Source: Deltaproteobacteria bacterium
GTDB lineage: Bacteria > Desulfobacterota > GWC2-55-46 > DRME01
Length of the DNA: 41,954 nucleotides
Direction of reading: 5' to 3'
Assembly (NCBI GenBank): GCA_011375175.1
Contig: DRME01000068.1
Location: 1 to 41,954 of the forward strand
Shown: positions 1-41,954 of the stretch, piece by piece
Position numbering within the stretch: position 1 is the first letter of the stretch
Layout of the letters: the number at the start of each line of letters is the position of its first letter
Made by a program: the position numbers and the translations under genes
Notes under the pieces: model-generated
What the model saw: the letters and a program-made list of their open reading frames with translations, nothing else
Database searches by the model: none
What the model was told of the DNA's origin: nothing

Positions 1-282
1 GAGGGCGCGAGCCTGTCGGCGAGCCTGTCGGCAGGCCACGGGGGCCGCTCCGTCATACCGCCGGTGGTAGTCCATATGATAGGCATAGGCGAGAAGAGCG
101 GCGAGCTCGGCCCGATGCTCGTCGCGGCGGCCGACACCTACGAAAAAGAGCTGGAGGCGGGCATAAAGGCCACCCTGGGAATGCTCGAGCCGCTCCTCAT
201 AGTCGTCATGGGGGTCGTCGTGGGATTCATAGTGCTGGCCATACTGCTGCCGCTCTTCGAGCTCAACCAGGTCGTGACCTGA
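1..282 (+). CDS. gspF: Type II secretion inner-membrane protein GspF (C-terminal end, partial)
   Basis: The reading frame is open from the window edge and ends at TGA 280-282, leaving 93 residues of the C-terminus. The segment reads HMIGIGEKSGELGPML, a hallmark of the second GspF/PilC cytoplasmic repeat, followed by a hydrophobic helix (LLIVVMGVVVGFIVLAILLPLF) and the usual short tail ELNQVVT. GspF is the polytopic inner-membrane platform protein of the type II secretion system. It contacts the GspE ATPase and the GspL/GspM assembly platform. Its position directly before gspG-H-I-J-K-L-M is the standard gene order. The N-terminal part lies outside the window. Confidence 0.93.
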   Translation, partial: EGASLSASLSAGHGGRSVIPPVVVHMIGIGEKSGELGPMLVAAADTYEKELEAGIKATLGMLEPLLIVVMGVVVGFIVLAILLPLFELNQVVT

Positions 283-300
283 GGCGGCGTGGGGCAGGCC

Positions 301-350
301 GAAGGCTTTCCTTGAAAAAGGCTTCTCTCGAAGAAGCTTTCTCTTGAGAA
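301..350 (+). repeat. Three tandem small hairpins between gspF and gspG
   Basis: In the 81-nt gap three short inverted repeats follow one another: CCTTGAAAAAGG (310-321), CTTCTCTCGAAGAAG (322-336) and CTTTCTCTTGAGAAAG (337-352). The last runs into the gspG ribosome binding site AGGAGG (351-356). They could tune mRNA stability or gspG initiation, since the major pseudopilin is needed in excess over GspF. That role is inference; only the self-complementarity is seen. Confidence 0.45.
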
Positions 351-363
351 AGGAGGTCTTATC

Positions 364-813
364 GTGAGATGGGCGAGGGGTTCGGCGGGTGTGTCGGGAT
401 TCACCCTCATAGAGCTCATGGTGGTCATCGTAATCCTCGGCATCCTGGCCGCCGTCATAGCGCCGCGCATAGTGGGCAGGACCGACGAGGCCAAGGTCAC
501 GGAGGCGAAGGTGCAGATAAAGAACCTCGAGACGGCGCTCAAGCTCTACAAGCTCGACAACGGCGTCTATCCTTCGACCGAGCAGGGGCTCGACGCCCTG
601 GTCGAGAAACCCACGGTCGGAGTCCTGCCGAAGAAATGGCGGGACGGGGGCTATCTCGAAAAGCGCAGGGTGCCGCTCGACCCCTGGGGCAACCCCTATG
701 TCTACGTCTCTCCGGGGCTCCACGGCGACTACGACATCCTGAGCCTCGGGGCCGACGGCGTGCGGGGCGGCGAGGGCTACGACGCCGATATCGCAAGCTG
801 GGAGATCGATTGA
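364..813 (+). CDS. gspG: Type II secretion major pseudopilin GspG
   Basis: This is a 149-residue pseudopilin. After a short basic leader the prepilin peptidase motif [26 protein letters not shown] is followed by the long N-terminal helix. The C-terminal half has the family signature [14 protein letters not shown], then [26 protein letters not shown], the calcium-binding loop region of GspG. It is processed by GspO at the inner membrane and polymerises into the secretion pseudopilus. The GTG start at 364 is chosen because a perfect AGGAGG sits 7 nt upstream (351-356). Length and motifs are typical of the family. Confidence 0.97.
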
Positions 814-852
814 GCGGGCCGGGGCGGCGGATGACGCCGGGAGGTGAGCGGA

Positions 853-1371
853 GTGGGCGCAGGTCGTGACGGAGCCGCCGGGGCGCCTTGCGGGCGGTCC
901 GGCTTCACGCTCATAGAGCTCATGGTGGTCGTGGCGCTTCTGGGCATAGTCCTCGCCGTAGTCGCCCCGCGCCTGGGGCTTGTCGAGGACGGCAGGATGA
1001 GGAGCACGGTCAGAAGGCTCACGGGCCTTGTGACCTATCTCGGCGACAGCGCCGAGACGAAGAAGCGCTACTACCGCCTCTGGTTCGACATCGACGGGGA
1101 GAGGGTGCGGGTGGAGGTCTCGCACGACGCCGTGGAGTTCGTTCCGGCCGCGGACGCTGCGCTGCGTCCCTTCGAACTCGAAGGGGCGGAGATCGTCGAC
1201 GTGGTCGTCGCCGGTCTCGGCAAGGCGGCGGGCGGCGAGGTCTCCACGGTCTTCGCCCCCTACGGCGGGTCCCTGCCCTTCAAACTCCACGTGGAGGGCG
1301 CGGGCAGGGTCGTGACCATAGGCTACAATCCATACACCGCCCGCGTGGAGCTCTCCGAGGGGTACGTGTGA
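853..1371 (+). CDS. gspH: Type II secretion minor pseudopilin GspH
   Basis: The protein has about 172 residues with a type IV prepilin-like N-terminus ([31 protein letters not shown]) and a beta-rich C-terminal domain. GspH is a minor pseudopilin that joins the GspI-J-K tip complex of the type II secretion pseudopilus. GTG codons occur at 844 and 853. GGGAGG at 838-843 abuts the first but is 9 nt from the second, so 853 is preferred. The next gene begins 1 nt after its TGA, so translation of H and I is probably coupled. Assignment to GspH rests on gene order and the N-terminal motif, because the C-terminal domain is poorly conserved in this family. Confidence 0.88.
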   Translation: MGAGRDGAAGAPCGRSGFTLIELMVVVALLGIVLAVVAPRLGLVEDGRMRSTVRRLTGLVTYLGDSAETKKRYYRLWFDIDGERVRVEVSHDAVEFVPAADAALRPFELEGAEIVDVVVAGLGKAAGGEVSTVFAPYGGSLPFKLHVEGAGRVVTIGYNPYTARVELSEGYV

Positions 1372-1372
1372 C

Positions 1373-1747
1373 ATGAGTCCTTCGGCGCCGCGTAGAGAAG
1401 GGGAGGGGGGTTTTACGCTCCTCGAGGTGATGATCGCCCTGGCCATCATGGCGGGCGTGGTCGTTACGCTGCTATCGAGCCTCAACTTCCACCTCGACGT
1501 CGCCTCGTCGAGGGCCGGCGTCTGTCTGGCCGCCATCATCGGCAGGGCGGCCGTCGAGGAGGCGGCGGTCACGGGGGCGTCCCTTGCGGGCGAGGGCGAC
1601 TTCGGCCGGGCCTTCGAGGGCTACACCTGGAAAGGGACGGCCGAGAAGACGGAGCTCAAGGGCCTTGTGCGCCGCAGCTTCTCGGTGCGCAAGGACGGCG
1701 TGGAGGAGGTGCGCTTCCTCTTCTACACCTTCGAAGACGCGCGGTGA
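1373..1747 (+). CDS. gspI: Type II secretion minor pseudopilin GspI
   Basis: A 124-residue protein beginning MSPSAPRREGEGG|FTLLEVMIALAIMAGVVVTLLSSLNFH, the class III prepilin signature with Glu at position +5 after processing. Its length and its place between gspH and gspJ match GspI, which nucleates the pseudopilus tip with GspJ and GspK. It starts 1 nt after the gspH stop codon. No separate promoter is visible. The C-terminal domain is short, as is usual for GspI. Confidence 0.9.
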   Translation: MSPSAPRREGEGGFTLLEVMIALAIMAGVVVTLLSSLNFHLDVASSRAGVCLAAIIGRAAVEEAAVTGASLAGEGDFGRAFEGYTWKGTAEKTELKGLVRRSFSVRKDGVEEVRFLFYTFEDAR

Positions 1748-1768
1748 GGCGCGTTGATCCGCCGGGTG

Positions 1769-2545
1769 ATGAGTGTGGCTGGAAGAGACCTTCCCGATGG
1801 AGTCGCCCCGGCCCTTCGCCGGAAGACTTCCGGTGTCCTCGGGGCTGCGCCGCTTCCGCCTGCGCCTGCCTGGCCGCCGCGGCCCGGGAGGGCGGGGGCG
1901 GCCGGAGCCGCGCTGTCAAGGAGAAAAGGCCCCTTCGGCGGGGCGGGCGGCCGGGGACGGCGCAGGCCCGGTGAAGGCGGTTTCACGCTCCTTGAGACGC
2001 TCATCGCCCTGGCGCTGACGGCCCTTGTGCTGACGGCGCTCTACGGGACCTTCTTCATCGCCGTGAGGGCCGGCGACGGGGCGGCCATGACCGGGCTCGA
2101 CGCCTACCTGCAGGCCGGGCGCCTGACCGACCGCTTCTGCCGCGACGTGGCGTCGGCCGTCTTCAGACCCGCCGACGGCGCCACCTTCTTCACGGGCCGC
2201 AAAAGGGACGTTGCCTCGACCGTCTCCTTTACGACCTTCGGCTACCCCACTCCACTGAGCGCCGCGCCCGTGAGCGACCTCACCGCGGTGAGCTACTTCG
2301 TCGACGACGGGCCCGACGGCGCAAGCCTCTACCGCGAGGTCTGGAGCCCCTACGTGAAGAAGAAGTTCAGGGTCGAGATGGTGCGGGGCGTAAGGGCGTT
2401 CGAGGTGACTTTCTATAACGGCCTTGCGTGGTCGAAGGCCTGGGACGCCTCTCTCGAGAAGGCGCTGCCGCGGGCCGTCAAGATGCGCCTTGTGCTCGGG
2501 GACATGACGGAGGTGAGCGCCGTTGCGAGGACGAGGATCAGGTAG
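1769..2545 (+). CDS. gspJ: Type II secretion minor pseudopilin GspJ with an unusually long leader
   Basis: The prepilin motif GEGG|FTLLETLIALALTALVLTALYGTFF is clear, and the rest (YFVDDGPDGASLYREVW, then a beta-rich domain ending in MRLVLGDMTEVSAVARTRIR) fits GspJ, which forms the pseudopilus tip with GspI and GspK. The mature region is about 187 residues, typical of the family. What is odd is the leader. The only plausible starts in frame (TTG 1754 with GAGG nearby, GTG 1766, ATG 1769) place 71 or more residues before the processing site, against roughly 5-25 usually. The leader is Pro/Arg/Gly-rich and its DNA contains inverted repeats. A non-canonical CTG at about 1909 would shorten it but has no convincing ribosome binding site. 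Confidence 0.85.
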   Translation: MSVAGRDLPDGVAPALRRKTSGVLGAAPLPPAPAWPPRPGRAGAAGAALSRRKGPFGGAGGRGRRRPGEGGFTLLETLIALALTALVLTALYGTFFIAVRAGDGAAMTGLDAYLQAGRLTDRFCRDVASAVFRPADGATFFTGRKRDVASTVSFTTFGYPTPLSAAPVSDLTAVSYFVDDGPDGASLYREVWSPYVKKKFRVEMVRGVRAFEVTFYNGLAWSKAWDASLEKALPRAVKMRLVLGDMTEVSAVARTRIR

Positions 2546-2579
2546 GGGAGGGCGCGCCGGCGCTGGGGGACGGCCGCCC

Positions 2580-3479
2580 ATGGGCGGAGAGCGGGGGTTC
2601 GCCCTCGTCGTGGTGCTTCTCGTCACGGCCCTTCTCGTCTCCGTGGTCGTCGAGTTCGTGTACGCCGTGTACGTCTCTACGTCGATGGTGGCCAACTACC
2701 GCGACAGCCAGAGGGCGAGCGTGCTCGCCGCAACGGGCGTGGAGATGGCCCAGGCGGCCATAGAGATCCTCGACAGGACCGATCCCTACCGCGTCACGGG
2801 CGGCGGGGGCATCTACTACGCAAAGAGCGACGAGGACACCGTGCTCGAGCTCCGGATAACGGACGAGTCGTCCAGGGTATCGCTAGCCGTGGTCTATCCG
2901 GCCACTGGGGCGGTCAACAACAGAGTCCACGACGTCTACTCGCGCCTTCTCTCCATACTCGGCCGGGACCCGGAGCTCGTGGAGACGCTGGCCGACTGGA
3001 TAGACGTGGACGACGAGCCGAGGCTCTCCGGCGCGGAGACCTACGACTACTACGCAACGCTGCCCGACCCCTACAGGCCGCGCAACGCCATGCCCGTGAG
3101 CGTCGACGAGCTTTACATGATAAAGGGCTATACGCCCGAGGTCGTGAGGACGATAAAGCCCTTCGTCACGGTCTACGGCGACGGTCTCGTCAACATCAAC
3201 CGGGCCGGCAAGGAGGTGCTGATGGCGCTCTCCGGGGATATGGACGAGTCGCTCGCCGAGAGGATAATCGAGTACAGGGCCTCCACTCCGTTCAGGGACC
3301 GCGCCGACGTGATGAAGGTGCCGGGGTTCGAGACCATAGGGTTTTCCCTGCAGGACAGGATAAAGGTCAGGGGCGATACCTTCCGGGTCTTCTCGCGGGC
3401 CACGGCCGGCGACGCCGTGCGCGAGGTGGAGGCGGTGATAAGGCTCGGCGGCGGCGTGCTCTACTGGAGGGAGGGCTGA
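2580..3479 (+). CDS. gspK: Type II secretion minor pseudopilin GspK
   Basis: A protein of 299 residues starting MGGERG|FALVVVLLVTALLVSVVVEFVYAVY. GspK characteristically lacks the +5 Glu found in other pseudopilins, as here. The central part (ESSRVSLAVVYPATG..VNNRVHDVYSRLLSILG) and the segment VDELYMIKGYTPEVVRTIKPFVTVYGDGLVNINRAGKEVLMAL match the GspK helical domain, with helix-hairpin-helix-like repeats. GspK caps the pseudopilus tip. ATG 2580 is preferred over an upstream GTG inside gspJ because it gives a short leader. Its TGA overlaps the ATG of gspL by one base. Confidence 0.93.
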   Translation: MGGERGFALVVVLLVTALLVSVVVEFVYAVYVSTSMVANYRDSQRASVLAATGVEMAQAAIEILDRTDPYRVTGGGGIYYAKSDEDTVLELRITDESSRVSLAVVYPATGAVNNRVHDVYSRLLSILGRDPELVETLADWIDVDDEPRLSGAETYDYYATLPDPYRPRNAMPVSVDELYMIKGYTPEVVRTIKPFVTVYGDGLVNINRAGKEVLMALSGDMDESLAERIIEYRASTPFRDRADVMKVPGFETIGFSLQDRIKVRGDTFRVFSRATAGDAVREVEAVIRLGGGVLYWREG

Positions 3480-4813
3480 TGTCCTATTCCGTCATAGTGG
3501 AGTTCGCCGCCGACGCGGTGAGGGCCGGCGTATACGGGGGCAGGAGGATGGAGGAGCTGGCCTTCTACGCCGAGCCCATGGAGCGGACGGCGGGACGGCC
3601 CGTCTTCGAGGCCGCGGCCGCGCCGCTTCACGCCGTGGCCCGTGCCATGGCCGCCGACGGCTACGGCCGTCCCCAGCGCCTCTATTTCGCCCTCTCCCCA
3701 TGGGAGATCACGCTCAGGATCGTGACCGTGCCCTTTGAGGAGAGGAGGAAGATACTGGAGGTGCTCCCCTTCGAGCTCGAGGGGCTGCTCCTCCACGAGC
3801 CGGCCGACTACGTCTTCGACGCCGTGGCGCTCGGGGACGGGAGGGTGATGGTGGCGGCCGTGGAGAAGACGGTGCTCGCCGGATGTCTCGACGTGCTCTC
3901 GGCCGAGGGCTTCGACCCGTGCCGGGTCGGCACACCGCTCTTCTTCCTCGACGCGCTCCTTGAGGGGGTGGAGGAGGAGACTGGCGCTCCCGTGCTCCTC
4001 ACCCCCTTCGGCCTTGCCGCCTATGCCGGGGGCCGTCCCCTATTCTACAAGCCCGTAAGGCGCATGGAGGACATAGAGCTCGCCATGGAGTGGCTCCGGC
4101 GGGAGGGGGCGGCCGTCGACGGCTTCTACGCGGCGGCCATGGATGTGGCCGCCCTCTCCCGCGCCTTTGCCGGCGCCGCCTTCAGGGAGCTCGCCCTCGC
4201 GGCGGCGCCGTCGGAGGAGAAGCTCGCCCTGTACGCCATGAGCCGTTCCATCGCCTCCGGCCGCCCCTGGCCCGTCGATTTCCGCAGGGGCGAGTTCGCC
4301 TACACCCGCGAGCGGCTCGCCGCCGTGCGCAGGCTCAAGGTCACGGCCTTTCTCGTGCTCTGTCTGCTCGGCCTCGGCGCGGGCGACGTATACCTGCGCT
4401 ACATGACCCTCTCCAGGGAGTACGAGGTCGCCAGCCGCACGCTCCGCGAGGCGTACCGCCGCGTCTTTCCCTCGGATACGCGCATAGTGGACGAGCTGTA
4501 CCAGATGGAGAGCAGCCTCAAGACGCTGCGCGACGAAGCGGCCGTGCTCGGCGGGCCGCGGATGCTCGACGTGCTTGCCGCCCTCGCCCGCGCCGGTTCG
4601 TCCCGCGGCCTCGACGTGCGCTTCACCGAGGTGCGGGCCTCGGGGCCGAGGGTCGTCGTCGTGGGCGAGGCCGCAAGCTTCGAGGGCGCCGGCGCGCTCA
4701 AGGAGGCGCTCCTGCGCGAAGAGCTCTTCTCCGACGTGCTGCTCACCGAGGTGAAGGGCAAGACGAGCGGCAAGACGGGCTTCAGTCTCGCCGTAACGCT
4801 CCGGAGGGAGTAG
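3479..4813 (+). CDS. gspL: Type II secretion assembly-platform protein GspL (PilM-PilN-like)
   Basis: This 444-residue protein has an N-terminal cytoplasmic PilM/actin-like domain (about residues 1-270; note LYFALSPWEITLRIVTVPFEERRKILEVLPFELEG), one transmembrane helix near residues 288-308 (VTAFLVLCLLGLGAGDVYL) and a periplasmic coiled-coil plus ferredoxin-like domain. That order is diagnostic of GspL. GspL recruits the GspE ATPase to the inner membrane and pairs with GspM. The start overlaps the gspK stop, which suggests translational coupling. The sequence is too divergent for finer statements, but the neighbours leave little doubt. Confidence 0.9.
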   Translation: MSYSVIVEFAADAVRAGVYGGRRMEELAFYAEPMERTAGRPVFEAAAAPLHAVARAMAADGYGRPQRLYFALSPWEITLRIVTVPFEERRKILEVLPFELEGLLLHEPADYVFDAVALGDGRVMVAAVEKTVLAGCLDVLSAEGFDPCRVGTPLFFLDALLEGVEEETGAPVLLTPFGLAAYAGGRPLFYKPVRRMEDIELAMEWLRREGAAVDGFYAAAMDVAALSRAFAGAAFRELALAAAPSEEKLALYAMSRSIASGRPWPVDFRRGEFAYTRERLAAVRRLKVTAFLVLCLLGLGAGDVYLRYMTLSREYEVASRTLREAYRRVFPSDTRIVDELYQMESSLKTLRDEAAVLGGPRMLDVLAALARAGSSRGLDVRFTEVRASGPRVVVVGEAASFEGAGALKEALLREELFSDVLLTEVKGKTSGKTGFSLAVTLRRE

Positions 4814-4815
4814 CT

Positions 4816-5364
4816 GTGGACCCGGCGGCCTATCTCTCGTACATAAAGGACCTCGACAGGCGCACCGTATACGGGGTGGCGGCCGCGGCTGCCCTCCTCG
4901 CCGCCCTTGTGTGGGGAGTGTTCGCCGTCCGCGACGCCTTCGATGGCCTCTCGCGCTCGCTTAAGGCCAAGCGCGCCGCCATCGAGCGCTTCACCGACCT
5001 CAGCGACGAGTACCTCAGGCTCCGCGCCGCGACCGAGGTGAACGCCAGAAGGGCCGCCGCCCCCAGAGGGGACGTATCGCTCGTGGCCGTCATGGAAGAG
5101 GTGGCGGGCAGGTGCGGCCTCCGGGAGCGCATGACCTCCATAAAGCCCCTTGAAGAGAGGACCCTCAACGGTTATATTGAAAGGGCCGTGGAGGCGAGCT
5201 TCGAGGGAGTGGACATGAACGAAACGGTCAACCTCCTCTTCAAGCTCGAGAGGCACAGGCTGCTGCTCATGGTAAGGGAGTTCTCCATGAAGAGCCGCTT
5301 CAAGGACCCTGAAACGCTCGACCTGAAACTCAAGGTCGTGCACGTTGCCAGGGCCGGAGGGTGA
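4816..5364 (+). CDS. gspM: Type II secretion protein GspM (PilO-like)
   Basis: A protein of 182 residues that begins at GTG 4816, 2 nt after the gspL stop, with GGAGGG at 4803-4808 as ribosome binding site. It has a short cytoplasmic N-terminus, one transmembrane helix (VYGVAAAAALLAALVWGVFAV, about residues 18-38), a coiled-coil stretch and a small ferredoxin-like periplasmic domain ending LDLKLKVVHVARAGG. This is the GspM/PilO architecture; GspM stabilises GspL in the inner-membrane platform. It is the last gene of the visible gsp operon and is followed by repeat-rich DNA. Confidence 0.85.
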   Translation: MDPAAYLSYIKDLDRRTVYGVAAAAALLAALVWGVFAVRDAFDGLSRSLKAKRAAIERFTDLSDEYLRLRAATEVNARRAAAPRGDVSLVAVMEEVAGRCGLRERMTSIKPLEERTLNGYIERAVEASFEGVDMNETVNLLFKLERHRLLLMVREFSMKSRFKDPETLDLKLKVVHVARAGG

Positions 5365-5406
5365 CTCCGCCATGCACGCGACCTCAGAAGACCCTGACCG
5401 GCCGCT

Positions 5407-5454
5407 CTGGGGGAAACTTTCTGTAGAAGGGCCATAGGCCCGCGTTTCCCCCTG
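5407..5454 (+). repeat. Subterminal hairpin of the MITE-like family (locus 1)
   Basis: The outer stem CTGGGGGAAAC (5407-5417) pairs with GTTTCCCCCTG (5444-5454). A nested hairpin GGGCCATAGGCCC sits inside. The same structure recurs at 26499-26540 and 28901-28942, and a variant at 15254-15300. The outer terminal repeat seen at those loci is not recognisable here, so this copy is truncated or eroded. The gspM-to-lipoprotein gap (5365-5695) consists of this hairpin, palindrome A and about 130 nt of GC-rich sequence in which I see no gene. Confidence 0.7.
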
Positions 5455-5479
5455 CCCCATCGTATGTTATTCTGATCTT

Positions 5480-5556
5480 CGGCTGTACCGGGGGTTCGGT
5501 CCGCGCCGGGCGGGATTTTTTTACGCCCTTGCGGCCCGGACCCCGCGGAGACCGCC
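5480..5556 (-). repeat. Core palindrome, copy A
   Basis: Read on the minus strand this contains CCGCAAGGGCGTAA, an A-run, then TCCCGCCCGGCGCGG, flanked by partly complementary arms (CCGCGGGGTCCGGGCC against CCGGGGGTTCGGTCC). It shares the core with copies B-E. With the 5407-5454 hairpin it has the same order of parts as the element at 26335-26563, in reverse orientation. Confidence 0.75.
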
Positions 5557-5695
5557 ACCTTGGGGGAGGGGGGACGGCGGGCGCGGCTAAGAAACCCCCC
5601 TCAGCGAACGTGAGAGAGGATGCGGCTCGAAGAGCAAATAAAAAGGTTTTCCCGCGGGGCGATGAGTCGAGGTCTCCTGGAGCAGTCTTGAAGGT

Positions 5696-6799
5696 ATGGT
5701 GAGGGAAGGGAAGTTGAAGAAGGTTGTGGGGACGCTCCTTGCGCTTTTCGGCCTGGTCGCGCTCCTTGCGGGCTGCGAGGATACGGAGCCTCCGGGGCCG
5801 AAGCTGCCAGCGGGCTTCAAAGTCAGCGAGGTCGTCAAGAGGCTCAAGAACTGCACGGCCATGGCCTTCGCCCCCGACGGCACGCTCTTCGTCGTCGAGA
5901 AGGCTACGGGCAGGGTCATGAAGGTGAGCGAGGGCGGGGCCCGGCAGTGGACCAAGCTCGTCGTCGACCACAGTGGCGGGCGCGGTCTTCTCGGCGTGGC
6001 CGTGGACCCCGACTACGGGCGCAACGGTTACGTCTACCTCTACTATTCCGTGCCCGTGAGCATGGAGAACCGGGTCGTGCGCGTGAAGGACGTGGGCGGC
6101 GCGGGCGGCGAGCCGGAACTGGTGCTCTCCATAAAGGGTTTCGCCACGGCGGAGCACAACGGCGGCAAGATGGCCTTCGGTCCCGACGGCCGCCTCTATC
6201 TCGCCGTCGGCGACGGCGGCAGGATCGACCTCTCGCAGGACGAGAACAGCCTCTTCGGCAAGGTCCTGACTATCGACGTGCGCGGGCCGCTCCCCGTGGA
6301 CGCCTCCCGGCCGCGCGCTCTCGTCTACTCCAAGGGCTTCACCAACATAAGCGCCATCGCCTGGAACCCGGTCAACGGCCGGCTCTACATAACCGAGGAC
6401 AACCCCGTCGGCAGCGACAGGGTCGACATAGCGAGAAAGCTCGGCGAAGACTTCTTCCGCGACAGCAAGGGCTTCAAGGACCTCTCCGACATCGGCAAGC
6501 CGGTGCTCGACTTCGGCCGCCGCTCCTCGGCCCCCTCGGGCATAGCCTTCTATCCGCCGGGCGGCCCCTTTCCCGGGGAGTACCACGGCAACCTCTTCCT
6601 CGTGGACGCCTACTTCGGCCGGGTCTACAGGATCGTACTCTCCGGCAAGCAGCTCAACAAGGTGCGCGACGACGACTTCACCGTCTGGATACCGGGCGCC
6701 TTCGCCAGGACCTCCTTCAAGGACATAGCGGTCGGTCCCGACGGGGCCCTCTACATGCTCGGTCCTTCCAAGGTGGTGCGCCTCGCCTACGAGCCCTGA
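5696..6799 (+). CDS. PQQ-dependent sugar dehydrogenase-like lipoprotein (six-bladed propeller)
   Basis: A 367-residue exported protein with an N-terminal lipoprotein signal (hydrophobic run ending LLAGC, Cys near residue 26). Propeller signatures of the soluble glucose/sorbosone dehydrogenase family follow in order: GLLGVAVDPDYGRNGYVYLYYS, AEHNGGKMAFGPDGRLYLAVGDGG, GFTNISAIAWNPVNGRLYITEDN, YHGNLFLVDAYFGRVYRI and FKDIAVGPDGALYML. Members oxidise sugars with PQQ, but many relatives have no known substrate, and PQQ use cannot be confirmed here. ATG 5696 is listed. TTG 5714 has a much better ribosome binding site (GAGGGAAGGG just upstream) and still leaves a full lipoprotein signal, so it may be the true start. 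The gene stands alone between two repeat-bearing gaps. Confidence 0.82.
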   Translation: MVREGKLKKVVGTLLALFGLVALLAGCEDTEPPGPKLPAGFKVSEVVKRLKNCTAMAFAPDGTLFVVEKATGRVMKVSEGGARQWTKLVVDHSGGRGLLGVAVDPDYGRNGYVYLYYSVPVSMENRVVRVKDVGGAGGEPELVLSIKGFATAEHNGGKMAFGPDGRLYLAVGDGGRIDLSQDENSLFGKVLTIDVRGPLPVDASRPRALVYSKGFTNISAIAWNPVNGRLYITEDNPVGSDRVDIARKLGEDFFRDSKGFKDLSDIGKPVLDFGRRSSAPSGIAFYPPGGPFPGEYHGNLFLVDAYFGRVYRIVLSGKQLNKVRDDDFTVWIPGAFARTSFKDIAVGPDGALYMLGPSKVVRLAYEP

Positions 6800-6900
6800 G
6801 CCGCCGGGGCGCGGCGGCGTCCCCCCACACCTCAAGCCCCTCTCTCCGGCCCGGCCCTCCACATGCCGCAGCCGCAACGCTCTCACTCTTCCTCACTTAA

Positions 6901-6970
6901 CGGCCCCTCGCTGTGGGGCCGCAAAGGCGCAGAAAGATTCCGCCCGGCGCGGGCCGACAGCCAGGGGCCG
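6901..6970 (+). repeat. Core palindrome, copy B
   Basis: Arms CGGCCCCTCGCTGTGG (6901-6916) and CCGACAGCCAGGGGCCG (6954-6970) are complementary with few mismatches. They enclose CCGCAAAGGCG ... CCGCCCGGCGCGG, the shared core in its most diverged form (CAGAAAG replaces the TAA segment). It lies in the 294-nt gap 6800-7093, which otherwise holds only the Fur-like operator near its right end. Confidence 0.7.
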
Positions 6971-7030
6971 TCTCCTCGCGGCGCGGCGGCGCGGTCTGCA
7001 AAAAAAAGACAGGCTGCGGCGAAAAAGTTC

Positions 7031-7072
7031 TTGACGCGATTTTATGAATATGATACTCATTTTCATATTCAT
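7031..7072 (+). promoter_or_regulatory. Fur-box-like operator with overlapping promoter
   Basis: ATGAATATGA (7044-7053) and TCATATTCAT (7063-7072) form a 10-bp inverted repeat around TACTCATTT. The stretch TGATACTCATTTTCA closely resembles bacterial Fur boxes (GATAATGATAATCATTATC). A -35-like TTGACG is at 7031-7036, so a promoter -10 would lie inside the palindrome, as expected for repression by iron-loaded Fur. The AT-rich stretch stands out from the GC-rich surroundings. It lies 22 nt before the start of the zinc-ribbon gene. Confidence 0.72.
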
Positions 7073-7093
7073 GGCCGACGGGAGGTGATCGTC

Positions 7094-7294
7094 TTGATCG
7101 AAGAGACCTGCGGGGGCTCCGCCAGGCGGGAGAAGCGGTGCCTGTGCGGCAGCCTGGCGGCGGTCTTCACCGCCGAGGGCGTCGAGCTCAAGTGCAGGCG
7201 CTGCAAGCGGCTCATACTCATAGCCTACCCCGCCGCATGGTCCGAGGGCTTCGACGCAAGCGCGGCGGCCGCGCCGGGGCGCAAGGCGCCTTGA
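7094..7294 (+). CDS. Com-like small zinc-ribbon protein
   Basis: A 66-residue protein starting at TTG 7094, preceded by GGAGGTGAT at 7081-7089. Cysteines at about 16, 18, 34 and 37 form CLCG ... CRRC followed by KRLILIAYP. This is the spacing of the Com zinc-finger family, known from phage Mu Com (a translational activator) and common as a small chromosomal gene. It is the first gene behind the Fur-like box and lies 86 nt before the porin gene. A regulatory or nucleic-acid-binding role for the downstream genes is plausible but inferred. GTG 7085 is a less likely start, because it falls inside the ribosome binding site. Confidence 0.72.
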   Translation: MIEETCGGSARREKRCLCGSLAAVFTAEGVELKCRRCKRLILIAYPAAWSEGFDASAAAAPGRKAP

Positions 7295-7380
7295 GAAAGG
7301 GGATGTTTCGGTTTTTCGGGCGAGGCCAGAGACCCTCCGAGTCCAGAGCCGGATCTTCAAAACGTGACAGGGAGGAGCGG

Positions 7381-8691
7381 ATGAAAGTGATGGGAAACGT
7401 GAAGGCTGCGGCTGCGGCGCTCTCCGTGTGGATCGCCGCGACCTGTGTTCCGGCTGCGCAGGCCTCGGACCGGGAAAGGATAAACGAGCTCGAAAGGCAG
7501 GTGGGCATACTGGCCGAGGAGATCGAGAACCTCAAGCTCGGCGGCGTGGCCGGCGACACCTACGAGTCCTTCAGCGGGCTGGGTCCAGCGGCCTCCAAGG
7601 TCTACGGCGTGGATTCGGGCCTGTCGGTGGGCGGCTACGGCGAGATAGTCTACTCCGACTACCGGCACGGATCGCAGAAGGACATGGTGGACGTGACCAG
7701 GCTCATCCTCTACACGGGCTACAAGTTCAGCGACTCCATAGTGATGAACACGGAGTTCGAGTACGAGCACGCCGGCGTGGGCAACGTGGACGACAAGGAG
7801 CCCGAGGTCTACGTCGAGTTCTCGTACCTCGACTTTCTCCTGAGCGACGCCTTCAACGTGAGGGCAGGACTCATACTCGTGCCCGTGGGCATCATAAACG
7901 AGTACCACGAGCCCACGGTCTACAACGGCTCGATCCGCCCGGACCTCGAATCGCTCGTCATCCCGTCGACGTGGCGCGAGTTCGGCGTCATGGCCCACGG
8001 CGCCGTCGGCCGCCTCTCCTACAAGGCGGCCGTGCTGAACGGGCTGCGAAGCGATCTCTTCAAGACGTCGAGCTGGATCAAGAAGGGCCGCCAGAAGGGC
8101 GCCAAGGCCAACGCCGAGCCGGCGGCCGGCCTGGTGAGGCTCGACTACGAGGTGGGCGGCGGGCTCATCGTGGGCGGCTCCTACTACTACAGCCGCGCCG
8201 AGGCGGGGGCCGGGGGATCGAGCGACCTGGCGGCCTCCCAGGCGGAGGGAACGGTGAAGCTCTGGGAGGCCCACGGCGAGTTCAGGAAGGGCGCTCTCAT
8301 GCTCAGGGCCATCTACGTGGACGGCAGGACCGGGGGCAACAGCGCTTTCGAGGCCACGGGCGTGGGAAAGAGCGCCGGCGGATGGTACGCCGAGGCGGCC
8401 TACGACGCGGCGCCGGTCCTCGGACTCGGCGCCGATGTGTCGGTCACTCCCTTCGTGCGCTACGAGAGCTACGACACCAACAGGGAGGTCTTCTCCGGTG
8501 TCTCGCGCAACCCGGCCTACGACCGGGAGGTACTGACCGTGGGCGTCGGCTACAAGCCCCACCCCAACGTGGTCGTCAAGGCCGATTACCAGGCCCGCGA
8601 CACGGCGTCGGCCCTGCCCGAGGGCAAGGGCCCGGGGCTTGACTCCGGCAAGGTCGACAGGTTCAACCTCGCCGTGGGCTTCATATTCTGA
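7381..8691 (+). CDS. Outer-membrane beta-barrel porin with N-terminal coiled coil
   Basis: A protein of 436 residues with a signal peptide (to about residue 28, VPAAQAS), a short coiled coil (RINELERQVGILAEEIENLK) and a long series of alternating amphipathic strands ending in the C-terminal FNLAVGFIF, a typical outer-membrane insertion signal with terminal Phe. Motifs such as LYTGYKFSDSIVMNTEFEYEHAG and VRAGLILVPVGIINEYHEPTVYNG resemble phosphate-selective-porin/OprO-like barrels. ATG 7381 has GGGAGGAG directly upstream. It lies downstream of the Fur-like box and 5 nt before the FMN-binding gene, so iron or metal passage across the outer membrane is a reasonable guess. Substrate is not visible. 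Confidence 0.85.
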   Translation: MKVMGNVKAAAAALSVWIAATCVPAAQASDRERINELERQVGILAEEIENLKLGGVAGDTYESFSGLGPAASKVYGVDSGLSVGGYGEIVYSDYRHGSQKDMVDVTRLILYTGYKFSDSIVMNTEFEYEHAGVGNVDDKEPEVYVEFSYLDFLLSDAFNVRAGLILVPVGIINEYHEPTVYNGSIRPDLESLVIPSTWREFGVMAHGAVGRLSYKAAVLNGLRSDLFKTSSWIKKGRQKGAKANAEPAAGLVRLDYEVGGGLIVGGSYYYSRAEAGAGGSSDLAASQAEGTVKLWEAHGEFRKGALMLRAIYVDGRTGGNSAFEATGVGKSAGGWYAEAAYDAAPVLGLGADVSVTPFVRYESYDTNREVFSGVSRNPAYDREVLTVGVGYKPHPNVVVKADYQARDTASALPEGKGPGLDSGKVDRFNLAVGFIF

Positions 8692-8696
8692 GGACC

Positions 8697-9269
8697 GTGG
8701 CGCGGCGTTGCTCGGCGCTCGTTCGCAGCGGGCCGGCGGCCCTGGCCGCCGGCCTGGTGCTCTGCCTTGCGGCCGCGGCGGCGGCCAAGGTCTTCTCCAC
8801 CCGCGACGAGGCGCTCGCGCGCGTCTTCGCCGGCGCCGACAGGGTGGAGCGCGTAAGCGCCTTCCTGAGCAGGGAAGAGATGGCCGCGGCGTCGAAGCTC
8901 GCCGCGGTTGCGGTGGACTCCGGGCTCTTCACCTACTACCGGGCCGTGAAGGACGGCGCCGTGCAGGGCTACGCCGTCTTCGCAAGCCACGTGGTGAGGA
9001 CCCGGCAGGCCGTGACCCTCGTCGTCGTGGAGCCCGACCTCAGGGTGCGATCCGTCGAGGTGCTCGCCTTCTTCGAACCCCGCGAGTACCTGCCCTCGAA
9101 AAGATGGTTCGCGCTCTTCCGGGGGCTCGTCCTCGGCGAGGATCTCAGGCCCGGCCGCGACGTGAGGGCCGTAACGGGCGCCACGCTCTCGGTCGCCACC
9201 ATAACGGCCGAGGTGAGAAAGACGCTGGCCGTGCTGGAGGTCCTGTTGGGGGAGAAGAAAGGGGACTGA
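8697..9269 (+). CDS. Exported FMN-binding domain protein (NqrC/RnfG-type)
   Basis: A 190-residue protein with an N-terminal signal or anchor (ALAAGLVLCLAAAAAAKVFS) and one FMN-binding domain. The flavinylation motif is VTGATLSV at about residues 159-166, with T163 as the likely FMN-phosphoester site by analogy with NqrC/RnfG. That would require an ApbE-type flavin transferase, and none lies in this window. GTG 8697 follows the porin stop by 5 nt, with GAGGA as ribosome binding site, so both are probably co-transcribed. Such proteins carry electrons on the outer face of the inner membrane. The Fur-like operator suggests extracytoplasmic flavin electron transfer linked to iron, which is inference. 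Confidence 0.85.
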   Translation: MARRCSALVRSGPAALAAGLVLCLAAAAAAKVFSTRDEALARVFAGADRVERVSAFLSREEMAAASKLAAVAVDSGLFTYYRAVKDGAVQGYAVFASHVVRTRQAVTLVVVEPDLRVRSVEVLAFFEPREYLPSKRWFALFRGLVLGEDLRPGRDVRAVTGATLSVATITAEVRKTLAVLEVLLGEKKGD

Positions 9270-9309
9270 AAAGGGGCGGCGCGCCGGCGTACTCTTTTTG
9301 GTGGTGGCG

Positions 9310-9389
9310 GGCGGCCCCGCCCCGGGAGTCGGCCCGCAAAGGCGTAACAATCCCGCCTGACGCGGGGCGACTCCCGGGGCCGGGCCGCC
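9310..9389 (+). repeat. Core palindrome, copy C
   Basis: The arms GGCGGCCCCGCCCCGGGAG/TCG (9310-9331) and CGACTCCCGG/GGCCGGGCCGCC (9368-9389) are complementary over about 21 of 22 positions. They enclose CCGCAAAGGCGTAA, CAA, TCCCGCCTGACGCGG. The arm sequence is unlike those of copies A, B, D and E although the core is nearly identical. The 170-nt gap between the FMN-binding gene and the 4-TM gene is mostly this element. Confidence 0.8.
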
Positions 9390-9439
9390 TCGATACCGCA
9401 TGTGGGGCAGGGAGTGCTGGGTCCCGGAGGTGAGGGGAG

Positions 9440-9928
9440 ATGAACTTTCTCGTAAACGGAAGGCACAGGGGGGCGAACCCGCTCGTAAGGGCCGCCCTCG
9501 GTACGGGGCTTGCGATGTTGGCGCTCTTCTGGGTGAGCAGCCTGCTGCTCTTCTACGAGAAGATGGGGCTTACGCCGGCCTCCGTGGCCCTCTACTATCT
9601 CGGCGACGAGGAGAGCTTCCGCGGTCCCCTCTCCTACATGGGACTTCTCGAGACGACCCACGCCCACCTCTTCACCTACGGCCTCGTCTTCATCCTCGTA
9701 AACCACCTCGTCGTCTTCACCGCCGTCTCAACCCGTCTCAAGGCCCTTCTCATATGGACCACCGTCATATCGGGGGCCCTCAACGTGGGGGCCGGCTGGC
9801 TCGTCCTCTACTGCGGCGCCGCCTTCGCCGCCGTCAAGCTCGGGGCCTTCATCGTCTTCCAGGCAAGCCTCGGCGTCTCCATCGTCCTCACGGGCCTCTC
9901 CCTCATCGGAGACGAACGGCGGCGGTGA
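9440..9928 (+). CDS. Four-helix integral membrane protein, possibly heme-binding
   Basis: A 162-residue protein of unknown family with four predicted transmembrane helices: ALGTGLAMLALFWVSSLLLFY, THAHLFTYGLVFILVNHLVVF, ALLIWTTVISGALNVGAGWLVLY and LGAFIVFQASLGVSIVLTGLSLI. Histidines in ETTHAHLF and VNHLVVF lie at or in helix 2, so b-type heme binding is possible but unproven. ATG 9440 has GGAGGTGAGGGGAG upstream. It follows the FMN-binding gene after palindrome C. If co-transcribed it could pass electrons from the quinone pool to the flavoprotein. I do not recognise an established name. Confidence 0.7.
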   Translation: MNFLVNGRHRGANPLVRAALGTGLAMLALFWVSSLLLFYEKMGLTPASVALYYLGDEESFRGPLSYMGLLETTHAHLFTYGLVFILVNHLVVFTAVSTRLKALLIWTTVISGALNVGAGWLVLYCGAAFAAVKLGAFIVFQASLGVSIVLTGLSLIGDERRR

Positions 9929-10239
9929 AAGACCGCAGCCGCCGTTTCGTCACCCGTCCGTGAAAGTGTAAAAGTATTTTACGGCGCGGCGAGGGAGCGC
10001 CGCCGCTGCGGCCTGGAAGGCTAACCCCCCGGTATCGTAAGGGTTTCTTGCTCCAGCCTCCATGAAAGGCAGCACCGTGCCGCCCCCCTGGCGTCAGCAT
10101 ATGTTGACACTTTTCCCCGCGGCTCCCGGCGCTTCCCCGGGCGATTTCAAACCTCTTATTGAAAAAACTTTGTAATGCAAGGAGTTGTCTTCAGATGGGG
10201 CGGCAGCCGTCATCCGAGGTACGATTTTTGCATTGTTCA
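9929..10239. other. Gene-free gap before the PEP-CTERM duplication, with a 16-bp palindrome
   Basis: No convincing gene is seen. The one clear signal is GTCAGCATATGTTGAC (10093-10108), palindromic except for one pair, which looks like a dimeric repressor or activator site. An AT-richer stretch at 10144-10178 contains TGTAAT (10171-10176) and could hold a weak promoter for the PEP-CTERM genes. A possible 18-codon leader frame starts at ATG 10195, after AAGGAG. I do not find a sigma-54 promoter of the TGGCAC-N5-TTGC type. Confidence 0.4.
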
Positions 10240-10376
10240 CAGTCCAGGTGAGCTGGACCCCCGGTGACAGGGGCCTGCGGGTGCGCTTCGCGGGTCCACC
10301 CCTTGCAATACCGCTTCACCGGCGGAAGAGTTCGGAACCCTCACCGGGGGTTCCCGAGAGAAAGGAGATCGGAGGG

Positions 10377-11330
10377 ATGATGAAGAAGAGACTTGCCGCC
10401 TTGCTGGCGGTAGTTGGCGTTTTGCTGGGCCTTGCCGGCCAGGCGTGGGCCCTCTCCATAGGCGCGAACGTCACGGCCCAGACGGGCACGGGCGGGACCG
10501 TCACGGACTCTAAGAGCGGTCCACCCCCTTCAACGGTCAAGGCCTCTGTCGTTTCGTTAAGCCCTTCAGACTCCGCCCTTACCAGCGCCGTTGCGACGAC
10601 GGCCGGCGACCTGAGCACGGCCGTCTACGCTGGCGGCTTTGGGCGGGGGAGTTGGATCAACAACATCAACAACGAAAGCTACAGCGCCCAGGCCGTCTCC
10701 ACGTGGAGCCTCGGCATCTCCAACACCACCGCCGGAGCGAAAGCCTACACGCTTGATCTGAGCATCGTCGACGGCTTTCTCAACACGAGACGCATCAGCG
10801 GGGCCGTGCCCGGCGACTTCGCCACGGCGTCCATATCCCTGGAGGTGACGCTCGACTCGTCGGTAGTGTGGTCCAATACGACCACGCTCCACCAGATCTA
10901 TCCGTCCACAGCGCCGCCTACACTCACCGCTGCCGGCACGAGCACGACGCCCTTCGGAGGGGGCTCTCTGAGCCTCGTCGACTCCGGCAGTACCTACTCT
11001 GAGTGGGAGTATGAGTGGAGCCCTTTCACCCTGTCGATCCCCCTCGGCACCCTCGCCCCCGGCGGGTCGTCCACCGTGGGCTATACTCTCACCGCCTCCG
11101 TTAGCGGCAGCATCCACAATAGCTCCTCCGATGCCTCGTCCGACGCCCTTCTCGGCGACCCGCCCCAACTCTACTCCACCGGCGGCGGCGGGCCCTTCTA
11201 CGGCACCGGCGTCGGCGTCAGCATCACCTCCTCGCCCGCCGCGGTGCCTGAGCCCTCGACGCTTCTCCTTACGGGAGCGGCCGTCTTCCTCGGTCTCACG
11301 GCGGCCGGGAGGCTGGGACGCTCCGCTTAG
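10377..11330 (+). CDS. PEP-CTERM surface protein, copy 1
   Basis: A 317-residue exported protein starting MMKKRLAALLAVVGVLLG (signal peptide, cleaved after about AWA). It has a Ser/Thr/Gly-rich beta-type body and the C-terminal sorting signal VPEPSTLLLTGAAVFLGLTAAGRLGRSA: the PEP motif, a hydrophobic helix and a basic tail. PEP-CTERM proteins are processed by exosortase and usually end up in the envelope or exopolysaccharide matrix. No exosortase is in this window. ATG 10377 is chosen because GGAGATCGGAGGG lies just upstream and a signal peptide follows directly; longer starts upstream have none. It is about 80% similar to its downstream copy. The function of the body is unknown. Confidence 0.88.
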   Translation: MMKKRLAALLAVVGVLLGLAGQAWALSIGANVTAQTGTGGTVTDSKSGPPPSTVKASVVSLSPSDSALTSAVATTAGDLSTAVYAGGFGRGSWINNINNESYSAQAVSTWSLGISNTTAGAKAYTLDLSIVDGFLNTRRISGAVPGDFATASISLEVTLDSSVVWSNTTTLHQIYPSTAPPTLTAAGTSTTPFGGGSLSLVDSGSTYSEWEYEWSPFTLSIPLGTLAPGGSSTVGYTLTASVSGSIHNSSSDASSDALLGDPPQLYSTGGGGPFYGTGVGVSITSSPAAVPEPSTLLLTGAAVFLGLTAAGRLGRSA

Positions 11331-11542
11331 AGGGCCCGCCACGGGCCAGCGAAGCCGCTCCGAGCCGGAAGTAGCCCGGAGCGCGGCACGGGGAGCCTCA
11401 CGGCAGTCCAGGTGAGCAGGCCCCCCGGTGACAGGGGCCTGCGGGGGCGCGCTTCGCGGGTCCACCCCTTGCAACACCGCTTCACCGGCGGAAGACTTCG
11501 GAACCCTCACCGGGGGTTCCCGGGAGAAAGGAGATCGGAGGG

Positions 11543-12451
11543 ATGATGAAGAAGAGACTTGCCGCCTTGGTGGCGGTGCTCGGTGTTTTGCTGGGCCTCG
11601 CCGGCCCGGCGCGGGCCCTCTCCATAGGCGCGAACGTCACGGGCCAGACGGACACGGGCGGGGCCGTCACGGACGCTAAGAGCGGTCCACCCCCCGCAAC
11701 GGTCAAGGCCGTAGCCGCTTCGTATGGCATTTATTCCACCACTGGCGGCGTGGCGACGACGGCCTCCGACCTGAGCACGGCCGTCTACGCTGGCGGCGAG
11801 GGGTGGGGGTGGAACGACGGCTACAGCGCCCAGGCCGTCTCCACGTGGAGCCTCGGCATCTCCAACACCACCGCCGGAGCGCAAGCCTACACGCTCGATC
11901 TGAGCATCGTCGGCGGCTCGCTCTTCACGTACCTCGACGACTGGGCCGTGCCCGGCGACTTCGCCACGGCGTCCATATCCCTGGAGGTGACGCTCGACTC
12001 GTCGATAGTGTGGTCCAATACGACTACACTCCACCAGCCCTATCCGTCCACAACGCCGGCTACACTCACCGCTACCGGCACGAGCACGACGCCCTTCGGA
12101 GGGGGCTTGCCGACCCCCGGCCCCGGCGGCACCTACTATAACTGGAGCGCCTTCAACCTGTCGATCCCGCTCGGCACCCTCGCCGCCGGCAGTTCGTCCA
12201 CCGTGGGCTACACCCTCACCGCCTCCGTTAGCGGCCTCAATAACTCCCTCTACGCCTCGTCCTACGCCAAGCTCGGCGACCCGTCCCAACTCTACTCCAC
12301 CGGCGGCGGCGGGCCCTTCTACGGCACCGGCACCGGCGCCAGCATCACCTCCTCGCCCGCCGCGGTGCCGGAGCCCTCGACGCTTCTCCTTACGGGAGCG
12401 GCCGTCTTCCTCGGTCTCACGGCGGCCGGGAGGCTGGGACGCTCCGCTTAG
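11543..12451 (+). CDS. PEP-CTERM surface protein, copy 2
   Basis: A 302-residue paralogue of the preceding gene from the tandem duplication. It has the same signal peptide (MMKKRLAALVAVLGVLLGLAGPARA), shared blocks such as YSAQAVSTWSLGISNTTAG and the identical exosortase signal VPEPSTLLLTGAAVFLG ... RLGRSA. It differs by short deletions around residues 55-95 and 185-205. The ribosome binding site and ATGATG start are copied exactly. As the copy 1 terminator is broken, both genes may share a transcript that ends at the 12474-12512 terminator. Like copy 1 it is presumably displayed in the envelope or biofilm matrix. Confidence 0.88.
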   Translation: MMKKRLAALVAVLGVLLGLAGPARALSIGANVTGQTDTGGAVTDAKSGPPPATVKAVAASYGIYSTTGGVATTASDLSTAVYAGGEGWGWNDGYSAQAVSTWSLGISNTTAGAQAYTLDLSIVGGSLFTYLDDWAVPGDFATASISLEVTLDSSIVWSNTTTLHQPYPSTTPATLTATGTSTTPFGGGLPTPGPGGTYYNWSAFNLSIPLGTLAAGSSSTVGYTLTASVSGLNNSLYASSYAKLGDPSQLYSTGGGGPFYGTGTGASITSSPAAVPEPSTLLLTGAAVFLGLTAAGRLGRSA

Positions 12452-12473
12452 AGGGCCCGCCACGGGCCGGCAA

Positions 12474-12512
12474 AGCCGCTCCGAGCCGGAAGTAGCCCGG
12501 AGCGGCTTTTTT
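12474..12512 (+). terminator. Rho-independent terminator after PEP-CTERM copy 2
   Basis: AGCCGCTCCG (12474-12483) pairs with CGGAGCGGCT (12498-12507), followed by TTTTTT. A smaller hairpin GGCCCG-CCA-CGGGCC precedes it at 12454-12468. The same left arm is present at 11352-11361, but that copy lacks the T-run. Confidence 0.92.
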
Positions 12513-12623
12513 GTCTTAGCCGCCATTCCTCTCCACACTCGCCGTGAGTGCGCCGGATTCTTCCTTTTGTTATATCCTTTGAGCGTGACCGCTGCAGTCG
12601 TGGTATGTTTGTTATATTTCATC

Positions 12624-12652
12624 TTGACAGAATGGACCTGGAAAAGTATCAT
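12624..12652 (+). promoter_or_regulatory. Sigma-70-type promoter for the nine-heme cytochrome
   Basis: TTGACA (12624-12629), a 17-bp spacer and TATCAT (12647-12652) form a near-consensus housekeeping promoter, with transcription expected from about 12659. The next gene starts at 13032, so the leader would be about 370 nt. Confidence 0.7.
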
Positions 12653-12658
12653 GGAATA

Positions 12659-13031
12659 AGGGTGTAGCAAGGCTTTTCGCCCTGTATGACGGTTTTGTCT
12701 TTGCGTTTCTGAACCATTTTTAATAGAATATTCATATTGAGCTTAAGTCTTGCGAGATGACACTCGAGGGAGACAGGGGTGCAGGGGGCTCTTCTTCGCG
12801 GACGGGGCGCAGCAGGGGGGGCACAGGGGAGCGGCGGCGCAGTTGCGTCTTTTTTTGTTCTCTTCGGTGAGTTTTGTTTTACATCTTCGGCGGCTTCTGT
12901 AAGCACGGCCTCACTTGGTCTTTTGGGGACGGAGGCTGTCGGTGGGGTGTCTTGAGTAGAGCGGGAGCGGCCCAGGGCTCGCAGGGGATGGGGAGGTTTG
13001 TGACTACAACCGATGACAATAGCGGTGAAAT
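12659..13031 (+). other. Long untranslated leader upstream of the cytochrome gene
   Basis: The first 100 nt are AT-rich and the rest GC-rich. GCGCAGTTGCGTC followed by seven T residues (about 12838-12858) is a weak hairpin with a T-run and could attenuate transcription. Closer to the start codon, GGTTTGT-GACT-ACAACC (about 12994-13010) can fold. I looked for cyclic-di-GMP (GEMM) and other riboswitch signatures and did not find a convincing match. No supported open reading frame lies here. Confidence 0.35.
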
Positions 13032-15209
13032 ATGCGTTACCTACGATACACGATTCTCTTCATAGCTGTTCCGGTCGCTGTCTGTCTTGTTGCTTCTCTA
13101 TCGTGTATTGATTCGCTCTTCCACGTCGTTCCTTCGGCCTACGCCACGGGCGGGGCCTTCAAGGACACCAAGCACGGCGGCGGCACGGTCGACGGCATAG
13201 ACTTCCAGGGCGTCGACCGGTCTGTTAACCCCGACTACGGAAGCTACTACAACGACCTTACCGGCGAGGGCGGCCGCTACAAACCCGGCGAGTGCGTCCA
13301 CTGCCACGAGGTCCACGCAAGCTTCGGCGAAAGCGAGCCGCCTCCGGCCTCGGGCTCGGTATGGGACCCCGACGGCGGTCCCAACCCCTATCTCGGTCTC
13401 GCCGGTGCGGACCAGAACTTCTGCTTCTACTGCCACGAAAGCATAAACTTCGACCCCGTCTTCGGGGGAGGGACGGGCTACTGGCGTTTCTTCCAGGGCA
13501 AGGCCCGTTACCTGGAGTCGGGCCACTACAACTCCACGGTCATGAAGAACCCCGGCTACGGGGTGGGCTCTCCGTGGCCGAGGACCGACCGCACGGGCAA
13601 CCTCCTCTCCGGTCACTGTCTCCAGTGCCACACGCCCCACGGCCTTCGCGGCTCCTACGACACGGGCACGGCGCCGTCGACGTCCAACCTCTACGTCTCG
13701 TCCACCGTCGACAACGGCCTGCTCCCCCGCCAGCTCATAGCGCGTGAGGAGGCCCTCTGTCTCAACTGCCACGACGGGAGCCCGGCGTCGAAGGACGTGA
13801 AGACCTGGATAGACAAGCCCCTTGCCGGCGCCTACGGCCATCCCGTGCGCAAGGACTCCTACTACGGCCGCCACGACCTTGCGAGCGAGAGTCCCATCTT
13901 GCTCGCCGAGGGATGGCTCGACAACAATCCCCACACCGAATGCACGGACTGCCACAACCCCCACGTGGCGGGCAAGGGCCCTGGAGACACGGCCAAGGCC
14001 TATTCCCATCAGGACGAGCAGGTCGCCTACAACACCAATCGCGGGGGCACGAACACGGCGAGCGGACCCGTGCGCATATCGAACGTGAACCGCGGGGTGT
14101 GGGGCGTGTCCGTGACGACCTCCACGGGAGCCGTCTCCTGCTGCATAGACAGCCTGGAGCCCGACACCAACTACGTCTACGAGCTCTGCCTGAAGTGCCA
14201 CTCCCAGTTCGGCCTGGGCACCTCCACCACCCTCACGTCGTCGTCGGCCGTCGACGCCGCCTATCCAACGACGGGCACGCCGACCGGGCAGACGCCCTAC
14301 GTGGCCAACCGGCAGCGCCTCACCGACGTGGCCGCCGAGTTCGCCACCGACAACTACGGCTACCACCCTGTCTTCGCCAAGGGCAAGAACCAGCCGCCCT
14401 GCAACGCCAACCCCAACTGGCCGGGCGGCGGGGCCGCGGGCCAGGGGGACACGGGCTCCGGCGCCGACGCGGCCACCGGCGGCTGCGGCCTCTCCAACAA
14501 CTTCGTCGCCCCCTGGCGCCACGACAGCTACGTGACCTGCATAGACTGCCACACCACGCCATCGGGCGACCCGAACACGACGGCCATCGGCCCCCACGGC
14601 TCGAGCAACAGGTGGATGCTCAAGGACGTGGACCGCTCCATAACGATCACCTACGTGGGCGGAGGCGGCTACTCCTACTCGACGGGCAACGCCGAGACCG
14701 TCGCCGTCTCGCCCACGGAGAAGACCTTCTGCTTCAACTGCCACCGCGCCGACGTCTACGGTCCCCTCGACCAGGGCACCGACGGTGGCGGCGGAGGCGG
14801 CATGGGCGGAGGCGGCATGGGAGCCACCCCCCCGACCAAGGCCAACTATGCGCGCCAGCCCCACGTGTCGAGCTACGACTACCGGCCGTGGTCGTCGTCG
14901 TGGCTCCCCAAGCAGGGCATCCACTGCATGCACTGCCACGGCGGCGGCACGGCCGGAGGTCTCCACGGCTCGAGGTGGGGCAAGAACCCCTGGGGATACT
15001 CCGGGGCCACGGGGGCCAAGAGCTACTCGGGCCGCAGACTCCTGAACGGCGCCACCTGGATCGCCGTCACCAGGGGCTCGACCACCCAGGCGGGCGCGTG
15101 CTGGACCGAGGGGTCGATAACCGGCATGAGCTCGTGCACCAGGCACAATACCGGCAGGACTATGAACAAGTACTCGACCTACGACTACGAGTCGGGAGCG
15201 GACCCATAA
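13032..15209 (+). CDS. Nine-heme c-type cytochrome, periplasmic or exported
   Basis: A protein of 725 residues with an N-terminal signal (cleavage after about PSAYA, residue 40). It has nine CxxCH heme c motifs in order: CVHCH (about residue 88), CFYCH, CLQCH, CLNCH, CTDCH, CLKCH, CIDCH, CFNCH and CMHCH (about 632). Many further His residues (CHEVH, CHTPHG, CHNPHV) fit bis-His ligation and the doubled-CxxCH style of electron-transfer cytochromes. A Gly/Met-rich loop lies before the ninth heme, and the C-terminus has two non-heme Cys. The function is likely electron transfer in anaerobic respiration or to extracellular acceptors. It has its own promoter and stands next to the cytochrome maturation operon. 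I cannot name a close family. Confidence 0.9.
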   Translation: MRYLRYTILFIAVPVAVCLVASLSCIDSLFHVVPSAYATGGAFKDTKHGGGTVDGIDFQGVDRSVNPDYGSYYNDLTGEGGRYKPGECVHCHEVHASFGESEPPPASGSVWDPDGGPNPYLGLAGADQNFCFYCHESINFDPVFGGGTGYWRFFQGKARYLESGHYNSTVMKNPGYGVGSPWPRTDRTGNLLSGHCLQCHTPHGLRGSYDTGTAPSTSNLYVSSTVDNGLLPRQLIAREEALCLNCHDGSPASKDVKTWIDKPLAGAYGHPVRKDSYYGRHDLASESPILLAEGWLDNNPHTECTDCHNPHVAGKGPGDTAKAYSHQDEQVAYNTNRGGTNTASGPVRISNVNRGVWGVSVTTSTGAVSCCIDSLEPDTNYVYELCLKCHSQFGLGTSTTLTSSSAVDAAYPTTGTPTGQTPYVANRQRLTDVAAEFATDNYGYHPVFAKGKNQPPCNANPNWPGGGAAGQGDTGSGADAATGGCGLSNNFVAPWRHDSYVTCIDCHTTPSGDPNTTAIGPHGSSNRWMLKDVDRSITITYVGGGGYSYSTGNAETVAVSPTEKTFCFNCHRADVYGPLDQGTDGGGGGGMGGGGMGATPPTKANYARQPHVSSYDYRPWSSSWLPKQGIHCMHCHGGGTAGGLHGSRWGKNPWGYSGATGAKSYSGRRLLNGATWIAVTRGSTTQAGACWTEGSITGMSSCTRHNTGRTMNKYSTYDYESGADP

Positions 15210-15253
15210 ACGAAGACAGCGGCCACGACGGCGGAGCTTAATTGCCCTGGGCC

Positions 15254-15324
15254 CTGGGGGAACCGGGGGTCCATGACCCTTTACAAAAAGGTTCCCTCAG
15301 AGCAATTAATCAGAGTTTCCCTAA
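15254..15324 (+). repeat. MITE-family end (locus 2): hairpin plus terminal repeat
   Basis: CTGGGGGAACC (15254-15264) pairs with GGTTCCCTCAG (15290-15300), enclosing GGGGGTCCATGACCC. Then follows AATTAATCAGAGTTTCCCTAA, which is the terminal inverted repeat found at 28742 and 26563 in the same or opposite orientation. No matching left end or core is visible, so it is a solo end. It occupies much of the 202-nt gap between the cytochrome gene and the convergent lipoprotein gene, and may act there as a terminator. Confidence 0.72.
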
Positions 15325-15411
15325 TGGATGGCGGCGGGGAGGTGGAGGCGGTGGGCCCTCCCCGGGCCGGCGGAAGGCCTCCCGTTGATCGCGGCCGGGT
15401 GAGCTGCGGGG

Positions 15412-15900
15412 CTATGGGCGGGCGCCGGAATCGGCCACATCGATGTGCCTGCTCTCGTCGATTATCTCCACGTCCTCGACGATCCAGGACTCGCCCTCTC
15501 TTGCCAGAGTGTACGATATCTCGTAACGCACCTCCCTGGGACCTTCGACGAGGTCCCCGCTCTTTACGTTCACCCACTTGTAGCGCCATTTCTCCACGGT
15601 CCTTACCCGGCGGCTCGAACCGTCGCCTTCGATCTCCTTGAAGTCGAGGCTCAAGAGCTCCGAGTCCATGACCCTGTCGGCCTGGAGAAAGGACTGGACG
15701 ACGATGTCGACTTTCGTCAACTGCCGCTGGGAGGTTACCGAGGCGAGTATCTCGGGGTCGAGGTCGCGGTATGCCTTTATGATGCCCTGCGTATAACGTA
15801 GTACGGCGGACTTGACGGCCTCGTCGGTGTCGGGCTGCGCGCTCGTGCACGAGACGGCGAGAAAGGCTGCGCCGAGTAGAAAGAAAAGGGTTCGCTTCAT
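15412..15900 (-). CDS. Small lipoprotein with an IMS/SnoaL-like C-terminal domain
   Basis: A 162-residue protein with a lipoprotein signal (MKRTLFFLLGAAFLAVSC, lipid-accepting Cys at about 18). The domain reads AVKSAVLRYTQGIIKAYRDLDPEILASVTS ... EKWRYKWVNVKSGDLVEGPREVRYEISYTLARE..SWIVEDVEII. The order of a helix followed by curved-sheet strands resembles the ARC6-type IMS/NTF2-like fold, but the molecular role is unknown. ATG 15900 is chosen; the GTG at 15903 just before it is possible. The gene has its own extended -10 promoter and is divergent from the 16076 operon. Confidence 0.78.
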   Translation of the reverse strand: MKRTLFFLLGAAFLAVSCTSAQPDTDEAVKSAVLRYTQGIIKAYRDLDPEILASVTSQRQLTKVDIVVQSFLQADRVMDSELLSLDFKEIEGDGSSRRVRTVEKWRYKWVNVKSGDLVEGPREVRYEISYTLAREGESWIVEDVEIIDESRHIDVADSGARP

Positions 15901-15908
15901 CACCCACG

Positions 15909-15937
15909 ATTATACCACGAAACACACACTCTCTCAT
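15909..15937 (-). promoter_or_regulatory. Promoter of the minus-strand lipoprotein gene
   Basis: On the minus strand ATGAGA (15937-15932), a 17-bp spacer and TATAAT (15914-15909) preceded by TGG form an extended -10 promoter. The start codon is only 9 nt beyond the -10 box, so the transcript would be leaderless or nearly so. Confidence 0.6.
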
Positions 15938-16037
15938 AGAGGTTGTTCCCGGCGGTATTGTTTTTGTACAGGGAGCTCGACACCACCCATGCGAGTATTT
16001 AATTGAAGAGAGCCCGTTAATATGTTAAGATAAGGTA

Positions 16038-16051
16038 TTGATATATATCAA
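16038..16051. promoter_or_regulatory. FNR/CRP-family operator
   Basis: TTGATATATATCAA matches the FNR consensus TTGAT-N4-ATCAA exactly. It is centred about 31 bp upstream of the ATG at 16076 in an AT-rich island (16005-16055). Oxygen- or nitric-oxide-responsive FNR/DNR regulators bind this sequence. No regulator gene is in the window. The position suggests control of the 16076-23882 cluster. The transcription start is not identified, so activation and repression cannot be told apart. Confidence 0.72.
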
Positions 16052-16075
16052 ATAACGGAATTCGAGGGGGCTTGA

Positions 16076-16315
16076 ATGTCCACAGGTGACGGGGTCTGTC
16101 CCGGCTGCGGCAGGCCGTACAGGAAGACGGCCGGCCTGGCCGTACACATGTTGGTCGGCGCGGCGGCGGGCCTGGTGGTCGGCACCGCCTTCGTGGCCTA
16201 CTGGTTCGGCACCTACGCCGGTTTTTTCCACAACATGGCCATCATCCACGAGGTGGCCGGCACACTCCTCGGCGGGCTCATCGGCGCGGTGGCGGCCGTG
16301 TGGAGGAGGAGATGA
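16076..16315 (+). CDS. Small zinc-ribbon membrane protein
   Basis: A 79-residue protein with an N-terminal CPGCG half-ribbon (residues 8-12) and two transmembrane helices: LAVHMLVGAAAGLVVGTAFVAYWF and EVAGTLLGGLIGAVAAVW. GAGGGGG at 16063-16069 supports ATG 16076. Its TGA overlaps the ATG of the thioredoxin gene (ATGA), so the two are translationally coupled. It is the first gene behind the FNR-type site. No family is recognised; a scaffold or metal-sensing role in the cytochrome-maturation cluster is a guess. Confidence 0.68.
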   Translation: MSTGDGVCPGCGRPYRKTAGLAVHMLVGAAAGLVVGTAFVAYWFGTYAGFFHNMAIIHEVAGTLLGGLIGAVAAVWRRR

Positions 16316-16806
16316 GCAGGCCCTTCGCTGCACTTGCCGCCCTGCTGCTGATGGCGGCGCTGCTGCAGGGATGCGCCGGAGCCGAGGCCGGGACGCAGAG
16401 CCCCGACTTCACGGTCCGTATCGTGGGTGGCGCGGACGGCTCGTGGACGGGCAGGACCGTGACGCTGTCGCAGCTTCGGGGCAGGCCCGTGGTCATCCAC
16501 TTCACGGCGAGCTGGTGCAACGCCTGCAAGCGCATATTCGACGCCGTGACCACGGGCTACGCCGACGTCTTTGTCATGGGTGTGGGAGTGATGGACAGAA
16601 AGCCCAACATAGTCGACTTCGTGCGCTCCCAGGGGCTTTCGGCGCCGGTGGGCTACGACGAGGACGGCTCCATAGCCCGCGACTACGGCGTGAACACCCT
16701 GCCGCTCACGGTCTTCATCGACCGTGACGGCGTTCTCGTAGAGCGGGTCCTGGGCGTTGTCGAGGGCGAACGGCTACGCAGCATAATGGAAAGGATTTCG
16801 GCCTGA
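16312..16806 (+). CDS. TlpA/ResA-like thioredoxin lipoprotein
   Basis: A 164-residue lipoprotein (signal ending LLQGC) with a thioredoxin fold: VVIHFTASWCNACKRIFD has the redox pair C69-C72, and GVNTLPLTVFIDRDG contains the cis-Pro. Such envelope thioredoxins (ResA, CcsX, TlpA) reduce the CxxCH cysteines of apocytochromes before heme attachment. Its place upstream of two ResB-CcsA pairs agrees with that job. The active site CNAC differs from the usual CxPC, which often shifts redox potential. Start ATG 16312 overlaps the previous stop and has GGAGGAG upstream. Confidence 0.87.
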   Translation: MSRPFAALAALLLMAALLQGCAGAEAGTQSPDFTVRIVGGADGSWTGRTVTLSQLRGRPVVIHFTASWCNACKRIFDAVTTGYADVFVMGVGVMDRKPNIVDFVRSQGLSAPVGYDEDGSIARDYGVNTLPLTVFIDRDGVLVERVLGVVEGERLRSIMERISA

Positions 16807-16849
16807 GGCCGCACGCAGAGGGGACCGTCGGCCGCTCGCCCTTGAGACC

Positions 16850-18322
16850 ATGAAAAAAGGCGCCATCCTCTTTATAACCCCGCCCTACCATGCGGGAGTG
16901 GTCGAGGTCGCCGGCAGGTGGGTGCCCCTCCATCTCGTCTATCTGGCCGGGGCGGTCAGGGCCGCCGGCTTCGAGGCCGCCATCTACGACGCCATGACGA
17001 AGGATGTGGGCCACGCCGAGATCGAGGCCCGCATACGGCAGATGCGGCCCCGCTACGTGGCCACATCGGCCATCACATGCACCTTCCCCGACGCCCTCGC
17101 CGTCATGGAGACGGCCAAGCGCGTGGACCCGTCGATCACCACCATAATGGGCGGCATACACCCTACCTTCATGCACGAAGAGGTGTTCACCCTCTCGGCC
17201 CACGTGGACTTCGTCGTCGTGGGCGAGGGCGAGAAGACGGTGGTCGAGCTGCTCGATGCGCTCGAGGGCGGCGGCGACCCCCTTGCCGTGGCCGGCGTGG
17301 CGACGCGCGAGGGCGCAGGGCCGCAGCGCCCCCTCATGGAGCCCGGCGAGCTCGATGCCCTTGCCAAGGCGTGGGACCTGCTCGACTGGGACGACTACCG
17401 CTACTTCGTCATACCCGACTCAAGGCTCGGCGCCGTCGACACCTCGCGGGGCTGCAACAAGGACTGCAGCTTCTGCTCGCAGCGGCGCTTCTGGCGCCAG
17501 AGCTGGCGGGGACGCAGCCCTGAGTCGGTCGTCGCCGACATGGAGACCCTCAAGCGCGAGCACGGCGTCAACGTCGTGCTCTTCACCGACGACTATCCCA
17601 CATACGACAGGCAGAGGTGGGAGCGCCTCCTCGAGCTGCTGCTTCTGCGCAACCTGGGCTCCTACATCCTCATGGAGACGAGGGTGGAGGACATACTGCG
17701 CGACAGGGCCATACTCAAGGAGTACCGCCGGGCCGGCATCATACACGTCTACGTGGGCACCGAGTCGACCGACCAGGCCACCCTCGACCTCTTCAAAAAG
17801 GACGTGAAGGTCGAGGACGCCAAGGAGGCCATAGGGCTTCTCAACGACCACGGCATCATAACGGAGACGTCCATGATACTGGGGCTTCCGGCCGAGACGA
17901 GGGACTCCATCGAGCGCACCCTTCGGCTCGCCAGGGAGTACAACCCCGACTTCTGCCACTTCCTCGCCATAGCGCCATGGCCGTACGCCGACATGTACGA
18001 GGAGCTCGCCCCCCACGTGGCGGTCAGGGACTACCGCCGCTACAACCTCATCGACCCCGTGGTGAAGCCCCGGGCCATGGAGCTCGACGACATAAACTCG
18101 GCCATAGTGGACTGCTACAGGCGCTTCTACATGGACAAGCTCCACGAGGTCGTAAGGATCGGGGACCGCTTCAAGCGCGACTACCTGCTCTTTTCCATGA
18201 AGCTTATGATGACCAACTCCTTTCTCGTGGAGAAGATAGGCGGCCTCGGCGAGATGCCCGAGGAAGTGAAGCGCCACCTCGCCATACTGCGCGAGCCGGA
18301 AAAGGAGGTGACGGGGCTTTGA
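16850..18322 (+). CDS. Cobalamin-type radical SAM enzyme, BchE-like (module 1)
   Basis: A 490-residue protein. Residues 1-135 form a B12-binding-type Rossmann domain (ILFITPPYH, YLAGAVRAAGFEAAIYDA, IMGGIHPTF, VDFVVVGEGEKTVVELL) lacking the canonical DxHxxG, as in most of this class. Residues about 190-420 are the radical SAM core with CNKDCSFC (C202, C206, C209). The stretch CSFCSQRRFWRQSWRGRSPESVV ... DDYPTYDRQRW resembles BchE, the anaerobic Mg-protoporphyrin ester cyclase, so a tetrapyrrole substrate is possible. That is inference, and there are no chlorophyll genes here. It begins 43 nt after the thioredoxin gene and is followed by ResB and CcsA. The reaction is unknown. Confidence 0.85.
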   Translation: MKKGAILFITPPYHAGVVEVAGRWVPLHLVYLAGAVRAAGFEAAIYDAMTKDVGHAEIEARIRQMRPRYVATSAITCTFPDALAVMETAKRVDPSITTIMGGIHPTFMHEEVFTLSAHVDFVVVGEGEKTVVELLDALEGGGDPLAVAGVATREGAGPQRPLMEPGELDALAKAWDLLDWDDYRYFVIPDSRLGAVDTSRGCNKDCSFCSQRRFWRQSWRGRSPESVVADMETLKREHGVNVVLFTDDYPTYDRQRWERLLELLLLRNLGSYILMETRVEDILRDRAILKEYRRAGIIHVYVGTESTDQATLDLFKKDVKVEDAKEAIGLLNDHGIITETSMILGLPAETRDSIERTLRLAREYNPDFCHFLAIAPWPYADMYEELAPHVAVRDYRRYNLIDPVVKPRAMELDDINSAIVDCYRRFYMDKLHEVVRIGDRFKRDYLLFSMKLMMTNSFLVEKIGGLGEMPEEVKRHLAILREPEKEVTGL

Positions 18323-18361
18323 GCCCGCCGCGCGCCGCGGGGCGGTTCCTTGCGCCGGACC

Positions 18362-19408
18362 ATGAGAGTAGTCGACATCCTCGTATCGAGGGGCTTTGCC
18401 GTCTTCCTGCTGGCGGCCTCGCTCGTGCTGCTCGTCTTCATGGCCAGGCGCACGGGCCTGTACAGCCCGCTCTTTGTCCTGCTGCCCGCCTTCGTCTTTG
18501 CGAGCCTCTTCTTCTGTACGCTTCGAAGGTACAGGGCCCGGCGGCGCAGGAGCGTCAAGTTCATCGGGTCGCTCGTCTTTCACGGCGGGCTCATGGCCGG
18601 CGTGGCCGTCATCTTCTTCGCGCCCCTTGTGAGGTTCTCCGCCTATGTGGAGGCGCTCGAGGGGATGAGCGTATCGGCCGACGACGGCGACTACGTGACC
18701 GTGCTCGAAAGGCCCCTCGTCGGCCCGGCCGCGCCTTTTATATCTTTCAAGCTCGAACGCTTTGTTATAAGATACAAGGACGACGTCTATCCCGTCGACT
18801 ATACGGCGTACTCGCGCATCGCCTTTCTCGAGGGCGGCGAGTTCCGGGACGTGGAGGTCCCCATACGGATAAACGGTCCCTTCCGCCGCGGCGGCTACAC
18901 CTTTCTGCTCGAAAACGGCGGCTACGCCGGGCGGTTCGTACTGAGCGACCGGAGCGGGGCCGTCCTCTTCGACCGTTACGTGAAGCTGGCGCGTGAGACG
19001 GCCAGGGAGGACTCCTTCGAGGCCCCGGAGGCGGGCCTTGTCTTCTACACGAGGTTCTTTCCCGACCTCTACGTGAAGGACGGCGGTGTGGGCACCCGGT
19101 CTCCATATCCGAGAAATCCCGCCTTCGGCATAAAGGCGGCGCGCAGGGACGACCCCTTCAGGGACATATTCAAGGGGGTGCTCAGGGTGGGGGAGTCGGC
19201 CGGCTTCGACGGCCTTACGCTGCGCCTTGCCGACATCAGGGCCTTCGCCGTCATATACGTCGTCAGGGACCCGACCTATTACTGGATATTCGTGAGCTGG
19301 ACGGCCATCGTCGCGGGGCTTGCCATGCGTTACGGGCCGCTGCTCCTGGAGCGGCGCGACGGCGCGGGGCCGGCCCCGTCGGCGGGAAACGGAGGTGAGG
19401 CCACGTGA
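18362..19408 (+). CDS. ResB-like cytochrome c biogenesis protein (module 1)
   Basis: A 348-residue membrane protein. Two N-terminal helices (FAVFLLAASLVLLVFMA; LFVLLPAFVFASLFF) and a third carrying the conserved His (FIGSLVFHGGLMAGVAVIFFA) are followed by a periplasmic domain of about 220 residues and a C-terminal helix (YYWIFVSWTAIVAGLAM). This is the short ResB/Ccs1 architecture. ResB pairs with CcsA to move and ligate heme to apocytochrome c. The motif VRDPTYYWIFVSW before the last helix is typical. ATG 18362 is chosen, though its ribosome binding site is weak. The stop overlaps the next start. Confidence 0.85.
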   Translation: MRVVDILVSRGFAVFLLAASLVLLVFMARRTGLYSPLFVLLPAFVFASLFFCTLRRYRARRRRSVKFIGSLVFHGGLMAGVAVIFFAPLVRFSAYVEALEGMSVSADDGDYVTVLERPLVGPAAPFISFKLERFVIRYKDDVYPVDYTAYSRIAFLEGGEFRDVEVPIRINGPFRRGGYTFLLENGGYAGRFVLSDRSGAVLFDRYVKLARETAREDSFEAPEAGLVFYTRFFPDLYVKDGGVGTRSPYPRNPAFGIKAARRDDPFRDIFKGVLRVGESAGFDGLTLRLADIRAFAVIYVVRDPTYYWIFVSWTAIVAGLAMRYGPLLLERRDGAGPAPSAGNGGEAT

Positions 19409-20211
19409 GGGCGCTCGAGGCCCTGCTGCTGTGGTCGACGGTGGGGCTCTACTTCGTCGACTTCTTCATAATGCTCTACGCCGTGGTCTTCGGCCGCCGC
19501 TCCCTCGTGCGCCCGGGCTGGCTCGCAGCCGTCGCGGCCTTCCTCTTCCACTCGGCCACCATCGCCAACCGATGGATCGAGTCGGGCCATCCGCCGGTGC
19601 TCTGGCGCTTCGAGCACGCACTGGCCGGCTCGTGGCTCGTCGCCGCCATATACCTCGCCGTCGGCAGGGCGGCCCCGCAGCTCAGGGTGCTGGGGGTCAC
19701 CGTGACGCCCTTCGTCATCCTCATGCTCGGCTACGGCATCATGGGCGGACCCGCCTCGGTGGAGCCGCTGCCGCCGCCCTACCAGAGCAACTGGCTCTGG
19801 GTCCACGTCTTCTTCGCCTGGGCCGCCTACGGCGCCTTCGTAGTCGCCGCCGCGGTGGGCGTCTACTACCTCGTCAAGGCCAGGGGTGCCGGCCGCGATG
19901 AAGTGCGGCTGGCCTCGCTCGACGAGCTCTGCTTCAGGGTCGTCATCTTCGGCTTCGTAAGCCTCACCGTCGAGATAGGCGCCGGGGCCATATGGGCCTA
20001 CGGCCTGTGGGGCAGGTACTGGGGCTGGGACCCCATAGAGACGTGGAGCCTCGTCACCTGGGTCGTCTACGGCCTCAATATCCACCTGCGGGCAAGCTAC
20101 GGCTGGAAGGGGTCCAGGGCCGCGTGGCTCGCCATAGCGTCGCTTGCGGCCGTGCTCGTCACCTTCGGCGGAATCGGCTTCATAGGCGGCGTCCATACGC
20201 CTCTTCTCTGA
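19405..20211 (+). CDS. ccsA: CcsA/ResC-like heme-handling protein (module 1)
   Basis: A 268-residue polytopic protein with the tryptophan-rich WWD domain AYGLWGRYWGWDPIETWSLVTWVVYGLNIHLR, which is canonical for CcsA. Conserved His are at FLFHSATI, WLWVHVFFAW and NIHLR, the external and internal heme ligands. CcsA with ResB forms the System II cytochrome c synthase: heme crosses the membrane and is presented to the CxxCH motif. The GTG start overlaps the ResB stop (GTGA) with CGGAGGTGAGG upstream. All key residues are present, so this copy should be functional. Confidence 0.93.
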   Translation: MRALEALLLWSTVGLYFVDFFIMLYAVVFGRRSLVRPGWLAAVAAFLFHSATIANRWIESGHPPVLWRFEHALAGSWLVAAIYLAVGRAAPQLRVLGVTVTPFVILMLGYGIMGGPASVEPLPPPYQSNWLWVHVFFAWAAYGAFVVAAAVGVYYLVKARGAGRDEVRLASLDELCFRVVIFGFVSLTVEIGAGAIWAYGLWGRYWGWDPIETWSLVTWVVYGLNIHLRASYGWKGSRAAWLAIASLAAVLVTFGGIGFIGGVHTPLL

Positions 20212-20233
20212 GGGCTTTCAGGGGGTATCGCGC

Positions 20234-20617
20234 ATGGTCGGCATATTGGTGATGATGAACAACTACTTCCACGACTTCGCCACGGCGCTGGTCGTGGTCT
20301 GCACATACGGCATGCTCATGATGGTCCGCTACGTGGAGCGAAGCGGCGGCGAGGAGTCGCGCCGCATGGTGCTGGCCCTCTATCCCCGCATGGTCCACCT
20401 CACCGGCGGCTCGGTCGTCTTCGTCATGCTCGCCGGAGTGGTGCGGGCCTTCACCTACGGCGACTACGAGTGGCAGAGCGCCGTCTCCAACAACCAGGTG
20501 GCGGCCCTCATGGTCAAACACGTCATACTCTTCGCCCTCTTCTTCTACGGCCTCGGTCTCTGGGTCAAGGTCCACCGCAAGATAAGGGAGTTCAGGATGG
20601 CGCAGGGCAAATCCTGA
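20234..20617 (+). CDS. Three-helix membrane protein, probable heme-associated subunit
   Basis: A 127-residue protein with three transmembrane helices and His residues near their ends: NNYFHDFATALVVVCTYGMLMMV, MVHLTGGSVVFVMLAGVVRAF and ALMVKHVILFALFFYGLGLWV. The pattern suggests a b-type heme or quinone-site subunit similar in size to DUF2269/CopD-like proteins, but no family is certain. It starts 22 nt after the CcsA stop, with GGGGG upstream, and closes the first module. A role in feeding heme or electrons to the ResB-CcsA complex is inferred from position only. Confidence 0.65.
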   Translation: MVGILVMMNNYFHDFATALVVVCTYGMLMMVRYVERSGGEESRRMVLALYPRMVHLTGGSVVFVMLAGVVRAFTYGDYEWQSAVSNNQVAALMVKHVILFALFFYGLGLWVKVHRKIREFRMAQGKS

Positions 20618-20639
20618 CTTTCTCCGCCGGGGTAGTCTC

Positions 20640-20750
20640 TTTGCGCGGCGGGAAGGCGCCCCCCCTGCCTCCGCAGGGGCAGGCCGGGGTGCAAGGGTCT
20701 CTGAAGAGACCGCGGCCCGTGAGGCCCTTTTCCGCAGGGGCCGCCCGGAA
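20640..20750 (+). repeat. Cluster of three hairpins between the two modules
   Basis: In the 157-nt gap three self-complementary segments follow each other: GCGCCCCCCCTGCC paired with GGGCAGGCCGGGGTGC (about 20656-20693), GGTCTCTGAAGAGACC (20697-20712), and GCGGCCC paired with GGGGCCGC (about 20713-20746). No T-run follows. They resemble the other intergenic hairpins in GC-rich style but do not carry the shared core. They could protect the upstream mRNA or lower read-through into module 2. Confidence 0.5.
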
Positions 20751-20774
20751 AAGACACAGCAGAGAGCGTGTGAC

Positions 20775-22154
20775 ATGAAGCTCACCCTCATCTCCCCGCC
20801 CTTCGGCGAGGCCGTGCGTTCGAGCCGGCTCATGTCCATGACCGGCCTTGACGAGATACAGAAGAGCGAGGGATTGCCCATAGCTCCGCCGGTGCTCGAG
20901 TATCTGGCGGGCCTTACCGGCAAGGTCGCCCCCCACGTGGAGGTGGAGCTTGTGGACGCCAACCGCCAGGACCTCGACGTCTCGGCCCTTGACGCCGACG
21001 TCGTGGGCTTTACGGTCCTCACGCCCCAGGCGCCGTGGGTATACAGGCGGGCCGATGAGCTGCGGTCCATGGGCAGGAAGGTGGTGCTCGGCGGCATGCA
21101 CGTGACGGTGCTGCCCCGCGAGGCCGCCGCCCACGCCGACGCCGTGATCATCGGCGAGGCCGAGAGCTGCTGGGGCGAGTGCCTCTCCGACGCCGAGGCC
21201 GGCCGCCTCAAGCCCTTTTACCGCGGCGTGAGGGCGGGGCTCGAGGACCTTGCCCGTCCCAGGCGGGGGCTCCTCGCCACGCGCTATCCCATGGGCTCCT
21301 TCTTTACCGCCCGGGGCTGTCCCTTCAAGTGCGCCTACTGCTCGGTATACAGGTTCTTCGGCAACGCCATTCGCCACCGCCCCATCGAGGATGTGGTGGC
21401 CGAGGTGGCCGAGAGCCCCTACTGGATGTTCTGGAATGTGGACGACAACATCTGGGGCGCCGGCATGGACCGCTCCATAAGGCTCTATACGGAGCTCTAC
21501 CGCGAGCTGTCGGGGATGCGCAAGTGGTGGATAGGGTCGGGCGATCTCGTAAGCCCCCAGCACTCGCGGGGCCGCGAGCTCCTCAAGTGGGCGCGCAGAA
21601 GCGGCCTCACGCTCGTCATGGTGGGCTGGGAGACGGAGAACGCGGCGAGTCTCGCCGAGTGGAACGCCCTGCTCAAGCAGGGCGGCAGGCGCCGCGAGGC
21701 CGTGAGGATGATACGCGATCACGGCATAGACGTCATGCTCTTCATCATGGTCGGCGGGCGCAGGGACACCCCCGACGATTTCAAGCGGGCCCTCGACATA
21801 TCCGACGAGCTGGGCTGCATGATCCACCCCATGATGGTGACACCCTTTCCGGGCACGGACCTCTACGAGCTCTACAGGCCGTACCTCATCGCCGGGCGGG
21901 GCTGGGAGTACTACAACGGCAACCGCGCCGTCTTCGAGCACGACGACCCCGCCATGAGCGTGGAAAACCGCGAGAAGGCGCTCTTCTGGCTGCGGGCCGA
22001 GGCCTTTTCGGCCTCGAGGATCATGGGGAGGCTGTGGGAGCTGGGACCGAGGGGCTTCCCCATGACGCACGTGACCTCCGCCATGATACAGGTGCCCATG
22101 GGCAGGGCCTTCAGAGAGATAAGGGAAGGCAACCCCTATGTCCAGGGTAGTTGA
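20775..22154 (+). CDS. Cobalamin-type radical SAM enzyme (module 2)
   Basis: A 459-residue protein. The N-terminal B12-binding-like domain (about 1-150: LTLISPPFG, VVGFTVLTPQAPWVYRRADELRSMGRKVVLGGMHVTVLP, ADAVIIGEAES) precedes a radical SAM core with CPFKCAYC (C182, C186, C189) and IMVGGRRDTPDDFKRAL, a typical SPASM-less class B layout. It is only distantly related to the module 1 enzyme. There is no long N-terminal extension. Start ATG 20775 has only a weak ribosome binding site. Its 3' end overlaps the following ResB gene by 17 nt, so the two are coupled. Substrate unknown; a role in heme or cytochrome modification is inferred from its neighbours. Confidence 0.84.
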   Translation: MKLTLISPPFGEAVRSSRLMSMTGLDEIQKSEGLPIAPPVLEYLAGLTGKVAPHVEVELVDANRQDLDVSALDADVVGFTVLTPQAPWVYRRADELRSMGRKVVLGGMHVTVLPREAAAHADAVIIGEAESCWGECLSDAEAGRLKPFYRGVRAGLEDLARPRRGLLATRYPMGSFFTARGCPFKCAYCSVYRFFGNAIRHRPIEDVVAEVAESPYWMFWNVDDNIWGAGMDRSIRLYTELYRELSGMRKWWIGSGDLVSPQHSRGRELLKWARRSGLTLVMVGWETENAASLAEWNALLKQGGRRREAVRMIRDHGIDVMLFIMVGGRRDTPDDFKRALDISDELGCMIHPMMVTPFPGTDLYELYRPYLIAGRGWEYYNGNRAVFEHDDPAMSVENREKALFWLRAEAFSASRIMGRLWELGPRGFPMTHVTSAMIQVPMGRAFREIREGNPYVQGS

Positions 22155-23112
22155 CGTCCTCGGCTCAAGCCTCCTCTCCATGGGTCTGCTCGTCGCGGGC
22201 GCGCTCTACTTCGCCTACCTGACGGCCCTCTCCTTCGCTGCCCTCGAGCCTCCCGCGCCCTTCATGGTCTGGGGGCCCTTCGCCCTGTGGGGAGCCCTAT
22301 TCACGGCCAACACGGCCGTAAGCCTCGTGAGGAGAAGGTACCGCTACAGGGGTAACCTCGTCTTCCACACGGCCTTCCTGCTCGTTGCCGCCGGGGCCGT
22401 GGCGAGCGTTCTGTGGAGGTTCGAGGCCTCGGCCGTCGTTCTCGAGGGGGAGATATTCTCGGGCGGCCCCGGCGAGTACGACACCGTCGAGGCCGGAAGC
22501 CTCGCCGCAGCGCCCCATCTCTCCTTCAGGGTCGAGAGCATAAGACCCGCCTACTGGCAGGGACGCCTCTATTTCACGGGGCTCGAGGCCGAGATCACCT
22601 ACCCGGCGGGCTCCTTTTCGCAGCGTTCGCTGTTGAGGCTCAACGGCGGGCCGTCGGTGGGAGGAGCGCGCCTTCGCATCATACGCTACGGCTTCTTTCC
22701 AGAGCTGCTCTTCACGGAGAGGGGGGAGGCGGTGGTGCGCCGGGCCGTGCCCATGATGGTCTTTCCGCCGGGCTCGGAGGACGTCATAAAGGTGAAGAAC
22801 TACGACCTCTACATAAAGGTCTTGAGCGACCCCGAGTTTGTCGGCGGCCGCTACGTGAACAGGGGGATGGACGTGACGGAGCCGCTCTTCCTGGCAAGGC
22901 TTCTCTGGCACGGCACGACCATACACGAGGGGCCCTTCCGTGCCGGCGAGTCCATAACCTTCGCCGGCGTGACCGTCACCTTCACGGGCCTTCGCCAGTG
23001 GGTCGAGGTGGGGGTGGTCAGGGATCCCGGCGAGCCGGTGACCTTCGCAGGCTTTGTCACGGCCGCCATCGGTCTCTTGATGAGGCTTGTCCCTGCCGTG
23101 AGGCGGACGTGA
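22138..23112 (+). CDS. ResB-like cytochrome c biogenesis protein (module 2)
   Basis: A 324-residue protein of the same build as the 18362 gene: two N-terminal helices, a His-bearing helix (RGNLVFHTAFLLVAAGAVASVLW), a periplasmic domain of about 200 residues and a final helix (VTFAGFVTAAIGLLMRLVPAV). The start MSRVVDVLGSSLLSMG parallels MRVVDILVSRGFAVF of module 1, so the two ResB copies share ancestry although the middle has diverged strongly. Its start lies inside the radical SAM gene and its stop overlaps the CcsA start. It presumably works with the downstream CcsA. Confidence 0.8.
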   Translation: MSRVVDVLGSSLLSMGLLVAGALYFAYLTALSFAALEPPAPFMVWGPFALWGALFTANTAVSLVRRRYRYRGNLVFHTAFLLVAAGAVASVLWRFEASAVVLEGEIFSGGPGEYDTVEAGSLAAAPHLSFRVESIRPAYWQGRLYFTGLEAEITYPAGSFSQRSLLRLNGGPSVGGARLRIIRYGFFPELLFTERGEAVVRRAVPMMVFPPGSEDVIKVKNYDLYIKVLSDPEFVGGRYVNRGMDVTEPLFLARLLWHGTTIHEGPFRAGESITFAGVTVTFTGLRQWVEVGVVRDPGEPVTFAGFVTAAIGLLMRLVPAVRRT

Positions 23113-23882
23113 ACGCGGCGGCCGGCATAGCCTTCACGGCGGGCCTCGTCTTTTACGGCGCGGCGGCCGCGGCCGCGCCCGCCGGGCTTGTCCGCCTCTA
23201 CAGGCTCTCGGCCGCCGGCGCCCTGGCGTCCCATCTGCTGTATATCCTGCTCCGCTGGCGCATTTCGGGGCATCCGCCCATACTGGGCACCTTCGAGGAG
23301 AGTCTCTGCGCCGCCTGGTCGGTGACGCTCTCGGCGCTGCTCATGGACCGGCAGGGCCGAACCGCCGCCTTCACCGCGCCCTTTGCCTTCCTCACGCTCC
23401 TCTACGGCCTGGGCTTCGAGACCGGGCCGAGGCCGCTCATCATCTCCGAGCAGAGCCTGTGGGTCTACTTCCACGCCCTCTTCGCCTGGGCCGCCTACGG
23501 GCCCTACACGGTGAGCTTCGCCGCCGCCCTGCGGATACTGTGGGGCAGGGGGGAGGGCGACGGACCGCGGCGCATCCTCTACGCCGGCCTCCTGTACGGA
23601 CTCATGGGCCAGACGGTCATGTTCGTGCTCGGCTCCTACTACTCGTCTCTTCTCCACGGCGCGCTCTGGACCTGGGACCCCGTGGAGTACCTCTTCGTCG
23701 TAAGCTGGCTCGTCTTCGCGGCCGCCGTGCACGGCCGCATCTTCTTCGGCTGGTCGCAGCGACGGGTGGCCCGGTGGGCGGCCGCGGGCTTCCTGGCCGC
23801 CGTGGTCCTCTACTGGGGGCTCGTATACTTCCCGTGGTCGACCTACCACGTATTCGACCCCGAATACAAGATACACGGATGA
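23109..23882 (+). CDS. CcsA-like protein with a divergent WWD motif (module 2)
   Basis: A 257-residue polytopic protein starting at GTG 23109, overlapping the ResB stop. It shares ISGHPPILGTFEESLCAAW with the SGHPPVLWRFEHALAGSW of CcsA-1, and has LWVYFHALFAWAAYGPYTV. The heme-binding loop reads LLHGALWTWDPVEYLFVVSWLVFAAAVHGR. The core WxWDPxE is kept, but the canonical WGxYWGWDPKETW start and ETW end are altered (EYLF). The external and internal His candidates remain (YFHALF, AVHGR). It may therefore handle a different or modified heme, or a special apocytochrome. It ends the operon, before palindrome D. Confidence 0.82.
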   Translation: MNAAAGIAFTAGLVFYGAAAAAAPAGLVRLYRLSAAGALASHLLYILLRWRISGHPPILGTFEESLCAAWSVTLSALLMDRQGRTAAFTAPFAFLTLLYGLGFETGPRPLIISEQSLWVYFHALFAWAAYGPYTVSFAAALRILWGRGEGDGPRRILYAGLLYGLMGQTVMFVLGSYYSSLLHGALWTWDPVEYLFVVSWLVFAAAVHGRIFFGWSQRRVARWAAAGFLAAVVLYWGLVYFPWSTYHVFDPEYKIHG

Positions 23883-23958
23883 GTCGAGGGGAGCTTCCCG
23901 AAAGAGGAGCGTGGGGCCGCGGCCGGCTCGGACCGCCGCGGTATGCCGGTCCTTTGTG

Positions 23959-24032
23959 CGGCTCTCACCGGGGGGCCGGCCGCGCCAGGCGGGGTTGTTA
24001 CGCCTTTGCGGCCGGCCCCCCGGTGAGAGCCG
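23959..24032 (-). repeat. Core palindrome, copy D
   Basis: The arms CGGCTCTCACCGGGG/GGCCGGCC (23959-23981) and their exact reverse complement (24010-24032) form a perfect 23-bp inverted repeat. Read on the minus strand the middle is CCGCAAAGGCGTAA, CAA, CCCCGCCTGGCGCGG. To the right, CTCCAAAGATTTTCAATGCCCC (about 24060-24081) matches the inner flank of the MITE element at 28806. The element lies between the converging operon end (23882) and the cytochrome c' gene, so it may also serve as a bidirectional terminator. Confidence 0.82.
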
Positions 24033-24095
24033 CGGAGGCCGGCCTCCCGAGGAGACCCGCTCCAAAGATTTTCAATGCCCCACGGGAAGGGGGCG

Positions 24096-24590
24096 TCAGT
24101 GGCGGAAGGTCTTGTGGCAGGCGTTGCAGTTGTTTATCAGTTCCGCGAGGAGTCTGAGGGCGTCGTCGCGGCGGCCTTCTTGCGCGGCGACGACCAGCTC
24201 GTCCGCCTTTTTGTGGACCGCCATGCCGAGCTCGACGAATCCGCTCTCGCCGGTCATCTTTTCCACCTTGGAGCAGCGCTGCTCTTCCTGGGGCGACCAG
24301 CCGAGCACCCTGGCGGCCTCGGCCGCGGCGGCCGTGTCGTTCGCCGCCAGCGCCGCCGTTATGTCGGCCACCGTGTCGAGGTGGCGGCGCATCATCTCCT
24401 TCTGCATCACCTTCATCGCCGCCGGGAGCTTGAGCTCCCGGCGCTCGTCTTTCATCGCTGCGCCCATCATCATGGCGCCGTGGCCGCCGCCGTGACCGTG
24501 GCCCTTGCTTAGCGCACCCTGCTCGAGGGTGAAAAAGAGCGCCGCCGCCGAGAAGGCGAGGGCGAAGGCGGGTATGAACACTCTCTTCAT
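24096..24590 (-). CDS. Cytochrome c'-like monoheme protein
   Basis: A 164-residue protein with a signal peptide, a His/Gly/Met-rich stretch (KGHGHGGGHGAMMMG, about 29-43) and a four-helix-bundle body. The single heme motif CNACHKTFR is at the extreme C-terminus, the hallmark of cytochrome c' and c-556. These periplasmic proteins bind NO or act in electron transfer or stress defence. The His-rich segment after the signal is not part of the standard fold and could bind metal. ATG 24590 has AGGAAAA upstream. It is downstream of, and probably co-transcribed with, the DUF3365 gene. Confidence 0.87.
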   Translation of the reverse strand: MKRVFIPAFALAFSAAALFFTLEQGALSKGHGHGGGHGAMMMGAAMKDERRELKLPAAMKVMQKEMMRRHLDTVADITAALAANDTAAAAEAARVLGWSPQEEQRCSKVEKMTGESGFVELGMAVHKKADELVVAAQEGRRDDALRLLAELINNCNACHKTFRH

Positions 24591-24617
24591 GGCTTTTCCT
24601 CTCTCTCTCTGTGTTTC

Positions 24618-24641
24618 CCGGCGGGACTTCCGCCGGGGGCT
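24618..24641 (-). repeat. GC-rich hairpin between the two heme-protein genes
   Basis: CCCGGCGG (24618-24625) and CCGCCGGGGG (24631-24640) are complementary. No T-run follows on the minus strand, so it is more likely an mRNA-processing or stability structure than a terminator. It lies in the 97-nt gap of the presumed two-gene operon. Confidence 0.4.
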
Positions 24642-24687
24642 CGGGTCAGTCGCTCCGGGGGAGCCTCTTTGAAGAATGATAGCGCTT

Positions 24688-25242
24688 TCAGGGGATGGTG
24701 AATATGACGGATATCATGCCTCGAATGTCGCCGGGCACAAAGCCGTAGGCCCTGTCGTCGCCGTACCTCTCCTTGACGAATCGCGGCCGCAGGGCGGCCG
24801 GTCCGTGACAGGCCAGGCATGACCTCTCGACGAATACGGGCATGTGGAAGGCGATGGTCTTTTTGCCCTCCTTCTCCCTCATCTCGGTGATGGAGAGCAG
24901 TGTCCTGTCGCTGTCGAATCTTTCGATGAGGGCCTTCTCGTCCGGCGTGGCCGCGTTGGCCGGGTTGCGGTACCTGACGGCGGAGTGTCTTATGGTGACG
25001 CCTTCGCGCGCCGATATGCCCTTTATGCGGCGGACGACCTGGCCGCACACCCCCCTGAAGGTCTCGATGTCCGCGTCCGAGCCGCCGCCGACAAAACTTG
25101 CGGCCAGCGAACTTCTCAGGATGGTTATCTCCCTGGCTATTTCTTCGGCCCTCTCGAAGAGGGCGGCGGGGGCGGCCGCGCCGGCGGGAGCGGCCGCAAG
25201 GAGGACGCAGGCGGCCAGGATGGTCGAAAGTTTCCGTTTCAC
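24688..25242 (-). CDS. DUF3365 (Tll0287-like) periplasmic heme c sensor-type protein
   Basis: A 184-residue protein with a signal peptide (to about AAPAGAAA). The DUF3365 pattern is clear: IRHSAVRYRNPANAATPDEKALIERF, FHMPVFVERSCLACHGPAALRP (one CxxCH), then YGDDRAYGFVPGDIRGMISV. DUF3365 is a PAS-like heme c domain found free or as the sensory part of chemoreceptors and kinases; here it is a stand-alone periplasmic protein. GTG 25242 has GAGGTG 8 nt upstream. It requires the cytochrome c maturation machinery encoded nearby. The role (redox sensing or electron carrying) is unproven. Confidence 0.87.
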   Translation of the reverse strand: MKRKLSTILAACVLLAAAPAGAAAPAALFERAEEIAREITILRSSLAASFVGGGSDADIETFRGVCGQVVRRIKGISAREGVTIRHSAVRYRNPANAATPDEKALIERFDSDRTLLSITEMREKEGKKTIAFHMPVFVERSCLACHGPAALRPRFVKERYGDDRAYGFVPGDIRGMISVIFTIP

Positions 25243-25266
25243 GGTGTCACCTCGCCGGGCAGGGCG

Positions 25267-25303
25267 AAAAAAAACCAGCCCGTCCTTCGCGGAGCGGGGC
25301 TGG
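25267..25303 (-). terminator. Rho-independent terminator downstream of tRNA-Gly
   Basis: On the minus strand CCAGCCC (25303-25297) pairs with GGGCTGG (25281-25275), followed by eight T residues (25274-25267). It begins 15 nt beyond the tRNA 3' end and separates the tRNA from the DUF3365 gene. Confidence 0.9.
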
Positions 25304-25318
25304 TCGCATGTAGGCCGT

Positions 25319-25392
25319 TGGAGCGGGCGATGGGAATCGAACCCACGTATGAAGCTTGGGAAGCTTCCATTCTACCATTGAATTACGCCCGC
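25319..25392 (-). tRNA. tRNA-Gly (anticodon CCC)
   Basis: The acceptor stem GCGGGCG pairs with CGCCCGC. The D arm contains TTCAATGGTAGAA, the anticodon stem GAAGC/GCTTC encloses the loop TTCCCAA (anticodon CCC at 25360-25358), and the T arm holds GGTTCGATTCC. The discriminator base is T, as expected for bacterial glycine tRNA, and the CCA end is encoded (25321-25319). The length is 74 nt including CCA. It reads GGG codons. Confidence 0.95.
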
Positions 25393-25522
25393 CTCTACAT
25401 TATTATGATATACATGAAACGCCCGCCGCGGTCAAGGGTCTTTTGAGGCCGGGGCGTCTGCGCTGGGGAGCGGGGGATGAGGGGAGGGGAAGGGGGAGAA
25501 GGAGCGCCGAGCCGCTTTCACT

Positions 25523-25570
25523 CCAACCTGAAACGCACACCCTTTCGGGTGTGCGTTTCAGGAGGGTTGG
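25523..25570 (-). terminator. Strong hairpin downstream of spoVG
   Basis: CCTGAAACGCACACCC (25527-25542), loop TTTC, and an exact complement (25547-25562) give a 16-bp perfect stem. A further CCAA/TTGG pairing flanks a two-base bulge. It lies 36 nt beyond the spoVG stop. No T-run follows in the minus direction, so termination by hairpin alone or 3' end protection are both possible. The rest of the 213-nt gap 25393-25605 shows no gene. Confidence 0.6.
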
Positions 25571-25605
25571 GGGTCAGGAGGTGAGTGATCGCCTGTACCG
25601 TACCG

Positions 25606-25911
25606 TCAGGCGGTGGCCCTGTCGGCGTCTGTGGGGCGCTCGCCCATTGCGAACTTGTTTTGCATGCGCTTGTACTCGTTGAGCACCTCGTCTTCGAGCA
25701 TCTGCCTTGTGGACTGGTCGAGGGGATGGATGAGGTCCCGGTAGGTGCCGTTCTTCATCTTCTTGGCAGGCATGGCAACGAAGTATCCGTTGGTTCCTTT
25801 GATGACCTTCATGTCCCTGATGATGAAGCAACCGTCGAGCTTGATCGTGACGAAAGCCTTGAGCTTGTCGTCACCGTCTACGGGCAGAACCTTGACCTCT
25901 GTGATACGCAT
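25606..25911 (-). CDS. spoVG: SpoVG-family nucleic-acid-binding regulator
   Basis: A 101-residue protein, MRITEVKVLPVDGDDKLKAFVTIKLDGCFIIRDMKVIKGTNGYFVAMPAKK, almost the textbook SpoVG sequence, followed by the C-terminal helix (RQMLEDEVLNEYKRM). SpoVG is a small dimeric DNA/RNA-binding protein first known from Bacillus sporulation and widespread in deltaproteobacteria, spirochaetes and others, where it modulates gene expression. ATG 25911 is selected because GGAGG sits 7 nt upstream and the family starts at this point; a TTG at 25917 would add two residues. It is monocistronic here, with divergent DNA upstream. Confidence 0.95.
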   Translation of the reverse strand: MRITEVKVLPVDGDDKLKAFVTIKLDGCFIIRDMKVIKGTNGYFVAMPAKKMKNGTYRDLIHPLDQSTRQMLEDEVLNEYKRMQNKFAMGERPTDADRATA

Positions 25912-26044
25912 TGCCAAACCTCCTGTCAGTTGCGTTGGTTGATGTCGTTTTGGCTGTGTGGCCGTCCCGTTTCGCTGCGCGTCCTCAAATCGTGGATTGC
26001 GGGCCTGTAAACCTGTTGTTGACGCCGCCTTCAGAACGTTTCGA

Positions 26045-26062
26045 CGATAACGATAACGATAA
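26045..26062. promoter_or_regulatory. Three direct CGATAA repeats upstream of spoVG
   Basis: CGATAA occurs three times in tandem, followed by CAATTTC. GATAAC units resemble the hexamers of Fur-type sites, though here all three are in the same orientation. They lie about 135 nt upstream of spoVG in an AT-richer segment. A repeated protein-binding site is plausible; no function is shown. Confidence 0.4.
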
Positions 26063-26296
26063 CAATTTCAAATGCAAGCGTCATGCCAAAGGGCCGGCGT
26101 CGCTGGAAACTGTTATTTTTGCAGGAATTGGAATTTTTGTAATGGCGAATAGCGGGAATTTATACTTTTCTTGTGCACATCCGTATGTGCATGGTGCACT
26201 GGAAAATGTGCAGCAGGTCGCCGAAAGAGTGGTGCAACCCCCGCCTCTCGATACTCCGCGATAGCGCCGCCTCTGCCCTCGATGCGGCCGGTGCCG
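26063..26296. other. AT-richer non-coding segment between spoVG and purM
   Basis: No supported gene. TTGTAA (26137-26142) with an 18-bp spacer to TATACT (26161-26166) could be a weak plus-strand promoter. Just after it the hexamers TGTGCA, TGTGCA, GGTGCA and TGTGCA occur within about 45 nt (26173-26215), which may be an operator array. A 117-codon open frame across this stretch has no family resemblance, biased composition or good start, and I do not annotate it. Confidence 0.35.
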
Positions 26297-26326
26297 TTGA
26301 CTTGAAGGGGACGATGGAGTTATAAT
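26297..26326 (+). promoter_or_regulatory. Sigma-70-type promoter for purM
   Basis: TTGACT (26297-26302), an 18-bp spacer and TATAAT (26321-26326). Transcription would start near 26333, so the purM leader is about 237 nt and contains the whole repeat element described next. Confidence 0.75.
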
Positions 26327-26334
26327 TTGGAGAA

Positions 26335-26563
26335 ACTTGGAAGTCTTTGAAGGGGGGACCTTGCCAGCGCCCCGCGCCCGCTGTCTGGGGGGCGGTCGCC
26401 GGGAGGTTCGGGCCGCAAGGGCGTAAAGAACCCGCCCGGCGCGGGCCGAACCTCCCGGCGACCGCCGAACGTCCGAATAACTTACAAGGGGTACGGGGGA
26501 GACGGCGGCCTATGGCCCTTCTTCAGAAAGGCTCCTCCAGAGTAATTAATCAGAGCTTCCCTG
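26335..26563 (+). mobile_element. MITE-like element in the purM leader (locus 3)
   Basis: The order is: inner flank AAGTCTTTGAAGGGGGG (26341-26357), core palindrome E (26391-26466), a subterminal hairpin with GGCCTATGGCCC (about 26498-26540), and the terminal repeat AGTAATTAATCAGAGCTTCC (26541-26560). Each part matches the element at 28742-28965 except the core. The left terminal repeat is missing, so the copy is 5'-truncated. The terminal repeat ends about 7 nt before the purM ATG, leaving no recognisable Shine-Dalgarno. Confidence 0.72.
26391..26466 (+). repeat. Core palindrome, copy E
   Basis: The arms GGCGGTCGCCGGGAGGTTCGG (26391-26411) and its complement at 26446-26466 pair almost perfectly. 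They enclose CCGCAAGGGCGTAA, AGAA, CCCGCCCGGCGCGG. The inner stem GGGCG/CGCCC has AGGCG/CGCCT in copies C and D, a compensatory change. Confidence 0.82.
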
Positions 26564-26569
26564 GATTTG

Positions 26570-27616
26570 ATGAAGAGCAGACTCACCTACAGGAGTGCGG
26601 GCGTTGACATCGACGAGGGCGAGCGTCTGGTGAGGCTCATAAAGCCGCTTGCGAAGTCGACGGAGCGGCCGGGGCTCGTGAGCGGCATCGGCGGCTTCGG
26701 CGCGCTCTTTTCGGGTCGCTTCAAGGGGATGGAGGAGCCGCTTATAGTCTCATCGACCGACGGCGTGGGCACGAAGCTGCGGGTCGCCTTCATGGCCGAC
26801 CGCCACGATACCGTGGGGATCGACCTCGTGGCCATGTGCGTCAACGACATCGTCGTAAGCGGGGCCGAACCGCTCTTCTTTCTCGATTACCTCGCCTGCG
26901 GCTCTCTCGACGCCGTCAGGGCGGCCAGGGTCGTCAGGGGTATCGCCGCCGGGTGCAGGGAGGCGGGATGCGCCCTCGCCGGCGGAGAGACGGCCGAGAT
27001 GCCCGGCATGTACGCCGCCGGAGAGTACGACCTGGCGGGATTCGCCGTCGGCGTCGTCGACAGGCCCAGGCTCGTCGACGGCTCGCGCGTCGGGCCCGGC
27101 GACTCGGTCATAGGGCTCGCCTCGAACGGGCTGCACAGCAACGGCTACTCCCTGGCGCGCAAGGTCTTCTTCGAGCGCATGGGGCTCGGCCTCGGCGACA
27201 GGCCCAGGGGGCTGCGGCGCACCCTCGCCTCCGAGCTCCTGAGACCGACCCGCATATATGTGAAGCCCGTTCTCGCCCTCCTGGAGAGACCCTTCACCGT
27301 GACGGCCATGGCGCACATAACGGGCGGCGGGCTGCCGGAGAACCTGCCGAGGGTGCTGCCCCACGGCGTCAAGGTCGAGATAAGACGGGGCTCCTGGCCC
27401 GTGCCGCCCGTCTTCCGCCTCCTAAAGCAAGGGGGCGGGCTCGACGATGAAGAGATGATGAGGACCTTCAACTGCGGCGTGGGCTTTGTGGTGATCGCAA
27501 GAGGCGGCGACGAGGAGGGCGTGCTCGAAGCGCTGAACGCCATGGGCGAGAAGGCCTGGGTCATAGGCCGGGTCGTCGAGGGCAGGGGGGCGCCATCGGT
27601 GGAGGTGGTCGGTTGA
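26570..27616 (+). CDS. purM: Phosphoribosylformylglycinamidine cyclo-ligase PurM
   Basis: A 348-residue AIR synthetase. Signatures: LTYRSAGVDIDEGERLV, GIGGFGALF, VSSTDGVGTKLRVAF, TVGIDLVAMCVNDIVVSGAEPLFFLDYLACG, LAGGETAEMPGMY, IGLASNGLHSNGYSL and MAHITGGGLPENLPRVL. It carries out the ATP-dependent ring closure of FGAM to AIR in purine synthesis, in the cytoplasm. ATG 26570 matches the family N-terminus; the TTG just before it would add one residue. It overlaps purN by 4 nt. Unusually, no Shine-Dalgarno precedes the start, because a MITE end abuts it. Confidence 0.98.
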   Translation: MKSRLTYRSAGVDIDEGERLVRLIKPLAKSTERPGLVSGIGGFGALFSGRFKGMEEPLIVSSTDGVGTKLRVAFMADRHDTVGIDLVAMCVNDIVVSGAEPLFFLDYLACGSLDAVRAARVVRGIAAGCREAGCALAGGETAEMPGMYAAGEYDLAGFAVGVVDRPRLVDGSRVGPGDSVIGLASNGLHSNGYSLARKVFFERMGLGLGDRPRGLRRTLASELLRPTRIYVKPVLALLERPFTVTAMAHITGGGLPENLPRVLPHGVKVEIRRGSWPVPPVFRLLKQGGGLDDEEMMRTFNCGVGFVVIARGGDEEGVLEALNAMGEKAWVIGRVVEGRGAPSVEVVG

Positions 27617-28314
27617 GCGCAGAGAGCGGACGCCTGCGGGGAGGGCGCCGGCCGCTCCCCATAGCCGTGCTCGTCTCGGGCGGAGGCACCAATCTCCAGG
27701 CCATAATCGACGCCGTCGAGGCGGGGCTCCTCGACGCGCGCATCCGCGTGGTGCTGAGCAACAGGCCCGGCGCCTACGCCCTGGAGCGGGCAGCGAGGGC
27801 GGGCATACCGATCGAGGTCGTCGAGGGCCGGGGCTTCCCGGACCGCGGCGCCTACGACGAGCGGCTCGTCGAGGTCCTGCGCCGCTACGACATCGAGCTC
27901 GTCGTGCTCGCCGGTTTCATGCGCATCCTCTCTCCGGCCTTCATAAAGGCCTTCGCCGGCAGGATAATGAACATCCACCCCTCTCTTCTGCCGAGCTTTC
28001 CCGGTCTCGACGTGCAGAGAAAGGCCCTCGAGGCGGGGGTCAAGTTCTCGGGCTGCACGGTCCACTTCGTCGACGAGGGCGTGGATACGGGACCGATCAT
28101 CATCCAGGCCGTCGTGCCCGTGCTCGACGACGACACGGTGGAGAGCCTCTCGGCGAGGATACTGGAGCAGGAGCACCGCATCTACCCGCAGGCCATCCGT
28201 CTCTTTGCCGAGGGCCGCCTCAGGGTCGAGGGGCGGCGGGTCCTGGTGCGCGACGGCGAGGGAGCCTCGGGCGCACTCGCCAACCCCCCGGTAAGGATCT
28301 TCGACCGTGGCTGA
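27613..28314 (+). CDS. purN: Phosphoribosylglycinamide formyltransferase PurN
   Basis: A 233-residue protein with the GART fold: IAVLVSGGGTNLQAIIDAVEAG (phosphate loop), VVLSNRPGAYALERAARAGIP, VVLAGFMRILSPAFIKAFAGRIMNIHPSLLPSFPGL (catalytic Asn-His pair in NIHPSLLP) and GCTVHFVDEGVDTGPIIIQ (catalytic Asp). It transfers formyl from 10-formyl-THF to GAR in purine synthesis. TTG 27613 overlaps the purM stop (TTGA) with GGAGGTGG upstream. An N-terminal extension of about 15 basic residues and a C-terminal tail make it slightly longer than the usual 200-215 residues. Confidence 0.97.
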   Translation: MSAESGRLRGGRRPLPIAVLVSGGGTNLQAIIDAVEAGLLDARIRVVLSNRPGAYALERAARAGIPIEVVEGRGFPDRGAYDERLVEVLRRYDIELVVLAGFMRILSPAFIKAFAGRIMNIHPSLLPSFPGLDVQRKALEAGVKFSGCTVHFVDEGVDTGPIIIQAVVPVLDDDTVESLSARILEQEHRIYPQAIRLFAEGRLRVEGRRVLVRDGEGASGALANPPVRIFDRG

Positions 28315-28744
28315 GGCCGTGCTGGTGAGCGCCTGCCTTTTGGGGCTGTGCACCCGTTACGACGGCTCCCATGCCAGGCGCCGGGAGGTCTTCGATGCGC
28401 TCGGTGCGAGGACGGCCGTGGCCGTATGTCCCGAGCAGCTCGGCGGCATGGCCACGCCGCGCCCGAGGGTGGAGATACGGGGCGGAGACGGAGCGGACGT
28501 GCTCGACGGCCGCGCCGCGGCGGTTGACGAAGAGGGCCGCGACGTGACGGCGCTCATGCTTCGCGGCGCCTTCCAGACCCTCGGGCTTGCGCGCATAAGC
28601 TCGGCGCGCGAGGCGCTGCTCAAGGAGAGGAGCCCCTCGTGCGGTGTCGTGGCCGTCGCGCGCGGCGCGGGAGAGCGGAGCGGAAGAGGCGTGGCGGCGG
28701 CGCTTCTTGAAAGAAACGGTATACGGCTCAAGGGATTCTCTTAG
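28307..28744 (+). CDS. DUF523 family protein (TudS-like iron-sulfur desulfidase candidate)
   Basis: A 145-residue protein with the three DUF523 blocks, each holding a Cys: LVSACLLGLCTRYDGS, VAVCPEQLGGMATPRP and LLKERSPSCGV. In TudS, a studied member, three such Cys bind a [4Fe-4S] cluster that removes sulfur from thiouracil. The motifs agree, but substrate in this organism is unknown. GTG 28307 lies within the end of purN, so the gene is coupled to purM-purN. Its TAG stop (28742-28744) is the first bases of the neighbouring MITE terminal repeat, so the element supplies the stop codon. Confidence 0.85.
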   Translation: MAEAVLVSACLLGLCTRYDGSHARRREVFDALGARTAVAVCPEQLGGMATPRPRVEIRGGDGADVLDGRAAAVDEEGRDVTALMLRGAFQTLGLARISSAREALLKERSPSCGVVAVARGAGERSGRGVAAALLERNGIRLKGFS

Positions 28745-28965
28745 GGAAACTCTGATTAATTACCCTGAGGGAACCTTTTTGTAAAAAGGTTCCCTCAGAC
28801 TCCCTCCAAAAACTTTAAACGCCCTGCGGATCACCCCGATTTTGCTTGCAAAATCGGGGTGATCCGCAGGGGATTAAAAGTCTTTGAAGGGGGGCTGGGG
28901 GAAACGTGGGCCTGTGGCCCTTCTACAGAAAGTTTCCCCCAGTGTAATAAATCAAAGCTTCCTTA
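28742..28965 (+). mobile_element. Complete MITE-like element with terminal inverted repeats and nested hairpins
   Basis: Imperfect terminal inverted repeats TAGGGAAACTCTGATTAATT (28742-28761) and TAAGGAAGCTTTGATTTATT (complement of 28946-28965) bound the element. Inside are a left hairpin CTGAGGGAACC/GGTTCCCTCAG (28765-28798) and a right hairpin CTGGGGGAAAC/GTTTCCCCCAG around GGGCCTGTGGCCC (28901-28942). In the centre is a 23-bp perfect palindrome with loop CTTG (28822-28871). Both ends start with TA, which may be the target duplication as in IS630/Tc1-type elements. There is no coding frame, so it is non-autonomous. Confidence 0.75.
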
Positions 28966-29061
28966 GGGAAGCCCCGATTTAGACACCTTGGTGGACGGGC
29001 GGAATTCGACGCCCTTCTTCTGGAAAGCTCGCCGGCTGCGAGTGCACGGGAGCATGACGCC

Positions 29062-29655
29062 ATGAGAAGACTCTTCACCTGCCGACTGCATTGCGGGCGC
29101 CCGTCGACGGCGCTTGCCTGGGCGCTGGCGGCGCTCCTGTCTTTCCCGGCCCTCTCCGCCGCCGAAGAGGGCGGCGAAACGGTGACGGCCGAGTCCATAA
29201 GGGACCTCATCATAAGGCTCAACAAGGAGTACAACTACATAGGGGAGGAGCTCAAAAAGCTCGAGGAGAGCGTCAGGGAGTTTCCGGCCACCATACTGAA
29301 CATCTCGGTCGTCAACCGCGACCCCCTGCTCCGTATCGTCTCGCTGGAGGTGCTCGACAACAAGCGGCCGCTCATGAGCCACATCTACACCGACCGTGAG
29401 AACGAGGCCCTCCACATGGGCGGGCGCCACCAGTTCTATCTCGACGAGACAAGCACCGGGCCCCATCAGCTCAAGGTCCTTCTCGTCTGGAGCACGGGCG
29501 GCGCCGGGAAGAGAGCGGCCCGCGAAGGCAGGTCCGATACGCAGGTGAACATCACCGTCAAGCCCGGCGTGGAACATTTCATAGAGTTCAACCCCGTCAG
29601 GGCCGGCGGCACGGTCGTCATCCGCCATCACAAGACAACTTACAGCGCCCTGTAG
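29062..29655 (+). CDS. Exported protein, first gene of the Agl/Glt-like operon
   Basis: A 197-residue protein with a signal peptide (to about FPALSAAE), a short coiled coil (IIRLNKEYNYIGEELKKLEESVREF) and a beta-rich domain (LRIVSLEVLDNKRPLMSHIY ... GPHQLKVLLVW ... VNITVKPGVEHFIEFNPV). It is soluble and periplasmic by prediction. ATG 29062 has GGGAG about 10 nt upstream. It is 5 nt from the TPR gene that follows. No known family recognised. Position suggests a structural part of the envelope machine encoded downstream. The gap 28966-29061 before it shows no clear promoter. Confidence 0.7.
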   Translation: MRRLFTCRLHCGRPSTALAWALAALLSFPALSAAEEGGETVTAESIRDLIIRLNKEYNYIGEELKKLEESVREFPATILNISVVNRDPLLRIVSLEVLDNKRPLMSHIYTDRENEALHMGGRHQFYLDETSTGPHQLKVLLVWSTGGAGKRAAREGRSDTQVNITVKPGVEHFIEFNPVRAGGTVVIRHHKTTYSAL

Positions 29656-29660
29656 AGACG

Positions 29661-31529
29661 ATGATACGCCTCAGGCACATACTCGCCGCCGCGGCGCTCC
29701 TTGTGGCGGCCGGCCACGGGGCCGCCGAGGAGCCCGGGCGCATACCCTTCTCCATGTCAAGGGGCGACTATAACTACCAGAGCGCGCTCTTCAGCTACGT
29801 AACGGGCGACTTCTTCAGCGCCTCCGCCCTCGCCTCGAGCGTGCTCCTCGACGACCACTCGGCCCGGCACGACGAGGCGCTTCTGCTGCTGCGTCTCTCC
29901 GACCTCAAGCGCCTCCACACGGGCAGGTTCTACCCCGACTTCAAGGGCGGGGACGTCCTCCGCGAGAGGATGCCCGCGCTCATCGGCATGTTCGACACCT
30001 TTTACAGGATGGGCGAGTACGACAGGGCCCTCATGCTCGCCGACGAGCTCGGCGACTCTCCGGCGGCCCGTTATTTCAGGGGCATGGGCTTTCTGAGGCT
30101 CGGGCGCATCGACGAGGCCCTTGCAGACCTCGAGGCCGTGCCGGCCGGCGAACCCCTCCACCCCTACGCGGCCGTCGCCGCAGCCCAGGCATACCTCATG
30201 AAGCAGCAGCGCCGCAGGGCGGAAGGGGTGCTCAAGGCCGTGCTCGCAGGGGGGGAACTCGACGGCGGGCTCTCCGACAGGATGCGCGTGCTGCTCGGAG
30301 GCGTGCTCTTCGACGAGGGACGCTACGAGGAGGCCCTCATGGAGTACCTGCGCATATCCATGGAGAGCCCCCTCTACAGGGAGGCGCTCATAGGGCAGGC
30401 CTGGGCGCTGGCAAAGCTCGGCTCCTTCGAGGCGGCCGTGCCGATCATAAAGGAGATCAGGCCGTCGCCGCCCTACGACGCCGACGCCATGGACGTGATG
30501 GTGCTCCTCGGCTACTGCTACCTCGGCTCGGGCCGGGCCGTCGAGGCGAGAAACCATTTCGCAAGGCTCGCCGTCGAGCTCAGGGCGCAGCGGGACGAGA
30601 TAGAGGGGCTGCTCGGGAGCCCGGAGAGGCTCGAGCGCCTGAGCGGCGCCATTCTCGACGGCGACGACTCGGGACTCGACAGCCGCGAGCGCAAGTACCT
30701 CACCGTCGTGAGGTCGAATAGAGACGTCTTCGACCTCGTCGAGTCCTACAGGGCCCTCGGCCGCATAGCCGACGCCCTCGAGCGCCAGCAGCGCAGCATC
30801 CTCTCCACGGCCACCCATCTCGACAACACGATCATCGGTCTCAAGGCGCTTGTCGCAAGCCCGGGCGCCAAGATGGACGGCGTGAAACGGCTTCTCGCAT
30901 CGGCCAACAGGGTGCTCGACGCCCACCCCGACCCCTTCGGCGGCTACGACAGGGAGAACAGGGACTTCTTCGCCGAGGTGGAGGAGATGCTCTTCGTGCG
31001 CTGGCTTAAGACGGCCGGCCGGCCCATGACCGGTGACGAGAAGAGGATGGTGAGCCTCATCCTCAAGGAAGGCGCCGAGGCCCTGGAGTGCCTGAACTCG
31101 CCGGTGGTCTGTCCCATAGTGCACACCATACTGCCCGACTCGGTGCAGGGCCACAACCGCGAGCTCAACGACTTCAGGAACGTCACCAGGGCGCTGGCCG
31201 TGATCGCCGAGGACCTCGCCCACATACGCCGCGGCGAGGCCATAGGGTTCGAAAAGATGCTCATGGAGAAAAAGGAGCAGGCCCGCAGGTCCATGGCCAA
31301 GTGCGCGGAGGCGAAAGAGGGGGTCGAACGGCTCCGCGGCCGCGCCGCCGCGGCCGCGGAGCTGGCCCGCCGCGGCATGACCGACGTGAGCTCGCTCCTT
31401 CACCGCCGTGTGGCCGACAGCCTCCTCAAGTTCGCCTACGAGCTCGAGGACTACGACCTCTACATCGAGAAGGGGCTTGCCGAGGCCGGGATCGCGGCCG
31501 GGGCGGGGAAGGGGGGCGGCCGCCGCTGA
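29661..31529 (+). CDS. Exported TPR-repeat protein, GltE/GltD-like candidate
   Basis: A 622-residue protein with a signal peptide (LAAAALLVAAGHGAAEE) and repeated TPR-type helices over residues 35-330, e.g. YNYQSALFSYVTGDFFSASALAS, MGEYDRALMLADELGDSPAARYFRGMGFLRLGRIDEALADLEAV and EGRYEEALMEYLRISMESPLYREALIGQAWALAKLGSF. The last 250 residues are helical with a coiled coil. Its ATGA-type overlap with the next gene and the motor genes downstream suggest a periplasmic scaffold. In Myxococcus the Glt complex contains TPR proteins (GltD, GltE) beside AglRQS; homology to a particular one is not certain. Confidence 0.75.
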   Translation: MIRLRHILAAAALLVAAGHGAAEEPGRIPFSMSRGDYNYQSALFSYVTGDFFSASALASSVLLDDHSARHDEALLLLRLSDLKRLHTGRFYPDFKGGDVLRERMPALIGMFDTFYRMGEYDRALMLADELGDSPAARYFRGMGFLRLGRIDEALADLEAVPAGEPLHPYAAVAAAQAYLMKQQRRRAEGVLKAVLAGGELDGGLSDRMRVLLGGVLFDEGRYEEALMEYLRISMESPLYREALIGQAWALAKLGSFEAAVPIIKEIRPSPPYDADAMDVMVLLGYCYLGSGRAVEARNHFARLAVELRAQRDEIEGLLGSPERLERLSGAILDGDDSGLDSRERKYLTVVRSNRDVFDLVESYRALGRIADALERQQRSILSTATHLDNTIIGLKALVASPGAKMDGVKRLLASANRVLDAHPDPFGGYDRENRDFFAEVEEMLFVRWLKTAGRPMTGDEKRMVSLILKEGAEALECLNSPVVCPIVHTILPDSVQGHNRELNDFRNVTRALAVIAEDLAHIRRGEAIGFEKMLMEKKEQARRSMAKCAEAKEGVERLRGRAAAAAELARRGMTDVSSLLHRRVADSLLKFAYELEDYDLYIEKGLAEAGIAAGAGKGGGRR

Positions 31530-34297
31530 TGCGTTCCTCCCGGGCCCTTCTGCTTTGTCTGCTCCTCGTCGTCCCGGCCGCCTGCGCCGTCAGGAAGCCG
31601 GTGCGGGAGGTGGTGGAGCCGCCGCCGAAGGTCGAGCTCTCGGAAGAGGATTTTGCAAGGGCGGCCATAGAGAAGTGGCGGCGCTACATGTCTCTCGCCG
31701 ACGACTACGACCTGTCGGTGGAGACGGCCCTCAGGCTCACGGAGCACTACTTCGAGGCCCGCGACATCCTCTACAAGAAGGAGATGGAGGAGTACGAGGC
31801 GGCCGTGGAGCGCTACGAAAAGGGCGAGATCACGGAGGAGCCCATAGCGCCGGTCCGCGACTACGGCGAGCTCATCGACCGTCTCGCCGTGCTCGCGGGG
31901 CGCAACAGGTTCGGCCGCGGCGCCGACGCCCTGCGCTACGCCCTGGGATACGCCCTCTACGAGGACGGCCGCGTCGACGAGGCCGTCGAGGTCTTCGAGG
32001 GACTCATCGGGGACTTCCCGCGGACCCCCTACTACGTAGAGGTGAGCTTCCGCCTCGGCGAGATCTACTTCGAGACCGGCCAGATGGGCGAGGCCATAGA
32101 GAGCTACGAGCGTGTGCTCGCCCACCCGGACTCGGTCTTCTACTTCAAGGCCATATACAAGCTCGCCTGGGTATACTACAAGCTCGACGAGTTCGAGAAC
32201 GCCGCCGACTCGTTCTTCACCATAATGGAGAGCTTCGGCGAGCAGGGCCGGGAGCGGGCATCCACGGGCCTCTGGGAAGAGGGCTTTTCAGGGGCCGTAA
32301 TGGCGCTCTCCCACTTTGCGAGGATCGAGAAGGCCGTAGACTACCTCCGCTCCCGCGGCGTGCGCGCCTACACCCCTGGGGTCCTTCAGAGCCTGGGCTC
32401 CACGCTCCATGAGGCGGGCAGGTACGAAGAGGCCCTGTACGTCTACAACGTCTTCGTGGAGCTCTTCCCCGAGGACGAGAGGACACCCTTCACATACGCG
32501 GTCATAGCCGAACTCTACGACGAGCTCGACAAGGCCGACAGGGCGATGAGCACCAGGTGGGACCTGGCCCAGCGCTACAACCCCACGACCGCCTGGTACG
32601 GCAGGCTCTATCCCGCGGGCAACGCCGAGCTCGACAGGCTCGTCGCGGCCGCCATGCTCTCGTCGGCGAGGGCCTACCACGTCAAGGGACGCGGCGCCGA
32701 CACGGTGCTCCTCGAAAAGGCCCTCAAAGGCTATACGACCTTTCTCGACGCCTTCCCGGACTCGGACAAGGCCCTCGATGTGCGCCTTCTCGCCGCCGAG
32801 ACGCTCTTCGACCTCGAGCGTTACGAAGAGGCCGTCGTCGAGTACTCGAGGGTGCTCGACCTCTCTGCGCCGGGCGCCAGGCGCGGTGAGATAGCCTTCT
32901 CCGCCATCCTCACCTACGAGGTCATCTTCTACCGCTACAAGGGCGGCTCCACCGACAACATACGGCACGCCGAAGAGGTGCTCGACCGTTACGGCGACGA
33001 CCTCTCGGCCGTATACAGGTACGAGGACTCGGTCTACAAGGTGGCCGACATGTACTCGCGCCTCGGTCTCTACGCCAGGGCCAGGGAGAGGATCCAGCCC
33101 CTTACGCGCAGGGGGGAGCCCGAGAAGGCGTACCGCAGGCTCGCCGAGCTCTACATGGAGGAGGGGGACCTCGAAGGCGCCGAGAAGAGCTACGGGGAGC
33201 TTGTCTCCCTATCGGGCGAGCGGGAGTATCGGCGCAGGCTTGCGGCGGTGAAGTTCAAGATCGCCGAGAGGCTCATAGGCGAGGACTCCTACGACGAGGC
33301 GTCGTCCAAGCTCATGGAGACGTTCGAGACCGACCCGGGCTCGGAGGTCGGCGAGGCGGCGCTGCTGCGGCTGGGAAACCTCCATATAAGGCGTAAGCTC
33401 ATGGGCGAGCTCGAGCGGGTGGTGGCCGTCTACCGCCGCGCCTATCCGGACTCCGAGGGGCCGCTATCGCTGCTCCTCGAGGCGGCCGGGGCCGTGGAGA
33501 GGGAAGAGCCCGTGAGGGCGGCGTCCATATACGAGAAGGCGTCGTTCATGGCCTCGGACGCGGCCGCCGCGGCGCTTGTGCTCCGGGCGGGGCTGCTCTT
33601 CGAGTCGTCGGGCGAGCTCTTGAGCGCAGTGAGGGCCTTCAGGCGATACCTGGCCGTCGAGGCCATAGAGCCGGAGATGGAGGAAGAGGTCCGCTACAGG
33701 CTCGGCAAGGCGCAGATGGACTCGGGCGCCGTCGAGGAGGGGCTGGCCACCATGCGGGAGCTCGTCGAGTGGGCCGGAGAGTCCAGGGGATACTACGTGG
33801 CCAAGGCGAGACTGGTCTTGCTTCGAGAGGCCATGGAGGGTTATTTCGCCGTAAGGCTCGTGGAGCCGGTGGAGGAGAATCTCGTCAAGAAGACACGGCT
33901 ACTGCAGTCGCTGATGAGCGAGCTCTCCCAGCTCATCGACTTCGGCATAGCCGAGCTCCTGCCGGAGATATACTATCCCGTGGGGCTCATCCTCGAGGAC
34001 TACAAGGTCTCGCTCCTGGAGAGCGAGAGGCCCGAGGGACTCACGGCCGAAGAGCTCGAGGAGTACGACTTTCTGCTGGAGGAGAAGGCCATACCCTATG
34101 ACGAGCGGGCCGTGGCGGCCTACGAGAACGGCTACAGGGCCGGCGTGGAGCAGGCTCTATTCAACGAGTGGGTCGTAAAGAGCCTTGAGCGGCTCGCCGA
34201 GCTGCGGCCCGCGACCTACAGGAGGAGCTTCGACACGGGAGGGGCGGAGCTCGTCTACGTCGTGCCGGGGCCGATCATGGCGGAGAGCGTGTTGTGA
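31529..34297 (+). CDS. Large TPR-repeat lipoprotein (GltD/AgmU-like candidate)
   Basis: A 922-residue lipoprotein (signal ending VVPAAC, Cys at about 20) built almost wholly of TPR units, e.g. GYALYEDGRVDEAVEVFEGLIGDFPRTPYYVEVSFRLGEIYFETGQMGEAIESYERVL, EAGRYEEALYVYNVFVELFPEDERTP and GDLEGAEKSYGELV. The order and size recall GltD/AgmU, the long TPR protein of the myxobacterial gliding apparatus, and related tetratricopeptide proteins in non-gliding deltaproteobacteria. ATG 31529 overlaps the previous stop by one base, and the 3' end overlaps the next gene. It probably spans the periplasm or lines the outer membrane. Confidence 0.78.
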   Translation: MRSSRALLLCLLLVVPAACAVRKPVREVVEPPPKVELSEEDFARAAIEKWRRYMSLADDYDLSVETALRLTEHYFEARDILYKKEMEEYEAAVERYEKGEITEEPIAPVRDYGELIDRLAVLAGRNRFGRGADALRYALGYALYEDGRVDEAVEVFEGLIGDFPRTPYYVEVSFRLGEIYFETGQMGEAIESYERVLAHPDSVFYFKAIYKLAWVYYKLDEFENAADSFFTIMESFGEQGRERASTGLWEEGFSGAVMALSHFARIEKAVDYLRSRGVRAYTPGVLQSLGSTLHEAGRYEEALYVYNVFVELFPEDERTPFTYAVIAELYDELDKADRAMSTRWDLAQRYNPTTAWYGRLYPAGNAELDRLVAAAMLSSARAYHVKGRGADTVLLEKALKGYTTFLDAFPDSDKALDVRLLAAETLFDLERYEEAVVEYSRVLDLSAPGARRGEIAFSAILTYEVIFYRYKGGSTDNIRHAEEVLDRYGDDLSAVYRYEDSVYKVADMYSRLGLYARARERIQPLTRRGEPEKAYRRLAELYMEEGDLEGAEKSYGELVSLSGEREYRRRLAAVKFKIAERLIGEDSYDEASSKLMETFETDPGSEVGEAALLRLGNLHIRRKLMGELERVVAVYRRAYPDSEGPLSLLLEAAGAVEREEPVRAASIYEKASFMASDAAAAALVLRAGLLFESSGELLSAVRAFRRYLAVEAIEPEMEEEVRYRLGKAQMDSGAVEEGLATMRELVEWAGESRGYYVAKARLVLLREAMEGYFAVRLVEPVEENLVKKTRLLQSLMSELSQLIDFGIAELLPEIYYPVGLILEDYKVSLLESERPEGLTAEELEEYDFLLEEKAIPYDERAVAAYENGYRAGVEQALFNEWVVKSLERLAELRPATYRRSFDTGGAELVYVVPGPIMAESVL

Positions 34298-35433
34298 ACG
34301 GAAGGGCGTTGACAGGGAGGGCGGCGGCGGCGCTTCTGTGTCTGCTTATCGTCGCGGGATGCGCCGGACCAGCTTTGAGGAAGGAGGCCGCGCCAGGCGA
34401 AGCCGTATCCGGCAAGGCCCCATCCGGCGATGCCGCCGCCGTCGAGGAGGCGGCCGCTGGGGCCGGCGCGCCGCAGCCCGGTGAGCTGACCGGGCCGCCT
34501 GAGGCCGCGGAGGAGGTCGAGGGGGAAGTCGTCGGGGAGGAGGTGATCGAGGCCGAGCCCCGGCGCCCGCCAGAGGCCGCCTCCGATGACGCCGCGGCCG
34601 TGGGGGAGCCGGAAGAGGAGGTCTCGCAGGAGGAGGTCATAGGGTTCTTCCTCAAGGGCGCCTTCAAGCGCCTCGACGACGACCCGGCGGCGGCCAGGAG
34701 GATATACCAGAAGGTCATCTCCATGGCCCCGGCCAACTGGCTCGCCCACTACAACCTCGGAATGCTCATGATGTGGGAGGGGGAGCTCGAGGGGGCGAGA
34801 AGGGAGCTTCTCCTGGCGCTCGAAAACGCGCGCCGGCCGCCTTCGGATATATACGCGGCCCTGGGCATGGTGCATCTGCGGCTCGGCATGACCGAAGAGG
34901 CCATAAGATACTTCGACGACGGCCTCGGTGTAGAGAGGTCGCCCGCCATGCTCATGAACGCCGCCAACGCCTACCAGGAGGCCGGAAGGCTCGAAGAGGC
35001 GCTGCGCAACTACAGGAAGGTCGAGGCCGTGGACCCGGAGTTCCGGGGACTCGACTACAACCTCGGCATGCTGCTCTTCAGGATGGGCCACTACGACGGC
35101 GCGCTTCACAGGTTCGAGCAGGCCCTGGAGCGCGACGAGGCGCCGCGCCGCACCCTGCTGCTGCTCAAGGCCAGAACGCTTCTAAAGCTCGGAGAGCCGG
35201 CGGCCGCCCTACAGATACTCCAGAGACTTGCCGATGATGGTGAAGACAAGGCCGCGATCTACAGGAACATGGGCATAATCTACGAGCTCTACATGGGAGA
35301 CATGGAGAGGGCGGCAAGAAACTACGAGCTCTACCTCGCCGCGGCGGGAGAGGACGACCCTGAGGTGGGCCGCTGGCTCCGCCTGGTGAGGGCGAGGCTT
35401 GAGAGGGCCGGGGGAGGGGAGGGCCCGCCGTGA
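34294..35433 (+). CDS. TPR lipoprotein, AglT/GltE-like
   Basis: A 379-residue lipoprotein (LLCLLIVAGC, Cys at about 23). A low-complexity Ala/Glu/Pro linker (residues 28-110) precedes about six TPR units (KVISMAPANWLAHYNLGMLMMWEGELEGARRELLLALEN ... YAALGMVHLRLGMTEEAIRYFDDGL ... GNYRKVEA-type repeats). This layout, a lipid anchor, a linker and compact TPRs, resembles AglT/GltE, the outer-membrane-associated TPR lipoprotein of the Myxococcus Glt complex. GTG 34294 overlaps the previous stop codon. The identity with AglT is a family-level inference. Confidence 0.75.
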   Translation: MNGRALTGRAAAALLCLLIVAGCAGPALRKEAAPGEAVSGKAPSGDAAAVEEAAAGAGAPQPGELTGPPEAAEEVEGEVVGEEVIEAEPRRPPEAASDDAAAVGEPEEEVSQEEVIGFFLKGAFKRLDDDPAAARRIYQKVISMAPANWLAHYNLGMLMMWEGELEGARRELLLALENARRPPSDIYAALGMVHLRLGMTEEAIRYFDDGLGVERSPAMLMNAANAYQEAGRLEEALRNYRKVEAVDPEFRGLDYNLGMLLFRMGHYDGALHRFEQALERDEAPRRTLLLLKARTLLKLGEPAAALQILQRLADDGEDKAAIYRNMGIIYELYMGDMERAARNYELYLAAAGEDDPEVGRWLRLVRARLERAGGGEGPP

Positions 35434-35717
35434 GGGGCGCGGCACTTGCGATAGCGGCCGCGGTGTTGCTTCTCCGGGCCCCTTGCGCCTCCGCCTCGGC
35501 CGACGTGATGGAGAGGGACGCAAAGGCCGGGGAGCCCGTCATCGTCGAGAGGGTCATAAGGATCGAAGGCACCATAGAGAAGCCCCGCATACTCTTCATC
35601 GTGCCGAGGGCCAGGATATGGAGGGCCGACTTCTTCGGGAAGAGTTTTCTCGACGATATGCTGAGGCCGGTCTATCCGGACAAATTAACCGAGGAGGGGG
35701 GCGCGGCGCTCCCCTGA
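35430..35717 (+). CDS. Small exported protein in the Agl/Glt-like operon
   Basis: A 95-residue protein with a signal peptide (ALAIAAAVLLLRAPCASASA). It is followed by VIVERVIRIEGTIEKPRILFIVPRARIWRADFFGKSFLDDMLRP, a pattern (IEGxIxKPRxxFIxPRARxxW) often seen for small proteins beside AglX/TolQ-type genes in deltaproteobacterial clusters. GTG 35430 overlaps the TPR gene stop. Unknown function; it may bridge the inner-membrane motor and the TPR scaffold. Confidence 0.7.
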   Translation: MRGAALAIAAAVLLLRAPCASASADVMERDAKAGEPVIVERVIRIEGTIEKPRILFIVPRARIWRADFFGKSFLDDMLRPVYPDKLTEEGGAALP

Positions 35718-35733
35718 CGGAGGTGGATGTTTC

Positions 35734-36363
35734 ATGGAGCTCATCGCTTCTTTTTTCAGGGAAGGCGGCATGTTCATATGGTTCATACTGCTCGTCTCCA
35801 TCGTGGGGTTCGCCATCATGGTGGAGCGCGGCGTGCTTCTCATCTTCAGGTACAACCTCAACAGCCGCGCCCTGTGGGCCAAGGTCGAGAAGTTCGTAAA
35901 GGACGGCCACCTCGACCGGGCCGAGGCCCTCTGCGCCAACTCTCCGGTGCCCCTGATGAGGATACTCCACAGGGCCATCTCGGCGGCCTCGGGCACGGAA
36001 AAGGACATCCAGAACGCCGTGGACGAGGCGGCCCTCGAGGTGATCCCATCCATCGACAAGCGCGTGCCCTACCTCGCCACGCTGGCCAACATAGCAACGC
36101 TTCTGGGGCTGCTCGGCACCATCCAGGGCCTCATCCAGGCATTCGCCGCCATAGGCAGCGCCGACCCCTCGCAGAAGGCCTCGCTCCTTGCAAGCGGCAT
36201 ATCCATAGCCCTCTACTCCACGGCCTTCGGCCTCATCGTGGCCATACCGATGCTCGTCATGTACTCGGTCCTCCTCTCCAAGGCCCACAGGATCATCGAC
36301 GAGATAGACGAGTTCTCCATAAAGATCATCAACCTCCTGGCCCGCTACAGGGAGGGCCGTTAG
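35734..36363 (+). CDS. MotA/TolQ/ExbB proton-channel protein (AglR/AglX-like)
   Basis: A 209-residue protein with three transmembrane helices: MFIWFILLVSIVGFAIMVERGVLL, LATLANIATLLGLLGTIQGLIQAF and LLASGISIALYSTAFGLIVAIPMLVMYSVL. The MotA/TolQ/ExbB signature is complete (YLATLANIATLLGLLGTIQG; GISIALYSTAFGLIVAIP). It forms the stator-like pentamer of an ion-driven motor with the two following ExbD/TolR proteins, in the order of AglR-AglQ-AglS of Myxococcus. ATG 35734 has GGAGGTGG at 35719-35726. Confidence 0.92.
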   Translation: MELIASFFREGGMFIWFILLVSIVGFAIMVERGVLLIFRYNLNSRALWAKVEKFVKDGHLDRAEALCANSPVPLMRILHRAISAASGTEKDIQNAVDEAALEVIPSIDKRVPYLATLANIATLLGLLGTIQGLIQAFAAIGSADPSQKASLLASGISIALYSTAFGLIVAIPMLVMYSVLLSKAHRIIDEIDEFSIKIINLLARYREGR

Positions 36364-36406
36364 AGCGGCGCCGTCCCCTTTATTCAACCCCCAGTCCATT
36401 ATCGCC

Positions 36407-36922
36407 ATGGCATACAGACCGAGCAGAAGGATGCACCACGGCGCCGAGGGCGCCGACCTCAACCTCATCCCCATAATGAACGTCTTCATCATCATCATTC
36501 CGTTCCTGCTCCTCACGGTGGTCTTCGCCAAGACGGCGGTCATAGACGTATACCTCCCCCACGAGGTCGAAAGTCCGCCCGAAAAGGAGACGGAGCAGGA
36601 GCCCGGCGAGAGGACGCCGCCCAGGCTCCTGACCGTGAAGATAACCGACGGGGCCCTCACCGTGGGCTGGGGCGAGAGGGAAGAGAGGATAGAGGCGGCG
36701 CCCGACAACTCGCACCTGCGCCGGCTCTCGGAGGCGCTTCTCGACATAAAGCGGGAAGCCCCCGACCACAGGGAGATAATCCTTCTATTCGATTCGCACA
36801 TCTCCTACGACTACGTGGTCAAGGTCATGGACGCATCGAGGGAGATAACCCTGGAGCGCGGCGGCGTCAAGAGCAGGCGTTCGCTCTTCCCCCTCGTCTC
36901 TCTCGGTGAGAACAGGGAGTAG
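36407..36922 (+). CDS. ExbD/TolR-like protein lacking the channel Asp (AglQ/AglS/AglV-like)
   Basis: A 171-residue protein with one N-terminal transmembrane helix (LNLIPIMNVFIIIIPFLLLTVVF), an acidic linker and a TolR-type periplasmic domain. In ExbD, TolR and AglQ this helix has an Asp essential for proton flow (LxPxxDVxxxLLxxF). Here Asn (residue 25) stands in its place, which predicts no proton relay from this subunit. The following gene keeps the Asp. The start ATG 36407 has no clear Shine-Dalgarno, which may matter for stoichiometry. It lies 43 nt after the ExbB gene. Confidence 0.85.
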   Translation: MAYRPSRRMHHGAEGADLNLIPIMNVFIIIIPFLLLTVVFAKTAVIDVYLPHEVESPPEKETEQEPGERTPPRLLTVKITDGALTVGWGEREERIEAAPDNSHLRRLSEALLDIKREAPDHREIILLFDSHISYDYVVKVMDASREITLERGGVKSRRSLFPLVSLGENRE

Positions 36923-36926
36923 CGCG

Positions 36927-37451
36927 ATGGCGAGGGCGAGATCGGTGTCGAGGAACAGGCGCAGGAGATCGAGACTCGCGGCGGCCGCGCTGACTCTTAC
37001 GTCCATGATGGACATGTTCACCATCATCCTGCTCTTCCTCCTCAAGAGCTACTCGGCCGAGGGCGAGATATACACCATGCATCCGAGCCTTACGCTGCCC
37101 GTGTCCATATCCACGGAGAAGCCCAGGCTCAAGCTCCTCATCCAGCTCACATCGAAACACATACTCATAGAGGGCGAGCCGGTCGTGACCGTCGCCGAGG
37201 CGCTCCGGGACTTCAAGCCCAAGACCGACGACCCCGAGCACCTGCTCATCCGCCCGCTTCTCGCCGCGCTCGACAGGAACACCGAGAAGGTGGAGTTCAT
37301 CGCCCGCACCAACCCCGACGTGAAGTTCACCGGCGAGGTCATGATCCAGGGCGACAGGTCCATACCCTTCGCGCTCCTGGAAAAGGTCATGTACACCTGC
37401 GGTCAGGCGGGGTACTACGACATATCGCTTGCGGTCCTTACCCGTGAATAA
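36927..37451 (+). CDS. ExbD/TolR-like protein with the channel Asp (AglS/AglQ-like)
   Basis: A 174-residue protein with a strongly basic cytoplasmic N-terminus, a transmembrane helix ([23 protein letters not shown]) carrying the conserved Asp (residue 29), and a periplasmic TolR-type domain ([21 protein letters not shown] ... [26 protein letters not shown]). It should pair with the ExbB protein as the proton-conducting subunit. ATG 36927 has AGGGAG 9 nt upstream and follows the previous stop by 4 nt. It overlaps the next gene by 8 nt or more. Confidence 0.88.
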
Positions 37452-39207
37452 AGGCAGGAGTCTCTTCACCGTAACGGTCGACGTCGCCGGAGACAGCCCG
37501 GAGACCATCCGTGTCGACGAGGCGCTCGGCCGGTTCAGGCGCTTCCTCACGATAGGGAGCGATCCCCGCTGCCACATCGTGGTGGCGGGGGTGGACGGCA
37601 TACCGGCAAGGCTCCGCTTCATCGAGCGCACCGACCGCGGCTACGCCCTCCACATCCCGCCCGAACTCGACGCAACCATCGTGCGCGGCGGCCACGTCAT
37701 CTCGACAAAGGGGCTCATCGACCTCGGCTTCCTCAAGAAGAGGGGCCGCTGCTATCTCCTGCCCGTAAACGACAGGAAGGACCTCGTGCTCACGGCCGGC
37801 CCCATGACCCTCACCTTCGGCTACCGGCCGGCCGCGCGCCGCAGGAGAAGACGCCTTGAGAGGGGTCTCAAGAAGCCGCTCGTCTCTAGGGAGGAGCTGG
37901 GCTTCGTACTCTTCGTCGCCCTCTCGGCCATGGTCCACCTTTCGTCCGTGGGCTACCTCAACACCATAGAGATAAAGAAGGACGAGCCCATCGAGGTCAT
38001 AAAGAAGATCCCCAAGAGGTTTGCAAGGCTCATACTGGAGGCGCCGAGGCCGAAGAAACGCAAGTTCAAAAAACCCGCCGTCGTCGAGCCGGAGGTTAAG
38101 GAGGAAGAGCCGCAGGAGCCGGAAGAGGAGGTCAAGGAGGAGGAGGTCGTCGAAGAGGAGCAGGCGGAGCAGCCCGTCGAGGAGCCGGAGCCGAAGCAGG
38201 AGGCGCTAAAGGAGCCAGAACCTGAGCCCGAACCCGCGCCCGAACCGGAACCTGAGCCCGAACCCGCGCCCGAACCGGAACCTGAGCCCGAACCCGAGCC
38301 CGAACCGGAACCTGAGCCCGAACCCGAGCCCGAACCGGCTCCCGAGCCCGTGGCCGAACCGGAGCCCGAGGCCGTGGAGGTGGCGAGCATGGAGCCCGAG
38401 CCCGCCGCGCCGGAGCCGGAGGTCGTCGAACCCGCCCTCGAGCCCGCCCCTGAGCCGCCCCCTTCGCAGCCCCTCCCGCGGGAGCCTGCGGCCGAGCCCG
38501 CCCCTTCGCGGCAGGCCGTCCGCGAGCAAGTAAAGCGCAAGGGGCTTCTCGGCATAATCATGGCCAAGTCCCGCCACGGGGCGGAAACGGGCGGCGACGA
38601 GGACCTCTTCAGGGGCACGGAGGAGCTCACCAGGACGATCCTGAAGCCGCCCTCGCCGGTGAGGGCGGCCCCGAAGGCCGCTTCGGGGAAGAAGAGCGGG
38701 AAAAAGGACGTCATCGCCGGCATAAGGACCGAGGCGAGGCGCAAGGTCGAGGAGGTCTCCGAGAAGGCCCTCGCCGTGGAGAAGAAGAGCGACGAGAAGG
38801 CGGTGCGCGACATCGTGAGCGAGAAGCGGAAGGTGGCGCTCGTCGACCGCGACGCCCTCTTCGCCGACGTGGAGAAGGAGGCGGACGAGGCGGTCGAGGT
38901 GAAGAAGTCGCGCTCCGAGAGCGACGTCTACAGGGTGGTGCGCCGCTATACCGGCGGGCTCAAGTACCTCTACAACAACGCCCTGCGCGAGGACCCCGCG
39001 CTACGCGGAGACCTGCGCGTAAAGATCGTCATCGGGGCCGACGGGAAGGTGAAGCTCGTCGAGAAGCTCTCGACCACCCTCGACTCCGAGAGACTCGTCA
39101 AGGCGCTCGTAAGGCGTATCTACCGCTGGAAGTTCCCAAGGATAGAAGGCGACGAGGACTTCTCCATAGTCTATACCTTCGACTTCACCCCCGAAGGACT
39201 CTCGTGA
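37444..39207 (+). CDS. FHA-like/TonB-like transmembrane energy-coupling protein (GltG/GltJ-like)
   Basis: A 587-residue protein. Residues about 5-125 are cytoplasmic and FHA-like ([20 protein letters not shown]). A transmembrane helix is near 150-170 ([22 protein letters not shown]). A Glu/Pro-rich linker (about 200-365) contains a perfect 10-residue PEPEPxPEPE repeat, followed by a coiled coil. A TonB/AgmX-PglI-type C-terminal domain ([41 protein letters not shown] ... [13 protein letters not shown]) ends the protein. This order matches GltG/GltJ, which transmit AglRQS motor force across the Myxococcus envelope. GTG 37444 is chosen; a TTG at 37429 is possible. It is the last gene of the operon. 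Confidence 0.85.
38221..38340 (+). repeat. Four 30-bp tandem repeats in the Pro/Glu linker
   Basis: The unit CCTGAGCCCGAACCC-GCG/GAG-CCCGAACCGGAA occurs four times without gaps (38221, 38251, 38281, 38311). Copies 1 and 2 differ from 3 and 4 only by GCG or GAG at one codon. It encodes [10 protein letters not shown] or [10 protein letters not shown]. Such repeats change copy number by slippage in frame, so linker length can vary between strains. Confidence 0.92.
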
Positions 39208-39254
39208 GAGAGGACAGATACGTTCACGGCGCCAACCGGCGGCAAGGGGGCGGC

Positions 39255-39284
39255 TTGACAGGTTCCGCTGCGCTGTGGTAAGAA
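39255..39284 (+). promoter_or_regulatory. Promoter for the orphan resB-like gene
   Basis: TTGACA (39255-39260), an 18-bp spacer and TAAGAA (39279-39284) preceded by TGTGG. The start codon at 39291 coincides with the expected transcription start, so the message may be leaderless. There is no clear Shine-Dalgarno. Confidence 0.55.
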
Positions 39285-39290
39285 TGCGGG

Positions 39291-40352
39291 ATGACGAAGG
39301 CCGTGAAGGCCCTCTGGAGGTTCTTCGCCTCCCCGGGGCTTACCGTAGCGCTGGCTGCGCTCATATGCCTCGACGCCGCCTGGGGCTCGATGGTGGCCGT
39401 GAAGAACCCCGCGGCCTACGGGGCCCTCGACCGGGCCGTGCTCTTTCCCTGGCTCTTCACCACGGGGCTTGAGCGGCCCGATCTCAGCGCCTGGATATTC
39501 GTCCTCGTGGGCCTGAGCGCGCTCTTCGCCGTCAATACGGCGGTCTGTACGGCCGACAGGCTTTACGCCGTCGTCAGCAACCGCAGGCCCCTCCAGGCCC
39601 TCTTCCCCCACGTCGTGCACATAGGGTTTCTCATCGCCCTGGCCGGCCATCTCGTCGGCGCCCTGTGGGGCTTCCGAAGCCACGGGAACCTCCTTATCCA
39701 GGGTGAGGCCGCCGCCGTGCCCTATGTGCCGGAGCTCACCGTCCGCCTCGACGGCGTGGACGTCGAGACCAGGCCCGGCGAGGGGCTGGTCTCGATGAAG
39801 ACGAAGGTGACGATCTTCGAGAAGGGCCGCGAGGTGCTCAGCGACGCCATCGAGATAAACGGACCCGTCATCTACAAGGGCGTGGCCTTCTACCACGCCG
39901 ACCACGGTTCTACGCCCACGGGCCTTGTCATCGAGGCCGGTTCGCGGCGCCGGGAGGTCTCCTTCGGCGAGGTCTTCACCACGGCCTCGGGCTCCACGTA
40001 CAGGCTCGGCCGCATCTACCCGGACCTGGCCTTCGACGCCGAAGGGCGCGCCTACTCGCGCTCCGGGGCCTTGCGAAATCCGCACTGCGAGATCGTCTCT
40101 GGCTCGGGCGTCAGGGCCTATCTCGACATATCGAGGCCCGGCACGGAGGTGGAGGTGGACGGAGAGACGCTGCGCCTCGCAGGCTACGTAATGACGCCCT
40201 ACGCGGTGCTCACGATAAACAGGGACCCCGGCATGGGACTCATAGTAGCCGGCTCGGCCGTGCTGGTCGCGGGCATGGTGCTGCTGCTCTTCATGCGCGG
40301 CGAGAGAGGCGAACTCGTAAGAGGCAGGACCGGCGCGACCGGCCCAGCCTGA
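39291..40352 (+). CDS. ResB-like cytochrome c biogenesis protein, stand-alone
   Basis: A 353-residue membrane protein with N-terminal helices (LTVALAALICLDAAWGSMVAV; WIFVLVGLSALFAVNTAVCTA), a His-bearing helix (HVVHIGFLIALAGHLVGALWGF), a periplasmic domain (VKVTIFEKGREVLSDAIEINGPVIYKGVAFYHADHG, a classic ResB block) and a last helix (MGLIVAGSAVLVAGMVLLLF). This is closer to standard ResB than the two copies at 18-23 kb. No CcsA partner lies next to it; nicotinate phosphoribosyltransferase follows 17 nt later. It could use one of the CcsA proteins of the main operon. Confidence 0.85.
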   Translation: MTKAVKALWRFFASPGLTVALAALICLDAAWGSMVAVKNPAAYGALDRAVLFPWLFTTGLERPDLSAWIFVLVGLSALFAVNTAVCTADRLYAVVSNRRPLQALFPHVVHIGFLIALAGHLVGALWGFRSHGNLLIQGEAAAVPYVPELTVRLDGVDVETRPGEGLVSMKTKVTIFEKGREVLSDAIEINGPVIYKGVAFYHADHGSTPTGLVIEAGSRRREVSFGEVFTTASGSTYRLGRIYPDLAFDAEGRAYSRSGALRNPHCEIVSGSGVRAYLDISRPGTEVEVDGETLRLAGYVMTPYAVLTINRDPGMGLIVAGSAVLVAGMVLLLFMRGERGELVRGRTGATGPA

Positions 40353-40369
40353 ACCGGAGCGGAGGCGAG

Positions 40370-41542
40370 ATGTTTCATACGGCCGACTGGGAAGAGATAA
40401 AGGCCGGCAGGGTCACGGACGTCTACTTTGCCAGGACGCTCGAGATACTCGAGGCAAAGGGCATCGACAAAGAGGTGCGCGCCGAGTTCTTCGCAAAGAA
40501 GCTTCCCGGCGGCGTGCCGTGGGCGGTATTCGCCGGCGCCGAGGAGGTGGCCTCGCTCATGGAGGGCAAGGCCGTCGACATCAGGGCCCTCGCCGAGGGA
40601 GAGGTCTTTTACGCCGGCGAGCCCGTCATGGAGATAGAGGGACGCTACCGCGACATATGCGTCTTCGAAACGGCCGTGCTGGGGCTCATCTGCCAGGCGT
40701 CGGGCATCGCCACCAGGGCGGCCCGCATGAGGATCGCCGCCGGAGACCGCATGCTCGTGAGCTTCGGCGCCCGCCGCATGCACCCCGTGGTGGCCCCCAT
40801 GATAGAGCGCGCAGCCTACATCGGCGGCTGCGACGGCGTGGCCGTCACGGCGAGCGCCCGGCTCCTCCACATGGACCCCATGGGCACCATACCCCACGCC
40901 CTGGTCATCATGTTCGGCGACACCGTCGAGGCATTGAAGGCCTTCGACGAGGTCGTCGACGGGGACGTAAAGCGCGTGGCCCTCATAGACACCTACAACG
41001 ACGAGAAGTTCGAGGCCCTGCGCGTGGCCGAGGCCCTCGGCGACCGGCTCTACGCCGTGAGGCTCGACACGCCGTCGTCAAGGCGGGGCGACTTCCGCAA
41101 GATATTCGAGGAGGTGCGCTGGGAGCTCGACCTGCGCGGCTACGGCCGCGTAAAGCTCTTTGCAAGCGGCGGGCTCGACGAGGAGACGGTCATCGGTCTT
41201 CGCCACGTGGTCGACGCCTTCGGCGTGGGCACTTCCATAAGCAGCGCCCCGGTGGTGGACTACTCCATGGACATCGTGGAGGTCGATGGCGTTCCCCACT
41301 CCAAGCGCGGCAAGTGCTCGGGCGCAAAACGGCTCGTCCTCTGCCGCGCCTGCGGCCGCCGCGAGGTGGTCCCGCTCGCCTCCGGCGCCGCCCCCTGCCC
41401 CTGCGGCGGCCCCGCCGGCGACCTGCTCACGCCGCTTGTGCGGCGGGGGCGCATCGCACGGGAGCTGCCGTCCCCCCAGGCCATACGGGAGGCCGTCATC
41501 GAAAGGCTCGAAGGACTCGAGCTCGCCGGTGAGACCCCTTGA
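40370..41542 (+). CDS. Nicotinate phosphoribosyltransferase with C-terminal zinc ribbon
   Basis: A 390-residue protein of the archaeal/bacterial short NAPRT group: VTDVYFARTLEILEAKG, GEVFYAGEPVMEIEGRY, FETAVLGLICQASGIATRAARMR, FGARRMHPVVAPMIERAAYIGGCDG, ALIDTYNDEKFEALRVAEAL, RLDTPSSRRGDFRKI and FASGGLDEETVIGLRHVVDAFGVGTSI. It makes nicotinate mononucleotide from nicotinate and PRPP (Preiss-Handler salvage of NAD). The C-terminal LCRACGRREVVPLA ... CPCGGP is a zinc ribbon of four Cys typical of this subgroup. ATG 40370 has GGAGGCGAG upstream. It is likely co-transcribed with the ResB gene. Confidence 0.93.
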   Translation: MFHTADWEEIKAGRVTDVYFARTLEILEAKGIDKEVRAEFFAKKLPGGVPWAVFAGAEEVASLMEGKAVDIRALAEGEVFYAGEPVMEIEGRYRDICVFETAVLGLICQASGIATRAARMRIAAGDRMLVSFGARRMHPVVAPMIERAAYIGGCDGVAVTASARLLHMDPMGTIPHALVIMFGDTVEALKAFDEVVDGDVKRVALIDTYNDEKFEALRVAEALGDRLYAVRLDTPSSRRGDFRKIFEEVRWELDLRGYGRVKLFASGGLDEETVIGLRHVVDAFGVGTSISSAPVVDYSMDIVEVDGVPHSKRGKCSGAKRLVLCRACGRREVVPLASGAAPCPCGGPAGDLLTPLVRRGRIARELPSPQAIREAVIERLEGLELAGETP

Positions 41543-41554
41543 GCGACACCGCCC

Positions 41555-41954
41555 TCACCGCGCCGGGTCCCCGAGCCTGAAGCGGAGCACGGCGAGCCGG
41601 TACTTGACGAACTCCGAGAGGGTTATCCACAGCCCCCGGCCGCTCCACCAGCGCGAGGGATCGAAGTTCGGTGAGCGCACGGCGTGGAGCTTGATCTCCA
41701 CGGCCTCGGGCATGACGGTCGTGAAGGTGTAGGCGGCACGCCTCATGTGGTAGTTGGACGTTATGAGCACCATGGAGCCGAGGCCGAACTCCTCCATTAT
41801 GCGACGCACCTCGACGGCGTTCTCCACGGTGCTCGAAGAGCGCTTCTCCAGGATGATGCTCTTTTTTTCCATGGAGGTGAGCGGCGGGGAGATGCCGAGG
41901 AAGATGGATTCGATGTCGGCGTCGCGGTGGACGCCGCTTATGATGAGCACGCCC
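41555..41954 (-). CDS. DUF218 (YdcF/SanA-like) protein, N-terminus cut by the window
   Basis: The visible 132 residues cover VLIISGVHRDADIESIFLGI, EKRSSSTVENAVEVRRIM and VLITSNYHMRRAAYTF, the three DUF218 motifs (GG-like loop, E-x-S-x-x-T-x-E-N and TSxYHxxRA). DUF218 proteins are often membrane-anchored and linked to envelope or polysaccharide metabolism (SanA, ElyC, YdcF), with unknown chemistry. The gene converges with the NAPRT gene with only 12 nt between stop codons. The frame remains open to the window edge, so the true start is outside. Confidence 0.85.
   Translation of the reverse strand, partial: GVLIISGVHRDADIESIFLGISPPLTSMEKKSIILEKRSSSTVENAVEVRRIMEEFGLGSMVLITSNYHMRRAAYTFTTVMPEAVEIKLHAVRSPNFDPSRWWSGRGLWITLSEFVKYRLAVLRFRLGDPAR

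Follow-up and report, generated by a model that had tools for sequence, protein, structure and literature searches.

A radical SAM relative of BchE genetically coupled to a divergent System II heme-attachment set and a multiheme cytochrome

The DNA analysed here, a contig of 41,954 nucleotides from a deltaproteobacterium (the window), encodes a cobalamin-binding radical SAM enzyme, rSAM1, in a cluster with two ResB–CcsA pairs. Across genomes, rSAM1 shows genetic coupling to a divergent set of CcsA and ResB and to one type of multiheme cytochrome. The module may represent a specialised System II branch, with a dedicated synthase and a cytochrome that receive heme altered by a BchE-family enzyme; we regard this reading as evenly balanced. 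It was adopted because of the kinship of rSAM1 with BchE, the conserved linkage, and the co-occurrence of a separate CcsA branch, ResB2 and a cytochrome domain.

Layout of the cluster and its upstream site

Positions 16038–23882 hold rSAM1–ResB1–CcsA1–TM3–rSAM2–ResB2–CcsA2, preceded by ZnMem and TlpA; all reading frames are open and lie on the plus strand. The features are given below with their window coordinates.

13032..15209, plus strand: CytMH, secreted multiheme cytochrome; PF09699, nine CXXCH, C-terminal tail with two extra Cys
15412..15903, minus strand (divergent here): lip163, small lipoprotein; PF25155 (NTF2-like) at E 0.04 only
16038..16051, no strand: FNR/CRP-type palindrome TTGATATATATCAA; perfect match, ~25 bp ahead of the first gene
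16076..16315, plus strand: ZnMem, 79 aa; zinc-ribbon-like CPGC at the start, hydrophobic helices
16312..16806, plus strand: TlpA/ResA-like thioredoxin lipoprotein; PF00578 8e-17, WCNAC motif, lipobox
16850..18322, plus strand: rSAM1, cobalamin-binding radical SAM enzyme, sister family of BchE; PF02310 and PF04055
18362..19408, plus strand: ResB1 (CcsB-like), short form, 348 aa; PF05140 31.6 bits, above cut-off
19405..20211, plus strand: CcsA1, specialised CcsA branch; PF01578 1.4e-34
20234..20617, plus strand: TM3, small three-helix membrane protein; conserved HD...G..R...KH
20775..22154, plus strand: rSAM2, second cobalamin-binding radical SAM enzyme, no named family; PF02310 and PF04055
22138..23112, plus strand: ResB2, divergent short ResB; PF05140 42.2 bits
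23109..23882, plus strand: CcsA2, divergent CcsA with reduced WWD motif (WTWDPVE); PF01578 8.4e-16

Open reading frames and Pfam matches agree with the description in an earlier note of a doubled radical SAM, ResB and CcsA set on one strand with TlpA, zinc-ribbon and three-helix genes. The overlaps it reported were also found: GTGA is shared by ResB1/CcsA1 and by ResB2/CcsA2, and rSAM2 is tied to ResB2 by 17 bp; ZnMem and TlpA share ATGA. CytMH and lip163 lie just beyond the span described in that note and are members of the unit in other genomes, lip163 being a recurrent neighbour across loci. A ZnMem homologue lies immediately 5' of rSAM1 in locus L035. TlpA matches NF002854 at 1e-18, under the cut-off of that model. 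Some TM3 members are distantly similar to CopD, with Pfam matches at only 3e-4 to 0.3; an identification of TM3 as HemJ or CopD by fold was rejected, as a good AF2 model (pLDDT 89.5) gave no significant PDB match.

The motif TTGATatatATCAA occurs with 0 mismatches at 16038–16051, the sole site with one mismatch or fewer in the 42 kb (0.14 expected). The presence of TTGATNNNNATCAA near the first gene is the sequence feature by which an FNR regulon is recognised; through this predicted site, the module in this genome probably responds to low oxygen. Among 145 loci, one further exact site was found (L059), just before TM3–CcsA–ResB–TlpA–rSAM1, and sites with one mismatch or fewer number 67 in 1.35 Mb compared with 36 in simple shuffles. 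The FNR-type site of the earlier note thus stands as a perfect palindrome in the window but is not conserved; FNR control as a general property of the family was rejected, and the site is treated as local.

Relationship of rSAM1 to BchE

Against TIGR02026, the model of BchE (the anaerobic Mg-protoporphyrin IX monomethyl ester cyclase, which closes the isocyclic ring), rSAM1 scores 395.5 bits, below the curated cut-off of 481.35, and five other members of its family score 387–432, whereas BchE controls from phototrophs score 756–816. The full-length identity of rSAM1 to BchE is 35–40% (about 38% to phototroph BchE), and the corresponding scores are 275–366 bits, with the next group at about 155–222. 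The two enzymes agree in the order of their cobalamin-binding and radical SAM domains, in the cluster motif CX3CX2C, and in the conserved blocks PWPxxxLY/F and YNxxxPxxKP; the N-terminal YHxGxxExAGxW was found, among the enzymes aligned, only in rSAM1 and BchE. In the tree, the 74 rSAM1 rows group together (SH-aLRT 96) next to, but apart from, six BchE rows (100). The profile score (although below the cut-off), the tree and BLAST uphold the BchE-like character proposed earlier for the first enzyme: by sequence, true BchE has its closest relative in rSAM1, yet rSAM1 belongs to a separate clade, in which every member tested falls under the TIGR02026 cut-off.

The genetic setting differs as well. 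rSAM1 has no adjacent bch genes, is linked to ResB–CcsA and multiheme cytochromes and is sometimes fused to LuxE, whereas real BchE in a heliobacterium-type genome adjoins bch genes and not ResB–CcsA. No BchH-like match was found in 18 of 21 rSAM1 genomes in a search for which heliobacterium-type control genomes were positive; G000 and G002 have just a sub-cut-off chelatase-like protein, encoded elsewhere in the genome, and Carboxydocella has two BchH/CobN-like proteins, one slightly above the cut-off in sum.

The AF2 model of rSAM1 (pLDDT 89) has AprD4, TsrM and MgmA as its nearest folds. MgmA is a peptide methylase, and the substrates of class-B radical SAM enzymes include peptides, sugars and lipids as well. 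This wide range of substrates and the structural proximity of MgmA and TsrM speak against a heme substrate.

Linkage to a divergent System II branch and its cytochrome

The earlier note proposed a search for radical SAM–ResB–CcsA linkage in other genomes, and such linkage proved to be widespread. CcsA or ResB lies within 8.5 kb of rSAM1 in 41 of 52 loci with full flanks, in at least ten phyla, compared with a background of about 4% (the genomes are related and the counts are not independent). Linked loci usually also carry a multiheme cytochrome or TM3, and cytochromes with at least five hemes adjoin rSAM1 in 18 of 21 survey loci. In L090, L228 and L236 the same run also contains genes resembling hemA, hemC and cobA. 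Of the loci with full flanks, seven of the 31 from the scan and four of the 21 from the survey have no CcsA or ResB nearby, including a second Carboxydocella copy (L206); for these, each could act in trans. A search of an open-access subset of the literature turned up no paper that treats ResB/CcsA and a radical SAM enzyme or BchE as one system, and papers on Carboxydocella and Carboxydothermus cytochromes leave these genes unmentioned.

All four synthase proteins score above the curated cut-offs of 24.6 bits for PF05140 (ResB1, 31.6; ResB2, 42.2) and 29.9 bits for PF01578 (CcsA1, 120; CcsA2, 58.7). CcsA1 scores 174.2 bits against TIGR03144, the canonical CcsB equivalog, under its cut-off of 187.6 bits. 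The sequence WGRYWGWDPxETW and four histidines of CcsA1 (TM-His1/2 and P-His1/2) align to CcsA of structure 25vk; the WWD motif and these histidines are features of CcsA (PMC6299221). CcsA2 gave no PDB match and, judged by eye, has a reduced WWD motif and keeps the histidines.

In the tree, most rSAM1-linked CcsA proteins fall into a branch of their own, separate from the housekeeping CcsA that these genomes also encode; the rSAM1-linked synthases come in addition to those canonical copies. This branch was found in 7/7 rSAM1 genomes and in 0/10 genomes that lack rSAM1 and have a related cytochrome; the CcsA2 subclade has six members (100% SH-aLRT). ResB2 is present in ten of 11 rSAM1 genomes and none of the 48 others (59 searched), and no viral copies of it were found. 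The module resembles System II in its PF05140–PF01578 pair, its TlpA/ResA-like thioredoxin, and the WWD motif and four histidines of CcsA1, but differs in having a divergent CcsA branch besides canonical copies, a short ResB, and coupling to radical SAM enzymes and TM3.

CytMH, with nine CXXCH motifs and no CXXCK of the NrfI type, is proposed as the substrate of the module. Its C-terminal domain is conserved beside ResB–CcsA–rSAM1 in many phyla and occurs in 6/6 rSAM1 genomes versus 10/142 others. In the PDB this domain gave weak matches only (nitrite reductases, reaction-centre cytochromes and OmcS, the last at E 0.23), and no structural identity is claimed for it. The rSAM1-linked cytochromes have a two-Cys C-terminal tail, in which some relatives have a CX3CH motif, and vary widely in their length, number of hemes and tail spacing.

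In 13 loci (Bacillota, Nitrospirota and others), a carboxylate-activating domain like that of LuxE acyl-protein synthetase (PF04443) either lies near rSAM1 or is fused to it, the fusion to the BchE-like enzyme occurring in some Bacillota; the domain has no counterpart in the window or in the genome of the window. The reaction of LuxE domains is the activation of carboxylic acids. The Nitrospirota clusters include FTR1/FtrD-like genes, and their linked CcsA groups close to the canonical branch. The missing LuxE, this near-canonical CcsA and the 11 of 52 loci without CcsA/ResB nearby weigh against the heme reading.

Possible functions of the module

By analogy with BchE, we infer a heme-modifying chemistry for rSAM1; modification of heme is favoured because of the LuxE-type fusions and adjacencies and the hemA-, hemC- and cobA-like neighbours. 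With SAM and cobalamin, rSAM1 would form a modified heme or porphyrin precursor in the cytoplasm, most likely altered at a propionate side chain, as with BchE, and rSAM2 may perform a second, optional step. The specialised CcsA–ResB would take the altered heme across the membrane and attach it to CytMH, TlpA would hold the CXXCH cysteines reduced, and TM3 may handle tetrapyrrole. The likely use would be to tune or rigidify the hemes of a cytochrome that carries electrons through or beyond the cell envelope. A bolder reading, less likely than not, is a new c-type heme, its propionate altered (hydroxyl, oxo or ring closure) by a BchE-family enzyme that is LuxE-fused in some lineages; dedicated CcsA–ResB would install it in multiheme cytochromes across at least ten phyla, mostly in anaerobes.

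The two radical SAM enzymes could instead have the cytochrome polypeptide as their substrate and modify it ahead of export, for example by C-methylation, with the dedicated ResB–CcsA attaching ordinary heme b at special sites. Dedicated System II synthases for odd motifs have a precedent in NrfI and CcsA1 of Wolinella, which serve CXXCK or CX15CH sites (PMC12285233), and MgmA and TsrM as structural neighbours and the shared C-terminal tail, with its occasional CX3CH, point the same way. This is unlikely: a tetrapyrrole enzyme, BchE, is by a wide margin the nearest characterised relative of rSAM1, the window cytochrome has no CXXCK, and the adjacent cytochromes are highly variable. The Wolinella synthases are likewise extra enzymes dedicated to particular cytochromes, but the present module has split genes and CXXCH sites; we know of no radical SAM partner of the Wolinella enzymes.

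The Nitrospirota clusters, which combine rSAM1, TM3, CcsA-like and ResB-like proteins with FTR1/FtrD-like proteins and an SRPBCC ligand-binding protein, some without nearby cytochromes, raise the case that the product of the module is a free tetrapyrrole or another small molecule (metallophore, quinone or lipid) which it both makes and exports, with CcsA/TM3 as exporter and the cytochromes as mere neighbours. The chemistry of LuxE domains would also fit. The frequency of adjoining multiheme cytochromes and the heme-attachment features retained by CcsA1 make this quite improbable.

According to the earlier note, each ResB–CcsA pair has its own radical SAM enzyme, rSAM1 serving ResB1–CcsA1 and rSAM2 serving ResB2–CcsA2 to give two different hemes. 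The gene order of the window and the rSAM2/ResB2 overlap favour this model, and the search for two-module genomes did yield parallel cases, but these are in Bacillota and have two BchE-like paralogues, each with its own cytochrome–ResB–CcsA. In close relatives the pairing is broken: ResB2–CcsA2 occurs with rSAM1 and rSAM2 together (L029, L035, L036) or with rSAM1 alone (L031, L033), and ResB1–CcsA1 is often without an adjacent radical SAM gene (L032, L040, L042). One enzyme per synthase pair was rejected on this gene order. rSAM2 lies close to rSAM1 in 14 of the 74 loci of the scan. It matches no NCBIfam model above cut-off (best TIGR04013, 77 bits versus a cut-off of 251) and, on these scores, is not BchE-like. 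Two hemes made in this way are very doubtful.

An ordinary extra System II locus with radical SAM genes nearby by chance would suit cytochrome-rich bacteria in which several CcsA copies per genome are common, but is scarcely credible given the linkage far above background in at least ten phyla, the co-occurrence of patchy families and the separate CcsA branch.

The c-type cytochromes are taken to hold plain heme b, bound through vinyl groups. In many non-photosynthetic bacteria a BchE relative adjoins its own dedicated heme-attachment genes; this suggests that such bacteria may alter heme before inserting it. The claim is directly testable by mass spectrometry in Carboxydocella thermautotrophica, which is cultured and has a complete genome. 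If it is true, an important class of electron-conducting cytochromes would have altered hemes, with different expected redox potentials and structures, and a key enzyme of the chlorophyll pathway would have its nearest relatives in heme metabolism, which bears on the origin of BchE.

The cluster in the window and its genome

The gene run reported in the earlier note was recovered as described and contains four start/stop overlaps. Its features are as follows.

16038–16051, perfect FNR-type palindrome TTGATatatATCAA, a site predicted from sequence
16076–23882, plus strand, ZnMem (zinc-ribbon-like membrane protein), TlpA (ResA-like thioredoxin), rSAM1 (BchE-like cobalamin-binding radical SAM enzyme), ResB1 and CcsA1 (first predicted System II synthase pair), TM3 (three-helix membrane protein), rSAM2 (second cobalamin-binding radical SAM enzyme), ResB2 and CcsA2 (second pair)

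FNR control was not supported as a general property. The window is contig C68 of a 2.49 Mb assembly (98.6% complete). Because canonical ResB/CcsA loci are present on contigs C18 and C38 (with a further CcsA on C122), the two pairs in the window are additional to the housekeeping System II. A third ResB-like gene (39291–40352, 353 residues, no CcsA partner) precedes a nicotinate-phosphoribosyltransferase-like gene. Tandem near-duplicate secreted proteins (10185–11330 and 11543–12451) carry VPEPSTLLLTGAAVFLGLTAAGRLGRSA tails typical of PEP-CTERM sorting, and cytochrome c′-like and Tll0287-like heme proteins are encoded directly past the cluster (24096–25242, minus strand).

Linkage to a CcsA/ResB branch and a cytochrome family

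An rSAM1 alignment was searched against 84,980 species genomes, giving 78 loci (near-complete rSAM1 in 74) from Nitrospirota, Myxococcota and other 'Deltaproteobacteria', Bacillota, Acidobacteriota (Geothrix), Anaeromyxobacter, gammaproteobacterial MAGs, Zixiibacteriota, Planctomycetota, Elusimicrobiota, Bacteroidota and others. Further loci of the same kind came from 299 Bacillota genomes surveyed without regard to neighbourhood. Among loci flanked by 6.5 kb or more on each side, CcsA or ResB lay within 8.5 kb of rSAM1 in 24 of 31 scan loci and 17 of 21 survey loci (a few loci in the two sets possibly come from the same genome), against a background of ~4% estimated from the window's own genome; the linkage proposed earlier thus holds in other genomes. 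Unbiased clustering of all ORFs around the scan loci and those of relatives (91 loci) gave ResB (50/91), CcsA (50/91) and TM3 (47/91) as the most widespread neighbour families, followed by a multiheme cytochrome, the small lipoprotein lip163 and rSAM2. The recurring order is cytochrome–ResB–CcsA–(lip163)–TM3–(rSAM2)–rSAM1. In Carboxydocella (L206, C1:1050000–1069900) a second BchE-like paralogue follows ABC-transporter-like genes, with no cytochrome or ResB–CcsA neighbours.

The CcsA tree has two branches (98% SH-aLRT), one containing the housekeeping copies and the other (n = 59) most rSAM1-linked copies, including CcsA1 and CcsA2; four members entered as unlinked (L165, L166, L172 and L175) are really a few kilobases from rSAM1. 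Profiles of the branches separated 84 of 84 training rows. In ten genomes with the cytochrome domain but without rSAM1, 25 of 29 CcsA-type proteins (two further weak matches left out) were classed with the housekeeping branch, the remaining four being CcmF/CcmC-like with near-background scores (42–59 bits). The exceptions are one Carboxydocella copy, one Lentisphaerota copy and a Nitrospirota variant, in which the linked CcsA is nearer the canonical branch and the clusters contain FTR1/FtrD-like and SRPBCC proteins. At Nitrospirota loci L055–L076 the FTR1/FtrD-like membrane proteins and SRPBCC proteins occur with ResB-like proteins, a MacB/LolD-type transporter, rSAM1, rSAM2 and TM3.

The linked cytochromes, with about 5 to 67 CXXCH motifs each, have a common C-terminal domain (CxDCH, GPHGS, CxNCH, CxxCH...HG). 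Most end in a tail with two extra cysteines, which may form a disulfide, serve as an anchor or provide an unusual heme site; some related cytochromes end in CX3CH instead, a heme-type motif observed at L144, L145, L141 and L142. Among 148 genomes of the phylum, rSAM1 exceeded 570 bits in six, and the domain was present in 6/6 of these versus 10/142 others.

Pairing of enzymes and synthases

ResB2 was present in 10 of 59 related genomes, all of them among the 11 with true rSAM1 (at least 693 bits in that search; Fisher 2e-10, kinship ignored), and presence and absence alternate within single families (f3, f8 and f11). On contigs of the ten ResB2-bearing relatives the genes fall into two separable units: A (multiheme cytochrome, lip163, ResB1, (TM3), CcsA1) and B (TlpA, rSAM1, (rSAM2), ResB2, CcsA2). 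In several genomes unit B precedes a lipoprotein, a ~700-residue β-barrel-like protein and cytochromes. One enzyme per synthase pair, as first proposed, is therefore not supported. Since units A and B adjoin each other in the window, the simplest explanation for the apparent one-to-one pairing is chance local gene order.

Relationship to BchE and possible chemistry

The description of rSAM1 as BchE-like stood as regards kinship: it matches phototroph BchE at 275–366 bits in BLAST, whereas the next BchE-annotated proteins reach only ~155–222 bits to either group. The two share an N-terminal YHxGxxExAGxW block and late PWPY/F...YN blocks, which are absent from the other cobalamin enzymes aligned, and rSAM1 forms one clade adjoining BchE in a tree without a firm root. 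It falls below NCBI's own family cut-off and by that measure is not BchE proper. The AF2 model of rSAM1 (pLDDT 89) matched AprD4, TsrM and MgmA; a PDB search returned no BchE structure. Two Bacillota survey genomes encode a protein at 467–475 bits that reads as real BchE, together with full BchH; in one (L240) it adjoins reaction-centre, methyltransferase and bch-type genes. This real BchE serves well as a negative control for the ResB–CcsA link. Locus L242 (G000 C4:10000–24000) holds a 1381-residue open frame (CobN-like) that matches a BchH model with a score under the cut-off; the gene run around it, possibly for heme or cobalamin uptake, may also encode a secreted substrate-binding protein.

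Five Bacillota loci encode a fusion protein of 940–1060 residues, with rSAM1 as its N-terminal half and a LuxE-type acyl-protein synthetase as its C-terminal half; behind the latter come one to several CSTVAD cysteine repeats. A LuxE gene lies near rSAM1 in eight further loci. The fusions at L222–L226 end in CSTVADGM repeats of variable copy number, in several loci beside cytochromes with 58–67 CXXCH motifs. In the lux system, LuxE converts carboxylic acids to acyl-AMP and then transfers the acyl group to a cysteine close to its own C-terminus. The substrate of BchE is a porphyrin propionate already esterified by BchM, and the LuxE part may replace BchM by activating the propionate. As no LuxE was found in the window's genome, this clue bears on the rSAM1 family and not on the window locus. 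At L090, L228 and L236 the cluster runs on into hemA/hemC/cobA-like genes.

There is good support for a coupling that joins a sister family of BchE to a dedicated CcsA/ResB branch and a family of cytochromes; no description of it was found in the literature searched. On homology and context, the most economical reading is that the rSAM1 enzyme alters heme.
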